Below, piece by piece: positions 1-64,000 of a stretch of 64,000 nucleotides of DNA. The stretch comes from Natronosalvus amylolyticus. GTDB taxonomy: Archaea > Halobacteriota > Halobacteria > Halobacteriales > Natrialbaceae. Numbering within the stretch: position 1 is the stretch's first letter; the number at the start of each line of letters is the position of its first letter. The notes under the pieces were generated by a model. It did not search any database. It had not been told where the DNA came from and saw only the letters and a list, made by a program, of their open reading frames with translations. A program made the position numbers and the translations under genes. The DNA lies in NCBI RefSeq assembly GCF_024298845.1, contig NZ_CP101159.1:1-64000 (forward strand), read 5' to 3'.

Positions 1-32
1 TTAGGAACACGAGACTCGCATCACGAAGTTAT

Positions 33-96
33 TGAATCAATGAATCAGTGAAGTAGTGATTTCGAGAATCATTGAATCAGTGAGTAAATGATTCAA
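33..96. repeat. Tandem 8-bp repeat array (candidate partition centromere)
   Basis: Eight consecutive octamers lie in register at 33, 41, 49, 57, 65, 73, 81 and 89. Their core is TGAATCA or its complement TGATTCA; the copies at 33, 41, 73 and 89 are exact and the others degenerate. Ribbon-helix-helix proteins of the MetJ type bind tandem 8-bp boxes, and those of type Ib partition systems also bind short tandem repeats. The array stands about 130 bp upstream of a parA gene, so a centromere role is inferred. Confidence 0.7.
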
Positions 97-194
97 AGAC
101 AGTGCCCGAAAAGAGACGAATACGCCACCTCAGCCCATCAAACAACGATATTCGGCAGAATTGCATTGAGAGAGATACAACTGAGTGTCTGACA

Positions 195-226
195 TGGATT
201 TATGAGTCATTGATTCAATGATCGAA
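195..226 (+). promoter_or_regulatory. Second 8-bp repeat cluster at the parA start (candidate operator)
   Basis: Four octamers in register at 195, 203, 211 and 219 (TGGATTTA, TGAGTCAT, TGATTCAA, TGATCGAA) end two bases before the parA start codon. They share core and spacing with the array at 33-96. A partner protein bound here would cover the parA promoter, so autoregulation is likely. This is inferred from position only. Confidence 0.6.
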
Positions 227-228
227 CC

Positions 229-1140
229 ATGACCGAGACACCTCGTGGATGGGGCGTCACCCCATCGACTGGCATCCCCACGATCGCCTTCGGTAACCAG
301 AAAGGCGGGACTGGAAAGACAACGGCGACGATTAACAGTGCCGCGGCGTTGGCCACGCGCGACCACGATGTTCTTGCAATCGATATGGACCCGCAAGCCG
401 ACATGACGAAAGGGCTTGGACTAGGTCCGGGCGACGACAACGATCCAGCAAGCCCGAAGAACGAACTCCCCAACACACTAGTCACCGATGACGAGAATCT
501 GCTCGACGTACTCGTCGACAATCCGCGCACGCACGATACAAGTCTTTCAGAGATCGTGATCGAAGCCGACGAGTACGACCATCTGAACTTCGATCTGATT
601 CCCAGTCACAAGGACATGGGCCTTGCTCGAGATTGGATGGACGATGCGAATGCCCGCCTCTCACTGAAACTCGCCCTCGAAGAGATGGTTGACGACGGAT
701 ACAACTACGATTTTATCGTAGTCGATTGCCCTCCCGACCTCTCAGTCCTGACGGACGCGGCCTTCATCGCGGCTCAAAACGTCTTCCTGGCTGCACAGAC
801 CCAAGCAACATCACGGGATGCACTTGACGACCTGTGGGACCAGCTGGAGTCCATCGAGGACAACCAGCAGATCGAGATCGCAATCGTCGGACTCCTGGCG
901 AATATGTACCGGGACGACGGTCAGTCACAGAAATTCCTTAACTCCTTCGACGAATCCTTCGCGTCAATGGCACCGATTTTCAAACTCCCGATGCGAGTAG
1001 CGATCCAGCGTGCGTGGGACAATGGACGAGATATTTTCGGGTGGGAAGACGCGAACGATCAGCAAGTAGAGCGCGACCTCTTTCTGGAGGTTGCGGAGAC
1101 GATGGAACGAGCGTTCGACAAAACGCAGGTGGAGGCGTAA
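229..1140 (+). CDS. parA: ParA-family partition ATPase
   Basis: A 303-residue protein with a deviant Walker A motif (KGGTGKT at residues 25-31), a Walker A' segment DMDPQAD and a Walker B segment VVDCPPD. These are hallmarks of ParA/Soj ATPases, which bind DNA non-specifically when ATP-bound and move plasmids through a centromere-bound partner. The ATG at 229 follows an octamer repeat cluster and probably gives a leaderless or nearly leaderless mRNA. The next gene starts 2 bp after the stop codon, as expected for a parA-partner operon. Length is normal for the family. An alternative is an orphan ParA with another cargo, but the repeats and the partner make plasmid partition the best reading. 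Confidence 0.93.
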   Translation: MTETPRGWGVTPSTGIPTIAFGNQKGGTGKTTATINSAAALATRDHDVLAIDMDPQADMTKGLGLGPGDDNDPASPKNELPNTLVTDDENLLDVLVDNPRTHDTSLSEIVIEADEYDHLNFDLIPSHKDMGLARDWMDDANARLSLKLALEEMVDDGYNYDFIVVDCPPDLSVLTDAAFIAAQNVFLAAQTQATSRDALDDLWDQLESIEDNQQIEIAIVGLLANMYRDDGQSQKFLNSFDESFASMAPIFKLPMRVAIQRAWDNGRDIFGWEDANDQQVERDLFLEVAETMERAFDKTQVEA

Positions 1141-1142
1141 GA

Positions 1143-1586
1143 ATGCCCCGGGGAATGGACGAGCGATTTGAGGATCCGTCTGAGGAAGCAGACGACGAGG
1201 AAGCCGCGACCGATGACGAGACGACGTCGGAAGCAGAGAGTCAAGACCACGAACCTGCGGCTGCTACTGAGGAGCAATCAGGGCAGCAGGAGGCAACTGG
1301 CACAGCGGATACTGAATCCTCGAGTGAGAAGGCAGAGAAAACAGACGATGAACCGTTGAACATCCGGGAGGATTGGGATTCGGCCACGATATACGTCGAA
1401 CCGGAACAGAGTGAAGATATTGAGGTCACATTCACGCGGCTGAAAAAGCAGCTGAAACGGGAGAACGCCACGCTTGAGAAGAACAAGCACTTTTACCATG
1501 GAATTTTCGAGGTAGCGTTTGGCGAGCACCGGGAAGAGACGAAAGAGAAGATTCGCGAATTGGCTAAGGAAGACGTCGATCAGTGA
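1143..1586 (+). CDS. Small DNA-binding-like partner of ParA
   Basis: A 147-residue protein in two parts. Residues 1 to about 65 are very acidic and low in complexity (Glu, Asp, Ser, Thr). The last 80 or so residues form a compact module with the segment DSATIYVEPEQSEDIEVTF, then two predicted helices. A strand followed by two helices is the plan of ribbon-helix-helix DNA-binding proteins; I infer that fold and do not see a proven signature. The ATG at 1143 is chosen because it follows the parA stop by 2 bp. The module is nearly identical to the protein at 7206-7466. Octamer repeats like the candidate centromere start at the stop codon. Probable role: the centromere-binding partner of ParA. 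Confidence 0.7.
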   Translation: MPRGMDERFEDPSEEADDEEAATDDETTSEAESQDHEPAAATEEQSGQQEATGTADTESSSEKAEKTDDEPLNIREDWDSATIYVEPEQSEDIEVTFTRLKKQLKRENATLEKNKHFYHGIFEVAFGEHREETKEKIRELAKEDVDQ

Positions 1587-1599
1587 ATCAGTGATTCTT
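1576..1599. repeat. Octamer repeats at the 3' end of the ParA partner gene
   Basis: TGAATCAG at 1584 and TGATTCTT at 1592 keep the 8-bp register of the upstream array, and TCGATCAG at 1576 is a degenerate third unit. The repeats overlap the stop codon. The same pair follows the paralogue at 7456-7479, so gene and repeats were copied together. Confidence 0.6.
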
Positions 1600-1822
1600 G
1601 GATATTTAGGATAGTACGAGTTCCTGGCTGTTTCGCTACCTCTTTCTAGTTTGAGGCTGTACCGGAGTCAATCTAGTCAAGTGCCCCATGGCCCATGATG
1701 CGAAGCATGAAATGAGAGTGCACCGTCACAAAGTCTATGACATTATTCGAGGGACGACAATCAAGCACTGATCACGCCAAACTCATCGCTCCAGTGAAGG
1801 ACCTGAACGCTCAGCTTCGCCG

Positions 1823-4800
1823 ATGAGCGTGGACGTGTCCGAACGGGATGAAACCTACCCCGCACCGAGTGCTCTCAAGACCATCTTCAAGAAGCATCAT
1901 TGTTATTATGAGAGACAACGTGGAGAGACGGCGCTACAGCAACGTGGCGACGAACAGGGCGTCCGTCGTGCACACGCTGGCCGTGTCGTCTTCGAACTGC
2001 TCCAGAATGCACTCGACAGAGCGGATGCAGAAATCACCGTCAACGTCGTTGAGACGCCGACCTCGGCCAGCTCCTACGCACTTGTCGTCACGAACGACGG
2101 ACTTCCCATCTCAGTCGACCCCGAGTTCAATTACCGTGACCCGCCGGAAGAGGCCCACCGACCGGACTTCAATGCACTCTGCTCGGTCCACCTGTCGAAC
2201 AAATCACCCGACGAGAGCGTCGGGAACAAGGGAGTCGGCTTCCGGTCAGTCTTCTGGTTGAACGACTGGGTTCGTGTCTGGAGTCGACACGAGGATGGCT
2301 GGTGGGGGATGGAACTCCACTCGCACTTGGACGACGAGATTTGGAACGAGCGCCTCGACTACCCCGACGTACGGCAGGGTCACAAGAGGTTCCTCGAGAC
2401 GACTAATCCCACCTACTCGGACATCGGTACACGCCCGAGCTATCACTTCCCGCTCCCGCTGATGAGCGAGGGACGACCGTCACCGATACCCGACGGAGAG
2501 GTCACCACCGCCGTCGTAGTCCCGATTCCCACGAAGCGGATGGACGAGGTCTCGAAGATGATGGAGAACCTTAACGAGAGCCATCTCCACTTCGCCGGGC
2601 TGCTCGAACACAGCCGCGGACTGACCGTGAGAGCCGAGACGGCGGACCGCTGTTTCGAGCGTCGAACCTGGCCGACCGACGGAACGTGGAGCGAGGATTC
2701 CGGGCGGTCGATGGCGTACTGGAGATCGGAGCGTCACTCGTCGACATCGCTCGCAGAGGAAGCTGCAGAAGCCGACTACGACCTCTCGAACCCCGGTGCT
2801 GCAATCAGCTGGCCTGGGTCAGATGCTAGAGATGTCGAGGGGCAGCTCTACGGCTACCTCCCGACGGAACTGGATGCACCGTTCGGAGTCGATTTCAATG
2901 GCGATTTCCTCCTGCAGCCAGATCGCAAAGGACTGACCGTCGAGGACGATAGCGTCGGTCGGTACAACCAAGCGCTCCTCGAGGCTGGAGCCGAGCTCCA
3001 TCTCCTCGAACTCCTCGAGGAGGTTGGGGCCCCACTGAGTACCGTCGAGTGGACGAGAATCGACCCCGAAGATGTCGAGCGCGTCGAGGGACAAGATAAC
3101 GATACCATCCGCCGCGACTTCTGGTCACTCCTCGATCCTGGGGCAAGCGGAATCCCTGCTCGGAGAATCGAAGAGCACCTCGCAGCACTCCTCTTCGGCG
3201 ACGATATGAAGGCCCGGGAGTCATACGAGCTCTGGGCGGAGCTGGCCGACCGGTACTTCCAGACCCAGGACAGCGTCCAGACCGGCGAATGCGATCGATT
3301 CTGGCGGGTGTCCAGGGCGTGGTTGGACCATCACTGCGGAAAGGGCTGCGGGACGGTGACGCTGGGAAAGTACGCCGATGCTCTGTGCGACGCACTCCGC
3401 GAGCGAGAGACACCGATCATCCCGGTCGAGAGCGAGGGTGAAGAATCGGTTCGGGTCCCGCTCCCGACGACCCAATCGGGCCGTGAGGTCTGGGAGACCG
3501 AGAAGAGCGATCGGGTGCTGTTCGTCAGGGACGACGAAGACGACCGTCCGCTTCCCCTCCCAACCAGTTTGCGAGAATCAGGTTGTTCCGTGACGACATT
3601 CGAGTTCCCCTCGTTGTTCGTCGGCGGCGATAGCTCGTCGCTCGGAGAACGGTCGTTCAATCCTGTGCAGTTGCTCTCCGAGATCCGTCAGCTTCGGAAC
3701 TCCCCTGCCCGTTTCAATCACCAGCCATTGGCGGAAGATGCCGACCGAGCAGCGATCCTCCAGCGCGAACTGATCGGATACGCGGCGGAGCTGTTCCTCT
3801 ACGAACGCTACCAGACCGACCCGTTCGGAGAGAGCGACGGATACGGGATGGGGTGGCGATTCCTATCCGGAGACTCAAGCGGTACCGAGCAGCGGGCGGG
3901 CCGATCGATTGCGACACTCCATTTACCCGTCGATGGTACACTGTGGGCGCCCGCCCGTCAACTCACCATCGACCAGGTCGACATCGACAGACTTGGCGAC
4001 CTCCCGCCATCTCTCGATGTCGAATCATTCCTGCTGTTCCTAGGTTGTGGGCCGGAACCTCCCGAGGGAGGCATCCCACTGACCCTCATCGAAGGTGGAC
4101 AAGACGCCATCGTCGATGCGCGAGCCATCCCGCCGACCATCGTCCCCGCGGAGACACGGCCCAGCGCCCCGACGATGCCACAGCTCTCGGACGGGTCGTT
4201 CGACGATGACCGCCCGTCCGATGCGTGGTTGGTCTCGATTGCAGACGCCTGGGACGTCTGGTTGTCTGACCTCATCGAGCAGGAGATCGCCGAACGAAGA
4301 GATGAGGAAGATTCGTCGAGGGCGTCGACGAATCTGGTCCCACCGCTCGCCAAACGGCCATGGTTCCCCGTCCAGAGCGACTCCGAATCGACGGAGGACC
4401 CGACCGGACACGCGGAACCTCCACGATACCTCTCTGATGCCCCTGCCGGGGTCGCTCCCCGTGATGTGGTCGTGCTCCCGACGCGCTCGTACGGGCGAAA
4501 GCGCGTCCTGTGGAGTGTCGACCAGGGGTCGGAGTACAAAGAGATCCTGACGACGCTCGGTGCGCTCGATGGAATATCCGAGGGAACCCTCGAGAAGCAT
4601 GATGCGGCCCCCGCACGCAGACTCGCCGACCGTCTCCAAAACCTCGACTTGACCAGTGTCGAGGTCGACTCCTCCGCTCGCGATGCACTCATCGGGCTGT
4701 ACGAGCGAGTCCTCCAGGCCATCGTCTCCAACGATTCGGCTGAATCAAGGACCGATCCCCCACCGTTGTTGACTTATCATCCCGCAGAGACGTCCACAGG

Positions 4801-6724
4801 GCTGCACGAACGTCCCCTTGAATGGCGACAACTCTCTGGCGAGCCCGCCTACATCATCACGAACTCCGACGACCGCGATCAGATGCGTCGGATCTTCCAC
4901 TCAGTCCCCCTCGTCACCGCGGTACTACCGAGCCAGTCCGTCAACGACTCGTCGCCGTTGCAATCCCGCCTCCTCACCGTCAACCGTCAGGTTCGATTTG
5001 ACGAAACCGACGGGGATACCGACGATAGGGCCACCGAGAAACAGGAGGCGATTGAGCGATTGGTCCCACGTCTCTTGGCGCTGAGCGAGGCCGTCAGACG
5101 TCTCGATATAAACGACGACATCATCGACAGATGGCACAATGGTCGGTTCCAGCAGGTCGAAGACGCATGGGTGGAGTACATCCTCTCCGCGGACAGACGG
5201 GAGCTCGACTCCGAGGAACGATACAGAGGCGAGGACAGCTATGCGTTCTTCGTGGACACAGACGCCCCCACCATCGTGTTCGATGGTGCTCTGGGCGAGC
5301 CATCACACGACCTGACACCGTTCGGTGAGGCCCTCGCGGACCTCCTGTTCGAAGATCAACGCCAGGTCGGTATCCTCTTCGAGCGGGCCCTGACTGAGTA
5401 CGACCATGATGGTGTCGACCGTCTCGACCGATTCGTCGATCGGAAAGATGCTGGACCTCTCGTGAGCCAGTACGCCCAGCTGCTCTACCCGCTGGACGAG
5501 GCCGCAAAACGAAATCTGTTCGATGCGACCAGAGATGTGCTGGGGGAGTTCGATCTCACACTCGACCCCTCTATCGAATCTCCCACCCAGCTGTCCTCGC
5601 TCGGACCATCGGATATCGGGATGGGCGAGTGCTCCGACGATGTGCACGACGTGGAAATCAACCAACGGTTCAAGGAGCTCGACCTCACCGAGGAACAAGA
5701 TCGGTTCAGGCCCCGATTCTCATGCTCCCACGAGCATCGCCTCCGGTGGCAGCGCTGGTTCGACGATCAACAACCACGGCTGGTGTCGTATCTGGTCAAT
5801 CTCGTCTCGTCGAACGGGGTGGAGGATGCAGACGAAGAGACCGTCAAGCAGTCCCTCGAAGAGTTCATCGACTCCGCCGTCCATCGACTCACGTTCGACC
5901 AATCTCGGGCTGTCGTCCGCTGGCTATCCAACGCGGATTACACCGCTTCGATTCCAGCCTCGAAGATTCCCGATCCGGAGGTCCTGAGCGACGAAATTCG
6001 GCGTTTCTCGCCACGCTACAAATCAATCTCGAAGATCGAAGACGCGAGCGATGCAGGATGGACTCGAGATGGGCCAGAGGGTCTGGAGAGTCACCCGAAC
6101 GATAACGGGACGTTCGACCGACAAGAGATGGCGCGGAAGCACAAGGCTCAGAAGATAGTCGGTGACGAAGCAGAAGTGGCGCTGCTGCACTGCGTCCGTG
6201 ACGAAACCCTCTCCGCATTAGAACACGCCGATAGCCCAAAGTCCTTCGAGGCGGCCCGGGAGGCCCTCCTCTCACCGTTCCCCAAAGGAGCCACCCGATC
6301 GTCGGTCCGTGAGGCATGGAACGAATGGCGAGCGACCGACGATGACTCAGCACTGGCCCAGGGCTTGCACATCTCTCGTGTCTGGGATGGCGCTGGATTC
6401 GATCTCGTTGGGCTCGCACACGACGACAGCGGGTTCCGACCAGTCAGATATGAGGCGAAGGCGCTCTCCGGTGGCCCCGTGAGCAACGTCCATCTCAGTG
6501 CGAACCAGATCTCAGTCTATCGCCGTGTGTGCCTACAATCCGATCCCGAAGAGGCGTGGCGGTATCGGGGCGACTGGCGACTCGTCGGGGTGCTCCCGGA
6601 CGAGTCAGCCATAGATCTGAACGGTCACCTCGACGAGCTCCCAGCACTTCTCGACGAACTCGACGTCGAGGGGTTCACACACGACGGCATTGTCCTCCGT
6701 ATCAATCGACGTTCGGACGACTAA
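1823..6724 (+). CDS. Giant sacsin-like GHKL ATPase with C-terminal DUF3883-type domain
   Basis: A 1633-residue protein. The N-terminus is a GHKL (Hsp90/sacsin-type) ATPase domain: the N-box has Glu58 and Asn62 (FELLQNALDRAD), Asp92-Gly93 lies in a NDG motif, and NKGVGF spans 135-140. The C-terminal 150 or so residues resemble the DUF3883/NOV domain, with Asp1527, Glu1544 and Lys1546 (YEAKA) spaced like a PD-(D/E)XK nuclease site. The 1350-residue middle has no motif I recognise. GHKL ATPases fused to DUF3883 are found in prokaryotic defence islands, and the setting fits that. The ATG at 1823 is the first good start; the gene stands alone with about 235 bp upstream. The nuclease role is inferred from three residues. 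Confidence 0.8.
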   Translation: MSVDVSERDETYPAPSALKTIFKKHHCYYERQRGETALQQRGDEQGVRRAHAGRVVFELLQNALDRADAEITVNVVETPTSASSYALVVTNDGLPISVDPEFNYRDPPEEAHRPDFNALCSVHLSNKSPDESVGNKGVGFRSVFWLNDWVRVWSRHEDGWWGMELHSHLDDEIWNERLDYPDVRQGHKRFLETTNPTYSDIGTRPSYHFPLPLMSEGRPSPIPDGEVTTAVVVPIPTKRMDEVSKMMENLNESHLHFAGLLEHSRGLTVRAETADRCFERRTWPTDGTWSEDSGRSMAYWRSERHSSTSLAEEAAEADYDLSNPGAAISWPGSDARDVEGQLYGYLPTELDAPFGVDFNGDFLLQPDRKGLTVEDDSVGRYNQALLEAGAELHLLELLEEVGAPLSTVEWTRIDPEDVERVEGQDNDTIRRDFWSLLDPGASGIPARRIEEHLAALLFGDDMKARESYELWAELADRYFQTQDSVQTGECDRFWRVSRAWLDHHCGKGCGTVTLGKYADALCDALRERETPIIPVESEGEESVRVPLPTTQSGREVWETEKSDRVLFVRDDEDDRPLPLPTSLRESGCSVTTFEFPSLFVGGDSSSLGERSFNPVQLLSEIRQLRNSPARFNHQPLAEDADRAAILQRELIGYAAELFLYERYQTDPFGESDGYGMGWRFLSGDSSGTEQRAGRSIATLHLPVDGTLWAPARQLTIDQVDIDRLGDLPPSLDVESFLLFLGCGPEPPEGGIPLTLIEGGQDAIVDARAIPPTIVPAETRPSAPTMPQLSDGSFDDDRPSDAWLVSIADAWDVWLSDLIEQEIAERRDEEDSSRASTNLVPPLAKRPWFPVQSDSESTEDPTGHAEPPRYLSDAPAGVAPRDVVVLPTRSYGRKRVLWSVDQGSEYKEILTTLGALDGISEGTLEKHDAAPARRLADRLQNLDLTSVEVDSSARDALIGLYERVLQAIVSNDSAESRTDPPPLLTYHPAETSTGLHERPLEWRQLSGEPAYIITNSDDRDQMRRIFHSVPLVTAVLPSQSVNDSSPLQSRLLTVNRQVRFDETDGDTDDRATEKQEAIERLVPRLLALSEAVRRLDINDDIIDRWHNGRFQQVEDAWVEYILSADRRELDSEERYRGEDSYAFFVDTDAPTIVFDGALGEPSHDLTPFGEALADLLFEDQRQVGILFERALTEYDHDGVDRLDRFVDRKDAGPLVSQYAQLLYPLDEAAKRNLFDATRDVLGEFDLTLDPSIESPTQLSSLGPSDIGMGECSDDVHDVEINQRFKELDLTEEQDRFRPRFSCSHEHRLRWQRWFDDQQPRLVSYLVNLVSSNGVEDADEETVKQSLEEFIDSAVHRLTFDQSRAVVRWLSNADYTASIPASKIPDPEVLSDEIRRFSPRYKSISKIEDASDAGWTRDGPEGLESHPNDNGTFDRQEMARKHKAQKIVGDEAEVALLHCVRDETLSALEHADSPKSFEAAREALLSPFPKGATRSSVREAWNEWRATDDDSALAQGLHISRVWDGAGFDLVGLAHDDSGFRPVRYEAKALSGGPVSNVHLSANQISVYRRVCLQSDPEEAWRYRGDWRLVGVLPDESAIDLNGHLDELPALLDELDVEGFTHDGIVLRINRRSDD

Positions 6725-7205
6725 TCATCGACATTCAAAGGCTGAGATGTCAAGCGTCGCTGGTACCCATTCGACCGTATCAGTCGACTAGGTGAAATAT
6801 CCAATGGGTAACGACAACCCCCGACCCGTCGGTACCCTAGCATGGATGAAATCTTCATCGACCCAGAAATTCAAGAGTTCGAACGAACCGCGCTGGACCG
6901 GGCAGCAGCGGCGGCGGATTCAGGTCGTCCCGCGAGGGGAGCTCAACGACCACGAATCGAGCATGGAGCACGAAGCATTAACCAACAAACCGTCGGTTCA
7001 TTCATTTCGTTGGTTAAACAATGGTCTGTACCGGCCAAAATTCGAACCATGGTGAGCGACGGAAATGACGTAGAATAGATTAGGAACGGTAGTCACCGGG
7101 AAGGTGGGGACGATCGAAATATGTGGAAGAGCATGTGACACCCAGAATCTTTGATTGATTAGTGTCAGAAGAAATAGATTTAAACAGGAATATCAGGAGG
7201 AAACG
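6725..7205. other. 480-bp intergenic region with a paired palindrome
   Basis: No convincing gene is present. A frame at 6842-7078 begins with a plausible acidic peptide (MDEIFIDPEIQEFERTALD) but runs through the palindrome at 6978-7017, so it may be the remnant of a small gene. The right end holds the promoter of the next gene: ATTTAAAC at 7178-7185, about 25 bp before the ATG. Confidence 0.5.
6978..7017. promoter_or_regulatory. Paired inverted repeat TTAACCAACA / GTTGGTTAA, copy 1
   Basis: TTAACCAACA (6978-6987) faces CGTTGGTTAA (7008-7017) across 20 bp, about two helical turns. The same pair occurs at 12230-12270 and 12737-12777. It lies about 190 bp upstream of the gene at 7206. This geometry suits cooperative binding of two dimers of one regulator. 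Confidence 0.65.
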
Positions 7206-7466
7206 ATGGTAGCAGAAGAATCAGACGACGAACCACTGAACATCCTCGAGGATTGGGATTCTGTCACGATATACGTGGAACCAGAGCAGAGCGAGGACAT
7301 CGAGATCACATTTACTCGCCTGAAGAAGCAACTAAAGCGCGAGGGCGTCACGCTGGAGAAGAACAAACACTACTACCGAGGTGTCTTCGAGGTGGCTTTT
7401 GGCGAGTATCGAGAGGAGACGAAGGAGAAAATTCGCGAGCTCGCAAAGCAAAACGCTGATCAGTGA
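7206..7466 (+). CDS. Paralogue of the ParA partner, DNA-binding module only
   Basis: An 86-residue protein nearly identical to the C-terminal module of the protein at 1143-1586, without its acidic N-terminal region. It shares the segment IYVEPEQSEDIEITF and the IRELAK end, and is followed by the same TGAATCAG/TGATTCAC octamers. The ATG at 7206 is supported both by AGGAGG at 7195-7200 and by a TATA-like ATTTAAAC about 25 bp upstream, so translation may be Shine-Dalgarno-led or leaderless. No ParA gene accompanies it. It could bind the same octamers and modulate partition or parA expression. Function is inferred from the paralogue. Confidence 0.72.
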   Translation: MVAEESDDEPLNILEDWDSVTIYVEPEQSEDIEITFTRLKKQLKREGVTLEKNKHYYRGVFEVAFGEYREETKEKIRELAKQNADQ

Positions 7467-7479
7467 ATCAGTGATTCAC
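7456..7479. repeat. Octamer repeats at the 3' end of the orphan paralogue
   Basis: TGAATCAG at 7464 and TGATTCAC at 7472, 8 bp apart and overlapping the stop codon, match the arrangement at 1584-1599. They are candidate extra binding sites for the partition partner. Confidence 0.55.
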
Positions 7480-7532
7480 AGATCGTAGGGCGTGAACGCA
7501 TTTCATTTTGATAGAAAGCCTTCGGAGAGCAG

Positions 7533-8108
7533 CTATACGTTCTGGTCTTCCTCAGTTGGAGTCTCCCAAGGAATATCTCGCTTGTGCACTACAGCGAGCT
7601 TTGAGTTGTCGTCATCTGCCATTGCACTAAGTCCGCGTTGGACAAGAGTGTGAACCTGTCCAGCGGACTCAGGGAACGAAAATTGGTCATCCTCTGCATC
7701 AGCCCGAACCTCTAGGTAGTGAAGGTACAGCCTGAATGTAGTATCGGCACCGATAGGCCACCAAATCGTCCCGATCTGACCATCTACCTGTTTATCCCAG
7801 TGCTCCAAGAGCTCACGAATATCGTCGACAAGACCCTCGCCTGATGTGCGAAGGCGAAGAGAGTATTCTTTGTCGTGCTCCATTTCATCGATTATTTCCC
7901 GTAGAAAGGGCTCTGCCTCTAAGGCGGTAGGTGAGGTCTGGTCCGTTTCTAGTAGCTGTTCTAATGCCCGCAGCTCCTCACGTCGGGCAGCGACGGCGTA
8001 AGCGACATTGTACTTCTCGTCGGGGAAGATTTCGTGCTTACCTGGCTGCTGTGCCTGAGGAACAGAGTCAGCGGTGGATGAGCTAAATAAGGTCTCAAAT
8101 AGTCCCAT
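7533..8108 (-). CDS. Hypothetical protein downstream of the TIR/membrane gene pair
   Basis: I do not recognise the family. The 191-residue soluble, acidic protein begins MGLFETLF and contains a helix-rich centre with many charged residues and an Arg-Leu-Arg stretch near residue 100. No signal peptide, membrane segment or catalytic motif is visible. I chose the ATG at 8108; a start at 8132 would add eight residues. It follows the membrane-protein gene by 88 bp on the same strand, so it may be the third gene of the TIR operon. Confidence 0.55.
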   Translation of the reverse strand: MGLFETLFSSSTADSVPQAQQPGKHEIFPDEKYNVAYAVAARREELRALEQLLETDQTSPTALEAEPFLREIIDEMEHDKEYSLRLRTSGEGLVDDIRELLEHWDKQVDGQIGTIWWPIGADTTFRLYLHYLEVRADAEDDQFSFPESAGQVHTLVQRGLSAMADDDNSKLAVVHKRDIPWETPTEEDQNV

Positions 8109-8196
8109 ACGCATCGTCCGGGGGGCACCCATAAGTACTTCCTGACGATAGTTTCATCAACTCTGTCACATCAAACGTCAGCTGTACATTGGACTA

Positions 8197-8811
8197 CTAC
8201 CAGACAATGGAATACACCAGCAAACCGCTAGCGTACAATGTGAGAAGAACGTACAGGAGTGCCAATAGTGCGGCAATCGTCTTCTCTACTGTCGTTTGCT
8301 CGTAATATTGGACGTCGTCGGTGTTTCGAGCGATATCCCAAAGAACCTCGCCAAGCATCGTGATTCGAGGAAACCGGGTATCATGTGACTCGGTGGCTCC
8401 AGTTGGGCCTAAACGCTCCCACTCCTGTTGATACACTGGATACGCGAGGTTGGATTCCATCTCATGGAGTATCTCATATTTGGCCTGGTTTAGTCGACGG
8501 TGGGAGTCCACTGTTTGATACCAGAGTCCGCAGAGACAAACGCCAAGCAGACCCACTGCCACGAACCCGATCTGTTGAGCGAGCGAAAGAGGCTCCCGGG
8601 CGATAAACGTGATTACGACCAGAATTCCGGAGAGGAGTGAGACGTAAAACCGATTTGTCCGAAGTCTCCGGTCAGAAACGCCCATCGCACTCCCGGCGTA
8701 GTGTGTGTACTGGTCGATGAGCGTCTCATCGCGCGTGGGGTTGGGGAAGTCGTTAGAGGTCGTATCTGAATCTGACGACGGCTCTAGCTCCGTTGAGCCC
8801 TCCTCAGCCAT
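8197..8811 (-). CDS. Membrane protein of the RipA-like octameric type, coupled to TIR gene
   Basis: A 204-residue protein with an acidic N-terminus, two hydrophobic segments at roughly residues 55-75 and 80-100, and one at the C-terminus (about 180-204). Between them is a motif set (WYQTVDSHRRLNQAKYEIL, then EW.RLG) that I recognise from small bacterial membrane proteins annotated as RipA-family octameric proteins. The ATG at 8811 overlaps the end of the TIR gene by 8 bp (ATGGCTGA), so the two are translationally coupled. A plausible role is the membrane effector or anchor of a TIR-based abortive-infection system; the assignment rests on motif memory. Confidence 0.65.
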   Translation of the reverse strand: MAEEGSTELEPSSDSDTTSNDFPNPTRDETLIDQYTHYAGSAMGVSDRRLRTNRFYVSLLSGILVVITFIAREPLSLAQQIGFVAVGLLGVCLCGLWYQTVDSHRRLNQAKYEILHEMESNLAYPVYQQEWERLGPTGATESHDTRFPRITMLGEVLWDIARNTDDVQYYEQTTVEKTIAALLALLYVLLTLYASGLLVYSIVW

Positions 8812-9652
8812 GTTTCGCAATCGCGTTCACAATCGACCGCTGTCGCCAACCAACGATCTCGTCCGCAGCGTCCCTCACCGAGACGGGTAGTCGCTCGTTC
8901 CCGTTCGGCTGCACTCCGATAATGGGTTTCTCGAAGTGTTTCGCCATCTCAATTTCCTCCTCGATCCATTCACTGTGCGAGACATACATTCCAGCAACAA
9001 CGACGACAACGTTCGCTTGTCGAACCTGCTGATAGAGCTGCTGTCGAAGATCGTTCGTGTCCTCGAACTCCAGCGGGTCGTCCTCTGGGACGCTGAAATT
9101 CTGCCAGTCGAGTCGCTCTTCGTCATCGAGGAACTTCTCGATACGTTCGCGCTGATCAGAGTACTTCCACGAATGACTCACGAACACCCGATATGGTCGA
9201 TCATCAAGGGGAAGCCGAGGTCGGGCCGGTGAATCGGTGTCTTCAGTTGTAGAGCCGGCTGAAACCAGACCACCGAGTCCCTGCGCTCCCTTATATGAGA
9301 GATAGCCCGCGGCGGCGGCAGCAATGATCAATTCTGGTGCATCGTTCCAGAGGTATCGAAGTGGGTCGTCGTGCGGGTCGTGTTCGACTTGCCCGCCCTT
9401 CCAGTCAGCATACCCGACAAGGAGGTCCTTTCCGAGGTCGACAAGGTTCGGTGGTTGGTCGCTGCCGGTCGGGACAGATGTTGGTTCAGTGGCGTCTAAG
9501 ACACTGTCGCTATTACCATCGCTGAACAGGGCAGAGAACGGGTCGGTGTCATCTCGTCCATTCACGAAAGAGTTCACATCGAGGCAGCCAGTGGGGCTTT
9601 GAACCTCGACTGTCGGGACGCGGGTGACGTGGTCGTTTTCGTTTGGCGTCAC
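8804..9652 (-). CDS. TIR-like domain protein
   Basis: With the GTG start at 9652 the protein has 282 residues. Residues 152-282 form a TIR-like domain of the MTH538/DUF1863 kind: RVFVSHSW strand, a VVVVVAGMYVSHSEW segment, and a helix with Glu residues (WIEEEIEMAK) where TIR NADases carry the catalytic Glu. The first 150 residues are acidic and unassigned. GTG 9652 is preferred because a TATA element (TATTTAAA, 9675-9682) lies about 27 bp upstream, giving a leaderless mRNA; an in-frame GTG at 9700 exists but lies beyond that TATA box. Coupled to the membrane gene. TIR proteins in defence sense infection or degrade NAD; which applies here cannot be told. Confidence 0.8.
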   Translation of the reverse strand: MTPNENDHVTRVPTVEVQSPTGCLDVNSFVNGRDDTDPFSALFSDGNSDSVLDATEPTSVPTGSDQPPNLVDLGKDLLVGYADWKGGQVEHDPHDDPLRYLWNDAPELIIAAAAAGYLSYKGAQGLGGLVSAGSTTEDTDSPARPRLPLDDRPYRVFVSHSWKYSDQRERIEKFLDDEERLDWQNFSVPEDDPLEFEDTNDLRQQLYQQVRQANVVVVVAGMYVSHSEWIEEEIEMAKHFEKPIIGVQPNGNERLPVSVRDAADEIVGWRQRSIVNAIAKHG

Positions 9653-9674
9653 AACAAATATGTCGTGATTTGAG

Positions 9675-9682
9675 TATTTAAA
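9675..9682 (-). promoter_or_regulatory. TATA box of the TIR operon
   Basis: TTTAAATA on the minus strand is centred about 27 bp upstream of the GTG at 9652. This is the normal distance for a leaderless haloarchaeal promoter and decides the start codon of the TIR gene. Confidence 0.6.
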
Positions 9683-9755
9683 ACCAAGGGGACTTTTCAC
9701 TAATTTCTGGGCTCGGCTAGCAACACCTGTGTACCTACGAATCGCAGTGTTCGAT

Positions 9756-10265
9756 ATGCCCTATTGCTCAAATTGCGGAAGTCGAGTCAAAGATATTCAC
9801 CACTACTGTGGTTCATGCGGGCAGGCACTTTCTAAGGTCGCAGAGTCAGAAACAGATCCGCCGATGGCAGTAAGTCGAGATGGATTTCTCTCGCTACGTT
9901 CGCTCTCCTACATCAATGGTCTACTCAGTGGCGAACGTGAACTCGATCGGGACTCGGTTTCGTATACGCAATTATCCCGAGAAGTGAACGCCGCCCTGGA
10001 AGATTTCGCCCGTCTCGCGATGGTCGAAGAATTGGACCTACTCCAACTGTGGGCAGCTGGTTTAAGCTCTGAAGCGCTATCCACGCCCGTTGAGGATATG
10101 AATAGCAATCAGGTCCGTGACTGGCTGGCCGCGATAGGGCTTGGTCGTACTCTACGAATGTACGATGAATCTCTCCACACAGAGTTTGAAGACGAATTCA
10201 ACGAGCGACTACAGAAATTGGTCGAAATAGCAGGCGAAGAACTCGACGATATTGGCGATGAATAA
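9756..10265 (+). CDS. Zinc-ribbon protein of unknown function
   Basis: A 169-residue protein starting MPYCSNCGSRV. The first 25 residues form a zinc ribbon with two Cys pairs (CSNC and CGSC). The rest is soluble, helix-rich and acidic, without a recognised domain. The ATG at 9756 is chosen because the ribbon starts at residue 4; the frame is open to 9729. It is divergent from the TIR operon and ends 14 bp before the convergent Orc1/Cdc6 gene. It could serve as an adaptor for the TIR system or for replication; neither is supported beyond neighbourhood. Confidence 0.7.
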   Translation: MPYCSNCGSRVKDIHHYCGSCGQALSKVAESETDPPMAVSRDGFLSLRSLSYINGLLSGERELDRDSVSYTQLSREVNAALEDFARLAMVEELDLLQLWAAGLSSEALSTPVEDMNSNQVRDWLAAIGLGRTLRMYDESLHTEFEDEFNERLQKLVEIAGEELDDIGDE

Positions 10266-10279
10266 GATGTACCCTTGCG

Positions 10280-11518
10280 CTACATCGCCGCGAATTCTTC
10301 ACCGGAGTCGGGAAGGTACTCGATGATACTCCGGTGGGCACCGATCTCGCTGATGATCGTCTGTAGCGCGTCGACGACAGTCGCGATGTCCCGGTTGATT
10401 TCATGTTCGCGGTACGTTCCGCCGTCCTGACCACGGTGTTCCATGTGCGAGAGCGTTAGATTGAGAATCTCGAAGTCGGACAGGAAGCTGCGCATCCGGC
10501 GGGCCGTACGTGGGTCTCGACCCTGGAACTCACAGAGTTCTTTGTAGCGCTGGTAGACGATCCGCGATCGGGCAGGGGTAGCGTCCTCGGCAGCGAGCGT
10601 AGTCAGCGCGTAGAGCGTGAGTTGCTCGTGTTCGGTGAGGTCGCGCATGATGTCCATGCTCTGTTGTGCTTCAAGTTTCTCCTGGGCGCGTTCAACATGA
10701 TCAGTCGTAACCGAATCCGCGTTCTCGGTGCGTGCAAGATCGCCAGCCTTCCGAAGGAGCGTAATCGCTCGTCGGGCGTCTCCACCATCCTGGCGACCAA
10801 GGGCAGCACACAACGGAATCACTCCGTCCTCGAGTGCGCTTTGGTGGAACGCGATATCTGCTCGCTGTTCGAGAACTTTCTGGAGCTCTTTAGTTCCATA
10901 CGGCGGAAACGAGATCTCGGTTTCACACAGAGACGATTGAACCTTCGCGTCAAGCTGCTCTCGGAACGTCGAGTCGTTGCTAATCCCGATGAGGCCAAGC
11001 TGAATGTTGTCGATGTATCCGTTGTTGTCTGCGCGAGTAATCTGGTAGAGGAACGTATCATCCGTGATGTGGTCGATCTCGTCGAGAACGATGATGACAG
11101 TCCCAGAGAGATTATTGAGTTCATCCCAGAGAAGGCGGTAGACTTTGGATTGCGGATGACCGGTTTCGGCGATGTGGTGTTCGGGTTCTCGGAGATTGTT
11201 CACCAGACTGATCGCGGCCTGATAGCTCGTGCTGAGGCCATCGCAGTTGAGCGTGATGACAGAGAGATCGACTTCAAAATGTTTTGCAGATTCCTGGAGT
11301 TCGTTTAGCAAGAAATTCGTCACAGCAGTCTTCCCGACACCGGTCTTGCCGTAAATGAAGATGTTATCGGGGTACTCGCCGTTGATGATCGGCTGTAGGG
11401 CTGCTTCGTACTCCTCAATCTCGTTATCCCGTCCGACGATGTCGTCTGGAACATACTCGACTTTGAGTGTATTCCGTCGTTTGTACAGTGTGTCGTCCGG
11501 CTGGAATCGTGGAGTCAT
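10280..11518 (-). CDS. orc1/cdc6: Orc1/Cdc6 replication initiator
   Basis: A 412-residue AAA+ protein: N-terminal basic stretch, IVGRDNEIEEY motif, Walker A GKTGVGKT (57-64), Walker B VIIVLDEIDH (141-150), sensor segment GLIGISND, and a C-terminal winged-helix region. This is the archaeal Orc1/Cdc6 plan, and the protein binds ORB repeats and loads MCM helicase. The ATG at 11518 is chosen since the eight residues upstream (from 11542) look non-conserved. The 900 bp in front carry at least eight ORB-like repeats, so gene and origin form an active-looking replicon. Both AAA+ motifs and the winged helix are intact, unlike the second copy at 25-26.5 kb. Confidence 0.95.
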   Translation of the reverse strand: MTPRFQPDDTLYKRRNTLKVEYVPDDIVGRDNEIEEYEAALQPIINGEYPDNIFIYGKTGVGKTAVTNFLLNELQESAKHFEVDLSVITLNCDGLSTSYQAAISLVNNLREPEHHIAETGHPQSKVYRLLWDELNNLSGTVIIVLDEIDHITDDTFLYQITRADNNGYIDNIQLGLIGISNDSTFREQLDAKVQSSLCETEISFPPYGTKELQKVLEQRADIAFHQSALEDGVIPLCAALGRQDGGDARRAITLLRKAGDLARTENADSVTTDHVERAQEKLEAQQSMDIMRDLTEHEQLTLYALTTLAAEDATPARSRIVYQRYKELCEFQGRDPRTARRMRSFLSDFEILNLTLSHMEHRGQDGGTYREHEINRDIATVVDALQTIISEIGAHRSIIEYLPDSGEEFAAM

Positions 11519-11570
11519 ATTGTGTTCGACTGATTCAGGCAAGAATCATAACTGTTTCGACCGCTGTTTC

Positions 11571-12362
11571 CGCTATTTCCAGTATAACCATGAGGAGCAT
11601 AGTTTCCACTATTGGAGATCGACCCCATTGTTTCCAGTCTATTGGAAGAAAGTCATTTGGGTTGTTATGAAGAAGGCATCTTTGAGGCACTACACCCCAC
11701 TATTTCCAGTAAAGACATCAACTCACAAGTGATCAAACTCACCCCGTTATTTCCAGTTATTCTCGGTGGTTCCAGTTGGATGCTTACAGAACAGAAAACC
11801 ACAGGGTTCCAGTATTTCCAGTAAATAATCTTTTATATACAGTACAGACCCCACCGTTTCCAGTATACCATGGAAGAATAGGAATCGCTAGACAGCAGAG
11901 GGAATCACTGGATAAGAACGACGGAACACCCCCTCCCCACTATTTCCAGTAAAGGACTACGGAAGAGAGTCGGATAGTGGAAGAGAACTCTAAATCAGAG
12001 AAAAGTTTATATCCTTACCGTCCGAGCTAGTCCGTAGGAGAGCTAGAGGTGGGTTGTTGTTGGGTTTAATTTCAGTGAAACAAAATAATGCCACAGCTCA
12101 GGAGACCTTTGCTACTAGCTTTACTGGAAACAATGGGGGGAGAGTGGATGAGATACGATCATCGCTTCATTGTGTGAGCGTATTAGTGGAAATGGTGGTG
12201 TCTAACTCTCGTCAGTCGATCTCCACAGATTAACCAACAGCTGAACGGGCTTCCGCCTTATGTTGGTTAATTACGCTTCGTGAGTAGAACGCCGTTCTAA
12301 CCGAGATCGACGAACAACTGAAATCAGTATTCCCAACTCCCACACCGCTGTTTCCAGTAAAT
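11571..12362. other. Replication origin 1 with ORB-like repeats
   Basis: ORB-like elements of the form C-rich then TTTCCAGT lie at 11571-11585, 11622-11638, 11693-11714, 11741-11757, 11811-11824, 11848-11866, 11934-11954 and 12341-12362 on the plus strand, with an inverted copy (TTACTGGAAACAATGGGGGG) at 12121-12140. The best share CCCCACTATTTCCAGTAAAG. AT-rich stretches at 11819-11842 and 11989-12016 could be unwinding elements. ORBs on both sides of an AT-rich tract, next to an orc1/cdc6 gene, are the standard haloarchaeal origin design. No gene lies in this region. Confidence 0.9.
12230..12270. promoter_or_regulatory. Paired inverted repeat TTAACCAACA / TGTTGGTTAA, copy 2
   Basis: Perfect 10-bp arms at 12230-12239 and 12261-12270, separated by 21 bp, lie inside the origin region between ORB elements. 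Together with copy 3 it brackets the small gene at 12397-12720, whose product is a candidate binder. A link between replication control and that gene is inferred. Confidence 0.7.
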
Positions 12363-12396
12363 CGATGTCTCCCCGACCAACCGACCTCAACGAGGA

Positions 12397-12720
12397 CTAT
12401 TTCTCCGGATCAACTGGGCCTTTGTATTTTGAGCGTATCTTTTCTCCATCCCGCCACTGCCAATAGTAGTAGCGGTTGTCGTTAATCTCCTTCACTGTGA
12501 TCGTGGCCTTCGACGGGACGTCATCTGGAAGGTCCTCTGGTTGCTCCTCGATCTGGTTGTTCCCTTCGTTTTCCGCTAGTCGTGCCTTTCGCTCGCGGTA
12601 TTCCGCGAGATCCATAGTGTACCTGGCGACGTGCCGAAGGAGTTCAGGCGAGTAGTCGTCAAGTGTGTCGACGACGTCGACGGGAAGTTCCTGCGGGGGT
12701 GTCGGTGGCTCGTAGGACAT
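12397..12720 (-). CDS. Small origin-associated protein with YYYWQWR motif
   Basis: A 107-residue protein. Residues 1-75 are helical and charged; the C-terminal 35 residues hold a beta-hairpin-like motif (TITVKEINDNRYYYWQWR, then SKYKGPV) that I recall from small haloarchaeal plasmid proteins of unknown function. The aromatic-basic hairpin could contact DNA. It lies between the origin and the wHTH operon and is flanked on both sides by TTAACCAACA palindromes, one (12737-12777) only 17 bp before its start codon. Autoregulation and a role in origin or copy control are therefore plausible, but the biochemical function is unknown. Confidence 0.65.
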   Translation of the reverse strand: MSYEPPTPPQELPVDVVDTLDDYSPELLRHVARYTMDLAEYRERKARLAENEGNNQIEEQPEDLPDDVPSKATITVKEINDNRYYYWQWRDGEKIRSKYKGPVDPEK

Positions 12721-12736
12721 GGTAACTCAATCCGTG

Positions 12737-12777
12737 TTAACCAACAAAAACGTTGTTGACATAGTATTGTTGGTTAA
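12737..12777. promoter_or_regulatory. Paired inverted repeat TTAACCAACA / TGTTGGTTAA, copy 3
   Basis: Perfect 10-bp arms at 12737-12746 and 12768-12777 with 21 bp between them, in the divergent promoter region of the genes at 12397-12720 and 12868-13794. The position just upstream of the minus-strand gene fits an operator. Confidence 0.7.
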
Positions 12778-12815
12778 GACTGTGTTTGACCGTTCTCCTT
12801 CAATCCTCTCTCTGG

Positions 12816-12865
12816 TGTAACACTACTCGAAACTTGTTTAAATATAAGATTCGTACTGTGTTACA
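12816..12865 (+). promoter_or_regulatory. Promoter with TATA box flanked by an 8-bp inverted repeat
   Basis: TTTAAATATA at 12837-12846 is centred 27 bp before the GTG at 12868, giving a leaderless mRNA. TGTAACAC (12816-12823) and GTGTTACA (12858-12865) flank it symmetrically. A repressor on these arms would block TBP/TFB, so negative autoregulation by the winged-helix product is likely. The same GTGTTAC core recurs upstream of the primase-like gene at 60920-60955. Confidence 0.6.
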
Positions 12866-12867
12866 AC

Positions 12868-13794
12868 GTGCTGCGACGAATCGAACTCGAGATCCTCGCT
12901 ACTGTCGAACGCGGCGATACGATCTCGGAGCTCGCGATGAAGCTCGACCACAGCGAGAGTTACCTCTCCCGTGCTGTCGGAGATCTCGTCGAAAAAAGGC
13001 TGGTCTACACGGAACGTGACGGCCGCCGTAAATGCGTCACACCCTCGGATTCCCGGGCTGTTGAAATATTCCAGGATCTCGTCCGCCAGTACTCTCACAT
13101 CGACTTTCCCGAGTTACTGACGGGCAAAGCCCTCGAGGTACTGTATTACCTCGACCAGCCACGGACCGTTGCTGACGTCGCCGAACGGAGCGGCAACTAT
13201 CGCAACACCGTTAACCGGATTCTCAAACGGCTGCGAGACCGTGGCCTCGTCGGCACTGATGACAGCCGCTACCAGTTCAACGGTGATTTCGACCGGCTGC
13301 ACAAGTTTGCCCGCGAACTTGTGCACCATCTCCATCGACAGCGTCTCGAATCGGTTGCGCCGAACGGGACGATTCTCTGGAGGGACTACGACGAATTTCT
13401 TTCCCAGACCGAGACAGAGATCGAGGCAGAGAAATTCCACGAGACTGGGCTTGCGCGGTTCGCGGCCTTCGATCTCCAGTTTCTGCTGACCCGCCATCGA
13501 TACTACCTCTACTCAGAGGACCTAGAGGAAGTCTCGCCGGTGGAGCTCTGCTGTCACTCATTGCTGATTGACGATGGGTCCCGTCACCACTCGTACTGTC
13601 TCCTGTTGCTCAGCCACGTCGACATCGACGAGAGCGACCTCCGAGAGCAAGCCGCGAAATATGGCCTCGAAGACGAAATCGACACCCTGCTCCGATATCT
13701 CGAAACGCAGGGAGCAGTCGACAGTGACCGCCTCCCCGAGTGGGACGAGTTCCAGAAGCTAGCTGCTGACTACGGGGTGGACCCACTCCAATGA
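12868..13794 (+). CDS. Winged-helix regulator coupled to a nucleotidyltransferase
   Basis: A 308-residue protein with two winged-helix modules near the N-terminus. The first (residues about 5-60) contains SELAMKLDHSESYLSRAVGDL; the second (about 90-135) contains VAERSGNYRNTVNRILKRL. The C-terminal 170 residues are unassigned. The GTG at 12868 is set by a TATA box 27 bp upstream. The stop overlaps the next start by 4 bp (ATGA). Pairing of a winged-helix protein with a nucleotidyltransferase is the plan of AbiE/MenAT-like toxin-antitoxin modules, where the first gene is antitoxin and repressor. That role is inferred from the architecture. Confidence 0.75.
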   Translation: MLRRIELEILATVERGDTISELAMKLDHSESYLSRAVGDLVEKRLVYTERDGRRKCVTPSDSRAVEIFQDLVRQYSHIDFPELLTGKALEVLYYLDQPRTVADVAERSGNYRNTVNRILKRLRDRGLVGTDDSRYQFNGDFDRLHKFARELVHHLHRQRLESVAPNGTILWRDYDEFLSQTETEIEAEKFHETGLARFAAFDLQFLLTRHRYYLYSEDLEEVSPVELCCHSLLIDDGSRHHSYCLLLLSHVDIDESDLREQAAKYGLEDEIDTLLRYLETQGAVDSDRLPEWDEFQKLAADYGVDPLQ

Positions 13795-14594
13795 GACCAA
13801 CGTTCGGACGTGAGTACATCGAGAACGAGTTCCAACGAATCGCAGATGGAATATCTGACCCGCTCACGGTCTATCTGATTGGTGGTGGCGCGATGTCGCT
13901 GCGCGATCTCAAGGGCGCGACAAAGGATATCGATCTGGTCGTCGCTGACAGTGACGTGTACGGCCTGCTGTGGGCTGTCCTGATGGACCTCGGGTATACG
14001 GAGGTACAATCGCTGGACGCCGATTACCGGGCGCTGGGGGCGACCAGCTGCGTCGAGAACGCTGACAGGTGTCGGCTTGACATCTTCAACCAGCAAGTCG
14101 CGAACAAACTCGTACTGACTGAGGGGATGCGGGAACGCAGCGAATCGTTCCTCGCGACGGATCAACTAACCGTCCGTCTGGTCAGCAACGAGGATATCTT
14201 TCTGTTCAAGTCAGTCGCAGGGCGAGATGACGACATCGAAGACATGAATATGCTCGTACAGACTGGTCTCGACTACGACGTCGTCCGAGGGGAACTCGAG
14301 GCACAGATCGACCGGCTCGGCGACGACCAGTTTGCCACCTTCGTGAACGAGGCCTTGGTTGACCTCGAGGAGCAGTACGGAGTGACCACGCCAATCGAGG
14401 ACCGCGTCCAGGAGCTGACGACGCGGTACTACCGTGGGCTCGAAGTGCTCCAGGCGCTTGACGTTCCAATGACCGTCGACGAACTAGCTGCCGATCTGGA
14501 CCTAGACGTCGCTGAGGTCCAAGACCGGGTTGCATATCTTGCGGAGTTCGATCGGATCGTACATGATGACGAAACGGTCCGTCCGACGGAATAG
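13791..14594 (+). CDS. Nucleotidyltransferase-fold protein, possible toxin
   Basis: A 267-residue protein. Residues 28-52 carry the nucleotidyltransferase signature: LIGGGAMSL, then KDIDLVV, with the two Asp of the DxD metal site. Conserved elements of DUF6036-type or AbiEii-like enzymes follow (CRLDIFN, and FLFKSVAGRDDDIEDM). The C-terminal 60 residues look like a helix-turn-helix (TVDELAADLDLDVAEVQDRV). It is translationally coupled to the winged-helix gene. Such enzymes transfer nucleotides to RNA or protein targets in bacterial toxin-antitoxin systems. Being next to the origin, the pair could stabilise the replicon. The catalytic residues look intact. Confidence 0.78.
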   Translation: MRPTFGREYIENEFQRIADGISDPLTVYLIGGGAMSLRDLKGATKDIDLVVADSDVYGLLWAVLMDLGYTEVQSLDADYRALGATSCVENADRCRLDIFNQQVANKLVLTEGMRERSESFLATDQLTVRLVSNEDIFLFKSVAGRDDDIEDMNMLVQTGLDYDVVRGELEAQIDRLGDDQFATFVNEALVDLEEQYGVTTPIEDRVQELTTRYYRGLEVLQALDVPMTVDELAADLDLDVAEVQDRVAYLAEFDRIVHDDETVRPTE

Positions 14595-14686
14595 CACTAA
14601 ATAACCATCGTTCAACCACCCCACGAGGCGATGCTCGTGCTGTCTCGCCCCACATCTCTCTTAGGGGATCGAACAACACCTACGGA

Positions 14687-14998
14687 TCAACTAAGATCAT
14701 CGTGATAGTCGGATCCAAGCCGTGCGTAAGCCTCTGCAGTAGCATTTACTTTCCTGATCGAATCTGTAAGCGACAGCGGCTCTGGTAGGTGTTCATCGAG
14801 TTGTTGGAGATCATTCCGAACATCGAGGAGCGCTTCGTGAAGGTTGTCGACGGGACCCCGGTCAGCATCTGTGATATTTTGTTCTGGATGGTATCCTTGA
14901 TCCCCATACTCAGCGTCAGGAACTGGGTCATCGATGCCAAGTGCTCTATCGAATCCAGGGATATCGTGTGGATCTTGATATCGTTCGTTCGGTGTCAT
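14687..14998 (-). CDS. Hypothetical acidic protein, last gene of a three-gene operon
   Basis: A 103-residue protein with no recognised domain. The N-terminal half is rich in Asp, Pro, Gly and Tyr; the C-terminal half should form a helical hairpin (NLHEALLDVRNDLQQLDEHL). Its start overlaps the stop of the upstream gene by 4 bp, so it is translated with the two small genes before it. No signal peptide or membrane segment is seen. Confidence 0.6.
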   Translation of the reverse strand: MTPNERYQDPHDIPGFDRALGIDDPVPDAEYGDQGYHPEQNITDADRGPVDNLHEALLDVRNDLQQLDEHLPEPLSLTDSIRKVNATAEAYARLGSDYHDDLS

Positions 14999-15195
14999 CG
15001 CTCGAGTACCTCAGCATCGGGGTGTTTCCCAGCGGGATCGGCAACTGCTTTTGCACGCTCGAGTTCACAGAGTTCGTGCTGGGCCTGTCGTTCGAGTGCC
15101 TCTGCTCGCCGACAACGTTCGATGGCTATCTCGTCGGTAGCATCTTCGTGACCAATCGTGAACCGCTTACCGCGGTGATCGCGTTGCTCGAGCAT
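14995..15195 (-). CDS. Hypothetical small charged protein
   Basis: A 66-residue, highly charged and probably helical protein (ERCRRAEALERQAQHELCEL). It overlaps the downstream gene by 4 bp, and its ATG overlaps the stop codon of the upstream zinc-finger gene (TAATG). The two overlaps are the best evidence that the reading frame is used. I do not recognise a family. Confidence 0.55.
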   Translation of the reverse strand: MLEQRDHRGKRFTIGHEDATDEIAIERCRRAEALERQAQHELCELERAKAVADPAGKHPDAEVLER

Positions 15196-15359
15196 TAGTG
15201 ACCTTCCTCCTGTTCAGCGTATGCGGCGTCTCGAGCGTCTGCTCGGAGGTGGTCGTACCGAAACTCGCACCTGTTCGAACAGAAGCGGCCGGCGTATCCC
15301 GATTGACTACGAGCAGGTGCTGAGCAGGTCGGTACTCGACACTCATCACCTCTGTTCAT
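15195..15359 (-). CDS. Short zinc-finger protein (54 residues)
   Basis: This frame is short but well supported. It starts MNRGDECRVPTCSA and carries four Cys (7, 12, 27 and 31), the last pair in GRFCSNRCEFRYDH, a treble-clef-like zinc-finger pattern. A GAGGTG ribosome-binding site lies 9 bp upstream of the ATG at 15359. The stop TAA overlaps the ATG of the next gene, making it the first member of a three-gene operon (15359 to 14687). DNA or RNA binding is possible; no specific function is known to me. Confidence 0.68.
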   Translation of the reverse strand: MNRGDECRVPTCSAPARSQSGYAGRFCSNRCEFRYDHLRADARDAAYAEQEEGH

Positions 15360-15585
15360 CTGGCGGCACCTCGATAAAGGAGATCCTCAGCGTTTTCCAA
15401 CGCTATTGTTTTTTTTAATTATTTCCATAATTCACCGCGAGAACTCTCGTGAGCCCCGCAGTCCTCCAGGGGTAGATAAACCAACGAGAACGAGTTTGTT
15501 GACCTTAGAAAGTCACAACTCACTGTAAATCTCTGGATCGTCGAGTCTGATTTGAACATACTTCACGCTGGCTCTGCTGGGATCC

Positions 15586-15864
15586 TTAGAATTTCCATCG
15601 AGTCAGCAGAGCAGATCGATCATTATCGGATTTGGTGAAGGCTTCCACCGGAGCAGGCTGGGTACTGAAATGTGTGTTCTTGAATCCGGGTTCGGATTTT
15701 AGACCATACCCCATGTGACGGTCAGCTCCGATATGTCCAGCCCAAATCAGAGCGATAAAGAGAGCCCTTCGGATGTCAGCCCAGAAGCTGAGGCTACCGA
15801 GAGCAAGCAGCAGTGTGTAAGTGCCAGCCGGAGACCGTTGTCCGCTTGATCCGGTCTTTTTCAA
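15586..15864 (-). pseudogene. Truncated DUF4260-like membrane protein
   Basis: The segment LFIALIWAGHIGADRHMGYG and the following FKNTHF match the C-terminal part of DUF4260 membrane proteins. The family usually has further membrane segments before this; here they are missing and only about 90 residues are open from a weak TTG. The C-terminus is also extended by an unrelated tail. I read it as a remnant lying directly behind a truncated regulator fragment. Confidence 0.6.
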
Positions 15865-15968
15865 TCAGTCTCGGCGGTGTGCCAGTCGACGCACAGCTCC
15901 TTGGCGACATCCTGGGTGGTCACCGGAACGTCGGCCCGGTCGACCACCCTGAAAGCTTCCTCCGACAT
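15861..15968 (-). pseudogene. N-terminal fragment of a helix-turn-helix regulator
   Basis: An ATG at 15968 opens a 35-residue frame (MSEEAFRVVDRADVPVTTQD, then VAKELCVDWHTAETD) that looks like the start of a winged-helix regulator, cut by a stop in the second helix. Two operator-like palindromes with TCCGA arms lie at and upstream of the ATG (15961-15974 and 16003-16016). The rest of the gene appears deleted at the junction with the DUF4260 remnant. Confidence 0.5.
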
Positions 15969-16016
15969 ATCGGAGTACGGTAATCTAATCATTAAATACG
16001 TATCCGACACGTCGGA
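15961..16016. promoter_or_regulatory. Pair of TCCGA-N4-TCGGA palindromes
   Basis: TCCGACATATCGGA at 15961-15974 and TCCGACACGTCGGA at 16003-16016 are 42 bp apart, which is four helical turns, around an AT-rich promoter-like stretch. They look like duplicate operators of a dimeric repressor, probably the truncated regulator whose start codon overlaps the first site. Confidence 0.6.
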
Positions 16017-16031
16017 ATCACTGATCGCGTC

Positions 16032-16871
16032 TCACCAGGAGAAACTACCTTCGTCGTACCGCTCCTCGAACTTCTCGATAACCTCTGCACATGTTTCAAC
16101 CGCCTCAGCCCCCTCGATCACTTCCTCGAAATAATCCGTTTCACGAAGATTGTGGACCAAGTCGTTCCGTGTTTGCCGGACATCCTGCATATCGCTCCTG
16201 AGGTCTCCCGAGATTAGCCCTGTACGTTGAAGCAGCATCTCACGCCCCGGCTGAGACAGTTTCCTCTCGAGTTTTCTCTTCGTCGTATTCGAGCCCCGGT
16301 AGTCCTCGTCAATGACCTTGTCGTGGAGCAAACTCACTGAGTAATCCTCAATCACGACCTGGGCCAAGGTGAGGAACGGCAGCACCCGATTCGCGAGCTG
16401 AATCTCAAAGTAGGCTTCGGCGTACGCCTGCGGCACACTTCTCTGGAAAAACCCGCGGATCGATGCTTCCAGATGATCTGGTTCCACGTCCATCGAGAAC
16501 TCTTCACATTTTTGTTCGAGATCGTATTCCTTAATGATCAACTGGGCCGTCATGTTCTGGGAGATATCCTCGTAACTCTCAACGAGGTCCGTAATTTCTC
16601 GGTACAAGCGGTGGACAGTGGTCTTGGTGACGAACCGGCCGTCGTTGAATGCACTATGCTTCATCGAACTTGCCAAGGCGGTCATCTCCGTCTCACCCGG
16701 CATCTTAACATCCTCCTCATCCGACGCCACGTCACCCTTAGAATACACTGTCGCCGACTTGAACTGGGCGTATGCGCGAGGATTTCTCGGTGTGACTTCT
16801 GACTCCGGTTCCAGCCTCTCTTCAGCCCATTCCCCGGTCAACTTTAGAGCAAGTTCATTAGGCGGGATCAT
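16032..16871 (-). CDS. HEPN-like hypothetical protein
   Basis: A 279-residue protein. The C-terminal part contains RQTRNDLVHNL, in which R-N-x3-H matches the catalytic R-x4-6-H motif of HEPN ribonucleases, set in a helical region as expected. The N-terminal 150 residues are helix-rich and unassigned. HEPN proteins act as RNA-cutting toxins or defence effectors, and some are non-catalytic. The next genes (17073 and 17733, divergent) include a possible nuclease, so a small defence cluster is possible. I give moderate weight to the fold and little to a specific function. Confidence 0.6.
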   Translation of the reverse strand: MIPPNELALKLTGEWAEERLEPESEVTPRNPRAYAQFKSATVYSKGDVASDEEDVKMPGETEMTALASSMKHSAFNDGRFVTKTTVHRLYREITDLVESYEDISQNMTAQLIIKEYDLEQKCEEFSMDVEPDHLEASIRGFFQRSVPQAYAEAYFEIQLANRVLPFLTLAQVVIEDYSVSLLHDKVIDEDYRGSNTTKRKLERKLSQPGREMLLQRTGLISGDLRSDMQDVRQTRNDLVHNLRETDYFEEVIEGAEAVETCAEVIEKFEERYDEGSFSW

Positions 16872-16999
16872 ACTGGCTGTTCAAAGCCCGCCGAGAAAAA
16901 TGCTGACTACCTGAACCGCCTCAGTATCAGGGCCGTGAGGATCTGACCAACCACATGGCTGGGCACCCTCGCCGTGCGCCGAAGAATCCAGAATTAACG

Positions 17000-17058
17000 T
17001 TGGCTCCGGATGTTCGGACCGTAACCCCCGTGGACGGCACGCTTTATTCCGGAGCCAA
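17000..17058 (+). promoter_or_regulatory. 11-bp inverted repeat around the promoter of the gene at 17073
   Basis: TTGGCTCCGGA (17000-17010) and TCCGGAGCCAA (17048-17058) are perfect arms across 37 bp. A TATA-like CTTTATT at 17042-17048 is about 27 bp before the ATG at 17073, so the right arm overlaps the core promoter. It is probably an operator. Confidence 0.5.
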
Positions 17059-17072
17059 GAGAACGCCTAGCC

Positions 17073-17588
17073 ATGTCAACGCAGCCGAAGGCTGGGGAAA
17101 TGCTGGTTGGAGCCTATCACAAGTTCCTAGGGGAGTGTGATTTCGTCACCTACCAGAAGACGTCTCTTGAACAGGATATCCAGACGGAAGTCGACGTGGT
17201 CGGCGTCAACTTACATGGCGAGCAGGAAATCTACGCCTGCGAGGTCGTGACCCACCTCGGTGGAATGGGCTACGGCTCCTACCAGGAGAACCGTGACCGC
17301 CTAGAGCGGAAATTCAAACGGGCTGAGAAGCTGGTGACCACCGAATACGACACCGCCGGTACGTACACCTTCCAGCTTTGGAGTTTGAACACGCCGAAAG
17401 GACTGGTAACTCCTCTCTCAGAACTAGCCGACGAGTTTGAGGACGACACCGGCTACGAACTGGAACTGGTGATGAATGACGACTATGCCGAGCGGATTCA
17501 GGGCCTCCGAGAACTCGCTTCATCAAAGAACGCACAGACTAACGACCTCGCCTTCCGCTTCCTCCAGATATTCGAGTACCTCTCATGA
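17073..17588 (+). CDS. Possible PD-(D/E)XK nuclease-fold protein
   Basis: A 171-residue protein. After an N-terminal helix comes an acidic residue plus strand pattern: EVDVVGV (Asp41), then EIYACEVVTHL (Glu57), like the core of PD-(D/E)XK enzymes, although the usual Lys position is Thr60. An invariant-looking GGMGYG turn and two helices follow. The missing Lys leaves activity uncertain. The TATA-like element 27 bp upstream favours the ATG at 17073 in a leaderless mRNA. It is divergent from the HEPN-like gene and could form a defence pair with it. Confidence 0.55.
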   Translation: MSTQPKAGEMLVGAYHKFLGECDFVTYQKTSLEQDIQTEVDVVGVNLHGEQEIYACEVVTHLGGMGYGSYQENRDRLERKFKRAEKLVTTEYDTAGTYTFQLWSLNTPKGLVTPLSELADEFEDDTGYELELVMNDDYAERIQGLRELASSKNAQTNDLAFRFLQIFEYLS

Positions 17589-17669
17589 TTCAGACTATGC
17601 AGTGCTTCTAGAAGACTGAGCAAGGAGAATGATCATACTTTGCTCTAGTCCCTACTGCCGTCCTAGGCG

Positions 17670-17683
17670 TTCTAGCGCTAGAA
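17670..17683. promoter_or_regulatory. Perfect 14-bp palindrome upstream of the gene at 17733
   Basis: TTCTAGCGCTAGAA is fully self-complementary and stands 50 bp before the ATG at 17733. It is a likely repressor site; no binder is identified. Confidence 0.45.
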
Positions 17684-17732
17684 TTCCCCCTTAGCTTCGT
17701 TGCCACTAATACCCACGCCCCACACACCGAAT

Positions 17733-18131
17733 ATGGGATTAGGACAGTTCCGGCCCACGCGCGACTACGACGAGCACGAAATCATCCCCGACCTCCTCGA
17801 CGAGGTCATCCCGGACGACTACTACTGGGACAAGACTGAGAAACGCGGCGAGAAATGGGCGAAGATGGCCCGATCGTTCATGTTCCGGACCGAGCGGACG
17901 CCACAGGACCGGTTCACCCAGGCCGCAAATCAGGTCGGTGAAGAGATCAGCCGAAGCGCCGAGACCGTGAAAAGCGCCTTGACCAGGGAGACGTCCGGTA
18001 ACGAGGCGGGTGTGGAAATCCCTCGGGAGGTTCTCATCAGGGTCAAGGATCGCGTCGAAAAGCACGACGACGTCACGCTCAAGGATATCCTCCAAGCCCA
18101 CCGCGAGAACCAGCAGGACGACGGGAATTAG
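17733..18131 (+). CDS. Hypothetical protein
   Basis: A 132-residue hydrophilic protein (MGLGQFRPTRDYDEHEIIPD at the start) with a long charged helix in its second half. It has no motif I know. The ATG at 17733 is preferred to 17700 because the extra N-terminal residues are rich in Pro and lack haloarchaeal character. It converges with the next gene, the two stops overlapping by 4 bp. Confidence 0.55.
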   Translation: MGLGQFRPTRDYDEHEIIPDLLDEVIPDDYYWDKTEKRGEKWAKMARSFMFRTERTPQDRFTQAANQVGEEISRSAETVKSALTRETSGNEAGVEIPREVLIRVKDRVEKHDDVTLKDILQAHRENQQDDGN

Positions 18132-18919
18132 ACGACCCACCGGTCCAGCTGGATGCCCTGTTCCTCGCCCTCCTCAATAATCCGCAGTACGTAGTGTATC
18201 GCTTCCTCGGCGAGGATGACACCGGTCTGAGCCTGGAGCAAGGTGGTGTCCGAGTCGTTCCCCGACGTGTGCGACCCGATCGTTGAACAGTACCCGTACG
18301 GCGTGTACAGCATCCGCCAGTCACGGGTTTCACGCGACCCATTGCTATCCCATTTCTCGATCAACCCCTCGGAGTACAACTCGTCAAGCGCCTCGTTGTA
18401 GCTTCCCTCGGTTAACGTCTCCAGTGCCCGGCGAGCCTCCTGCAGTGCGTTGTCCGGGTCGCCGTTCGTGAGTCTGTCCTCGGCTGCCTCGATCTTCTCC
18501 AGGACAGCATCCGGGGCGTGCTCCTCGACGTAACCCCGCTGGTTTTTCATCTCCTTTTCGGCGGTGGCACTGATCCGCAGCATCAACTCAAGGCCGTCAC
18601 CAGTCTCAGAGAGAACGAACCGTGTGCCGGCCAGTGCATCTTCCAGTGCCTCCCGCTGGTCCACTCGCAACTGGGTGTTCTCCACGAGGTGGGCGAGGAG
18701 TTTCCGGCCAGTCGGCGTCCCGTTCGATTCACGAAGCCAGTGAGAAACTCGGTTGTATCGGCTAACGTGGGTGATGTCGTCCACAGCCTCATCCTCATCG
18801 AACCGGAGATGTTCAGCGTCGAAGCGCCGTAGAATCTCGGTGAGTTCTGCATGACGGTATTCACCGCTGAGAACGTCGGCCACGTCCTGGATGTGCGCGT
18901 CCTTCATATCATCGGGCAT
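18128..18919 (-). CDS. Hypothetical protein, possibly abortive-infection related
   Basis: A 263-residue protein. The first third is helical and acidic. The C-terminal third (from about residue 150) contains NALQEARRALETLTEGSYNE and a following helix-rich segment resembling the C-terminal domain shared by some abortive-infection (Abi) proteins. The resemblance is weak. No membrane segment or signal is present. It converges with the gene at 17733 and is followed upstream by a PCNA remnant. Confidence 0.5.
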   Translation of the reverse strand: MPDDMKDAHIQDVADVLSGEYRHAELTEILRRFDAEHLRFDEDEAVDDITHVSRYNRVSHWLRESNGTPTGRKLLAHLVENTQLRVDQREALEDALAGTRFVLSETGDGLELMLRISATAEKEMKNQRGYVEEHAPDAVLEKIEAAEDRLTNGDPDNALQEARRALETLTEGSYNEALDELYSEGLIEKWDSNGSRETRDWRMLYTPYGYCSTIGSHTSGNDSDTTLLQAQTGVILAEEAIHYVLRIIEEGEEQGIQLDRWVV

Positions 18920-18969
18920 GTGGCATACTCGACGGGGAACTGGTAAACTCGTTTCGCAGAATCACCCCG

Positions 18970-19498
18970 TCAACGGGCCTTCATCACGAACTTGAAGCAG
19001 TCTTGCATCCGACCGAGGTCATCACTGAACGCATCCACCTAGAGCGTGGCCGAACACGCATACTCAAGACCGGTCGTGCTCGGAATGTCCACTTCGACAG
19101 GGACGGTAGATGGCATGGAGAACGTGGACGTCACTCCGTTACTCACCGCAACACGCAGCACGATCTTCTCGTACCTCGCATCGTTCACGGACGGCGGACG
19201 ACGTCACGGTATCACCCTTCCGGGCCTCCCGGACGCACTCCTCCAACTTCTCAATGTTCACGCCGAACGTGACTGGTTCCTCCGGGTACTCGTACCCGTC
19301 GAACAGGTCCGTCTTCAATCGAAGGTCGATCATACCGACCATCGACGGGTCTGCCGCAAGAAACTGCAACCCGTTTTCCGAAACTGTCATCGGGGCCTTT
19401 GGGGTAACGGATTTGTACAGTTTCAGTAAGCGTTTGAGGTCCGTGGTCTCCACAGTCGTTGCGTTGAACAGTGGTTGTTCGATTGTTTTTACTTCCAT
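18970..19498 (-). pseudogene. Decayed PCNA-like sliding clamp
   Basis: The N-terminal 100 residues match an archaeal PCNA: GLQFLAADPSMVGMIDLRL, then VTFGVNIEKLEECVREARKG. Around 19195 the frame shifts; the continuation in the next frame (VNDARYEKIVLRVAVSNGV, then VPVEVDIPSTTGLEYACSAT) is clearly clamp-like, then an in-frame TAG interrupts it, and the sequence ends near 18970 without the C-terminal half. A normal clamp has about 245 residues. Frameshift, nonsense codon and truncation together make it non-functional. It is probably a remnant of a virus- or plasmid-borne replication gene. Confidence 0.75.
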
Positions 19499-19720
19499 TG
19501 GGTATCAACCCAAAGAGGCGGTGACGGGCTACAAATCCGGTCACGCCGGTGCGTATCGTGCTGTATATGCGCCCTGTATCTTGCACGGACGAGATTTACC
19601 TCCTCAGAAGTTGATAGAAACAGCGTGCAACATCCAGAGATGTATGCAGTACTGATATTTCGATAATCCTATCAATTTCTATGTTTTATGAGGATTAAAA
19701 TGGAATTCTTTTACTATCGT

Positions 19721-19900
19721 CTAGTTAGATACATTTTCTACAAAGGCAGTGAGGGTATTTTCCAGAGAATAAAACTCCCTATCGTCTTCATCGCCACTGG
19801 CAAGTTCTTCAATCATGACCAAGTCGTACTCTTCGAACATGTCTACGCTGCCGGAAGTTCCGGCTGTATCGTTGTCCGGAGTCCACTCAAAATGTACCAT
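19721..19900 (-). CDS. Small acidic protein downstream of the Mrr-like gene
   Basis: A 59-residue frame starting MVHFEWTPDNDTAGT is very acidic, in haloarchaeal style, and ends FVENVSN. It begins 15 bp after the stop of the Mrr-like gene on the same strand and may be cotranscribed. No motif is recognised. Acid-rich small partners can inhibit nucleases, so an antitoxin or anti-nuclease role is possible but only inferred. Confidence 0.55.
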   Translation of the reverse strand: MVHFEWTPDNDTAGTSGSVDMFEEYDLVMIEELASGDEDDREFYSLENTLTAFVENVSN

Positions 19901-19915
19901 ATCTATAGAATAAAA

Positions 19916-20749
19916 TTAACCTTTAATATTTACCCAAATGTCATCTACGTGCTCTCGATAGATACCCGGATCCCGGCAATTACATTTCTTTCGGAGAAAA
20001 TCCCGGAGTGTTTGGCCACGGAAATTCAAATCGGAATCCCAAAGCTGTTTATTCAACATTTCCTGTGCCGACACTGATACACTACGATTCTCGGATCCCT
20101 CTTCGATTGTTGGAGTGACAGACATATCTCGAAGAACGACGTTAGGTGGTTGTACCGTCACCTCAAAATTAATTCTCTGAATATATCCTTCTGCATCGTC
20201 CTCTTCCAGCTCTTTCAACGTGTATAACGCAATACCAGCATCCTCCGCCTGTGAGATTGCTCCTTCCTGAAATCCATTCCGAGATATGATATAGGCCATA
20301 TTTGCTGCCGAATTAGCTACGTTCCGGATAACCTCGGAGACAACAGCCTGCTCAATTCTATCTTCGTGGAACTTGCACTCAATGATTGTCAATATTTCAT
20401 CTCTTGATGACTCTGTCCAGACAGCAACATCGACTTCTTTTGAGTCACCCTGACTCAACGACAAGTCGTACTTGTGCTCGACATCGGTTACATCTTCTCT
20501 AGCTTCAAGTCCAGCAACAATTTTCTCATATAGTTCCTCATCAACATCACTCCAATCCATATCCTGTGGTACGATAGTTTCCTCAATGTATTCTCTGTGA
20601 ACTTCTCCAACATAACCTTCTGATGAGTCTGTTTCATCGGCGATCTCGCTGTAAGTCCAGGCAGGATTCTCTGTCGCGGTTTCAATGATTCGTTGTTTCT
20701 TGTCAGTCAGACTTTCATCTTGTTTATTAGGTTTGAGACGTTTTCTCAT
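19916..20749 (-). CDS. Mrr-like restriction endonuclease with N-terminal helix-turn-helix
   Basis: A 277-residue protein. Residues 15-55 look like a helix-turn-helix (SEIADETDSSEGYVGEVH). Residues 90-180 form a PD-(D/E)XK core: Glu105 and Asp107 in SKEVDVAVWTE, then Glu124 and Lys126 in IIECKFHED. The strand YIISRNGFQEGAISQAEDAG and ALYTLKELEE are typical of the Mrr family of type IV enzymes. Catalytic residues are intact. The gene is A+T-richer than its neighbours, suggesting transfer. It probably cuts modified or foreign DNA; a small acidic gene follows it. Confidence 0.8.
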   Translation of the reverse strand: MRKRLKPNKQDESLTDKKQRIIETATENPAWTYSEIADETDSSEGYVGEVHREYIEETIVPQDMDWSDVDEELYEKIVAGLEAREDVTDVEHKYDLSLSQGDSKEVDVAVWTESSRDEILTIIECKFHEDRIEQAVVSEVIRNVANSAANMAYIISRNGFQEGAISQAEDAGIALYTLKELEEDDAEGYIQRINFEVTVQPPNVVLRDMSVTPTIEEGSENRSVSVSAQEMLNKQLWDSDLNFRGQTLRDFLRKKCNCRDPGIYREHVDDIWVNIKG

Positions 20750-21101
20750 CCTTGGTAGGTTCTTTGTAGCTTGAATGTACTTTAGCTGCGGTATTTACAA
20801 TAATGCTGGACTGACGATGCTGAATTAGCGCTGTGTATCTTGCACATCTCGCTCGATCCATATTTCAAGTGTCACAAGCGGAGTGAAACACCAGAGGCTT
20901 AGTACAGCACTAGGATGACCGACCGACCCAGATGCCATGATCTGGAGTGAAGGATTCAAGTTAATTCGATACCGGTTTGAACACGGTTCTATCCGTCTCG
21001 TGTAGCTGATTGGCACGGAGGGTGATGATGGAGCGTGGTTCACTAGGTTCTATCGACGAAGACCCCTGGTTAGCGTCGATAAATCGTTATCTCCGTCAGA
21101 C
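20750..21101. other. 350-bp region without a clear gene
   Basis: No convincing coding frame is seen. A minus-strand frame ending at 20825 (from an internal ATG near 20938, MASGSVGHPSAVLSLW) could encode a 37-residue hydrophobic peptide but lacks support. No palindrome or repeat stands out. Confidence 0.35.
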
Positions 21102-21551
21102 TCACCGGAGCCTACGACGTGGACGACGACGTCGACCACCAGAACCCGTTATGGCCAATACAATCATGAACACCAGCATAGCCGTCACCAAGATAATCAT
21201 CGCTATCATCATGCCAGAAATCCACGCGCTGAGCAAGAACGACGCCACAACGTAGAAGACGACGCCCGGTCCTCGAGCGAGCGTGTACGAGATAGCCATT
21301 GATGCGATCGTGGTCACGACAGGTAACAGAGCGAGCGTGAACAGACCGGATTGAAGGATCAACTCCATCTGGGGTGCGAATGCGTTACTATTCACAGTCT
21401 GGACGTTTTGTGTGGCTGCGTATGTTTCTATCAGGACGGTCTGTAGGACTGGAACGAGAATAGATGATGCTACTACTCCTTTGAAAGCGCGGTCAACTAT
21501 GGTTCCTGTGGCGTCGGCTGGCCCACGTGGTGTGCTACGAGGTGCGGGCAT
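21102..21551 (-). CDS. Small membrane protein of unknown function
   Basis: A 149-residue protein with three or four hydrophobic segments: about residues 25-45, 65-90, 95-115 and 118-138, ending in an Arg-rich tail (GGRRRRPRRRLR) that should stay in the cytoplasm. I chose the ATG at 21551 (MPAPRSTPRG); the frame is open to 21599. I do not recognise the family. Small multi-span proteins with basic tails occur in haloarchaeal pleomorphic virus-like elements, but nothing else viral is near. Confidence 0.5.
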   Translation of the reverse strand: MPAPRSTPRGPADATGTIVDRAFKGVVASSILVPVLQTVLIETYAATQNVQTVNSNAFAPQMELILQSGLFTLALLPVVTTIASMAISYTLARGPGVVFYVVASFLLSAWISGMMIAMIILVTAMLVFMIVLAITGSGGRRRRPRRRLR

Positions 21552-21739
21552 AATCCCTTGTATTACATCAACAGTGATGAATGTATGTGTGGCAGACAAC
21601 GAAATCCTGCGCCCATGAACCGGGAACCTCGTCTTGTCTATGCTGACTGTCGAACACGGATGAACGCGTGAATTTCGTGGCGCACTAGCGCTATGAGTTC
21701 AGCACGACCCTGGAAATCTCTCCAAATATATATTGTTTT

Positions 21740-21864
21740 GGCTTTGTTGAAACCCTCTTGCAATCTTGCGATTTTCTGATAACCCGGTTTCTCATCGAAC
21801 CCACAGAATTCGGTGGGTAGAATAGTTCTCATCAATGTCAACTCTGAAGGATTTCAACAGAGCC
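21740..21864. mobile_element. 125-bp MITE-like element with IS6-type ends
   Basis: The ends are inverted copies of GGCTYTGTTGAAA (GGCTTTGTTGAAA at 21740-21752; TTTCAACAGAGCC at 21852-21864), resembling the terminal repeats of IS6-family elements. It is flanked by a perfect 8-bp direct repeat ATTGTTTT (21732-21739 and 21865-21872), the target duplication size of that family. At 125 bp it cannot encode a transposase, so it is a non-autonomous derivative. It sits 20 bp behind the stop of the gene at 21884. Confidence 0.8.
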
Positions 21865-21883
21865 ATTGTTTTCAATAAAGCCT

Positions 21884-22738
21884 TCACTTTGGATCTGGGC
21901 CATACCGCGGCGTTTCACACCGACTGCAGTTCCAAATCGATGTCCTGGGTCTGGATGGATTTGGTACGGAATCACGGCTGTCGAACCTATGAATCGTCTC
22001 TTGGTCGCATTGCTGGCAGAAGAGTCGTTTCTTGGTTGGGATACACGGCTCTTCTTGCGTAGTGTCTTGTGACTGCAGTTGCTCATGAAGTGCAAGTGCC
22101 GGTACCAGCCAATGACGAGCCTTCTCCTCGAGTTCAAGCACGTCCTTGAGGTCGTCGACCGCTTGCCCCCACTCGTCGTAGAGCATTGGTGGCTTGCCAT
22201 GGGCAGTTGACCATCTGATGGAATCCTCGTCGCTAACGTTGGCGAGTCGCTCGAGTAGCTGTTGCCCGGGTTCGGAATCGAGTGTAGCCGCCGAGTGCAG
22301 TGAGGGCCAGGGCTTGACAAGCTGTGGTGCTGGATCGTCGATGTCGTACACTAGCTGATACCCATCGATTGGCCCCTCGTCAGTGACGAGTTTGCGGCAG
22401 GCGGCTGCTCCTTTCGCCACAGCCTCGTAGTATGTCCGTGCACTTGTGATGATGAAACCTATGCCCAAGAGTACCTCAGCAGACCGTGGCGCGTCTTCAT
22501 CGACCGGTTCAATATGCTTGCTCAGACAGAACTGGCATTTGGTCCGGTCTGATGGAATTGATGCATCACACGAGCGACAGCGCGACTCCGATTTGCGCTC
22601 TTCGATTTCTCTGCTTCCATACCTTACTTGCTTGGTACGGAGATTGCGGTCTCGTTTTTCCTCAAGAGCAGGATCTACACCGGGAAATGCCTCTCCAAGC
22701 GGCCGAAGTTCATGGCGATCGTGTTCTCTTTGATCCAT
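21884..22738 (-). CDS. Zinc-finger plasmid protein
   Basis: A 284-residue protein with two zinc-ribbon-like elements: CRSC and CQFC at about residues 54-71, and CQQC with CSRC near the C-terminus. The middle 170 residues include a hydrophobic stretch (VLLGIGFIITSA) and acidic helices and are unassigned. I recall similar proteins on haloarchaeal plasmids without a known function. A TATA element (TTTAAATA on the minus strand, 22769-22776) lies about 34 bp upstream and a GTTACCCCAC palindrome about 95 bp upstream. Next to TFB and a SWIM protein it belongs to a regulatory-looking plasmid block. Confidence 0.65.
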   Translation of the reverse strand: MDQREHDRHELRPLGEAFPGVDPALEEKRDRNLRTKQVRYGSREIEERKSESRCRSCDASIPSDRTKCQFCLSKHIEPVDEDAPRSAEVLLGIGFIITSARTYYEAVAKGAAACRKLVTDEGPIDGYQLVYDIDDPAPQLVKPWPSLHSAATLDSEPGQQLLERLANVSDEDSIRWSTAHGKPPMLYDEWGQAVDDLKDVLELEEKARHWLVPALALHEQLQSQDTTQEEPCIPTKKRLFCQQCDQETIHRFDSRDSVPNPSRPRTSIWNCSRCETPRYGPDPK

Positions 22739-22832
22739 CGTCGTACTCTTCGTAGGCCGCGTCCTCCTATTTAAACTCGAGGCCGGGACTGATCAACGGA
22801 TTTCTGAGGTGATTGTCCAGCTTTCAGTACGA

Positions 22833-22873
22833 GTTACCCCACGACATTTTCCAGTTGAACCTTGTGGGGTAAC
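22833..22873. promoter_or_regulatory. Paired inverted repeat GTTACCCCAC / GTGGGGTAAC, copy A
   Basis: Perfect 10-bp arms at 22833-22842 and 22864-22873 with 21 bp between. It abuts the TFB stop codon and lies about 95 bp upstream of the start of the zinc-finger gene at 22738. Copies occur at 24587, 26694 and 58064. Confidence 0.7.
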
Positions 22874-23814
22874 TACTTCTGTTCCTCGAGGACATCGCAC
22901 AAACAGTCACGGTGGGTTCGAATCGTCGTTGTCGACGTGTTTGCACTATCTGCAACCGCTTGCTGTGAGAGCCCGTAGCCGAACTCGTGACTGGCTCGGT
23001 ATAGACAGGTTGCAGCGAAGCTTCGAGGACGACGTCCACTTGTGATCCCAGCATCTTCTGCGAGCGTTGCTAACTCGAGTGCTCGGTGTCGAATCTCGTC
23101 TGGAACCTCGAGTGTGGCTGCGAGTCGCGGGAGGAAATTCTGTGGCCGTGGAATCGGTGTAGGAAGTTCGAGTTCGGTGTTCATCGCCGAGTACGCACAC
23201 TCGAGGGCTGACCGCGAGCACGTCGCCAGCTGACTGATCTCCTCAAGGGCCCGGCCGAGTCCGTTGCACCGACACACTGCGTAGACGCTCGCTGCTGCAA
23301 CCCCCTCGAGTGACCGTCCCTGACAGAGGTCCTCTCCTTGGGCACGCCGAAAGAGCATACACGCCTGTTCGCACAATGAGTCCGGTAACTCGAGCGCACT
23401 TACGATCCGACGGACTTCGCCGAGACTGTATCCAAGATTTCGTTCACGCTTCGTTCGCCACTGGCTGCGGCGATGCTCCCGCCGAAGGCGGTTGAGTTGA
23501 CTACGTTTTCGTCCAGGGAGTGCGTTCCCTTGCCCATCTTTCTTCCATCCGATCTCAGTCGACAGCCCACGGTCGTGTCGGCCTGCTGTGAGCGGAGTGC
23601 CTGTTCGGCGCCGGCTCGAGTTCTCGGGTGAGTTGAACCACTCCGGCCCGTAATCGAGGTGGTCTTCGTCGACGATCAAGCCACACTCTCGACAGTGTGT
23701 TTCGTGGTTCGCTGGGAGTAGGTCTCCACCGCACTCAGGGCACGCCGTCGTCGATCGCGTTGTTTGCTCTGTCTCTCGAGTGAAGTGACTGCTGAATATC
23801 TCGTTTGTAGCCAT
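22873..23814 (-). CDS. tfb: Transcription initiation factor B (TFB)
   Basis: A 313-residue TFB. The N-terminal zinc ribbon has Cys25, Cys28, Cys41 and Cys44 (CPECGG and CRECG). A B-finger/linker with RLRREHRRSQWRTKRERNLG follows, then two cyclin-fold repeats (LEGVAAASVYAVCRCNG in the first, PRSFAATCLYRASHEFGYG in the second). TFB bridges TBP-bound TATA DNA and RNA polymerase. The ATG at 23814 is chosen because the ribbon then has a usual distance from the N-terminus; the frame extends to 23874. Haloarchaea carry several TFBs, and plasmid-encoded ones can redirect transcription to particular promoters. Confidence 0.92.
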   Translation of the reverse strand: MATNEIFSSHFTRETEQTTRSTTACPECGGDLLPANHETHCRECGLIVDEDHLDYGPEWFNSPENSSRRRTGTPLTAGRHDRGLSTEIGWKKDGQGNALPGRKRSQLNRLRREHRRSQWRTKRERNLGYSLGEVRRIVSALELPDSLCEQACMLFRRAQGEDLCQGRSLEGVAAASVYAVCRCNGLGRALEEISQLATCSRSALECAYSAMNTELELPTPIPRPQNFLPRLAATLEVPDEIRHRALELATLAEDAGITSGRRPRSFAATCLYRASHEFGYGLSQQAVADSANTSTTTIRTHRDCLCDVLEEQK

Positions 23815-23901
23815 CTTGCTCCGACGAGGCAACTGTCTGTTTGCCCCGTCACCCCTTTCGGGGTCATAAACCATCTCGAGCGAACCTTCCAGTAGTCTTA
23901 G

Positions 23902-24465
23902 TCACCGAAGGAAGGTTCCGTCTGGAGTCGGGATGAGTCCCGTGCGGATCTCGAGGTCGACACGTCGAAGATGCTTGCACCCACCATCTGGCTGGCGCCG
24001 TTCGAAATCAGGACAGGTGCACGTCTTTTTCTCGACGTTGACTACGTACGTGCTTCCGCTCTCGCTGAGAACATCGTAAGCGGGCCCTCTCTGGACGAAT
24101 TGAACCTCCATATCTTCGGTGAGTGCACGACGGGTCCGTGGCTCGTCGATCGAGTAGCCGCCTGCCTCGAGTGCAGTCGGTGGTTGTGGTTCCTCACAGG
24201 GGGTAGAGAATTCGTTGCGGCGGTTACGCTCTTGTCCGCACTTCCTGCAGCGCCAGTAACGTGTGCGGTATTCGTAGCCGTCGGTGAGGTCGATATCGTA
24301 CGGTGATGGTTCGGTGCCGGGAAGCCACTCGTCAATGGCCACGAGTTGGTGTCCGTGAAGGCGGGCAACGTCACCCGGAAAGCTGCGATCTCGATCACTG
24401 GTTTTCTTCTGCTTAGGTTGGTACTCTCGATGCGGCTCGCTCTGGAGTGGTTGATCTGTACTCAT
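23902..24465 (-). CDS. SWIM zinc-finger protein
   Basis: A 187-residue protein with a zinc-ribbon pair (Cys73, Cys76 with Cys90) and a C-terminal SWIM finger: CTCPDF (Cys149, Cys151) and CKHL (Cys163, His165), the CxCx(n)CxH signature. SWIM domains bind DNA or proteins, and in archaea occur in recombination-related proteins and plasmid proteins. The promoter region has a TATA-like TTTTTATG near 24516, a GCGCC/GGCGC palindrome at 24491-24511, and a GTTACCCCAC palindrome about 120 bp upstream. It follows the plasmid block of TFB and zinc-finger genes on the same strand. Confidence 0.78.
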   Translation of the reverse strand: MSTDQPLQSEPHREYQPKQKKTSDRDRSFPGDVARLHGHQLVAIDEWLPGTEPSPYDIDLTDGYEYRTRYWRCRKCGQERNRRNEFSTPCEEPQPPTALEAGGYSIDEPRTRRALTEDMEVQFVQRGPAYDVLSESGSTYVVNVEKKTCTCPDFERRQPDGGCKHLRRVDLEIRTGLIPTPDGTFLR

Positions 24466-24586
24466 CGGTTATCTCGAGGCATAGTGAGTTGCGCCTCATG
24501 CCTGTTGGCGCATAAAAAGGACTTGTAGCGTCTGCTATCGAGGTCCAGGTTCGAAAAGAGCGAAGGTTTTCTGGGGGGAGTTAGGA

Positions 24587-24626
24587 TTTACCCCACGAAT
24601 TCGACTATTTGGACTCGTGGGGTAAC
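24587..24626. promoter_or_regulatory. Paired inverted repeat (T/G)TTACCCCAC / GTGGGGTAAC, copy B
   Basis: TTTACCCCAC at 24587-24596 faces GTGGGGTAAC at 24617-24626 across 20 bp, about 120 bp upstream of the SWIM gene start. One arm base differs from the consensus. Confidence 0.68.
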
Positions 24627-24643
24627 TACACTCAAAGTCACCG

Positions 24644-24969
24644 TCACACCAGTTCGAAAACATTTGAATCGGTGGTGTGTGGGTCAGCCTCTGATCGACC
24701 CAGCGCAGCATTCAACGGAACTACTCCGTCTTCAAGACACTTTGGTGGAACGTAATACCAGCACGTTGGTTGAGGGCCCTCATTTGATGATAGTGATCTG
24801 ATTGTTTCACCTTAGCCAGGGCCCTATCGATTTGCACTGGTCCAAATCTAGTGTTCTCTTCGACGATTAGGGATGACGTGGGGACGACATTCGCGATAAT
24901 TGGCAGGCAAGAAACTACAACCGCACCCCTCGCTTTCAGTGTAAACGCTCTCGAGTACCGAACTACCAA
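24644..24969 (-). pseudogene. Fragment of a third Orc1/Cdc6 gene
   Basis: In two overlapping frames the sequence reads ALNQRAGITFHQSV, then LEDGVVPLNAALGR, which matches the middle of the Orc1/Cdc6 protein at 10280 (EQRADIAFHQSALEDGVIPL, then CAALGR). A frameshift lies near 24727, and the Walker motifs and winged helix are absent. The upstream 45 residues are not clamp- or initiator-like. It is a small relic, suggesting an earlier replicon fused into this one. Confidence 0.65.
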
Positions 24970-25059
24970 AAACTACTCTATATAAAGAACAATGCTGGAA
25001 TATTGGTTCTTTGACTTAGGGTGCTTCTATCTCTGTTTCTCTTACTACTACTTTACCTA

Positions 25060-25240
25060 GACAGTAACTAATATAATAACATGTTCAAGACTATCGGTTT
25101 CCAGTTGAATCAGTGGTACAGCTGTTTTAGACTATACACTGAAAATGAGGGGTGGGTGAGCCCTTCCTGGTCAGAATGTGAATCCTGTAAAATCATCTCC
25201 AACCGCCAAAATCGAAATATACACTGAAAATGGGGTTGGT
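25060..25240. other. Left part of origin 2 (vestigial)
   Basis: An AT-rich run (CTAATATAATAACATG, about 25067-25082) is followed by two direct repeats of a different ORB type: TACACTGAAAATGAGGGGTGG at 25134-25154 and ACACTGAAAATGGGG at 25221-25235. Matching repeats follow the initiator gene at 26558-26647. The design is an origin next to orc1/cdc6, but the gene is broken. No gene lies in 24970-25274. Confidence 0.65.
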
Positions 25241-25274
25241 GTCTTTATCAGTAATGAGTGAGATTCTCTGTTAG

Positions 25275-26554
25275 ATGCCAAACGATCCCATTCCGACTCC
25301 CTCAATAGGGGATCTCCAAGACGATCCGATGGCGACTGAAGACACATCGATTTTCTTGCGTCGTGAACTTCTACGCCCTCAGTACGTTCCACAAAAAGAC
25401 CGAATAGTTGGTCGCGACGGTGAGATCGCGACGGTAGAAACACTTCTGAAACCTGCAGCTTTCGGTGATCCTCCCGAAAGTGGGTTTCTCTTCGGTAAAA
25501 CTGGAACTGGCAAATCACTCGTCGCGAAGCACGTGACCGGTCGTGCTCGAGGTATTGCTCACATGCACGATATCACTCTCGTTGCGGCGTACGTCGATTG
25601 CGATCAGTACAATACGGAGACGCGAGCTGCAAGACGGATGGCGTTCGAGGTTAGAGATGCGATCGATCCAGACTCCTATATTCCAAAAGAGGGGGTAGGT
25701 GCGAGTCGATATTACGATGCACTCTGGGATCGGGACGGCCTCCTCAACGATGCCGATTCACTCGTTGTGATTCTCGACGAGATTGATAAACTCGGTTCTG
25801 ACGCTGCCGAAATCCTCTCGAAACTGTCTCGCTCTGAAGAAGCTGGCAAGACTGGGTGCTACATCTCTGTCGTCGCGATCAGTAACAAGACAGCTTATAC
25901 AGATGCACCCGACGAACGCGTTGCCTCGAGCTTCCAAAATGATCCAATCGTGTTTCCACCATACGATGCTACTCAACTCGAAGCAATTCTCGAGCGACGG
26001 AGTGACGCTTTTCGCGATGGCGTCCTCAAAGAGGGTGTACTCCCGCTAGCGTCGGCACTCGCCGCTAGAGATCACGGTGACGCTCGTCGTGCATTAGACA
26101 TCCTTCGCACAGCAGGAAAACTTGCAGAACCGATGGAAGTGAGACTGTCACTTAAGATCACGTTCGAACTGCCGACGAGTATAGCGATATCAACCGTTCA
26201 ATCCAAGTGATTCGAAATGGGACTCCACATTCACGGTACGCACTGTTTGCACTTGCATATCTGACGAAGTCGAAACTGACGGATTCGTTCTCTACAGGCG
26301 AGATTTATGACGTGTACTGTGTCGTCGCAACTGAGGTCGCTGCTGAGTCGTTGAGCCACCAGCGAATTCTCGATCTCCTGAAAAAATGGTCGCTTCCAGA
26401 GATTACTGAAAGCCGTCACACCGGTGCTGGACGTGGTGAAGGGAGTTATCGAGTCCATCGATTACTACATGACCCTGATATCGTGATGAGTGCATGTCTT
26501 GAATCCGATGAGCTACAAACCGTTCTCGAGTCGCTTTCCAAGCGCTCGTTTTGA
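25275..26554 (+). pseudogene. orc1/cdc6: Second Orc1/Cdc6 gene, inactivated
   Basis: The first 280 residues are a good Orc1/Cdc6: IVGRDGEIATVETLL, Walker A FGKTGTGKS, Walker B LVVILDEIDKLG, and DHGDARRALDILRTAGKLAE. Near 26129 a single base is missing; in the correct frame the next codons read DGSETVT and then meet a TAA at 26153-26155 before DHVRTADEYSDINRSIQ and the intact winged-helix part to 26554. Frameshift plus nonsense codon mean the C-terminal DNA-binding domain cannot be made in one chain. The truncated 311-residue AAA+ part could still be translated. Repeats of a distinct ORB type flank it. Confidence 0.85.
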
Positions 26555-26557
26555 GGG

Positions 26558-26647
26558 TATACTGAAAACAAGGGCTGGTCAGCAGACGTTTCCGCGCTGA
26601 AAATTGGATAAGGAATTGATGCAGAATACACTGAAAACGAGGGGTGG
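26558..26647. repeat. Right ORB-like repeats of origin 2
   Basis: ATACTGAAAACAAGGGCTGG (26559-26578) and TACACTGAAAACGAGGGGTGG (26627-26647) lie in the same orientation as the two repeats before the gene. The ACTGAAAA-N-GAGGGGTGG consensus differs from the TTTCCAGT type of origin 1, as expected for a separate initiator specificity. Confidence 0.65.
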
Positions 26648-26693
26648 CATTGTGTTGTCCATAGATTGCCTCGATTAAGATCACTTGGTGTGA

Positions 26694-26735
26694 GTTACCC
26701 CACGAAATCCGATAACTAATCCCATGTGGGGTAAC
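26694..26735. promoter_or_regulatory. Paired inverted repeat GTTACCCCAC / GTGGGGTAAC, copy C
   Basis: Perfect 10-bp arms at 26694-26703 and 26726-26735 with 22 bp between, in the gap after origin 2. A stray origin-1-type ORB (ACACCATTGTTTCCAGTA, 26751-26768) follows 16 bp later, so the two kinds of site stand together. Confidence 0.68.
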
Positions 26736-26799
26736 TCGGATATCACCAGGACACCATTGTTTCCAGTATCTCCGCTGTTAGCACTCCGAGACGGTGGCA

Positions 26800-27177
26800 C
26801 TACATTCTTGTTCTGAGTTCGTAGTTACGGCCGTTCATTCGTCGATACTCTCGGAGAACACTCTTGAGCTGTCGGCAGGCGTCTTTGGCCCGCCAACCAA
26901 GTTCTATCTCTCGAGTTCTTTGCAGCGATTCGGCGTACCACTCACAGGCGTCAGCAGTGAGTGCCAGCCACGCAACTCGAGTATGGACACGCCCATGCCA
27001 CCGCCCGACCATCCAGATCGTCGCGATTGCATCGAATCGATTGCCGATCTCCTTGTCACCGTGTGTTTCGAACCACTCGCCTCGTAACTCGCATGCCGAG
27101 ACAACTGTCTCGCAGAACTCTTCGTCGACGTCGAGTACAACGTGGTGTCCTCGAGTCTGCTGGATCTCGAGAATCAT
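26800..27177 (-). CDS. Hypothetical plasmid protein
   Basis: A 125-residue soluble protein. The N-terminus (MILEIQQTRGHHVVLDVDEE) is strand-like; the rest is helical with many Trp residues and ends in a basic segment (REYRRMNGRNYELRTRM). I do not recognise a named family, though it resembles small haloarchaeal plasmid proteins. It has Asp/Glu-rich codon use like the neighbouring plasmid block and reads toward origin 2. Confidence 0.55.
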   Translation of the reverse strand: MILEIQQTRGHHVVLDVDEEFCETVVSACELRGEWFETHGDKEIGNRFDAIATIWMVGRWHGRVHTRVAWLALTADACEWYAESLQRTREIELGWRAKDACRQLKSVLREYRRMNGRNYELRTRM

Positions 27178-27574
27178 GATTGTGCCTCCGTGATTTTGAG
27201 TCTAACCTGATCCTGGTGCGAAATGGCGCATGCTGGCGAGCAGTACACTGTTGACGTTGGGTTTTCACACGCCCGGTTGAGACACGCCGTCTTTCATTGT
27301 TCGGAAATAGGTATCGTTTGCTGTTTCATTGGGTCTTCACGCAGGCCATTCTCTGACGCGCCTGCGCTCTGTCCAGGCGCAAAAAATACAACGTGAACAC
27401 GAGTGTGGATTTCCACAATCAGTGATAACTCTCTAAACGACGCCTTTCGCACCGCGGTGTAGACCAGGCGAAATGGTAAAAGTTCGAGCTCGGTCGAATA
27501 ATCACGAGAACTCGGTTGAATGTAGCTATCAGAAACACTACTGGTTGCTATAACTGATGAAATTAAATATTTCT
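27178..27574. other. 400-bp intergenic region with GC-rich palindromes
   Basis: No gene is seen. GCGCCTG (27361-27367) and CAGGCGC (27377-27383) form a palindrome next to an A-rich run, like the GCGCC/GGCGC palindrome before the SWIM gene. Base composition falls sharply toward the helicase gene, marking a likely boundary of the inserted segment. Confidence 0.45.
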
Positions 27575-30400
27575 CTACTCTCGAACGAGACTGAATGTTT
27601 TTCTCACATCATCGCGAGATTGATACCCAACCTCATCGAAAAGTTGTAGATAATCGCTTGGAGAAATTCTCCCGGTTTCCGCGGCAAGAACGAAAGTCGC
27701 AAATGCCGCCGAGGGAAGCAACAGGACGCCTTGTGATTCCGCATCTGATCCTGCGTGCTCTCCGAAGTCAGGAGCACCGATCGTTACTTTCCGGGTTAGC
27801 GATGTCTTCCGAACGATATCTGTTGCATCATTAGCACCAACGACGTCATTCTCAAGATCCTGCTTAGACTTGCACTCTATCGCAATTTCAACAGGGTCTC
27901 CATCTTCCTCGATATATCTACCAGAATCATCTTTGATCCGAATCTTAGCTTCGGCAAATCGTTGATGACCAGACTCATCAAACCGTTCAACGTAGAAGTC
28001 GTCAACTGCTTCAAGCCGTTCGAGACAATATTCCTCGAATTCACTCTCGGAACTAGATAATAGTTCTTTGTAGGCCTGCCTATCTACGCCAGCATCACGA
28101 GCGTCAAGAAGAAGATGCTTTTTCTCTTTCTCAGCCCCTTCACAGTACGCATTAATTGCTCGTCGGGTGAATGTGTAGGCTTCACTACTTCTCATATTTC
28201 CAAATAATTCGAAAACGTTTCCCTCCGCAATCTCACGTGGATGTTGAATATCTAGCCGAGTCTGAAAATCAATAACCCTATCTCGATCAGTGACTATCCG
28301 TCTTTTGACAAACCCAACACCATCATCATTTACACCATATCGTGTCCGGTAATACAGATTAGAGAGTAAATCACCGAATTCTTCATCTAAATCATTATCA
28401 GAGTTGCTGAGAATCTGTCCGAGATCTTTGACAACCCGGGCTGCAGTCGGAGCGAGACGCTCCCTAACATCGCTTTCTGTCCTGCTATCTACAATTTGAT
28501 AGTTATCAATTGCGGTTGAAACTTCCTCACCAGATGTCCACGCGGCAAGGACTTCACCAGTTGCTAGACCATGATTTAGATTGCTATCGTTTGGTGCGTC
28601 CCACGGCAATTTCTGTCGGATTTCTTCGAGGCTAGTCTCGGGAGGATTTGACCATCGATACAGCCGACACATTTCAAATTCAGAGGTCATCGCAATCCCT
28701 GTGAAGAAAGCGGTGAGGTCAAATTGATCTGAGGAGTCTAGAGTCCTGAGATATGCAACGCCTGCAGCTACAGTATTTGGGGAAATGAGACGCTTAGAGG
28801 TCGATGTTCCAAGAGGTGTTAACTGGAACTGTTCCCCACTTTCTGAGCCTTTAATTTCTTCAGCCATTCCTATCTCGGCGAGCGACTCCACAGCAGACTC
28901 GAGATTGTCAACAGTTGCGTCTCGGTCGAACTCATGATATCCATAGAACGAATCCGAAAGGAAATCACAGATGCCTGCCGGACTCTCGCACTCCCGAATC
29001 AGATCTAAGAGAATGTTTGTATCAGTTGCGTCAATCTCCGACTCAATGTCTTCTGGAGTTTCATCTACGTATTGGTTTTTTAGACCATCCTTCTCGAAGA
29101 AGTTCTGTGCAAAAAGCACAGATTCGCCCTTCTCAGTATAGCCGGGTCTACCTGCTCTGCCAGCGAGATTTTTATATTCGCCCACAGTCAGATCCCGTCC
29201 GTACTCACCCGATCCTCCGACCCGAGGCTTGTCAATAAATACACGGTCGACTGGAAGATTGATTCCGGCGGCAAGGCTACTGGTTGCCACGAGGACGCGA
29301 GCTGCACCTTCCTCAAACCCATCTTCAACAACATTCTTCAGATCTTGGGATAAGCCAGCGTGGTGAAACACAACACCGTGCTTTGCGGAGTCAACAAGGT
29401 TTTGTACGGACTCGCCAGAAGACGTTGCTTCCTCATTGATTCTATCGCTGAGTGCATCAGAAGCGACTTCATCAATCTCGATACCCGTAGAAGACCAATC
29501 CTCTCTAATATGGTCAGCAAGCATTCCAGCGATTTCCTCCGTTCGGTCCCTCTTCGGGGCAAAAACCATTATTCGTCGCTCTCGTCCGCCTTCTGTCGGT
29601 TCAGCAGTTGAGAGATAATGGACAATGGCGTTCTTTTTTGGATCCTCAAATCGCCGTGGAAAACCGTTGGTCTCGATCGATTCACCATCTCTAAAAAATT
29701 CGATCCCACTGCGATCTGTCTCCTCAAGATATATTCCTTCATATAATGGAATCATGCGCCAATCACCTGAGTCACAATTCCCCCCATCAATCCAATCAGC
29801 AAGATCGTCGCAATTCGGTGCTGTAGCACTCAGACCAAGGATCTGAATCGAAGGATGATTTCGCAGCATTTTGGTCAAGACGACTTCAAGACGAGGTCCT
29901 CGTGTGTCGTCACCCAGAGTATGGAATTCGTCAAAGACAGCGCAAGAAATCTCTGATAGATATTCAGGGTGATTCCGGAGATAGAAATCGAATTTTTCGA
30001 AGGTCATTACTACGATATCGGCTTCGAATAGTTCACTCGGATCGTATTCTTCAGCTCCGGACGCGCTCTGGATATCCAGGCTGAACGTGTCACCAATAGT
30101 TCGATTGAACTCATCTCTTTTTTCTTCCACAAGGGGACGATATGGGACGAGAAAAAGACAACAACTTCCAGGATTTGACCTGTAATTCCTTACTATCGAA
30201 ATTTCGGCAGCGAGAGTCTTTCCTGTTCCTGGCTTTGCTGTCATCAAAAAATTATCACCCTCGAGAAGACCCTCGTTGATCGCTTCAATCTGGGGCGTCC
30301 AGAGTTCTGTAATTCCACGATCTTCTCGTAGATGAGTTACGTAGAGCGTTGGGAACTCATGCTCTTCAACTAACCAACTCACATCCGTGGAATCTGGCAT
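27575..30400 (-). CDS. Ski2-like DEAD/DEAH helicase with C-terminal nuclease-like domain
   Basis: A 941-residue superfamily 2 helicase. Walker A (AKPGTGKT) is at 55-62, the DEFH box at 157-160, LSAT follows near 195, and NLAGRAGRPG (motif VI) near 410, as in Hel308/Ski2-like enzymes. The region after about 480 resembles winged-helix and ratchet parts. The C-terminal 120 residues contain EIAIECKSK (Glu842, Lys844) after an Asp-rich strand, a PD-(D/E)XK-like core. A TATA-like element at 30421-30432 is 27 bp from the ATG at 30400, so the mRNA is leaderless. Low G+C suggests transfer. A defence helicase-nuclease is likely; it stands alone. Confidence 0.8.
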   Translation of the reverse strand: MPDSTDVSWLVEEHEFPTLYVTHLREDRGITELWTPQIEAINEGLLEGDNFLMTAKPGTGKTLAAEISIVRNYRSNPGSCCLFLVPYRPLVEEKRDEFNRTIGDTFSLDIQSASGAEEYDPSELFEADIVVMTFEKFDFYLRNHPEYLSEISCAVFDEFHTLGDDTRGPRLEVVLTKMLRNHPSIQILGLSATAPNCDDLADWIDGGNCDSGDWRMIPLYEGIYLEETDRSGIEFFRDGESIETNGFPRRFEDPKKNAIVHYLSTAEPTEGGRERRIMVFAPKRDRTEEIAGMLADHIREDWSSTGIEIDEVASDALSDRINEEATSSGESVQNLVDSAKHGVVFHHAGLSQDLKNVVEDGFEEGAARVLVATSSLAAGINLPVDRVFIDKPRVGGSGEYGRDLTVGEYKNLAGRAGRPGYTEKGESVLFAQNFFEKDGLKNQYVDETPEDIESEIDATDTNILLDLIRECESPAGICDFLSDSFYGYHEFDRDATVDNLESAVESLAEIGMAEEIKGSESGEQFQLTPLGTSTSKRLISPNTVAAGVAYLRTLDSSDQFDLTAFFTGIAMTSEFEMCRLYRWSNPPETSLEEIRQKLPWDAPNDSNLNHGLATGEVLAAWTSGEEVSTAIDNYQIVDSRTESDVRERLAPTAARVVKDLGQILSNSDNDLDEEFGDLLSNLYYRTRYGVNDDGVGFVKRRIVTDRDRVIDFQTRLDIQHPREIAEGNVFELFGNMRSSEAYTFTRRAINAYCEGAEKEKKHLLLDARDAGVDRQAYKELLSSSESEFEEYCLERLEAVDDFYVERFDESGHQRFAEAKIRIKDDSGRYIEEDGDPVEIAIECKSKQDLENDVVGANDATDIVRKTSLTRKVTIGAPDFGEHAGSDAESQGVLLLPSAAFATFVLAAETGRISPSDYLQLFDEVGYQSRDDVRKTFSLVRE

Positions 30401-30554
30401 TAGAACGATGTTTCGGCTTTTTAATAATATATCTTCCCAGTGTCTTTAGCCCCCTTCGAACACTAGTACATACGTGACCAAGCGATTTCACAAATCACTC
30501 ACTCAACAATTGCCCTAAATGGTACTATTACCGTCCCCAGCGTCGACTGGTGAG

Positions 30555-30821
30555 TCAAACCGACACCAGCCAACAGGTTCGACTCATCAGTTCAGGCCGG
30601 GGCGCCACTATCCTGTTCCGTACCTCTTCGGCTAGTGTTCGGTCATTGAACGTTTGATTCGGTTGACTGGGGTTGTAGTTGTATTCAAACTGCTCTGTAG
30701 GATCGCTAGCCGGCACCGCCTCAATCGCGTTATCTCCGTAGAAAGCGAAGAGGAAGAGTGTTGTGACTTCGGAATTCCGCCTCTTCACTTGAGAATCGGT
30801 TGCGAACGCTAAAAGAGTCAT
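30555..30821 (-). CDS. Hypothetical protein fragment
   Basis: The minus-strand frame has coding-like composition in its last 88 residues, from an internal ATG at 30821 (MTLLAFATDSQVKRRN, later FAFYGDNAIEAVPASDP). Upstream the same frame is only antisense to a transposase relic. It may be the C-terminal remnant of a gene split by that insertion, or a short free-standing gene. The family is unknown. Confidence 0.35.
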   Translation of the reverse strand: MTLLAFATDSQVKRRNSEVTTLFLFAFYGDNAIEAVPASDPTEQFEYNYNPSQPNQTFNDRTLAEEVRNRIVAPRPELMSRTCWLVSV

Positions 30822-30844
30822 CAAGAATCCGGACAAACCCGCCG

Positions 30845-31185
30845 ACTCCGAAGGGGTGGCGGGTTCGCCGAATGGACGATGCTCACTCTGCAAGCACTCC
30901 GAATCGAGCAGGGGAAGTCTCTCCGCCAGACGATCAACATGCTCAGCGAAATGCCCAGTATCCTCGAAGAAATCGGGCTCACGCGCCTCCCTCACTTCAC
31001 CGTCCTCCGTGACTGGTTCGAACAGATCCCGATGGAGACCTACCGTGCGTTTCTCGGCTGATTCGCCGAGAAACGCACTGGTCACGTCACAATCGACTCG
31101 ACTGGCTTCGACCGCGATCAGCCATCACGCTACTACGCCGATCATACGAAACAGCCGCTTGGCTGGCGGACTAATCAGATGGTAG
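30845..31185 (+). pseudogene. Relic of an IS5-family (ISH-type) transposase
   Basis: The frame reads QALRIEQGKSLRQTINMLSE, then EEIGLTRLPHFTVLRDWF and, after an in-frame TGA at 31060-31062, HVTIDSTGFDRDQPSRYYAD. These are conserved N-terminal and DDE-start segments of haloarchaeal IS5-family transposases. The first 40 or so residues and everything after the first catalytic Asp region are missing. Terminal inverted repeats were not found, so the element is decayed and immobile. Confidence 0.75.
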
Positions 31186-31326
31186 AAGAATCTAGTAGAT
31201 TAATAGGTGCTCAATATGAATAACCAGTAATGGGTGTCAGGAGCTGTCTTAGTCCGGTAAATCGGTGTTTCCCGTCAACCACGCTCATGAGAGTTAATTC
31301 CACAATATATTCCGGAGGAACGGAAG

Positions 31327-32574
31327 ATGGAACCTCTTAATCCTGATTCTGAGCTCCGAGACACGCTTCAACCGCGGTCAAAGGAGTTTCTGGACCGGTT
31401 ATACACGGTCTTTTCGGGCGATACCGTTGATAGGAAGAAAGAGACATTGATCGAGATCATCGCCGACCGCCACGAGGACCAGCTCAGAGCGTTTCTCGAT
31501 GACTACGAGAAACTGAGCGATCGGAACGTGAACCGGCGATACGGGGAAGAGTACTTGCACGAGTCCCTCGGTATCGACCGGGAGAAGCTGGATGTCAAGA
31601 ACCGGTACGAACTCCTATTGGTGCTGTATGAGGAGGATCTGGTCGACAAACTCGACTCGTTGATCATCCGGTCGGAACTGTTTGCGGTGAAAAACGAACA
31701 GGAGTTCCAGCTTGGCGAGGAACTTGACCTCTCGAATATCGAGGAACAGGTGACTCGGTTCCTCCACCATACGAACCGAGAAGAGCAAAAGCTCGATCCG
31801 ATGGCGATCACAGTCGATGCGGACGCCGACTCGGCGGCCCTCGACATCCACCAGGAATACGGCCGAAAATACGCGAATACGTTTGAGTTCCGCAAGACGG
31901 CGTCACAGGACTGTCCGGTCAATCCAGCCATCACGGGTCGCCAGCACTACCCTCTGCGAAACATCACGGTCGGCATCGAAGACACCGGTGGCGGCACACG
32001 CATTACATTCTCCAAATCAACCGATAAGTGGGAGGAGACGTTCGAGGATCTCTTCTCCCACGTCTTCCAAGTTGACGATCTCTTCGTCCGGCTGGAAGAA
32101 ACAAGAGCGCCAGGCGTCGAACAGATCCAGCACGGCGCAAAACAGGCGGCAGAGGACGATGAATCCGATACCGCGGACTCCGTCCGGGAACTTGTCGAAT
32201 CCCGGAAGGAGAGCGCCATCGAACGGGTTCATGAACAGAACACCCCAGAGGAAATTACGGAGGATCTGGAACAGCGTCTGCAGTCGGTCCAGTTAGTGGG
32301 CTATACGGTCTCAGACGACCAGTCGACCGGAACCCACGAATTCACGATTATCGCGGATAACCTGGACGAGCTGTTCGAAACGGTGGAGGGGATTGAGATC
32401 AGCTTCGAGGACTATCTGGAGAAGGCTGAAGCGGACAACATCCGGCTGGTGCTGCGGATCCAGAACGAGCTGGTCAAACTCGATTCCGCCGACTGGAAGC
32501 CGCTGCGCGGGAACCGGATCGCGGCCGAAAACAAGCAGGCGATCGAAACACTGCTGGGGGATCTCGATGGATAG
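31327..32574 (+). CDS. Uncharacterised first gene of the type III restriction island
   Basis: A 415-residue acidic, mostly helical protein. I see no known domain. Features: a helical N-terminal third (KEFLDRLYTVFSGDTVDRKK), a strand-rich middle (RQHYPLRNITVGIEDTGGG), a charged linker near residues 270-300, and a C-terminal part with a beta-alpha pattern (HEFTIIADNLDELF). A good ribosome-binding site GGAGGA (31314-31319) precedes the ATG at 31327. Its end overlaps the next gene by 8 bp (ATGGATAG), so the two products are made together and probably interact. A sensor or adaptor role in defence is inferred from the neighbourhood only. Confidence 0.75.
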   Translation: MEPLNPDSELRDTLQPRSKEFLDRLYTVFSGDTVDRKKETLIEIIADRHEDQLRAFLDDYEKLSDRNVNRRYGEEYLHESLGIDREKLDVKNRYELLLVLYEEDLVDKLDSLIIRSELFAVKNEQEFQLGEELDLSNIEEQVTRFLHHTNREEQKLDPMAITVDADADSAALDIHQEYGRKYANTFEFRKTASQDCPVNPAITGRQHYPLRNITVGIEDTGGGTRITFSKSTDKWEETFEDLFSHVFQVDDLFVRLEETRAPGVEQIQHGAKQAAEDDESDTADSVRELVESRKESAIERVHEQNTPEEITEDLEQRLQSVQLVGYTVSDDQSTGTHEFTIIADNLDELFETVEGIEISFEDYLEKAEADNIRLVLRIQNELVKLDSADWKPLRGNRIAAENKQAIETLLGDLDG

Positions 32575-34006
32575 CAAGCTGCTTGACTCACTCCACGCGG
32601 TCATCACCCGCGGGAAGCCTGTGCCCGTTGAGAAGGTGCCCGACCCACTCGAGCCAGGCGAGTACATCGTCGAACGCGTGCAGGAGCCGACAACCTGTCC
32701 CAAATGTGAAGAAGGCATTGTCATCGTGGACGATACTGACGACCGGTTCGAAATCCGGTGCCATAACAACCATTTTGAAACCATCCCGACAGCCGATCGC
32801 CTGCGGTACGCTCCTGATTTGAACCAGGTGCTCGCAACGGTCGCCGATGATCTCAATCTAACGCTGACCTCATTCGACGGCCAGAGCCTCCCGCGGTTCG
32901 CGCAGGCAGAGACAGCACACGGGACGCTCCTCTATTTGATCTACGCACCCCGGAACTACTGCGACACGGTCAAGCAGATCTATGAGGATGCGATCGAACG
33001 GGGGCAGCCCGCCCTCCTGATTACACCCCAGGACGAGATCACCGATATCGTCGAACTCCAGTTCCTGTTCTCGGTCGGCCATCTAGTCCAGGCTGTCCCC
33101 TTCTCCAAACTCGACAATCCCGCACTGCTGAAGCAAACGCTCAGAACCGCCGAGGAAGTTGAAAACCTCGGACAGGACATTATAGAACAACGGTTCGGGG
33201 CGTCCCAGGACACGCTGCGCGAACGAGCAAACACGAATCCCCGGTACATCCTATCGGTCTTGTCCAATATCCGCATGTTGCGGGAAAACGGTGAAATCAA
33301 ACCGGGATCAGGCGACCTCCTCGAACAGACGGCAGAAGCAGTCTTCATGCACCTGTTCCCCACGCAGCCGGACCGGGGTGGAGAAGCCGATTCGGGCCAG
33401 AACCTGCCGGACAATGTCTTCTACCTCTGGGAGCAAGGCAGCTACAAGCATACCGACTATGAACCGGTGCTCGGCGTCGTCGACACGAAGTCCGGGAAAA
33501 CCGCCAACTTCGCCAAAGAAAAAGCCAGCGGAAAACACGACAACTACCTCGACCTCGCCCGGAAGCACTCGTTCCAACACGGCAGCGTGGCACATATCTT
33601 CGTCGTGCTCGATATCAACGGGCGACAGGAGATCAAGTACTTCGACCGGATCAAAGAGGAGTATGCGGAAAACATGTACATGGTGGTACTCACCCTTGAC
33701 GCGCTCACCACTATCTTTGCCGCCTACCTCTCGTCCGTCATCTCGAACGAACTGAAGCTCGGTAGCACCAGTTTCACGCGGGCCATCTATCCCTTCTTCC
33801 ACCGCGACACCTTCAATGCCGACCAGAATACCGATCTCCGGCGGCAGTTCCGGATCGTCGGCCGCTCTCAGGAAGGCTACCAGATAAACCTGCTGGAACG
33901 CCCTGACCTCCTCGTCATCAACCAGGACACGGTCATCACCCACTTCCGGAATATCATCGACAGAGACGCGGAGATTAAGGAGATACTTGGTAGGTACTTC
34001 AAATAA
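32567..34006 (+). CDS. Zinc-ribbon protein with VDTK nuclease-like domain
   Basis: A 479-residue protein translationally coupled to the gene before it. Residues 44-69 form a zinc ribbon (CPKC at 44-47, then Cys65, His66/His69). The C-terminal half contains YEPVLGVVDTKSG with Asp306 and Lys308, followed by a long helix and the strand VAHIFVVLDING. The DTK motif and following helix resemble the FokI-type PD-(D/E)XK nuclease core. The middle has a nucleotide-fold-like strand-helix pattern (GQPALLITPQDEITDI). It may be the cleaving partner of the 415-residue protein. The nuclease call is inference from motif and context; I know no characterised homologue. Confidence 0.65.
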   Translation: MDSKLLDSLHAVITRGKPVPVEKVPDPLEPGEYIVERVQEPTTCPKCEEGIVIVDDTDDRFEIRCHNNHFETIPTADRLRYAPDLNQVLATVADDLNLTLTSFDGQSLPRFAQAETAHGTLLYLIYAPRNYCDTVKQIYEDAIERGQPALLITPQDEITDIVELQFLFSVGHLVQAVPFSKLDNPALLKQTLRTAEEVENLGQDIIEQRFGASQDTLRERANTNPRYILSVLSNIRMLRENGEIKPGSGDLLEQTAEAVFMHLFPTQPDRGGEADSGQNLPDNVFYLWEQGSYKHTDYEPVLGVVDTKSGKTANFAKEKASGKHDNYLDLARKHSFQHGSVAHIFVVLDINGRQEIKYFDRIKEEYAENMYMVVLTLDALTTIFAAYLSSVISNELKLGSTSFTRAIYPFFHRDTFNADQNTDLRRQFRIVGRSQEGYQINLLERPDLLVINQDTVITHFRNIIDRDAEIKEILGRYFK

Positions 34007-34057
34007 CTGGAGCAGCCAGTACACGTCACGGCCATGGCCTACTGTCCTTCCCGCCAC

Positions 34058-34960
34058 TCAAGAAACGCTTGCTCCGTCCGTCCGATACGTCAGAGTACTG
34101 TCGGCATACGCTTTAACGATCGATTCCTCCAGCTGTACCCGCGAACCAATAATGCCGACGTCTCCAGCGTATACTGGTTCGTCCGGCTCTAGTACCGCCG
34201 GGCCATACGGGTCACCCGGCTCGGTGTCAGGGCACACATCTTGCTCTTGCCAAAATCGCTTGATCTCCTGCAATGATGTTCGAACGGTATCCCGAATCGA
34301 AGGGTGATCGGCGGACTGCCAGCCGTCCAGATACCAGTGCTCCCCAGAGTAGGCGGCTTTCTGTACCCCTTTCCAGTCCAACCCCACGATATCGGCTGGA
34401 GGCTCATCGGTGAGCGTCGGCTGTGTCAACGTCTTGATCACGGCGTACTACCGGTGCGGGCTTCCTCCGAGCAGGTGGGCCTTCCGGCCGCGCCATGCAC
34501 TGATCTTATCAATGTCCGCCGCCTGCACATCGGAGTATCCCATCGGATAGCCCTGTACCACACCGTCGTCAATTATATCGAACGCGGCCCGGAACTTCGA
34601 CCCGGCTATGAACTCCTTGTATGGATGATCGTCGTCCAGCTGGCGAGCGACCTCAGTCAGCGTCTAGGCCTCCCTCGGCGTATGCGCTTCGCCGAGAACG
34701 GCTACCGCCGGATCATACTTCTTGAACTGGTTCATGTAGCGATCCACATCCGGATCACGGAAATCGTTGTCAAGGATAACAACCGGCAGGTCAACGTTCG
34801 GATAGTCCTCACAGGGGTACGTATAATCCTCCCGGACGCCCGGTGCATACCCGAGCTCGTACGCATCGGTCGCATACGAGTGCCGGTGAAGAAACCCGAC
34901 GTAGTCTGCTTGCTTCGCTGCGGTGTAGTCGATCCCATATCACTGGTTTTCCTCCAGTCC
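34058..34960 (-). pseudogene. DUF6610-like gene with two amber stops
   Basis: Read through, the frame gives QADYVGFLHRHSYATDAYEL, AVLGEAHTPREA, a TAG (34664-34666), TLTEVARQLDDDHPYKEF, KAHLLGGSPHR, a second TAG (34448-34450), and YAVIKTLTQPTLTDEPPADI with the rest to 34058. This matches the haloarchaeal DUF6610 family over its length. Both stops stand where Gln is expected, so each is one CAG-to-TAG change. The start is also disturbed by a probable one-base deletion near 34940. The 127-residue open part at 34058-34441 is the C-terminal third. It is a pseudogene lying inside the restriction island. Confidence 0.75.
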
Positions 34961-35083
34961 TCAAGAATTTCAACGTCGTCGGCACAGGTTGTTTCGCTTG
35001 CCCAATTGTCCTTTAATGGTGTCGGGTACTAATACGACACATTTTCACGATATCATTAGGCCTGGTCTGCAGCCGTGAAGACA

Positions 35084-35094
35084 ATATATAAATA
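35084..35094 (+). promoter_or_regulatory. TATA box of the Mod-Res operon
   Basis: ATATATAAATA is centred about 29 bp upstream of the ATG at 35119. It makes that ATG the likely start in a leaderless or near-leaderless mRNA rather than the TTG at 35101, which is too close to the box. Confidence 0.65.
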
Positions 35095-35118
35095 GCTCCT
35101 TTGGGCACAAACGATGTA

Positions 35119-38100
35119 ATGGTTCAGGAATCACTGGAGTCTCTTCTCGATGTTAATGGGGTCGGCCAGTCAACGTTGGAAGATATCAGGGATACAGGTT
35201 TCAATTCGTTATCTGATCTTGCTGGGGCAGACCGGACCGATCTCAAGGAAATCAGTGGCATTGGCTCATCGACTGCTGACAATATTCTACGGTTCCTAGA
35301 CAGGGAAGGGCTTCGGGAAGCAGACGCTGTCACGGAGAATCAGCGGAAGCTACAGTCGCTTCTTCGAGACCTATTCCAGTTCGATGCGGCAGATCTAGAT
35401 TTCGGTATCTACCGGATTATGAACCAGAAGCGGGATGTGATTGATGAGTTCATCGAGCAAAATCTCATTCAGGCAGTGCAGGACGGGCTCGAAGACTTCA
35501 GCGAAGCAGAACGCGAGGAACTGGAACTGGAGGTGGAGGCCGCTAGACAGGACGTTATCGACAATCTTCCTGATGACGCGCTAGATGCGACGGGCCAGTT
35601 AAACGAGGAATATCGCGATTTTCCGGTCGGTGAACGGTACATCGAGGCGGTTGAGGCACTCGAGTCGTATCAGGTGTCACAGGAGACCGAGGCCCAGGTT
35701 TTCAATGATCTCTATAAGTTCTTCAGCCGGTATTACGAGAACGGCGACTTCATCCCTAAGCGACGCTACTCTTCCGAAAACAAGTATGCAATCCCGTATA
35801 ACGGTGAGGAAACCCATTTCTACTGGGCAAACCAAAATCAGTACTATATCAAAACCAGCGAACAATTCTCCAACTACCGGTTCCGGGTAAGAAAACTCTC
35901 TATATCCTTCGAATTACGTTCTGCCCATGTGGAAACCGATGACAAAAAGGGAGAGGATCGTTATTTCGTCCTTCATGACGACGACCCAATACGATACGAT
36001 GCCGACGCGGACGAACTTCGGATTCTGTTCGAATTCCGGCCGTTAACAGATGCAGACTACGAAAAGTACGGGATCTCATCACGATCACAGACGACGCAGC
36101 GAGATATCCGCAACAACGTGGCAGATGACCTTCTATCCGAACTGCCTGACTCCATCGAAAACCAGTTGTCACAGAGCGCGCACCAGAGCGACAAACGTGT
36201 TCTGGACTACCATCTGTACCAGTATACAACAAAGAACACGACGGACTATTTCATTCATAAAGATCTTCAGCGCTTCCTCGAGCGGGAACTCGAGTTCTAC
36301 ATCAAAAACGAAGTAGTAGACCTTGATGGCCTCCAAGGAAGCGAATCTCAAGGGATGACCGAATTAGATCGGGCGAACGTTGTCCAGCAAATCGGTCAGC
36401 GCATAATCACCTTCCTGGCACAGATCGAAGAGTTCCAGAAGAAGTTATACGAGAAGAAAAAGTTTGTCACGAAGACAGAATACTGTCTATCTCTTGAGAA
36501 TATTCCTAACCGGTTCTATTCACAGATCATTGAGAGCGAGGAACAGATCGCGGAATGGCGAGAGCTGTACCGAATCGAAGAGCAGGATGAACAGGGCCTC
36601 GGCCGGTTTACGGACGACACCGAAATTGATGAGGACTTTTTGGTAGACCACCCGTATTTCATGGTGGACACGCGGTTCTTTGACTATGAGTTCAAACACG
36701 AACTTCTTTCGACGTTCGCTAATTTGGATGACGCAGTTGATGGTGTTCTAGTCAAGGGCGAGAATTTCCAGGCCCTAAACCTTCTGATGGAAAAATATCG
36801 GGAAGAAGTAAAATGCATTTACATTGATCCCCCGTACAATACGGGGAACGACGAGTTTGTCTACAAAGACAGCTATAGACATTCGTCCTGGCTGAGCATG
36901 ATGCAGGATCGGCTATCACTTGGCCGGGAACTGCTCCGTGAGGACGGCGTTCTCTTTTCCAGTATCGACGACCGAGAGTACCACCGTCTGATCAGCCTAT
37001 TGAACTCGATACTCGGCGAGGAGAACCATATTGCCAGTTTCGTATGGAAGCGTCGTACATCGACCGGGATGCGGAATGAGCCAGTCTCCCCCGATCACGA
37101 GTACGTCCCGACCTATGCAAAGTCCCGAGACGACAGCCTGCTGTACGGCCTCCCGCCGGATCCCGATGATTATCCGTATGAGGACGAGCGTGGCATGTAC
37201 CGGAGCACCGATTTGACCGTCGGTATGGGGAAAGACCAGCGTCCCGGCCAGTACTACACCATCGAGAATCCCCGGACTGGCAAGGAATACGAAGCAAACC
37301 CGGAACGCGTCTGGCGGTTCTATCCTAAAACGATGGAACAGATGATCGAGGACGATATGATCATCTGGCCGGATGAGCAGGACGGGAATATGACGCGGCC
37401 CCGGTTCAAGACGTATTATGATCCAGAGGAGTCCGCAAACCCGATTTCCACTTGGGTGGAAGAAGCCTCGACGAATGACCGCACTATTGAGGAAATGGAA
37501 ACAGAGTATCTGACGTCCATTCTGCAATCCCATCGGAACGAACACGGTGGCCGGGAACTCCGCGATCTGTTGCCGGACAGCGAAACGTATTATCCGAAGC
37601 CTGTCTCGTTAATTCGGTCTTTCATAAGAGCCGCCACCCGTGATGATGATATGGTCGTCGACTTCTTCGCCGGGTCGGGTACAACTGCTCACGCCGTTAT
37701 GGATCTCAACCGGGAGGATAGCGGTAATCGCAAGTATCTCCTGGTCGAGATGGGTGACTACTTCGATACTGTCCTGAAGCCTCGGATCAAGAAGGTGGCT
37801 TACAGTTCCGAATGGGATGATGGCGAGCCACAAAACCAGAACGGGATCTCCCAGGTAATCAAATATCACGAGATTGAATCGTATGAAGATAGCTTGGACA
37901 ACATCTCGTTCTCTGGCGAAGGACAAGCCGCGCTCGACACGTTTGACGACTATCTCTTAAAGTACATGCTCGAGTTCGAGACACAACAAAGTGAGACCCG
38001 GCTGAACATCGATCAACTGAGCCACCCGTTCGAATACCAGCTCCATATCACTCAAAACGGAGAGAAAACGACGAAGACCGTCGACCTAGTCGAGACGTTC

Positions 38101-38367
38101 AATTATCTGCTGGGGCTGCAGGTAGAAACGGTTGAGTCACACGAGCATCAGAACCGGACATACCGGGTTGTTCGTGGTTCCAGGGATGAGGGGACTGTCA
38201 CCGTCATCTGGCGCAATAGCGAGGAGCTAGACCTGGAGACTGAGCAATCATTTGTGGAAGAGACGCTTCTGAATGGCGATGAGGATCTCGTGTATGTCAA
38301 CGGCGATTCGGTGGTTTCCGATGCTCGGTCGTTGGAATCTGTGTTTAAGAACCGTATGGAGGCGTAG
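35119..38367 (+). CDS. Type III DNA methyltransferase (Mod) with N-terminal helix-hairpin-helix domain
   Basis: A 1082-residue adenine methyltransferase. Residues about 8-60 form a double helix-hairpin-helix (LLDVNGVGQSTLEDI; EISGIGSSTADNI) not usual in Mod proteins. Residues 75-550 are the long accessory region seen in large archaeal Mods (FGIYRIMNQKRDVIDEF). The catalytic motif DPPY is at 570-573 and FAGSG, which binds S-adenosylmethionine, at 850-854; this motif order is the beta class used by type III systems. Its stop is 3 bp before the next start. It should methylate the host sites recognised by the Res helicase. The ATG choice follows the TATA box. Confidence 0.9.
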   Translation: MVQESLESLLDVNGVGQSTLEDIRDTGFNSLSDLAGADRTDLKEISGIGSSTADNILRFLDREGLREADAVTENQRKLQSLLRDLFQFDAADLDFGIYRIMNQKRDVIDEFIEQNLIQAVQDGLEDFSEAEREELELEVEAARQDVIDNLPDDALDATGQLNEEYRDFPVGERYIEAVEALESYQVSQETEAQVFNDLYKFFSRYYENGDFIPKRRYSSENKYAIPYNGEETHFYWANQNQYYIKTSEQFSNYRFRVRKLSISFELRSAHVETDDKKGEDRYFVLHDDDPIRYDADADELRILFEFRPLTDADYEKYGISSRSQTTQRDIRNNVADDLLSELPDSIENQLSQSAHQSDKRVLDYHLYQYTTKNTTDYFIHKDLQRFLERELEFYIKNEVVDLDGLQGSESQGMTELDRANVVQQIGQRIITFLAQIEEFQKKLYEKKKFVTKTEYCLSLENIPNRFYSQIIESEEQIAEWRELYRIEEQDEQGLGRFTDDTEIDEDFLVDHPYFMVDTRFFDYEFKHELLSTFANLDDAVDGVLVKGENFQALNLLMEKYREEVKCIYIDPPYNTGNDEFVYKDSYRHSSWLSMMQDRLSLGRELLREDGVLFSSIDDREYHRLISLLNSILGEENHIASFVWKRRTSTGMRNEPVSPDHEYVPTYAKSRDDSLLYGLPPDPDDYPYEDERGMYRSTDLTVGMGKDQRPGQYYTIENPRTGKEYEANPERVWRFYPKTMEQMIEDDMIIWPDEQDGNMTRPRFKTYYDPEESANPISTWVEEASTNDRTIEEMETEYLTSILQSHRNEHGGRELRDLLPDSETYYPKPVSLIRSFIRAATRDDDMVVDFFAGSGTTAHAVMDLNREDSGNRKYLLVEMGDYFDTVLKPRIKKVAYSSEWDDGEPQNQNGISQVIKYHEIESYEDSLDNISFSGEGQAALDTFDDYLLKYMLEFETQQSETRLNIDQLSHPFEYQLHITQNGEKTTKTVDLVETFNYLLGLQVETVESHEHQNRTYRVVRGSRDEGTVTVIWRNSEELDLETEQSFVEETLLNGDEDLVYVNGDSVVSDARSLESVFKNRMEA

Positions 38368-38370
38368 ACC

Positions 38371-41300
38371 ATGACGGAACGTCTGGAACACCGGCTGGTC
38401 CTCTGTGATTACTTCTATGAGCTATTTGGCCAGAATGACTTCGATGATCTTCAGGAAAAATTAAGAGACATTGAGGAGGGCTTCACGGAGGACGGGCACA
38501 GTTACTTTTTCCACGTACTCACCGCGATTGAGTGTGTGCAAATCCCGGAGCAGAAGCTTGCTGACTATGACCTCAACATCAAGGAGTATATGGAGAAAAT
38601 CAACCGAGTTAGAGACCGGCCGATCCAGCTCAAGTATTTCCAGTATCTGGCCGCACTCTTCACCGAGATTTATCTGGACGCCTATTTCAACCGGAAAGAC
38701 GAGTTCTTGGATGACCTCAACGCACACCTCCAGGACTGGAATACAGCCAATACCAGTAGGGCGGACTATGTGTTGAGCTATCAGAAAGAGGACCTCTGTA
38801 AGCTAGCGTTCTGGATGGCTACGGGTAGTGGCAAGACGATCATCTTCCATATCAACTATCACCAGTTCCTCCAGTACAACGATGCGGATCTTGACAACAT
38901 TATACTGATCACACCGCGAGAGGAACTGACCGAGCAGCACATCAAGGAGATGCGGAAGGACAATATTCCCTGTAGTGCCTTCAACAAGGAAGCGCGGTCT
39001 CTGTTTGCGAATGATGATCAGGAGGTCAAAGTCATCGACATCCACAAACTGAATGAAGAAGCGGGGGAGAAAACCGTCAATGTCGACGCTTTTGAGGGGA
39101 ACAATCTCGTGTTTGTTGATGAGGGGCACAAGGGCAGTGGTGGCGATGTCTGGATGGACCAGCGTAGCCAAGTGGTTAGCGATGGGTTCGTCTTTGAATA
39201 CAGCGCCACCTTCGGACAGGCGATCAACGCCGCGAACAACAAAACGCTTCTTGAAGAGTATTCGAAAGCGATCCTCTTCGACTATTCATACAACTATTTT
39301 TTTCAAGACGGCTACGGCAAGGACTACCGTATCCTCAATCTGGACACGGACGTATCCAAAGACGTGACCGATACCTGGCTGCTCGGGAACCTGCTCTCGT
39401 TCTACGAACAGATGCGGTATTACGAGGAGAACGAGGGAGCGGTGAAGGACTATAAGCTAGAACGTCCCCTCTGGATCTTTGTCGGTGGTCGGGTGAACGC
39501 AATCTATACACGGCACGGCGAGAAAACGTCTGATGTTCTGACCGTCCTCCAGTTCCTGCAGCGATTCCTGAGTGATGCCGAGTGGGCCGAAGACCGGATA
39601 CAGGAACTGCTCAACGGGACGTCCGGACTTGAATCACCGGACGGCAGGAACGTGTTTGAAGAGGGATTCACGTATCTTGACGACCATGGACTGACTGCCG
39701 CGGAAATCTACGCCGACGCACTTACCTGTCTGTTCCACGTGGAAGGCCCATCTCACCTGCAGGTGGCTGAACTCAAAGAAGAGGACGACGAACTCGGTGT
39801 GAAGGCAGCCAACTCCGATGCCTACTTCGGCGTTGTCAATATCGGGGATACCAGCGCATTCCAGACCCTTGTCGAGGATCATGCTGAAGAGATCACTCAG
39901 GATGAGGACGAGTTCACCCAGTCACTGTTCGATAATATCAAGGACGGCGACTCCAATGTGAACATCCTCCTTGGATCGAAGAAGTTTATCGAAGGATGGG
40001 ATACGTGGCGCGTGTCCAACATGGGGCTGATGAACGTCGGGAAAAGCGAAGGCTCCGAAGTTATCCAACTGTTCGGCCGCGGCGTCCGCCTCAAGGGCAA
40101 AGAGTTCTCTCTGAAGCGGAGTAGCCGGCTGAAGGCCGATGACCAGCCGCCGGAACACATTGAGATCTTGGAGACGCTGAACATATTCGGCGTTCAGGCA
40201 GACTATATGCGACAGTTCCGTGAGTATCTCGAAGAGGAGGGAATCGAGCCGGAATACTGGAAGCGCGATCTCGAAGTCCGAGTAAAGAACGACCTGCTTG
40301 ATGAAGGGCTTAAAGTACCACGAGTGGATGATGACCGTGAGTTTAAGCAGGAGGCGACTGTTGCGCTGACGCTGGATTCAGATGTCTGCCCCCGTGTTGA
40401 CCGCCGGCCACAGGTACAGGTTCTTGAGAGTGTTACGGAGACGTCCCATGCGACAGAGGAATCGGATCAGGAGCGAACGATACCGGATACCGTGATTCCG
40501 CTTTTGGACTGGAACGAAATCTACTTCGAGATACTGCAGCATAAACGCCAGAAGGAGTTGACCAACCTTGCGCTTGACAAGGATGTTCTCCGGGAGATCA
40601 TCGAAGAGCAGGCGTACACGCTGCACTGTCGTCCGGCTGATGTGAATCCGGACGGGTTCAGCGATCTCGAGGATATCCAGCGGCTTGTCGAGATCCTTCT
40701 CAAATCCTACGTGGATGAGTTTTACAGCCAGAAGCAGGAGAGCTGGGAGAGTCAGCACCTCAGCTATCAGACCTTGGATGCCGAGGATAGGAACTTTCCC
40801 GACAACTATACGCTTACCATCCCCGAATCGAACGAGGCGGTTATCGAGACCGTGACTGAGGTGCTGGAAGAAGCTACCGAAGTGTATGAACGTGACCTGA
40901 AAGATTTCCCGAATGTCTACTTTGACAAGCATCTCTATCAGCCCTTGTTCACGACAGATCCACAGTTCGAGTCGATCAGCCCGGTTGGGCTCAACAATGG
41001 TGAAGAGAAATTTGTTGAGGATCTGCGTGACTACGTCCAGAACGACTGGAACGATGCAATAGATGGAGATCAGGTCTTCCTCCTGCGGAATCTGTCACAG
41101 AAAGGAGTCGGGTTCTTTGAAGCCGGGAACTTCTATCCCGACTTCATCCTTTGGATAAAGAATGGGGCGGAGCAGCGAGTCGTCTTCGTCGATCCGAAAG
41201 GATTGCAGCACATCGGTATCCACCATAAGAAAATCCAGTTCTACAAGACGGTCAAAAAGATCCAAGAACGGTTAGACGACGACCAGGTTGTCTTGGAATC

Positions 41301-41439
41301 ATTTATTATCTCAAACACTTCACCAGACAAGGCAGAAGAGACCCATGGCCTGTCGAAAGAGGAGTTCGAGGATCACCATGTCCTGTTCCAGGATGACCCC
41401 GGTGCGTATATCGGCCAGCTGTTTAGCAAGATCCAGTAG
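38371..41439 (+). CDS. Type III restriction enzyme helicase-nuclease (Res)
   Basis: A 1022-residue superfamily 2 ATPase. Walker A TGSGKT is at about 151-156, the DEGH box at 250-253, and motif VI lies in EVIQLFGRGVRLKGK. The C-terminal region has a PD-(D/E)XK nuclease core: Asp924 in FYPDFILW and Asp941-Pro-Lys943 in VFVDPKGL, spaced as in Res endonuclease domains. The ATG follows the Mod stop by 3 bp. With Mod it forms a complete type III restriction-modification pair; all catalytic residues look intact. Length is usual for the family. Confidence 0.9.
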   Translation: MTERLEHRLVLCDYFYELFGQNDFDDLQEKLRDIEEGFTEDGHSYFFHVLTAIECVQIPEQKLADYDLNIKEYMEKINRVRDRPIQLKYFQYLAALFTEIYLDAYFNRKDEFLDDLNAHLQDWNTANTSRADYVLSYQKEDLCKLAFWMATGSGKTIIFHINYHQFLQYNDADLDNIILITPREELTEQHIKEMRKDNIPCSAFNKEARSLFANDDQEVKVIDIHKLNEEAGEKTVNVDAFEGNNLVFVDEGHKGSGGDVWMDQRSQVVSDGFVFEYSATFGQAINAANNKTLLEEYSKAILFDYSYNYFFQDGYGKDYRILNLDTDVSKDVTDTWLLGNLLSFYEQMRYYEENEGAVKDYKLERPLWIFVGGRVNAIYTRHGEKTSDVLTVLQFLQRFLSDAEWAEDRIQELLNGTSGLESPDGRNVFEEGFTYLDDHGLTAAEIYADALTCLFHVEGPSHLQVAELKEEDDELGVKAANSDAYFGVVNIGDTSAFQTLVEDHAEEITQDEDEFTQSLFDNIKDGDSNVNILLGSKKFIEGWDTWRVSNMGLMNVGKSEGSEVIQLFGRGVRLKGKEFSLKRSSRLKADDQPPEHIEILETLNIFGVQADYMRQFREYLEEEGIEPEYWKRDLEVRVKNDLLDEGLKVPRVDDDREFKQEATVALTLDSDVCPRVDRRPQVQVLESVTETSHATEESDQERTIPDTVIPLLDWNEIYFEILQHKRQKELTNLALDKDVLREIIEEQAYTLHCRPADVNPDGFSDLEDIQRLVEILLKSYVDEFYSQKQESWESQHLSYQTLDAEDRNFPDNYTLTIPESNEAVIETVTEVLEEATEVYERDLKDFPNVYFDKHLYQPLFTTDPQFESISPVGLNNGEEKFVEDLRDYVQNDWNDAIDGDQVFLLRNLSQKGVGFFEAGNFYPDFILWIKNGAEQRVVFVDPKGLQHIGIHHKKIQFYKTVKKIQERLDDDQVVLESFIISNTSPDKAEETHGLSKEEFEDHHVLFQDDPGAYIGQLFSKIQ

Positions 41440-41466
41440 GTAGGTTGGCCATGAATGGGAACTGTC

Positions 41467-42030
41467 TCAGAACTCGCCCATCAGTCCGGCGTCCTGAAGG
41501 ATGTCTTTGAGGTCGGCGAGCCGGCTGACAGCCTTGTTGACCTGGCTGACTTCGAGATAGGAGACAGACTGGCTGAAGTCGGTGCTGATAGCCTCAATTT
41601 CATCTTCGAAGGTGGCGAGCTGATCCTGGGTGGAGACAATGACCAGTTTCTGAAGTGTGGGATCAGCGTTCTGTGCTTTCTGGAGGTTGAGGATTGCTGA
41701 GTCGCGGCTTCCCCGGCGATGAACCTCGAACGCGTAGGAGATGACGCCGAGGTTGGCGACCCGAGTGCTCCACCGCACGTCGATCCGGGCACCAGGGCCG
41801 GCCTGGTATTCGTCTTCCACGTCGAAGCCGAGACCATTCCCGATGTCCAAGAGTTTTTCCTGTATCTCATCATGGTCGAAGTCCTCGATGGGTTCCTGAT
41901 GCTCAGGTGACTCACCGGGCTCATAAATGTCAAGTTTCGAGAGGTAGAACAGAAAGTAGTCGACATCAACGTAATCCTGAATGTCCAAGGCCGGGGATTC
42001 CGGCCCCCCAATCAGGTCCAGTCGTTCCAT
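41467..42030 (-). CDS. Hypothetical protein with nuclease-like core, convergent with Res
   Basis: A 187-residue acidic protein. The middle contains ARIDVRWSTRVANLGVISYA then FEVHRRGSRDSAILNL: an Asp, a strand, and an Glu-x-His before a helix, a pattern like degenerate PD-(D/E)XK or Holliday-junction-resolvase-fold domains. The N-terminal third is acidic (DYVDVDYFLFYLSKLDIYEP). It is the second gene of an operon with the one at 42037 (6 bp apart), and converges with Res. Conserved partners of restriction systems often sit this way, but no function is known. Confidence 0.6.
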   Translation of the reverse strand: MERLDLIGGPESPALDIQDYVDVDYFLFYLSKLDIYEPGESPEHQEPIEDFDHDEIQEKLLDIGNGLGFDVEDEYQAGPGARIDVRWSTRVANLGVISYAFEVHRRGSRDSAILNLQKAQNADPTLQKLVIVSTQDQLATFEDEIEAISTDFSQSVSYLEVSQVNKAVSRLADLKDILQDAGLMGEF

Positions 42031-42036
42031 GATCGT

Positions 42037-42531
42037 TTAGATGACCTCGAGAAACGCATCGTAGTCCGCACCGGAGGTGAGACGGTCGGGGACTTGATCA
42101 CCATAGTTCAGCACGTCGAGGGCATCGCGTGCCCGTCGATTGAAGATCGCGCACTGTTCCGGATACATGAAGGTCAGAATTTCAGTGATACTGGCTGAAC
42201 CCAGCATATGCACGTTCTCGTTCAAGATGTCGAACTTCTCCTCGACGGTATCAGTCTCGTACAGCGCATCGTGAAATGCGTCGCGGACAGGACCGACTCC
42301 GTCATTCAGGATCTGCTCGACGATGTAATCCTTGTTACTCCAGCCCCGGAATGCCCAGAGGTTCCGGACCAGTTCACGGACATCTCCTTCCTCAAGTTGC
42401 GTTACCGCGTTCTCAGATAGCAGCTCCGGGATGGTTTGCTTCTTCTCGATCCGGGCCTTCGCGAACTTCTCTCCCGACTCCTCCTGAAACTCCCGATAAT
42501 ACTCCTGGAGTTCCTGATCATCAATCGGCAT
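42037..42531 (-). CDS. Hypothetical protein, first gene of the convergent pair
   Basis: A 164-residue helical protein. A conserved-looking core reads FRGWSNKDYIVEQIL, then LGSASITEILTFMYPEQCAI and FNRRARDALDVLNYG. I recall similar helical segments in proteins linked to restriction enzymes, but cannot name the family. No catalytic motif is evident. It starts at an ATG at 42531 after an AT-rich promoter region and is cotranscribed with the 187-residue gene. Confidence 0.6.
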   Translation of the reverse strand: MPIDDQELQEYYREFQEESGEKFAKARIEKKQTIPELLSENAVTQLEEGDVRELVRNLWAFRGWSNKDYIVEQILNDGVGPVRDAFHDALYETDTVEEKFDILNENVHMLGSASITEILTFMYPEQCAIFNRRARDALDVLNYGDQVPDRLTSGADYDAFLEVI

Positions 42532-42586
42532 GTGGCACTATTCGAGTAATGATACTGAATTAACTACTGACTCAGTCTCTACCCCC

Positions 42587-42820
42587 CTATCTATGAGAAA
42601 TAGGTGGGCGTAAATCCCGCCACCGGAAGTCAGCGTGCTCGCCAGTCTCAAGCTGGATCTGATAAAGATATGCGTCTCGCTCGTCACCGGTCACGGCATC
42701 CGCTGCATCGGACATAATACCTACCACCGTTCCATGCATCCCGTGGTAAGTTGCATGGTCGGGGTCACGCTCATCAGGAATATCAACTCGAACTCGATCA
42801 CCTTCGGCAAATCGTCTCAT
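42587..42820 (-). CDS. Small SH3/KOW-like beta-barrel protein
   Basis: A 77-residue protein starting MRRFAEGDRVRVDIPDE and containing HGTVVGIMSD and a closing strand pair (LYQIQLETGEHADFRWRDLR). Short strands with a GDRV start and a HGxVV turn are typical of small SH3- or KOW-like barrels in haloarchaea, which bind nucleic acid or proteins. A specific function is unknown. It stands apart from the operon upstream (55 bp). Confidence 0.55.
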   Translation of the reverse strand: MRRFAEGDRVRVDIPDERDPDHATYHGMHGTVVGIMSDAADAVTGDERDAYLYQIQLETGEHADFRWRDLRPPISHR

Positions 42821-42905
42821 CGCCTCACCACCGTCCTGTTCTCAGGTGTTTCCAGGGCCATCTATTAGGTGGCATGTGTCTTTATAGGCCTAAGTAAACA
42901 CCGGA

Positions 42906-43064
42906 CTAAGGCGTCACTCCTGTTGGCCTCCCCTTGATTGCCTGCACCACCCGCCGCATCTTGTAGTACACTACCGGGTCGATCTGCCGCCACATCTGCT
43001 CCGTCTCAGTAGTATCAGCATCGTCAACGGCGACCGTGTAGATCGTCCGGCGATACCACGGCAT
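42906..43064 (-). CDS. Small hypothetical protein
   Basis: A 52-residue frame starting MPWYRRTIYTVAVDD and ending IKGRPTGVTP. The frame is open to 43157, but the extra N-terminal part looks non-coding. Basic and aromatic residues alternate with an acidic middle. It lies just after the large membrane-protein gene on the same strand (99 bp). Support is only composition and length. Confidence 0.4.
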   Translation of the reverse strand: MPWYRRTIYTVAVDDADTTETEQMWRQIDPVVYYKMRRVVQAIKGRPTGVTP

Positions 43065-43162
43065 CTTGTCTGGTTCCGGTGTTCTGGTACTGTTATCGGT
43101 ATGGAGAGGCCGTGTTTCGCGTCCTGTTGTCGGATACCTGGTGCCGTATAGGAACACATTCT

Positions 43163-46100
43163 TTAGTCGGTCACGGTAATTGTGGCACCGAAGATGTCGG
43201 TTGCATCAAAATGGCCGTAGTACAGTGCCCGGAACCGGATCTTTTGGAGGTGGTCGCGAAGCTCGTCGTCGGTCAAGTCGTCGAACTGTTCCGGGTTCAG
43301 TTCTTCTAGGAGCTGTCGGGTTACTTTCTGGATGTCTACGTAGACCGGGGCGTCGTCGCGGTTGTATTCGGTGAGTGTGGCGGGCTGATCCGCCCCGGCG
43401 AGGACAATGGCGTCAAACCCGCTGTGCTGGGTGTCATACACCGGGATCATGGCGTCGTCGACGGCAAACCCGCCGGTCACGTCGTCAGAGGGATGGTACT
43501 CCCCATGGAAGACGTTGCTGTCCGCCAGGTTGCGGCGAGCACGGAACCCGCCGGTGAGAATCGCTCTCGGCTCCTTTCCTCGTTCCTGGTGGTCTCGGCA
43601 GACGGACGTGATCTTGTCGGGTATCGACTCGTAGGCGTCGATCTGGTGGTGGATTAGGTGATCCTGATCCTCTCCCAGCCATTCCTCCAGCAGGCGGTCA
43701 ACGTGGTTCTGTACGCGGCGATCGAGATGGTGAATGAACTGTGCTGGTGGATCGGGGATGAATCCACGTTTGGGGTAGAACACGTTGTAGCCGAACCCGT
43801 CGACGTCAGTCTCGTCGTCGTACGGCCGGGTGTCGAGCCAGCCCAGATCCTTGAAGACGGTTCGGAGCATGAACTGGTCCGTGAAGGTCGAGACGTAGTC
43901 CTCTGTGAAGTCAGCGACCTTGTCCGGATCCAGATTCGCGTCGATCACCCGCTCATCTTCCCGGCGGTTCAGGAGCTCCTCCATCTGTTCATGGAGGACC
44001 AAGAACACCGCTTTCCTCTCTTCCAGGTCCGCAAACTCGTCCTCTGCGACACCGGTAAGCGCTAACTCATCGGCGGAGATGGAGTCGATCGTGTCCCAGA
44101 GGTCGGGGTAGCTCGTCCGGTCGATCGCGCTACTCACCAGCGGGTTGTCGCTCGCCGGCACCGTGTCCGTGTCGTACTCGTCAACGTCTAGGAAGAGCAG
44201 GCCCATCGCGCAGAAAAACACCTGTAGCCAGCTATGGACGGCCGGCTGACTGGCTTGAACGCCCTTGAACACGTCGGCATCCTCCGATTCCCACCGGAAG
44301 AAATCGAGGCGTCCACCGGTACACAGCCGGTAATAGATGTCGACCAGCGTGGAGAATCGGTATGTTTTGAACGATTCGCGGAACATCTCCTGGAACACGG
44401 GTTCCGCAAGGTTGCCCTCTCGGATCTCCCGGTACGCCCATGCCGCAGCCACGAACCGGGACTCCTCGAACCGGGACTGCATCGTGTCGACCGCGTCCTG
44501 TTGTTTCCGCTTGACGGCGAGCTCTTGTTCCAGCCGTTCCTGCTCCGCCTCGTCGTCGGTTTCCTCGAGCTGCCACTGCAGGTCATGGATCCTGCTTTCC
44601 GGCCGAACCATTACGAACTCGTCGTCCCCCAGGTTCCAAACGTTGTTGAACGTCTCTCCGTCCCCTTCCTCGATCGCCAGCCGGAGTAGCTGTTCCAGCG
44701 TGTCGTAGAACCCGGCCAGATCGGTGGCGGCATGGTCGGCCGCGTCGACCGATCGGGCTCCGCCCAAGTCCGCGGCCAGCATCGTCTTGATATTGTCCAG
44801 GGAGGACAGGAGGCCGTTGACCGTTTTCTGGTCGATCGCGGGACTCGCCGCCAGCACGTGGTAGTACGAAGCATAGAGGCCGATCGATTTGTCGAACAGG
44901 TGGGGTTCCTGCTGCCGGTGCTGTGCCAGCGCCAGCCGGAAGAATTCCCCGCGTACCGTGGTAATCAGGTCGGCGCTCCCGGTCTGTGCTGCCCCGTCCA
45001 GGATGTGGTAGAACTCGCGGTAGATCTGGTTGATCAGATTGGAGACCGGGACCGGGGTGCCACCGTAGACTGCACCGAGCTGTCGGTTCACCCGGGTCGC
45101 GTGCTGTAGCAGATCGATATACAGTCCCAGGTATCTCTCCAGGCGGGTCGGGCTGAGATCGGTGATCGCGGCTCGTGTCTCCTCGCCAATCCGGCCCATG
45201 TTTCGCTCGATCAAACGGTCTCCGGTCTTCCACGGCCTGTCGCTGCTGCAATGGATCGCGTCCGCCAGTTCCGCTGCGAACGCGTTCGGGACGTCCTCCG
45301 GCGTAATCGCCGGGTCGGCCACGGATACGACGTCGATCCCCGGCTGGAGTTCCTCCCCGAGACCTAGGTTCAGGAGGAGTGTCGGCTGTGTATCGCCTTC
45401 AAACCGGTCGGCATGGGCCCGGCAGACCTCAACCAGTTTGGATAGGTTGATATCCGCGATATACCCCTCCAGGTCGAGTTCCTGCGCCATGTACAGCCGG
45501 CCGTCACGGTCGACGCCGATTCCGACAAAGTCCGGGAGCATCCGTTCCAAGACGGCCTGCGAGACCGTTTGCCGGTCCTGGTCCCGGAGCTTGAGGTCGA
45601 TGCCGCGCTGCACCTGGGCGACCGCCATTGCGTCCACGGGGTCGAAGAAGATCAGCCGCGCCACCCGATAGTAGACGTAGCCGATCCCGAGGACAGTCCC
45701 GAGAAAAGTGATGAAGGTCGCATCCGCGATCGCTGGGGCCACGCTTTCACCGGATCGGGACATGTAGAGATAGGCCACGAAGCCGGATGCACCCAACGTA
45801 AAATAGATCACTGGCATGATCCGGGTCGAACTGAAGAACTCTTGGATCACGCCTTCCCGGTACTCCGTCCGCGCCGTCTGCTCCAGCAGGAAGATCAGGA
45901 CGATAAAGCTGAGGCTGGTGATCGTGAGCTGGGCTTGCCATGCGTGCTGAACCACCTCCAGCTGTACCCGGTCAACCAGCGCTAAGTCGAGCGATGCCAC
46001 CGCAACTACGACCAGCAGTCCAAGAGGGACCACCCAGAGAAAGCTCCAGTACGTCATCAATGCCCGCTTGTCCCGGGACAAATTGCGGCCTAGCCATCGC

Positions 46101-46291
46101 CATCCCCGGTCGCGAACCTCTCCACGTAGCGCCGTAAGCCGGAGAGAAGCGCCCGGAAACAGGAGGCCTGGACAGCGGCGGTAGGCCGAGACGGCGAGCG
46201 GCCACACGAAAACTGCCACCAAGAATGCAGCAAATCCCGCCACGACCACTACTGCCCCTGCCTTGGAAAGACTCACGCTCGCGATACCCAT
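43163..46291 (-). CDS. Large membrane protein with DUF2254-like N-terminal region
   Basis: A 1042-residue protein. The first 230 residues hold about five membrane segments (near residues 12-32, 82-102, 128-148, 163-183 and 195-215); the segment LTITSLSFIVLIFLLEQ resembles DUF2254-type membrane proteins. The remaining 800 residues are cytoplasmic, helical and acidic, with no known motif except a charged coiled-coil near 460-510 (ETDDEAEQERLEQELAVKRK). TATA at 46314-46324, 27 bp before the ATG at 46291, supports that start in a leaderless mRNA. It could be a membrane effector of the neighbouring defence island; the family is not known to me. Confidence 0.65.
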   Translation of the reverse strand: MGIASVSLSKAGAVVVVAGFAAFLVAVFVWPLAVSAYRRCPGLLFPGASLRLTALRGEVRDRGWRWLGRNLSRDKRALMTYWSFLWVVPLGLLVVVAVASLDLALVDRVQLEVVQHAWQAQLTITSLSFIVLIFLLEQTARTEYREGVIQEFFSSTRIMPVIYFTLGASGFVAYLYMSRSGESVAPAIADATFITFLGTVLGIGYVYYRVARLIFFDPVDAMAVAQVQRGIDLKLRDQDRQTVSQAVLERMLPDFVGIGVDRDGRLYMAQELDLEGYIADINLSKLVEVCRAHADRFEGDTQPTLLLNLGLGEELQPGIDVVSVADPAITPEDVPNAFAAELADAIHCSSDRPWKTGDRLIERNMGRIGEETRAAITDLSPTRLERYLGLYIDLLQHATRVNRQLGAVYGGTPVPVSNLINQIYREFYHILDGAAQTGSADLITTVRGEFFRLALAQHRQQEPHLFDKSIGLYASYYHVLAASPAIDQKTVNGLLSSLDNIKTMLAADLGGARSVDAADHAATDLAGFYDTLEQLLRLAIEEGDGETFNNVWNLGDDEFVMVRPESRIHDLQWQLEETDDEAEQERLEQELAVKRKQQDAVDTMQSRFEESRFVAAAWAYREIREGNLAEPVFQEMFRESFKTYRFSTLVDIYYRLCTGGRLDFFRWESEDADVFKGVQASQPAVHSWLQVFFCAMGLLFLDVDEYDTDTVPASDNPLVSSAIDRTSYPDLWDTIDSISADELALTGVAEDEFADLEERKAVFLVLHEQMEELLNRREDERVIDANLDPDKVADFTEDYVSTFTDQFMLRTVFKDLGWLDTRPYDDETDVDGFGYNVFYPKRGFIPDPPAQFIHHLDRRVQNHVDRLLEEWLGEDQDHLIHHQIDAYESIPDKITSVCRDHQERGKEPRAILTGGFRARRNLADSNVFHGEYHPSDDVTGGFAVDDAMIPVYDTQHSGFDAIVLAGADQPATLTEYNRDDAPVYVDIQKVTRQLLEELNPEQFDDLTDDELRDHLQKIRFRALYYGHFDATDIFGATITVTD

Positions 46292-46619
46292 TACTAACGG
46301 TTCTCTACCCAAGTTATAAATAATATTGAGGATCTGGATGGAACCCTTTGCGACACAAGCGGTGTTTGCTGGTTAGTGACACGGTCTGCGGCAACCAGTT
46401 TCCGAACGTTCGCACCGGTCGATTTCGACCCATACGATTGAGATTGCTCGTCCATAATTAGGTCATTAACAAATTGTCGCCGAATACCTCTGTGAGTTTC
46501 CAGATTCCATAACAAGTCATTGAATTGATTAATAACCAATCGGATTTTAAGTCTGTATGCGTATTTGCCGATTCAATAACTTTTCGAGTGCCTCAATGAT
46601 CTCGAACAACAGTGTCCCG
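46292..46619. other. 330-bp intergenic region
   Basis: It contains the promoter of the large membrane protein (TTATAAATAAT, 46314-46324). A minus-strand frame at 46294-46539 (LLWNLETHRGIRRQFVND) has some coding look and may be the relic of a gene, but overlaps that promoter. Confidence 0.4.
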
Positions 46620-47555
46620 TCACGTATCGTCCATCTCCTCCTCGACGATGTCGATAATTTTTTGAGCAGTCGAACTAATCCGCTCGAGTCGATCGAGAAT
46701 CATCTCCGGGTCATCACCTTCCCATGCAGCGAGGTAGAACACTGACCCACTCGTGTCCAACCCGAAGTATCGACCGACGATGTAGCCGACGGCTTCGGCC
46801 TCGAGTTCACGCTTTGACCGTTCGTCTTCGGTCTCGAGACCACCGTGCAGCAGTGCGTGAGCGTACTCGTGAACGAGTGTAACGCCGAGATCAGCCTCGT
46901 TTTCGCGATCACGGACTTCAACGAGTGGCTGTTTCTCCAGACGATACTGACAGACGCCCTTGGCGCTGCCGTGAGACCATTCCCGATGAGATACGACCTC
47001 GACCTCCACCTCAAGGACAACCGCTGCCTCGAGGAGCGCTGGCACCAACTCATTGGCATTGCCGATTGCCTCGGTCTCGAGTTCCGGGAGTGGCTCTCCC
47101 TCAGTCTGAGAGATATCGAAGACTGGTGCTGGCCGAAAGCCGACAAGCCCCTTGTTCCACTCGTCGGATTCAGTGTCGTCGTACTCGCACTCACTCCGTT
47201 CGTGGTACGACGACGAGTTTCCACACTCGGGGCACTTCCTCGCGATGATCGGTGCCCAGATCCAGATCGCTTTTTCGCCTTCGCTCACACATCGATCGAA
47301 CTCGTTTTGCCACGTTCTGTAGCCAGCGATTCGAGTCGCGTGCGGACACTGAAGCTTGATCAATAGTGTGTTTCGAGGAGAGTAGTCGTGGAACTCACTC
47401 TGGACGTCGAGCCACTCTCTGAACTGGTCGCTCGAGACGGCGCCGTCGACCTCACAGACGAGATCCTCGAGCCATGTTTCGATCGTACCGTGCATCTCGT
47501 CATGCCGGGTATCCGAATCGTCGAACGTTTCCCGGGTGCTGTTGCTCGTAGCCAT
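46620..47555 (-). CDS. ArdC-like antirestriction / zinc metalloprotease
   Basis: A 311-residue protein. The N-terminal 110 residues resemble the ssDNA-binding domain of ArdC (QSEFHDYSPRNTLLIKLQCP, then ATRIAGYRTWQNEF). A zinc-ribbon-like CPECG insert follows. The C-terminal half is a zincin of the ImmA/IrrE type with HEYAHALLHG (His229, His233) and a downstream Glu-rich helix (ELEAEAVGYIVGRYFG). ArdC-type proteins travel on conjugative plasmids and protect incoming DNA from restriction. The ATG at 47555 is preferred to 47561. It belongs to the plasmid backbone rather than the restriction island beside it. Confidence 0.82.
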   Translation of the reverse strand: MATSNSTRETFDDSDTRHDEMHGTIETWLEDLVCEVDGAVSSDQFREWLDVQSEFHDYSPRNTLLIKLQCPHATRIAGYRTWQNEFDRCVSEGEKAIWIWAPIIARKCPECGNSSSYHERSECEYDDTESDEWNKGLVGFRPAPVFDISQTEGEPLPELETEAIGNANELVPALLEAAVVLEVEVEVVSHREWSHGSAKGVCQYRLEKQPLVEVRDRENEADLGVTLVHEYAHALLHGGLETEDERSKRELEAEAVGYIVGRYFGLDTSGSVFYLAAWEGDDPEMILDRLERISSTAQKIIDIVEEEMDDT

Positions 47556-47698
47556 GTTCACTTCAGGTCCCTCGAGTCGAACTCGAGAAGACCGCTGGCC
47601 ATCAGCGGGTCTGAAAAAAAACCACCGTGCGGTCAGCGTCGATATGGTGAACGAATAAGAGAAAGCTCAGCAGCCTTGGAGAACGATCTCCACCAAAG

Positions 47699-47980
47699 TT
47701 ACAGAGTGTCTTCGACGTACTGGTCTTCCCACCGGCGTCGATCTTCGATCTCTCGATGTCCTCGACGGGTCACAGAATAGACGTTCGTCCGACGGTCGGC
47801 TTCACCTTTCTCGATCAGCCCTTTCTCGACGAGGGTGTCAAGATTCGGGTAGAGACGGCCGTGGTGGATCTCTTTCTCGTAGTAGTCCTCGAGTTCGTCT
47901 TTGATCGCGAGTCCGTGAGGCTCATTGAGTCCAGCAGCCACGTACAGGAGATCACGTTGAAACCCGGTCAGGTCGTACAT
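47699..47980 (-). CDS. PadR-family transcriptional regulator
   Basis: A 93-residue PadR-like winged helix: FQRDLLYVAAGLNEPHGLAI, then HGRLYPNLDTLVEKGLIEKG and VYSVTRRGHREIEDR at the wing. The short length is normal for haloarchaeal PadR proteins. A TATA element (about 47997-48007) lies close to the ATG at 47980, and GTACATAGGTGTAC (47976-47989) overlaps the start codon, so autorepression is likely. No obvious target besides its own promoter is adjacent. Confidence 0.85.
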   Translation of the reverse strand: MYDLTGFQRDLLYVAAGLNEPHGLAIKDELEDYYEKEIHHGRLYPNLDTLVEKGLIEKGEADRRTNVYSVTRRGHREIEDRRRWEDQYVEDTL

Positions 47981-48150
47981 AGGTGTACATTCGAAAATTT
48001 ATACATTAAATCCATAGTATCACGGCTGTCTGTCAGTCACAATTTTTAGAGACACTGTATCCCAACCGTGCGGACTGGGCAATAAGTGTTCTTGGCTCCA
48101 ACGTTGCGCTTCGATCGCCCGGTATTGCCGTTGACGACACCATGGTTCGC

Positions 48151-48492
48151 TCAAGATGAAATGTAGTTAATTAACTGTGTGGCCACGTCCTCGGTTCGTT
48201 CGTCCACCAGAGAAGTCATATGGAACTCTACCTCTGGTGCACTGTTGAGGGTTACGAGCGTCCACGGGAGGACGTGACTTCGTTCCCCGAGTGGCTCGCC
48301 TTCGTAGTCGTCGTCGCGGAGCGTGAGTGACTCCTCGTGGTAGGTCTTCGTGGAGATCAGGACGGTAATAAGCTGTACACCGTGGTTTGGAAATTGAGGT
48401 GTTCCCAAAACAAGCATCGGACGACCTTTGTCGGAGAGCGGATCGGTTCCCCAGATAATGTCGCCACGTTCCAGTTCACCGAACGCGGTCAC
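48151..48492 (-). CDS. MazF/PemK-like toxin
   Basis: A 113-residue protein of the MazF/PemK fold: an N-terminal LERGDIIWGTDPL strand pair, KGRPMLVLGTPQF, a central strand VQLITVLISTKTYH, and a C-terminal helix. MazF toxins are sequence-specific endoribonucleases. Its start overlaps the stop of the upstream winged-helix gene by 4 bp, as in a toxin-antitoxin operon. The usual catalytic Arg lies in GRP and a Thr or Ser in LISTKT. Probable role: plasmid stabilisation. Confidence 0.78.
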   Translation of the reverse strand: MTAFGELERGDIIWGTDPLSDKGRPMLVLGTPQFPNHGVQLITVLISTKTYHEESLTLRDDDYEGEPLGERSHVLPWTLVTLNSAPEVEFHMTSLVDERTEDVATQLINYISS

Positions 48493-48848
48493 TGCACTTC
48501 CTCCATCTCGTCAGTTTTCAACTCCTCGAGATGCTCCTCACCGTACTGCTCGTCTGCAGTCTGGTGGTGCTGGTGAAGCCGGTAGGCGGCTCGAAGCTGA
48601 TCCTCGTCGTCTGTGATCGCCCAGTACGGACGCTTATGCCGTACAAGATTTCGTTCCTTTAGTCGCGAGAGGATGGCACTGACAGCGTCCGTATCTAGGT
48701 CGAGTTGATCAGCGATCGTCGCCGCCTTCCACGCCCGGTCGTCGTTCTCATCGAGGAACAGCACGATTCGCTCGGTGTCGTTTCGTTCCTCGAATTCATC
48801 GTCGTCGGCGTTCTCGAACTCGTCGATATCGATGGTACCGCTCGACAT
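48489..48848 (-). CDS. Winged-helix antitoxin
   Basis: A 119-residue protein with an acidic N-terminus and a winged helix in the middle (ATIADQLDLDTDAVSAILSRL, followed by KERNLVRHKRPYWAI). The C-terminus is acidic and could wrap the toxin. It is first in an operon with the MazF-like gene (4-bp overlap), the normal antitoxin-first order. Antitoxins of this sort also repress their own operon. Confidence 0.72.
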   Translation of the reverse strand: MSSGTIDIDEFENADDDEFEERNDTERIVLFLDENDDRAWKAATIADQLDLDTDAVSAILSRLKERNLVRHKRPYWAITDDEDQLRAAYRLHQHHQTADEQYGEEHLEELKTDEMEEVQ

Positions 48849-49009
48849 AAATTACTGTTGGTTCCGTGGATGCATAGCTATTTGGATGTTTGTTACGGGA
48901 GGGGAACACTAACTCAGAAGCAGGTCAGATTCCGTCATTCATTCTGTCGGCGGCGTGATGAGGTGCTCCTCGAGGTTGCACGTCCATACGTCGCTGGGCC
49001 TCCGGGACT

Positions 49010-49273
49010 TCAGCGTCCACAGAACTGGAGTGATCCTTCGAGAGGTTCGAATTCTACCCGGAACCGCGTGAGTGCTGCAAGTGCGTTGACGACCAATTCA
49101 CACCCGTCGCAGGCGTAGTGTTCGCGTTCGTCAAGATCTGGCCGCGTTTGAATGACAGTGTCAACACAGATCGGGTGAGAGATTCGTTCGTCTTTTCCCC
49201 AGGAATATGCCTCGTCGGCCTCGGTACCTGACGAAGCGTCAAAGAAGGCGCAGCCAGCGAGCGTATACTGCAT
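49010..49273 (-). CDS. Small Cys-containing hypothetical protein
   Basis: An 87-residue protein (MQYTLAGCAFFDASSG at the start). Cys residues in HPICVDTV and YACDGCEL could bind a metal. It is translationally linked to the frame before it (TGATG). I recall similar small proteins next to plasmid RPA-like genes, without known function. The sequence beyond the stop can be read in another frame as LKSRRPSDVWTCNLEEHL, so the gene may once have been longer. Confidence 0.5.
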   Translation of the reverse strand: MQYTLAGCAFFDASSGTEADEAYSWGKDERISHPICVDTVIQTRPDLDEREHYACDGCELVVNALAALTRFRVEFEPLEGSLQFCGR

Positions 49274-49472
49274 CACTCACCGCCCTTGTCTGCGTTGCGA
49301 GCAGCCGTCAAGCATCGATGGCCCCAAAAATCCGCTGCTGGAAGCACAATTGAGAAGATTCGGCGAAAGCCCGGCAACTCACGGCTGGTGGCCGTGAGCA
49401 GCCCGGAACGTGGAGGTGGGTGGGGCGGTGGGTCGTGGGTGATCGGGCACCAACAAAAAGAGACCTTATCGA

Positions 49473-50321
49473 CTACTCCCACCACCGACCGCGCTCGGGG
49501 AAGATGATTTCCGACCAGTGAGTCAGCGCGATTGAACACCGTCCATTGTACCAGTTCTTCGCCGCCGCCCTGAACCGCACTCGCTCACCCTCACGAACCA
49601 TCGTCTGATTGCTCTTCGCCCAGATCGTGAACTTCGTCCGACCAGTTTCGTCCTCGAGCAGCCCAACCTGTTGAATCGCTGGACTCGAGGGCTCCCACAG
49701 TTCGATCACACGGCCTTCCACACTGACCTCGCCTCTCCTAATCGACTCGAGCCTTCCAATCGGCACAATCGTTCCTGCCTCATGTTGCATCTCTTCTTTC
49801 GTCTCCATCACCGCCTCGAACAGATCCGAACCCTCGAGAACCCGACTGGCGATCCGCTTTCCGATGACCGCTCGCGTGTACCCACCGGTGACGTCCGCTG
49901 CCAACCGCTGTGCCTGCCGATTGACCTGACCCAATTTCACCCCTCCAAGTTCCTCTCGAGGATCGACGTCCTTGCCCGGCCGTTGATTCCGTCGTGCCTG
50001 TTTAACCACCGCTCTCGTTCGCTCCGCTCGTCCCTCCTGTCGACCGAACGCTGCCTGTGCACTGATTCGCTCGAGTTCTTCCTCTCTGGCTCGAATACGC
50101 TCTTCCTGGGCTAAGGTCACACCGTAGATCCGATCCTCGTTGGTGTCGACCATCCCGTCTGGGTGGTTTGCATCCACCTTCGCCTGAATCTCCATCTCCA
50201 CCGTGGCCCGGAACTTTGGCGTCTCATCGACGACGTCCTCGTGCTCCGCTTGATCCGTTTCCTGCTCGTACGCCTGTTCATCGACCGAAACGACCTTACT
50301 AACCGACTTCTTACTAGACAT
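49473..50321 (-). CDS. RPA-like single-stranded DNA-binding protein
   Basis: A 282-residue protein. The C-terminal 110 residues form an OB fold typical of archaeal RPA: SIRRGEVSVEGRVIELWEPS, then QVGLLEDETGRTKFTIWAKS and RVRFRAAAKNWYNGRCSIAL. The N-terminal 170 residues are charged and helical, with a basic patch (ARRNQRPGKDVDPREELGG). It should coat single-stranded DNA in plasmid replication or transfer. It is the first clear gene of a minus-strand run toward 49010. Confidence 0.82.
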   Translation of the reverse strand: MSSKKSVSKVVSVDEQAYEQETDQAEHEDVVDETPKFRATVEMEIQAKVDANHPDGMVDTNEDRIYGVTLAQEERIRAREEELERISAQAAFGRQEGRAERTRAVVKQARRNQRPGKDVDPREELGGVKLGQVNRQAQRLAADVTGGYTRAVIGKRIASRVLEGSDLFEAVMETKEEMQHEAGTIVPIGRLESIRRGEVSVEGRVIELWEPSSPAIQQVGLLEDETGRTKFTIWAKSNQTMVREGERVRFRAAAKNWYNGRCSIALTHWSEIIFPERGRWWE

Positions 50322-50797
50322 TGGAGTTCATTCCAAAGGCGCTCACTCGGCGTCTTTCCGACACCACGACTCTCCAGCCCTGACTCTCTCGCTGTCCAAC
50401 ATTTCATCATACGCGTCTCGCTCGCGCCTTCGTAAGCGCCCGTCAGGGCGCGAGCGAGACGTATCGAACTACCAAACCAGTAACGCGCGGCGCTTCAATC
50501 GGAGCGAGCGTCCAGTTTTAAGCCGCTTACGTGTCTGAGCGGGAGCGAAGACCGAAAGCGCGCTTAATACTGGCATCCGAAGAGCGAGAGTGAACAAAGA
50601 GCAGAAGCGGGGAGCGGGACGTGCCTTCACTGAAGAGAACTACCACCCTCCACAGCCAGCGGATTGATCCACGTGGGTGGGATCGAAAGGGACTGACGCA
50701 CTCGGGGAACCCCCCCCTCCCCAACGACGCAAGCACCGAAACGGAGTGAGGCGCGCAGCAAGTCGCGGCACTCGAGCGAGTCAGGGGCTTTCAGGGT
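50322..50797. other. 476-bp intergenic region with a long hairpin
   Basis: No gene is seen. A 15-bp perfect inverted repeat spans 50414-50461. Several Ser/Arg-rich frames are present only because of high G+C. The region lies upstream of the RPA-like gene and downstream of a pseudogene. Confidence 0.5.
50414..50461. repeat. 15-bp perfect inverted repeat (hairpin)
   Basis: CGTCTCGCTCGCGCC (50414-50428) pairs with GGCGCGAGCGAGACG (50447-50461) around an 18-bp loop. The stem is G+C-rich and lies 93 bp upstream of the RPA-like gene. Possible roles are a terminator-like barrier, a regulator site or a nicking site; none is proven. Confidence 0.65.
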
Positions 50798-51300
50798 CTA
50801 CTTGTCGATCTCGTGGCACTCGTGGATAACGGGACGAAGTGCCTGGAGGATGATCTCGGCGGCCAGCGGCGAAAAATCGAGATCATCGGCCATCAAACGG
50901 TGGTGTTGTCTCGCCGCGTTCACGTGCGACCGTGTGGGTGAGCGCCGTCGTGAGGCCGGCGACGCCGTGGCGGTCGATGTAGGTGTCGACGTCACCGTTG
51001 GTCTCGCGGCGACCGACCGCGGCGATCAGCGCTGGCGTGCGTGATCGTGTATTCACGTCCATTCGCATCTGTCACGGTCTGGTCGATCTCGCGGGCAGTG
51101 TGCCGACGAGGCTGTCCATCGTAGATCCTTTCAACGATGCCGGCGTCGACGAGCCGATTCACGTAGCTGTAGGCCGTTCCCTGTGCGAGCTCGAGTTCGT
51201 CCATCAAGTGGACAGGGTCTCGCAGTTCGAGCACGCGTCCTTCGACGCTGACGTCGCCGCATCCCTGAGTTTCAGACGACCTCGTGAGTCTAGGAGCCAC
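50798..51300 (-). pseudogene. Frameshifted, chimeric helix-turn-helix gene
   Basis: Three frames give successive parts of one haloarchaeal regulator: MDELELAQGTAYSYVNRLVD and REIDQTVTDANGREYTIT (to about 51050), then ALIAAVGRRETNGDVDTYI and HGVAGLTTALTHTVARERGE, then MADDLDFSPLAAEIILQALR to the stop at 50798. Two frameshifts separate them. The extreme N-terminus (GDVSVEGRVLELRDP) instead resembles the OB-fold start of the RPA-like protein (GEVSVEGRVIELWEP), so recombination with an rpa copy probably formed the 5' end. It is non-functional. Confidence 0.72.
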
Positions 51301-51309
51301 AACCCACGA

Positions 51310-51792
51310 CTAAAGGTCTGGGTCGCGGTCGTCAAACATAACTCGTGCTAAGAGCCAGTACGCTGGGAGGAGGGCAATAATCACTTCAGTTGGTAGTCCA
51401 AGAATAATCCCAGTCTGGTGTTGCACTATTGACAAGACCAACGTGAAAACTGGTGTAATAACCGTACTCGGAGCAACGAATCTCTCTGAAAGATTCCACC
51501 GCTTGTATTCGTAAGCAACAATAGCGCCAAATGCCGCCACAGCGGCTAGAGCGTAGAGTTCCGTATAATCGTTAATCGGATGGACACCTTCATAGAGGCC
51601 ATACACTCCCACAGCTTGACCAAGAGCCAGTATTGCGAGGTAAGCCATTGCAAATGATTCGCTGCCTGCAATCTGGGTAGCGCTCTCAGAGTATCTGCCT
51701 CTATATTTGTCAATTGATATTTTGTACCATGCAATTCCAAAACCAAGTGCGACAATTAAGGAAATCGCAATCATTCCATATTTAGATAACAT
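51310..51792 (-). CDS. Four-span membrane protein
   Basis: A 160-residue protein with hydrophobic segments at about residues 4-24, 48-70, 78-95 and 107-150 (the last may be two). There is no motif of a known transporter. A TATA element TTTATAAAAG (51819-51828) lies about 30 bp upstream of the ATG at 51792, supporting expression. A+T-rich compared with the flanking backbone. Function unknown. Confidence 0.6.
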   Translation of the reverse strand: MLSKYGMIAISLIVALGFGIAWYKISIDKYRGRYSESATQIAGSESFAMAYLAILALGQAVGVYGLYEGVHPINDYTELYALAAVAAFGAIVAYEYKRWNLSERFVAPSTVITPVFTLVLSIVQHQTGIILGLPTEVIIALLPAYWLLARVMFDDRDPDL

Positions 51793-52024
51793 TCTAGGAG
51801 AATTAAAGTAGCATGTGTTTATAAAAGCTTCGTAGATTTAGTTCGATAATTGTATGCATTCGTGACTGGGGTGATGGTTTTGGGTAGGAAACAGTGTGAG
51901 TGCCATATCTGAAAGTTCCCCATTCTTTGCATATTTCGAGTGAACTGAGACTTTTTCCTGATGCCACGGCCAAGAGTGAATCACTGATAATAACGACGAT
52001 TACTCGTGCAAAAAGCTGCGTTCA

Positions 52025-52600
52025 CTACGGAGGTCAGCTTCGACGCCACAACTGCCACACCTGGGTTCGGAGTAATGACGAATCCCCATCTTTCTCGGAG
52101 GTTGATTCAGTGGTTCCCTCGGAGCCGTTCTCCTGTTGTTCAACGATCGATCGCCACCGCTGACGCTCTGCTGTGAGTTGTTCGATCTGGTTACCCTGAT
52201 TGGCAATGGTCTGCTTCAACTCGTCGATATGGGCCTCAAGAAGGTCGTTCTTTTCTTCGAGGCACACTCGATCAATCCGTTCAGAACCCCGTTCTGCAAT
52301 GTCTGCCCGAGAATAGAAGCAGTATCAGTATCAACAGCATTCACTGACGTCTCCACAGTAAAACGTTGTCGGCTCGTAGAATTCATTCGTTGCAGCGATT
52401 GCGCGTTCGAGGATCTTCTCTCCGTATGTCGATCTATCGGAGTGGTGGATGTCGTCCCATTTTCCTCTGATGGATCCTAATTGTGGAAACAAACGATCCA
52501 TATGCATTCGATTCCCACTCGTCCAGAACGCCAGCAGACAGTACAGTGCAATATCGGTTTCCGACTGACTGTCGTATCCATTGGTGTTGTAATATAACAA
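52025..52600 (-). pseudogene. Truncated copy of the primase-like gene
   Basis: The sequence repeats the C-terminal part of the gene at 59404-60660. It reads GYDSQSETDIALYCLLAFWT (ORF from 52600), then in another frame EEKNDLLEAHIDELKQTIAN, QLTAERQRWRSIVEQQENGS to the shared end LWRRS. The match to 59398-59966 is close at DNA level and ends abruptly near 52025 and 52586, the signature of a segmental duplication. A frameshift divides the copy and the catalytic N-terminal domain is absent. Confidence 0.8.
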
Positions 52601-52755
52601 CTAATTATAGAAAGAAAGAGGGGTGGGGGATTAATTATATAACTAAGTCAATCGGTATGGATGATTACCAAGGAGGTCACTAGTCACCAGCTCGAAGTGT
52701 CCTGAATCACGGCAACCAGATTTTACGGTTCGATAACGGATGTCGACTTCCGATC

Positions 52756-53916
52756 TCAGTTCGATACTCGGTACACTGTCCCGTCTAGTCCCCCGAAATA
52801 CAGTTCCTCTCCCGCGAAAGCCGCCCATCGCGTCGATATGGACTGGTCTACCCGCCAATACGTCCCTCCGTCTCGGCTGTCGACAGCGGTAATTCCGTTC
52901 GACCCAAGAAAATACACAAGATCGCCGTCGCTAACTGCAGGGGCTAGCGTGGTTCCTGTCTGAACGCTCCAGAGTATTTCGCCAGTCTCTCGATCAAGTC
53001 CGTATGAGACCGATCCGTTATTTGCAGGGACACAAACTACCCGATTCGTGATGGTAAGCGGCGTCTGTAACACGCCTCCAAGTGAATCGAGAACTGATAT
53101 TTCCCACTCTACGTGTCCTGTGTGTACATTTATTGCCATCACGTTTCCGTTCCGCAGCCCGATGAAAAGCGTTTCATCGAGAATTGCAGGGGGAACCGTT
53201 ATCGGGGCAGCAACAGGCGTCGTCCATTCTTCTTCGCCCCCTGGATCGACTCTAACTATCATCCCATCAGCATCTGAGGAGAACCCGGCTCCGAAAACAG
53301 ACTCATCATGTACGGCGATGCCCGAAAGGCCGACCGGTGGGTTGTGAGTCCAATGTACTGTCCCATCAAGCGCGTCGTAAACCCTAATTGACGGGACGGA
53401 CGAGGCGACGACGTACAGCCGCGATCCGTCAATGATAGGATACGTACTGTAACTTGTTCCATGAGAGATCGTCCAGTACTCCTCGCCTGTGTCAAGGTCG
53501 ACTGCGGTGATCGCTCCGTCCGAGGACACGTACACCACACCATTAGCTATCGATGCTGCCGTTTGTCCGCCAGCGTCGCTCGAAATCTCCCACCTTATCC
53601 CGTCCTCGTTGAGCGCGACTGTCTCATTCGAGGCCGCTACCGTAATCTCTCGAGACGTAACGAGTGCAGATACTCCCGTATGCAAATTGAACAGCGAGGA
53701 CACCGATGGCTGTTCTTTGATTGGTGTGGCGTAGAGATTTGTACCCGTATTCCTGCTGTCGAAAAATGGGTGGGGCCACGACTCTCCGCTCGTATCAGTC
53801 CGTTCAGGATCGATCACGGTGCGATCTTCGATGGATTGTTGACATCCGCTCAGGAGGGCCGAGCCACTCGCACAGTAGAGACAAAAACCTCTCCGACTGA
53901 CTCCAGTACCTTGCAT
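52756..53916 (-). CDS. Exported PQQ-type beta-propeller lipoprotein
   Basis: A 386-residue protein. The N-terminus has a Tat signal (SRRGFCLYCAS) and a lipobox (LLSGC, Cys about 24), so it is exported folded and lipid-anchored outside. The rest consists of repeated blades like PQQ-binding propellers: GVVYVSSDGAITAVDLDTGE, NGNVMAINVHTGHVEWE, and GLDRETGEILW are typical. No substrate can be inferred. A TATA element about 27 bp upstream (53938-53947) fits a leaderless start at 53916. Such proteins are probably scaffolds or sensors at the cell surface. Confidence 0.82.
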   Translation of the reverse strand: MQGTGVSRRGFCLYCASGSALLSGCQQSIEDRTVIDPERTDTSGESWPHPFFDSRNTGTNLYATPIKEQPSVSSLFNLHTGVSALVTSREITVAASNETVALNEDGIRWEISSDAGGQTAASIANGVVYVSSDGAITAVDLDTGEEYWTISHGTSYSTYPIIDGSRLYVVASSVPSIRVYDALDGTVHWTHNPPVGLSGIAVHDESVFGAGFSSDADGMIVRVDPGGEEEWTTPVAAPITVPPAILDETLFIGLRNGNVMAINVHTGHVEWEISVLDSLGGVLQTPLTITNRVVCVPANNGSVSYGLDRETGEILWSVQTGTTLAPAVSDGDLVYFLGSNGITAVDSRDGGTYWRVDQSISTRWAAFAGEELYFGGLDGTVYRVSN

Positions 53917-53956
53917 TTACTCACAATACGGTAGTCGAAAATATAAGTGCGTCCCT

Positions 53957-55126
53957 CTACGGACAGACTGAAACCATGAACGTGTCACTGACCTCGCGCT
54001 CGATCGTCGAACCGTACCACAGGGTATCGAATTCGCAGTGGAGTCGCGAGCGGCCGAGATTCCAACTAGTCGGGCTGTCGTCACAACCTTCGGCTTTCTC
54101 GAACCTCACGCTGCTTCCGGGTTCGATCTGAAGCGGAGATGAGGCCGTATCATCTGTGTTCGGGTCGAAATCCCATGCGGCGGTGTCCACATAAGAACTC
54201 GTATCACTATTGTCATCACGTGAGACGTCCGGCTGAGTATACTCCCAGGTGATGCTCGCATCGGCACCGCCCGTTCCGGCGGTGATCGAGTAGCTACTGT
54301 TTACTGAACCATTCTCGCTGCCGGACGGATCCGTAGAACGTAACGTCGCGTCAGGAAGCGCAACATCGTAATTCTGCCTGATGGACATTTCATCAGTATA
54401 ATACATGTATGGGTACTCTTGATCACTCGGATCCGCGGTGTGGCGCTCTGGAAGAGCGCGGTAAATCCCTTGCATGGCCCAGAGATCATCATCGATATCA
54501 ATGTCCCCCGTAAACTCGTAGATCGTGACATCGTGCTGGCAAACGTTGTCGCCGTTCGCCGGATTGCCATCTCGGTCAAACACATTTGCACGAGCGGTCC
54601 ATTTTAATCCAACGTCCGGGTTGTCTCCTGCCGGTGTGACCGATTGAGTGAAGTCTGATTGTGTATTTCGCTCTCGCTCGTACGCTGATCTCACTGACTC
54701 GGCGCCTTCGATGCGGTCTTTTAGACCGATGATTTCCTCGTGTTTCGACTCGATGTCCGCTTCGTCGTCCTCCTCTGAATGTCGAAGAATATGGGTGATT
54801 TCGACGCCGTGTTCATCTACCGTGTGTAAGTACCCAACTATTTGTTGCTTTTCAGAGACTTCTGGAACAGCATAGGCTCTAGTGGCTTTATCAGCAGTTC
54901 CGTTTGGTTTCGAACGTCCCTCTTCGTCTCGTCGCTTCTGGAGGGCGAGGATCTCTTCCGGCTGCACAGGATTCTGTGTACTTCCAAAGAGAGCGTCTAC
55001 GCGGTTTTTGTTCGTTCGTTTCCCGCTGACACTGCTGGACAGCGCAAGTCCGGACAGCACCGCTGCCCCACTTGTACGCAGTACGGCTCTTCGATTCATT
55101 TCGATTTGTTTTGATCTATCTATCAT
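53957..55126 (-). CDS. Tat-exported hypothetical protein
   Basis: A 389-residue protein with a twin-arginine signal (MNRRAVLRTSGAAVLSGLAL) beginning at residue 10. No lipobox Cys follows, so it is probably secreted freely. The mature part is acidic, rich in Asp and Ser, with several Cys (CQHDV, CDDSPTS, LHCEFDT, VCP) and no known domain. The ATG at 55126 is preferred because TATAAAATAA (55151-55160) lies about 29 bp upstream; 55132 is a GTG in the same frame. It is 40 bp upstream of the propeller gene on the same strand and may form an exported pair with it. Confidence 0.7.
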   Translation of the reverse strand: MIDRSKQIEMNRRAVLRTSGAAVLSGLALSSSVSGKRTNKNRVDALFGSTQNPVQPEEILALQKRRDEEGRSKPNGTADKATRAYAVPEVSEKQQIVGYLHTVDEHGVEITHILRHSEEDDEADIESKHEEIIGLKDRIEGAESVRSAYERERNTQSDFTQSVTPAGDNPDVGLKWTARANVFDRDGNPANGDNVCQHDVTIYEFTGDIDIDDDLWAMQGIYRALPERHTADPSDQEYPYMYYTDEMSIRQNYDVALPDATLRSTDPSGSENGSVNSSYSITAGTGGADASITWEYTQPDVSRDDNSDTSSYVDTAAWDFDPNTDDTASSPLQIEPGSSVRFEKAEGCDDSPTSWNLGRSRLHCEFDTLWYGSTIEREVSDTFMVSVCP

Positions 55127-55177
55127 TAGCACTTAGATGCTTGTATTGGTTTATTTTATACTTTGCGTAATAATTAG

Positions 55178-55211
55178 ATATTTAAATAGTGCTTTCAGAA
55201 ATCATTTCTGA
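55178..55211 (+). promoter_or_regulatory. TATA box and 17-bp palindrome before the beta-lactamase-fold gene
   Basis: ATATTTAAAT (55178-55187) is a TATA box; TCAGAAATCATTTCTGA (55195-55211) is a perfect palindrome covering the expected transcription start. It is likely an operator. The divergent gene at 55126 has its own TATA box at 55151-55160. Confidence 0.55.
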
Positions 55212-56178
55212 GATCGATTCGACTCGGCTTCCACCATTACCCAGAGCCGCGCTCCGTTTATTCCTAATTCACAACCTTCTCGCGTATGAACTCGTGATTC
55301 ACCACATCGACGTTGGCCAGGCCGACGCCACGCTTTTGATCGAACCCTCTGGTGAGACGATGCTCATCGATTCCGGTGACTGGCGCCAAGGAGGCTCCGA
55401 CGTGATCGAGTACCTCGAGGCACAAGACGTCGATCGGATCAACCATCTCGTTGCGACCCACGGCCACGCCGACCACATTGGTGGTCACGATGTGATCATC
55501 GAGCACTACGAAACTGAACTGGACGGCATCGGTACAGCTTACGACTCTGGCGTGGCAGCCACGAGCCAGACGTACGAGCGATACCTCGATGCCATCGAAG
55601 AGTACGATGTCGAACTTCTGATCGTCGAAGAGGGCGACCACTTCGAGTTCGGCGAGGCGGACGTTAACGTCCTCAATCCACGTGCAGGTGACTCAGGCTC
55701 AGACCTCCACTACAACAGTGTAGCACTCACCATCGGATTTGGCGAGTTCTCCTATCTCACCACAGGCGATGTGGAAGCCGATGCCGAACAACGGATGGTC
55801 GACGAACACGGAGACCAACTTGTGGCAGACGCATATCAGGCGGGCCATCACGGTTCGACGACGTCCTCAACAACGCCGTTCATGGATCAAGTCACACCAG
55901 ACGTGGCGGTCATCTCGAGTGCGTACGACTCCCAGTACGGCCATCCACACGACGAGGTTCTCGAGGACTTTGCCGATCGAGGAATCGAAACGTACTGGAC
56001 TGCGGTTCACGGCGATGTCGTACTCACGACTGACGGGAGCAATGTTGAACTCAAGACGGAACACGAGTTCTCGACTGATGCTGGGGATCTCCTCGAGGAG
56101 AAACCAGATGGCGATGACGACACACAGGCCTCGCTCACCCACCCGATTGACGTGCCTACAGCGCCATTAGCAGGCTAA
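55189..56178 (+). CDS. ComEC-like metallo-beta-lactamase-fold hydrolase
   Basis: The domain starts IHHIDVGQADATLLI and contains the metal motif THGHADHIGG, LTTGDVE, and GHHGSTTSS, typical of the ComEC/Rec2-type beta-lactamase-fold hydrolases, which cut nucleic acid during DNA uptake. The start is uncertain: the GTG at 55189 lies almost on the TATA box, and a GTG at 55294 (residue 36) is the only later option near the domain start. Haloarchaeal relatives usually have a Tat lipoprotein signal here, so the N-terminus is probably lost. It overlaps the DUF3006 gene by 1 bp. Confidence 0.75.
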   Translation: MLSEIISEIDSTRLPPLPRAALRLFLIHNLLAYELVIHHIDVGQADATLLIEPSGETMLIDSGDWRQGGSDVIEYLEAQDVDRINHLVATHGHADHIGGHDVIIEHYETELDGIGTAYDSGVAATSQTYERYLDAIEEYDVELLIVEEGDHFEFGEADVNVLNPRAGDSGSDLHYNSVALTIGFGEFSYLTTGDVEADAEQRMVDEHGDQLVADAYQAGHHGSTTSSTTPFMDQVTPDVAVISSAYDSQYGHPHDEVLEDFADRGIETYWTAVHGDVVLTTDGSNVELKTEHEFSTDAGDLLEEKPDGDDDTQASLTHPIDVPTAPLAG

Positions 56179-56453
56179 TGAGTGAGACCTACACCGTAAC
56201 GCTCGATCGGATCGTCGACGGAAGGACAGCGGTGCTCTTGCTCGAAGAGGACGGCGAGACCGTCGATCAACTCGACATCGACGTAACGATGCTGCCATCA
56301 GAGGCTCAGCACGAAGGGGCAGTTCTCGAAATCACTGTCGAAGCACGCGAACTCTGTGAAGTCGAATACCTTCCTGAAGTCACACAGTCTCGCAAGGAGT
56401 CTGCACAGGAGCGCCTCGATCGTCTCTCGACGAGGTTATCGGATCGAGAGTAA
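56178..56453 (+). CDS. DUF3006 protein
   Basis: A 91-residue protein: YTVTLDRIVDGRTAVLLLEE is the DUF3006 start, followed by a strand pair and a charged helix. DUF3006 genes commonly follow ComEC-like hydrolases, as here with a 1-bp overlap (TAATG). The role is unknown; a regulator or chaperone of the hydrolase is plausible. It converges with the next gene. Confidence 0.8.
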   Translation: MSETYTVTLDRIVDGRTAVLLLEEDGETVDQLDIDVTMLPSEAQHEGAVLEITVEARELCEVEYLPEVTQSRKESAQERLDRLSTRLSDRE

Positions 56454-56458
56454 CAAGT

Positions 56459-56969
56459 TCAGTCCGTAATTGTTCCCTCGAGCTTTGCAGGGAGTCGCTG
56501 CAGGCAGGTCTCCAGAAAACTTAGTGGCGCTTCCGCCTCGAGGTGTCCAGGTTCGTGGACTAAATCCTCATCAGTCTCGATCTGAAAGTGAGTTACCCCA
56601 AGGTCTTCGTGGTCGTCATCTTTATGCCATCCCAGACTGACTGCATCGTCGGCCCACTGCACACGCTGAACATCAGTGCCAGCACGAGGACGCCAGGAAA
56701 CCTCAAAAGTAGCCTGCTGCCGCGGGGAATTCTTTCCCTAAGAACATCTCCGTATCAACGTCAACAACAACAGATCTGGGACGAAGTCGCGACGGTCGAT
56801 ATTGGACGTTGGAGAAACCAGGTTCTTTTTCGAGGCGTTCTTTGATCCGACGAAGTCCTTCGAGCCGAGTGAATCCTCGGCCTCCAGCAAGAAACAGTAC
56901 CATCCGTTTGTCAGCCTTCCTGTGGAAGCGTCTCTGTACCCATCTCCCCGATACGCGGATCTGCGTCAA
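56459..56969 (-). pseudogene. Frameshifted WRPR-motif protein, partner of an HTH gene
   Basis: Two frames make one protein. The first (56969 to 56703) reads RRFHRKADKRMVLFLAGGRG, FTRLEGLRRIKERLEKEPGF and VVVDVDTEMFLGKEF; the second, from about 56715 to 56459, continues ATFEVSWRPRAGTDVQR and ends LSFLETCLQRLPAKLEG. I recall intact haloarchaeal homologues with the same order, always next to the helix-turn-helix gene found here upstream. The frame changes near 56710. Either it is dead or two chains are made. It overlaps the upstream HTH gene by 59 bp. Confidence 0.65.
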
Positions 56970-57465
56970 GCCTCGTCAGTGAACTCTGCAGGCTGATGGC
57001 AAGCTGAAGTGCTTCCCGTACCAGGATATTGTACTCCCATTCCTCGATTGTCTCGAGGCGCTCACGTCGATCGCTAGACGACAGATCCTCACGTCCAATA
57101 CTCCGGCGAAGTTCTTCGAGTGACTCGACGTCGTAGGCTGATTTCCACGAGTCAATTTCGTCACCGATTGCACGCAATTCGTTGGTGAGTTCGTCTACAG
57201 ACTGTTCTTCAGCGAGGGTACGGACTTCGCGCAGGAATTGCGTGACGTCGTCTGGCTTGTAGCACGTACCGTCAGCTGTTTCGACGGCCTCGAGGTCGCC
57301 CTGATCGGCCATGCGATCGAGATATTTGGCAGCCGTATCCCTCGAGACGTCTGCCTCTTCAGCAATCCAGCCAGCATTTTGTGGCGTCGTTCGAGTCAAC
57401 GCAACATGCCTGACGCGATCAGCAGCGTCCATCTCCGCTGGCCACGCACGTGATTGATCGCTCAT
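56911..57465 (-). CDS. Helix-turn-helix regulator
   Basis: A 184-residue protein. Residues 15-70 form a winged helix (ALTRTTPQNAGWIAEEADVS, then AAKYLDRMADQGDLEAVET), followed by a helical region probably for dimerisation. It belongs to a large haloarchaeal regulator family often paired with the downstream gene family, possibly as antitoxin or repressor. It overlaps that gene. A start at 57465 (ATG) fits. Confidence 0.7.
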   Translation of the reverse strand: MSDQSRAWPAEMDAADRVRHVALTRTTPQNAGWIAEEADVSRDTAAKYLDRMADQGDLEAVETADGTCYKPDDVTQFLREVRTLAEEQSVDELTNELRAIGDEIDSWKSAYDVESLEELRRSIGREDLSSSDRRERLETIEEWEYNILVREALQLAISLQSSLTRLDADPRIGEMGTETLPQEG

Positions 57466-57530
57466 TGGTCCCTGTAGAGCCGCCTCGGACTAATAGTTTG
57501 GCATACTTACGAATTATTTCGTGTCTCTCG

Positions 57531-57965
57531 CTAAGGAAGTTGTCTGATCGGTTTGAGCACGAAACAGTCACGTCGACACGTTGCATCGAGATCCGGATCT
57601 GATGTCTCTGGACGAGACCGTGCCAACCTGTTCACGAGCTCTGTCCGAAGTTCCTCCCGACCAAGTGTCTCGGTATGCCAACCAACTCGAGCATCGTAGT
57701 GGTGTTTTGAGAAGATCTCTCCTCGAGGGCTCTCTGCGGCATACTGTGTGCGTTTGGTGCCCCAGAGATGTGACGACCGGTACTCGGCAGCGAGGTCTTC
57801 ATGTGTGAGTTCGATCAGAATCCACTCCACGTACGAGACGATCGAGACTCTGCTCCGGTTGTTTGGAACAGAGAGGTGTCGACGAGTCTCCCGTGACGTG
57901 GCCGATATCTCTCGAGGCGTCTTGTAGCCGACTCCCAGTTCCGGTGTTGGTGGTTCAGAACTCAT
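57531..57965 (-). CDS. Hypothetical basic protein
   Basis: A 144-residue protein, basic and Arg-rich, unusual for haloarchaea. SIVSYVEWILIELTHEDLAA is the best-formed helix. No domain is recognised. A GTTACCCC-type palindrome stands 99 bp upstream of the ATG at 57965, like the arrangement before the genes at 22738 and 24465, so it may belong to the same regulon. Confidence 0.5.
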   Translation of the reverse strand: MSSEPPTPELGVGYKTPREISATSRETRRHLSVPNNRSRVSIVSYVEWILIELTHEDLAAEYRSSHLWGTKRTQYAAESPRGEIFSKHHYDARVGWHTETLGREELRTELVNRLARSRPETSDPDLDATCRRDCFVLKPIRQLP

Positions 57966-58401
57966 AGTCAGTGAGGGGAGTCTATGATTCCCCTCACCCT
58001 TTCGGGGATGAGAAACCGTCTTGGTAAGCGGCGAAGTTGCTCGAGTAACTGTTCTCCTTGAGGGTTACCCCATGAATCGGCTAGAAATTTCTCTTGTGGG
58101 GGGTAACTATGGGAATTGATTGGGTTCTTATACTTTTAAATGTCATAGATCGCAATCATGTTGAAATCAACGTGCAAGACTTAGAGGATGTATTCAGCAG
58201 ATCTTATCTCGTAACTACGGAATAGAAATGGATCAAAAACTATGAGTTACAGTGCTAATCCCTACAGTTACGTGCTATGATCTATAACTCTCTCAAGTAA
58301 CCGGGCGAGGCAGTCGATTGGGCAGCGAGGATCGACCATACGCACACGTGATTCTTCGTTAAAGAAAATAATTTCGGCACTATATCGGCCGCGTCGGCCG
58401 T
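57966..58401. other. 436-bp intergenic region
   Basis: It holds the palindrome at 58064-58107, then AT-rich sequence. The stretch 58223-58262 resembles 59348-59390 (shared CTATGAxTTA and GCTAATCCCT), suggesting an old duplication. No gene is seen. Confidence 0.45.
58064..58107. promoter_or_regulatory. Paired inverted repeat GTTACCCCAT / GTGGGG(GG)TAAC, copy D
   Basis: GTTACCCCAT (58064-58073) faces GTGGGGGGTAAC (58096-58107) across 22 bp. One base in the left arm and two inserted G in the right arm differ from the consensus. It is about 99 bp upstream of the gene at 57965. Confidence 0.62.
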
Positions 58402-58572
58402 TTACTCGTCCGAGCCCGAGGAATCGCTGTCGATCTTTTTGACTGTCGAACTTTCGTTGTCCGAGTTGAACCTGCCCTTCGACGTCTCCTGGCCGCTCGA
58501 CTCGAATCCAGATTCAGATGCGGCGTCGGCCGCGGATTGTCCGGATTCGCTAGAATTTCCGTCGTTGCTCAT
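58402..58572 (-). CDS. Short Ser/Asp-rich protein coupled to a membrane protein
   Basis: A 56-residue frame (MSNDGNSSESGQSAADAASE at the start) rich in Ser, Asp and Glu and lacking structure-forming residues, so probably disordered. Its ATG overlaps the stop of the membrane-protein gene by 4 bp (ATGA), which is the main evidence for it. It could be an accessory tail or inhibitor of that protein. Confidence 0.5.
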   Translation of the reverse strand: MSNDGNSSESGQSAADAASESGFESSGQETSKGRFNSDNESSTVKKIDSDSSGSDE

Positions 58573-59126
58573 ACAACAACTGCGATTAATGTTCCGAGTA
58601 TAATAAAGACTACGCCCGCGATTAATGCTCGTTTTGCCTTGTTCACGGTATCTCCATTGATTTCTGTCTTCACATTGACTCGGTCGATCCAGCCTTCATA
58701 GTCCTCTAGTGTCTTATAGAGATATTCAATCTCAGAAGGATCAGTGGACCGTATACTTCGAAATGAATCACTGCTTTGACCGATCACTACAGTTTGTGCT
58801 TCCTGCCCTTCTGTAGCGAGATAGACTGAGATACCGAAGCAAATCAAGCCTACAGCGATGAAACCCCCACTGAGATACGTAATCGATAACGATGGGAGTG
58901 CGTTTGCAACAGCCGCGATGTAGACTGTACCTATGATCCCGTTCAACTGTACAATTCGCCATGCTTTGTCGGCGACATCGTTGAACGCTTCGAGCTGTTG
59001 ATCCAGTGTCCGACCAGCTTCTTGCAATGCGTGGCGATACGTCTCGATATCGTATGCCGTATCGGTATCCGGATTATCATCGCTGCCGTTGTTGTTTTGG
59101 TCCGATATCTCGGTCTGCTCAGGCAC
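58569..59126 (-). CDS. Small three-span membrane protein
   Basis: A 185-residue protein. An acidic N-terminus (about 50 residues) precedes two membrane segments (about 66-84 and 87-105), a cytoplasmic helical region (STDPSEIEYLYKTLEDYEGW), and a third segment at 166-185. This two-plus-one plan resembles small membrane effectors such as SLATT proteins in bacterial defence, but the match is only topological. It is translationally coupled to the 56-residue gene after it. Confidence 0.55.
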   Translation of the reverse strand: MPEQTEISDQNNNGSDDNPDTDTAYDIETYRHALQEAGRTLDQQLEAFNDVADKAWRIVQLNGIIGTVYIAAVANALPSLSITYLSGGFIAVGLICFGISVYLATEGQEAQTVVIGQSSDSFRSIRSTDPSEIEYLYKTLEDYEGWIDRVNVKTEINGDTVNKAKRALIAGVVFIILGTLIAVVV

Positions 59127-59403
59127 ATCCTGATAAGAGAATGGGTTTACTGTAAGTGTTTATCTAGAAGTCTCGTAATCCATTGGATGAAGATATACTA
59201 TGGCCAAACCCTTCCATCCGAATGTTCTCATGGAACCGCCCGATCACGACCCCATCCTCGTATTTCAAGCTCCAATTCGTGCCTTCTTTACGCATGCTTG
59301 CCGTGCAAGACTCGCGCTATATATTCAGCAAATACCATTTCAACTACTGGACAGAATCGAAGCAAAGCTATGAATTATGTTGCTAATCCCTCTATCTGGG
59401 AGA

Positions 59404-60645
59404 TCAGCTTCGCCGCCACAATTGTTGCATCCGTATTCGTAGTGATGACGAACTCTCATCTTTCTCGGAAGCTGACTCAGTGGTGCCCTCGAGGTCGTCC
59501 TCTTGCTGTTCAACGATCAATCGCAACTGCTGGCGCTCTGCTGTGAGCTGTTTGATCTGGTCACGTTGGTCAGCAATGGTCTGCTCCAACTCGTCGATAC
59601 GAGCCTCAAGAAGGTCGTTCTTTTCTTCGATATACACTCGATTAATCCATACAGAGCCCGGTTCCGCAATACTACCTTCGGGAATAGAAGCAGTATCGGA
59701 GTCAATATTAGCAGCAGCATCCACTGACGTCTCCACAGTAGACGTTGTCGGCTCGTAGAAGTCATCCGTCGCAGCAATCGCGCGCTCAAGGGTCTTCTCT
59801 CCGTATGTCGATCCATCGGCGTGGTGGACGTCGTCCCATTTCTCCCGGATGAGCCTTGACTGTCGAAATAGCCGATCCATCTGCAGTCGGTTTCCACCGG
59901 ACCAGAACGCCAGCAGACAGCTCAGTGCCATATCGGCTTCCGACTGACTGTCGTATCCACTGGTATTGCCTCGCCACAACTGATCGAACTTCTCTCCGTT
60001 ACTCGCTGAGCGAGCTTTCTCGAGCAGAATCTTGTCCTCAAGGCCGAGCGTCTGGCTCTGGCTCGAGTCATCACGTCGCCCGTTAGTGGTAGCGTCGATG
60101 TCGTTGGTGGTATCGTCTTCAGCGACGAACTCCTCGTGAACTGCCTCGAGGGCGTCTTGGCGTTCGTTGATCGACGTCGGCGTCCCGTCGACGTGGTCTG
60201 CAGTTACGGTGAAAAAGCGAGACTGGTCGTACATCTCGATACCGCCGCGCCGGTTTCGACCGTCCGGAAGATCTCCTTGAATGAGGATGTGATAGCCCGT
60301 TCCGGATGGGGAGACTTCAGTGTAGGAGTCGAGTCGTTGGACGATCTCCTTTGCTTCCGGATCCGGCCTTCCCGTGACTGGATTTCGGCACTTATCCAGA
60401 TCGATCCCAACGAGTGGATCCGTCCGCGTGAACACGAACCCGATTCCATCTGCTTTACCAGTATATGCATACTCGAGAGCCGTCTCGAGATCACTCCACG
60501 TACGATCGTCCGTCGACGATGCAAAGTCGCCGGTCTCCGGATCAACTGGGATCTTCGTCGTGTCGCCATTTCGTTTTTCTTCTCGCCAACAGATCCACTG
60601 CTCGCGAACACACATCTCCATTGGTAAAATTGACTTATCAATCAT
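59404..60645 (-). CDS. Primase-polymerase-like plasmid protein
   Basis: A 413-residue protein. The N-terminal 180 residues resemble virus/plasmid primase-polymerase domains: EQWICWREEKRNGDTTKIPV, GIGFVFTRTDPLVGIDLDKC (Asp pair of the metal site), SPSGTGYHILI and QSRFFTVTADHV. A middle domain (GYDSQSEADMALSCLLAFWS) is the usual helical follow-on, and the C-terminus is a coiled coil (EARIDELEQTIADQRDQIKQ). The ATG at 60645 is 7 bp after an upstream stop; a GTG at 60660 is also open. The GTGTTAC palindrome at 60920 lies upstream. Its 3' half is duplicated at 52 kb. Confidence 0.78.
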   Translation of the reverse strand: MIDKSILPMEMCVREQWICWREEKRNGDTTKIPVDPETGDFASSTDDRTWSDLETALEYAYTGKADGIGFVFTRTDPLVGIDLDKCRNPVTGRPDPEAKEIVQRLDSYTEVSPSGTGYHILIQGDLPDGRNRRGGIEMYDQSRFFTVTADHVDGTPTSINERQDALEAVHEEFVAEDDTTNDIDATTNGRRDDSSQSQTLGLEDKILLEKARSASNGEKFDQLWRGNTSGYDSQSEADMALSCLLAFWSGGNRLQMDRLFRQSRLIREKWDDVHHADGSTYGEKTLERAIAATDDFYEPTTSTVETSVDAAANIDSDTASIPEGSIAEPGSVWINRVYIEEKNDLLEARIDELEQTIADQRDQIKQLTAERQQLRLIVEQQEDDLEGTTESASEKDESSSSLRIRMQQLWRRS

Positions 60646-60660
60646 AGATTCAACAGCCAC

Positions 60661-61064
60661 ACTCTATTCCAGTGCTCTGGCTGCCACTGTTCTCCAGTCC
60701 AACAAACCGCACACCAAGGGGCCGCCTCACAGAATACGCACTCGAGGTCGCACCACCATTCGACGCAGTTTCTGCCCTTCCCAGTCGACCAACAGCAGTT
60801 CCAATGGGCACCCCCCGTTCTTTCTCACTTGGTTTTTGCCGTAACAGATCCCCGGAATCGTGCGAATTCCTGTGCTGTAACGCCTCTACAGAACGTACGG
60901 CATCGCGCCGTCGAAGGAACGGTGTTACAGCAAACTCTACTCTGCCGTAACACCGCTCTGTCTGGCGTTTTTCCGGTAGTACGTTCGGGTTCCACAGTCT
61001 GTGCCACAATTCTCCCGGGAAATGCTGTACAACGGCTTCTCGATCGGTTTCAGCAGATCTCATG
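60661..61064. other. 404-bp region between the VirD4-like gene and the primase-like gene
   Basis: It contains repeated GTAAC/GTTAC motifs: CCGTAACAG (60839), CTGTAACGCC (60874) and the paired arms at 60920-60955. A minus-strand frame 60650-61132 crosses it but overlaps the VirD4-like gene, and its composition (Arg, Ser, Gly) is not convincing. I read it as a regulatory region. Confidence 0.5.
60920..60955. promoter_or_regulatory. Paired inverted repeat CGGTGTTAC / GTAACACCG
   Basis: Perfect 9-bp arms at 60920-60928 and 60947-60955 with 18 bp between, upstream of the primase-like gene. The GTGTTAC core recalls the arms around the TATA box at 12816-12865. Additional GTAAC half-sites lie nearby. 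Confidence 0.6.
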
Positions 61065-64000
61065 CTATTCCTCGAGTATCCCTTGGTGATCCAGTTTGAG
61101 TCCCTCGTAACACCGGACAAGCTCACCGTCACGTCGCTCCGTTATTCGATTGAGCTCGATGTGGTTGCCTAACCGACGGGCAAACCAGCTCTTGCCATCC
61201 GGATCAATGTCATGCTGTTTTGCCCACTGTTCATAGCAATCGTAGACAGTGCCAGCAGCGACCGTACTGGTCGGCTCTTCGCTGAGAAACAGACTTACAA
61301 ATCGCCCAACAACTGCATCCGCATCATCAGCAATCTCTGCTAGTAGTAGTTCGCTGGGATCGAACGAAAGTTCCTCTTCATCACTACACCCAATAGGTGA
61401 ATCATCGTCATCGTATTCGAGTAGTGTTTCAAGTGCGGCAGTCTCCCCATCTCTATAGACGGCCGGTTGACCATCGGTTCGAAGGACGACGATGGAATAG
61501 TTATCAGAACCATAGCCGGGGTAGGAAAACTCAGCTTCAGGAACAAACGGCTCCATGATTCGAGTCCACTTCTTCGAGAACGACTCTTTCGAGTCATAGA
61601 CATACTGTACACCCTGTTCGGAGACGACGTACTCACCAGATGTTTGATCGTAGCTGTACACTGCTGGTACGTGGTCTCTCGAGAGTTCGGCTATCGATGC
61701 GGTCTCTATGAGAGTCTTACCCTGGCCGTTCTCCAAGACGAGGCGTCCATGCTCCCGTTTCCAGACCGTCTGTGCACTGTGTTCCGTAACTGGTCGAACT
61801 GCTGTTACGCCACCGGTGGCTGTTGCACCGCCGTTGAACGAGAGAGCCTGGTCCTTCGTGTATAATCGAATCTCACCGGTCGACAGTTCTCGAACAGGCG
61901 ATGAGAGTATTCCAGTAACCCGATCTGCCCAGTACATCTCTGGTTCGTCGGCTTCGACAACGAAGACGGGATGTTCACCGGCGTCCTGTGCCTTTCGAAG
62001 ATTTGCCAGGACTTGTGCTGGATTCTCAGGAGTCGTCGTTTCTACCTCGATCGCAAAGGTCTGTTCACAGTCAGGGTGAACTGCCCTCGCGTCTGGCTGT
62101 TCGCTCCCATCCTGTTTTGGGATCGAAACTGTACAACCGATCTTCGTGAGTGCAGCCTCAATCTGTCTGATCGCCTCATCGTGGCGGATACTACCCGATG
62201 TCCGACTTGAACCAGTATCCGGTGCTACGATCGATTCCCCAGCAGCTGTGAGTCGAACGACGATGTCACGAGTGGTCTGACTCAAGTCCACCTCGAGAAG
62301 ACGCGACTGTCGACGGACAGCAGCTATTTCCTCGTGGGTTGGTGGTTCGGCATCCACTCCAGCAAAGGCCGTTTGCAGCTCTGTGTCCACTACTTTCGCA
62401 TCCACCCACCCATTGTCTTCGCGACAGTCCTCTCGTAACTGTATATTTCGAATAACATGAACGAGTGCGTGATCTAGGTCTGAACTGTCCACACCGAGGA
62501 TGTCTTGGAGTGAGACTGGAACGTCAGCAAATGACGTTGTCGACTCACGAACGCCAAATTCTCGGCGCGTACGGCCGTGGACTCGAGACAGCGCCTCCTG
62601 GAACTCTTGCTCTTCGCCTACAGAAAGTGGATCATCACTCTCTGGGTGACCAGCGGGGATCGGGAGTGGCTTGATGCTGAACGGATACGGACCCGTCTCT
62701 CCAAACACAGGGCTCGGGAGTTGGGTAATCCACTCACCCCGAGGCAGTGAACGCACCCGGTTCGCGAAGGCTGTCGGATCGAGGTCCTCGTGAGCCATCG
62801 CCCGTGCCAACTCACGATCGACGTTCACTTTGCCAAGGATCGGACTTCCAATGTTGTTGAGCGCGTTCAGGTACACGCGTCGGCCACCCTCTGCTTGCAT
62901 CTGCTCTGGGAACTGCATCGACAATCCCACTGAGAGACGGAAACTGCGTCCTTTCTCGAGCAAGTCGTTGAGCACGTCAGAAACGACAACGGAGGCAGCC
63001 TCGTCGATAAGGAGGTTTACGACATAGTCATCCGGTCGTTGATTGAGGTTGTCTTCGTGTGTCCTGAGCGCATCCTCGAGAGAGGTGAGGATAACGCCGG
63101 TCACCATCCGTGCAGCATCTTCGCGTAGGTCGCCGAGGTCGAACAGAATAATCTGGTTGGTGTCGAGAAGCTCTCTGAAGTCGAATTGTGGATCCGTGTT
63201 GTTGAAGATTCTCCGAAGGTGTGAGTCCTGCGAGATGTACGCGAATCGGTTACTGACCCCACCCATGATGTTCGCGAACGTCCGACCGTCAGACTGGAGC
63301 TGGCGGCGTATTGTTCGCGTGACCTCTGGATCGATCGATTTCGGGATTGCGTCTTCCTGAGGATTTGGCGGGCCAGCCTGCCAGAGTTGATCAAGGGCAT
63401 GCTCGAGCTGATGGTGGGCGAAGTAGTCCTCAGAAGCACGGTGACGTCCGTTTTCCCGGCCGTACTTCTCGTCGAACAGGGCTTTGATCAACGCCTCGAT
63501 CAGGAGCGGAGAGGCAGTCGCCCGTTCGTACCGATCACGACCCATGACCAGTTTCAGAATTTCTTCGTAGTGATCGACTTTCCGTTGGACAGTATCGACA
63601 CGCCGTTGCCCGTGTGAGAGTCCAGGCGTGAGGTTGAAAAACGAAAACCCAGGAAGCGTATCCGGTACCGAGAAGTGAAGGACGTTCTCCTCGAGATCAT
63701 CGACTCCGAAGCGCCGAGCGTGAGCCCGAAGGTAGTTTTCAGTCATTCCATCGCCTTTCGGATCGACGAGGATTATCGGCCCATCAGTACTCTCATACAG
63801 TGAGAGCACATCGTTGATCAATGCCTTCGATTTCCCGGCACCAGTGGTCGCTGCTCGAAGGTAATGCGTCGGAAGCAACGGTGGAGGGATTCGTGTTGGC
63901 TCACTTTCTGGTGACCCGTTCTCATCAATCGCATACCCGATAGCCATTCCCTCTCGGAATTGATCCATCAAGTCCGGGTTCGGACGTGGCAATGGGTTTC
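61065..64000 (-). CDS. VirD4/TraG-like coupling ATPase with nuclease-like domain (partial)
   Basis: The frame is open at the window end, so the first residues are missing; about 977 are present. Walker A is TTGAGKSKAL early, Walker B is VNLLIDEAASV near residue 345, and PLLPTHYLRAATTG, ILVDPKGDG and FRLSVGLSMQFPEQM are typical of VirD4/TraG-type conjugative ATPases. A later region (EQPDARAVHPDCEQTFAIEV) has a PD-(D/E)XK-like pattern with Glu in place of Lys. The C-terminal 300 residues include several winged-helix-like parts. It probably pumps DNA in plasmid transfer, a role inferred from the ATPase family. Confidence 0.85.
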   Translation of the reverse strand, partial: NPLPRPNPDLMDQFREGMAIGYAIDENGSPESEPTRIPPPLLPTHYLRAATTGAGKSKALINDVLSLYESTDGPIILVDPKGDGMTENYLRAHARRFGVDDLEENVLHFSVPDTLPGFSFFNLTPGLSHGQRRVDTVQRKVDHYEEILKLVMGRDRYERATASPLLIEALIKALFDEKYGRENGRHRASEDYFAHHQLEHALDQLWQAGPPNPQEDAIPKSIDPEVTRTIRRQLQSDGRTFANIMGGVSNRFAYISQDSHLRRIFNNTDPQFDFRELLDTNQIILFDLGDLREDAARMVTGVILTSLEDALRTHEDNLNQRPDDYVVNLLIDEAASVVVSDVLNDLLEKGRSFRLSVGLSMQFPEQMQAEGGRRVYLNALNNIGSPILGKVNVDRELARAMAHEDLDPTAFANRVRSLPRGEWITQLPSPVFGETGPYPFSIKPLPIPAGHPESDDPLSVGEEQEFQEALSRVHGRTRREFGVRESTTSFADVPVSLQDILGVDSSDLDHALVHVIRNIQLREDCREDNGWVDAKVVDTELQTAFAGVDAEPPTHEEIAAVRRQSRLLEVDLSQTTRDIVVRLTAAGESIVAPDTGSSRTSGSIRHDEAIRQIEAALTKIGCTVSIPKQDGSEQPDARAVHPDCEQTFAIEVETTTPENPAQVLANLRKAQDAGEHPVFVVEADEPEMYWADRVTGILSSPVRELSTGEIRLYTKDQALSFNGGATATGGVTAVRPVTEHSAQTVWKREHGRLVLENGQGKTLIETASIAELSRDHVPAVYSYDQTSGEYVVSEQGVQYVYDSKESFSKKWTRIMEPFVPEAEFSYPGYGSDNYSIVVLRTDGQPAVYRDGETAALETLLEYDDDDSPIGCSDEEELSFDPSELLLAEIADDADAVVGRFVSLFLSEEPTSTVAAGTVYDCYEQWAKQHDIDPDGKSWFARRLGNHIELNRITERRDGELVRCYEGLKLDHQGILEE

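Follow-up and report, generated by a model that had tools for sequence, protein, structure and literature searches.

A two-gene haloarchaeal module with a predicted FokI-type nuclease, candidate for DNA restriction or exclusion, beside an ordinary type III restriction-modification pair

In the type IIS enzyme FokI, D450 is a catalytic residue (PMC4081073). RdgC, RexA, Iml3 and Chl4 share one DNA-binding fold (PMC11077077, PMC4080450), and this RdgC/RexA/CENP-N-type fold is described as DNA-encircling or DNA-binding: RdgC and RexA bind DNA non-specifically, and recombination and the repair of forks are functions of RdgC (PMC11077077).

Here we describe two overlapping haloarchaeal genes, A and B, whose predicted products recall both groups of proteins. 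B resembles FokI and Nt.BspD6I in the predicted fold of its cleavage domain and in its PD...DxK residues, but differs from these type IIS enzymes in carrying a zinc ribbon and an alpha/beta N-terminal part, in having an obligate partner, A, and in lacking a methyltransferase; it has no match to the Pfam FokI family. The best fold matches of A, obtained from two libraries, fall in the fold of RdgC, lambda RexA and CENP-N-CENP-L, although A shows no significant sequence relation to RdgC or RexA. The partner of RexA is the membrane protein RexB, that of A a predicted nuclease. The pair is like type IV restriction in that its nuclease has no cognate methyltransferase, but differs in that it has no recognised modified-base sensor. 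With type III Mod-Res systems, it shares neither a component nor linkage.

Gene content of the region

The window (the whole 64-kb stretch of DNA that we analysed) belongs to a contig of 99,460 bp, a haloarchaeal plasmid. Positions 31327-42531, read in the initial annotation as one enlarged type III restriction island, hold three unrelated things rather than a single enlarged system (Table 1). A DUF6610 pseudogene that was absent from that annotation lies between B and Mod, on the opposite strand.

Table 1. Features of the region and of the predicted nuclease B
Feature	Position	Strand	Details
Gene A, 415 aa	31327-32574	+	
Gene B, 479 aa	32567-34006	+	
B, zinc ribbon C44-x2-C47...C65-x3-H69	32696-32773	+	cysteines 20/20, H69 17/20
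B, predicted nuclease domain, about residues 250-465	33314-33961	+	E253, D282, D306, K308
B, predicted catalytic codon E253	33323-33325	+	
B, predicted catalytic codon D282	33410-33412	+	
B, predicted catalytic codon D306	33482-33484	+	
B, predicted catalytic codon K308	33488-33490	+	
DUF6610 pseudogene	34247-34864	-	full-length match to PF20314 (E 6.7e-48), interrupted by two TAG stops in frame
Mod, N-terminal HhH type III methyltransferase	35119-38367	+	neighbour, outside A-B module
Res, type III restriction subunit, ResIII helicase	38371-41439	+	neighbour, outside A-B module
Single gene broken by in-frame TAA	41467-42531	-	

The Mod-Res pair at 35119-41439 is an intact, ordinary and full type III restriction-modification pair, and in this respect the initial annotation was right. 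Mod carries HhH (PF14520, 1.2e-11) and N6_N4_Mtase (PF01555, 2.8e-35) domains, Res carries a ResIII domain (PF04851, 2.5e-13), and both are matched by PADLOC type III models with more than 570 bits each (MTase_III, 595 bits; REase_III, 572 bits). The Mod frame, open to 38367, starts at TTG 35101 or, more likely, at ATG 35119, with its own TATA-like box (read by eye) ~30 bp upstream, at about 35084-35095. Mod adjoined Res in all six other haloarchaeal Res relatives, for which 20 kb were examined. The pair is ordinary here and needs no extra parts, which corrects the earlier reading of the region.

Downstream of Res, a convergent operon of two proteins had been proposed. The two open reading frames on the minus strand (41467-42030 and 42037-42531) share one frame across a single TAA at 42037-42039 ('LEVI*TIMERL'), and we therefore rejected the two-gene operon in favour of one gene that is broken in this sequence, by a real stop or by a sequencing error. 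A relative in Halomarina sp. BND7 is an uninterrupted 353-aa protein that shares 64.6% and 65.8% identity with the two fragments, and its N-terminal part weakly resembles an 8-oxoguanine glycosylase-like (OGG-like) family. On the Halomarina plasmid, an A-B pair lies 2 kb from the 353-aa gene, and no Mod-Res was present in the 25 kb examined.

Predicted structures of A and B

B is composed of a zinc ribbon, an alpha/beta region and a predicted FokI-type PD-(D/E)XK nuclease domain. Both features pointed out initially, the zinc ribbon (CxxC...C) and VDTK, are present, and all 20 sequences keep C44, C47, C65, E253, D282, D306 and K308. An AlphaFold model of B (pLDDT 75.7, with stretches of low pLDDT in the nuclease region) was compared with the PDB using Foldseek: the top nine matches were all FokI or Nt.BspD6I (E 6e-5 to 2.6e-3), the best being 6.1e-5 for FokI (2fok) and 3.4e-4 for Nt.BspD6I, as local matches with a whole-chain TM < 0.3. 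A profile alignment with FokI, whose sequence was checked against 1fok, was not significant alone; it aligned FokI PDG...VDTK with B PDN...VDTK, placing D282, D306 and K308 of B in register with D450, D467 and K469 of FokI, of which we take D467 and K469 to be catalytic as well. The invariance of the residues, the fold matches to FokI and Nt.BspD6I and the VDTK register together support D306 and K308 as catalytic residues, and make it very probable that B is a nuclease of the FokI type, its activity being predicted from the model and from conservation. The suggestion of the initial annotation that VDTK marks a nuclease with Asp306 and Lys308 as key residues is thereby strengthened.

In the model of A (pLDDT 82.0, pTM 0.54), the N-terminal part, roughly residues 8-121, is made of helices, and two beta lobes come after it. 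In a fold search of the PDB, matches 1-4, 7 and 8 were members of the CENP-N/Chl4/Iml3 group (human CENP-N, yeast Chl4 and Iml3; E 0.025-0.14), and among the BFVD viral models the best named matches, ranked second and third, were annotated as RdgC or recombination-associated (E 0.003-0.004). These matches, which were not chosen beforehand, are individually weak (TM < 0.4; E at least 0.025 in the PDB and at least 0.003 in BFVD), but two libraries converge on one fold, and this support is stronger than either match alone. The RdgC crystal structure was not among the top 50 PDB matches of A, and profile comparisons with hhalign were not significant for nine RdgC sequences (P 0.14) or for lambda RexA (P 0.15); shuffled controls for these comparisons, one of which gave an odd score of 136, were not counted as evidence. 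From its model, A is probably a DNA-gripping protein with a putative RdgC/RexA/CENP-N-type fold, an assignment less certain than that of the B nuclease. A sequence search of solved structures gave no convincing match for A or B, nor did Pfam, NCBIfam or PADLOC, and neither protein convincingly matches a catalogued anti-phage component.

Distribution and possible role of the A-B pair

Relatives of B were found in 20 out of 391 Halobacteria genomes, belonging to 17 of 86 genera, and A was detected by sequence in 17 genomes, every one of which carries B. The two genes overlap by 8 bp in the window, and A directly adjoins B at 18 of the 20 loci, counting one (L038) where a divergent 424-aa open reading frame occupies the position of A; of the other two, one lies at a contig end and one (L039) has a related split open reading frame. 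Distances between A sequences mirror those between B sequences (mirror-tree r = 0.947, a value reached in 0 of 5000 permutations and to which operon co-inheritance contributes). The coupling of the two genes, proposed in the initial annotation, is thus borne out. No gene other than A and B was common to more than five of the 20 neighbourhoods, indicating that there is no conserved third partner. B was absent from six other genomes of the same genus. Copies of A-B are located on plasmids, where they are annotated as 'hypothetical protein', and also on contigs large enough to be chromosomes; none of B was found on phage or viral contigs. No relatives outside Halobacteria were detected in a 393-genome sample of the phylum, or in pattern scans of genome collections, the patterns reaching only part of the family.

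A credible methyltransferase motif IV-like gene was located within three genes of A-B at two of 19 loci, at one of which it belongs to another gene set. A dedicated cognate methyltransferase was therefore not consistent across the 19 loci, and we rejected A-B as a classical type II restriction-modification system, which would place such an enzyme beside the nuclease. With a cut-off of 1e-10, the neighbours of A-B matched 274 PADLOC families, compared with 65 for an equal number of proteins elsewhere on the same contigs, a comparison that is only suggestive since it counts families rather than proteins and is inflated by large helicases. The two closest relatives adjoin gene sets of the composition DUF499/DUF1156/helicase and DUF6361/PLD/helicase. 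A mobile defence module would explain why the pair occurs so patchily on plasmids and large contigs. The literature searched contained no description of a FokI-like antiphage pair, and the section on new defence systems of the 2014 archaeal dark-matter paper (PMC4158269) does not describe A-B. The combination is plausibly undescribed and a candidate for a new defence against viruses or plasmids.

An enlarged type III system, with A, B and possibly the downstream gene as extra subunits of Mod-Res, would account for A-B and Mod sharing a strand in the present genome alone, with some 1.1 kb between them, but we consider it very improbable. Co-occurrence with Mod-Res, which the initial annotation had set as its test, was found neither at the 19 other A-B loci, where the sole match to Mod or Res was one of 50 residues to the HhH segment, nor at the six other Mod-Res loci, which contained no A, B or broken downstream gene in the 20 kb examined, and only the present genome among those sampled carries both. 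Because co-localisation fails in both directions, an opposite-strand pseudogene intervenes and Mod has its own TATA-like box, A-B is separate from Mod-Res; the downstream gene, in addition, is broken. The enlarged system is accordingly rejected, and A-B is a stand-alone, probably horizontally spread module, independent of Mod-Res. What stands of the multi-component system initially envisaged beyond type III is A-B, as a credible undescribed system, whereas Mod-Res and the downstream gene are not part of it.

As to what this module does, we give about an even chance to a mobile, stand-alone, two-gene DNA-restriction or exclusion function in haloarchaea, the module lying beside an ordinary Mod-Res by chance. 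One specific version, unlikely in itself and counted within that same chance, is a modification-dependent (type IV) enzyme, in which A or the zinc ribbon reads modified bases and B cuts. The defence-gene context and a nuclease without a dedicated methyltransferase are consistent with this version, while Pfam, NCBIfam and PADLOC revealed no known modified-base reader domain in A or B, and the non-specific DNA binding of RdgC and RexA (PMC11077077) speaks against it. It is also conceivable, if rather doubtful, that the nuclease of A-B serves plasmid maintenance or recombination/repair instead of defence, with an RdgC-like A guiding B at forks, ends or conjugating DNA. A-B often lies on plasmids, in the vicinity of genes for integrase, TFB, primase and VirB4, which makes such a role possible, and the function of RdgC in recombination and fork repair (PMC11077077) agrees with it; the patchy spread, the copies on contigs of chromosomal size and the helicase/nuclease defence families nearby count against it.

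If A-B is a restriction or exclusion module placed by chance next to a type III Mod-Res within a cluster of defence genes, A would grip or encircle double-stranded DNA through its RdgC/RexA/CENP-N-like sheet, and B would dock on A, on DNA or on both through the zinc ribbon and cut with its single-site FokI-type PD-(D/E)XK domain, the fold and residues of which come from prediction and conservation. FokI-type domains usually have to pair before they can break both strands, so the trigger would be the coming together of two A-B units on their target. In the absence of a cognate methyltransferase, discrimination between self and non-self must rest on something else, which may be base modification, the topology of the DNA, or its ends or forks. 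More tentatively, A-B could be an as yet undescribed immune system in which A senses the shape, the ends or the forks of foreign DNA, and not its sequence or methylation, and recruits the FokI-type nuclease B, as an archaeal relative of lambda Rex with a nuclease replacing the membrane partner. Were these proposals true, haloarchaea would possess a methylation-independent two-gene DNA cutter with a FokI-type blade, A would use a fold found also in RdgC of bacteria, RexA of a phage and kinetochore proteins of eukaryotes, Rex-type exclusion would be linked to restriction, and a high-salt organism would supply a FokI-type cleavage domain.

Other genes in the window

Upstream of A, on the minus strand, a 941-aa Hel308-like helicase (27575-30400) has a nuclease-like C-terminal stretch (IECKSK) and HamB-type helicases as its best PADLOC matches; a relative of it directly adjoins A-B in another genome (L033:10805-13153). 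A MarR/HVO_2833-type regulator overlaps a DUF6036 nucleotidyltransferase at 12868-14594 (+), forming a possible toxin-antitoxin module, and genes annotated as a MarR-family regulator and DUF6036 are also found downstream of A-B on Haloferax gibbonsii pHG3. Two large proteins are a 1633-aa product without a Pfam match (1823-6724, +) and a 1049-aa probable membrane protein without a convincing family match (43163-46312, -). At 8197-9700 (-), a membrane protein (8xMP, PF24838) adjoins a ThsB-type TIR-domain protein (PF08937) in a possible small defence pair, and a protein with an Mrr-type restriction endonuclease domain (PF04471) is encoded at 19916-20749 (-). Finally, the product of 46620-47561 (-) has weak ArdC-N and M78 peptidase matches and is a possible anti-restriction protein.
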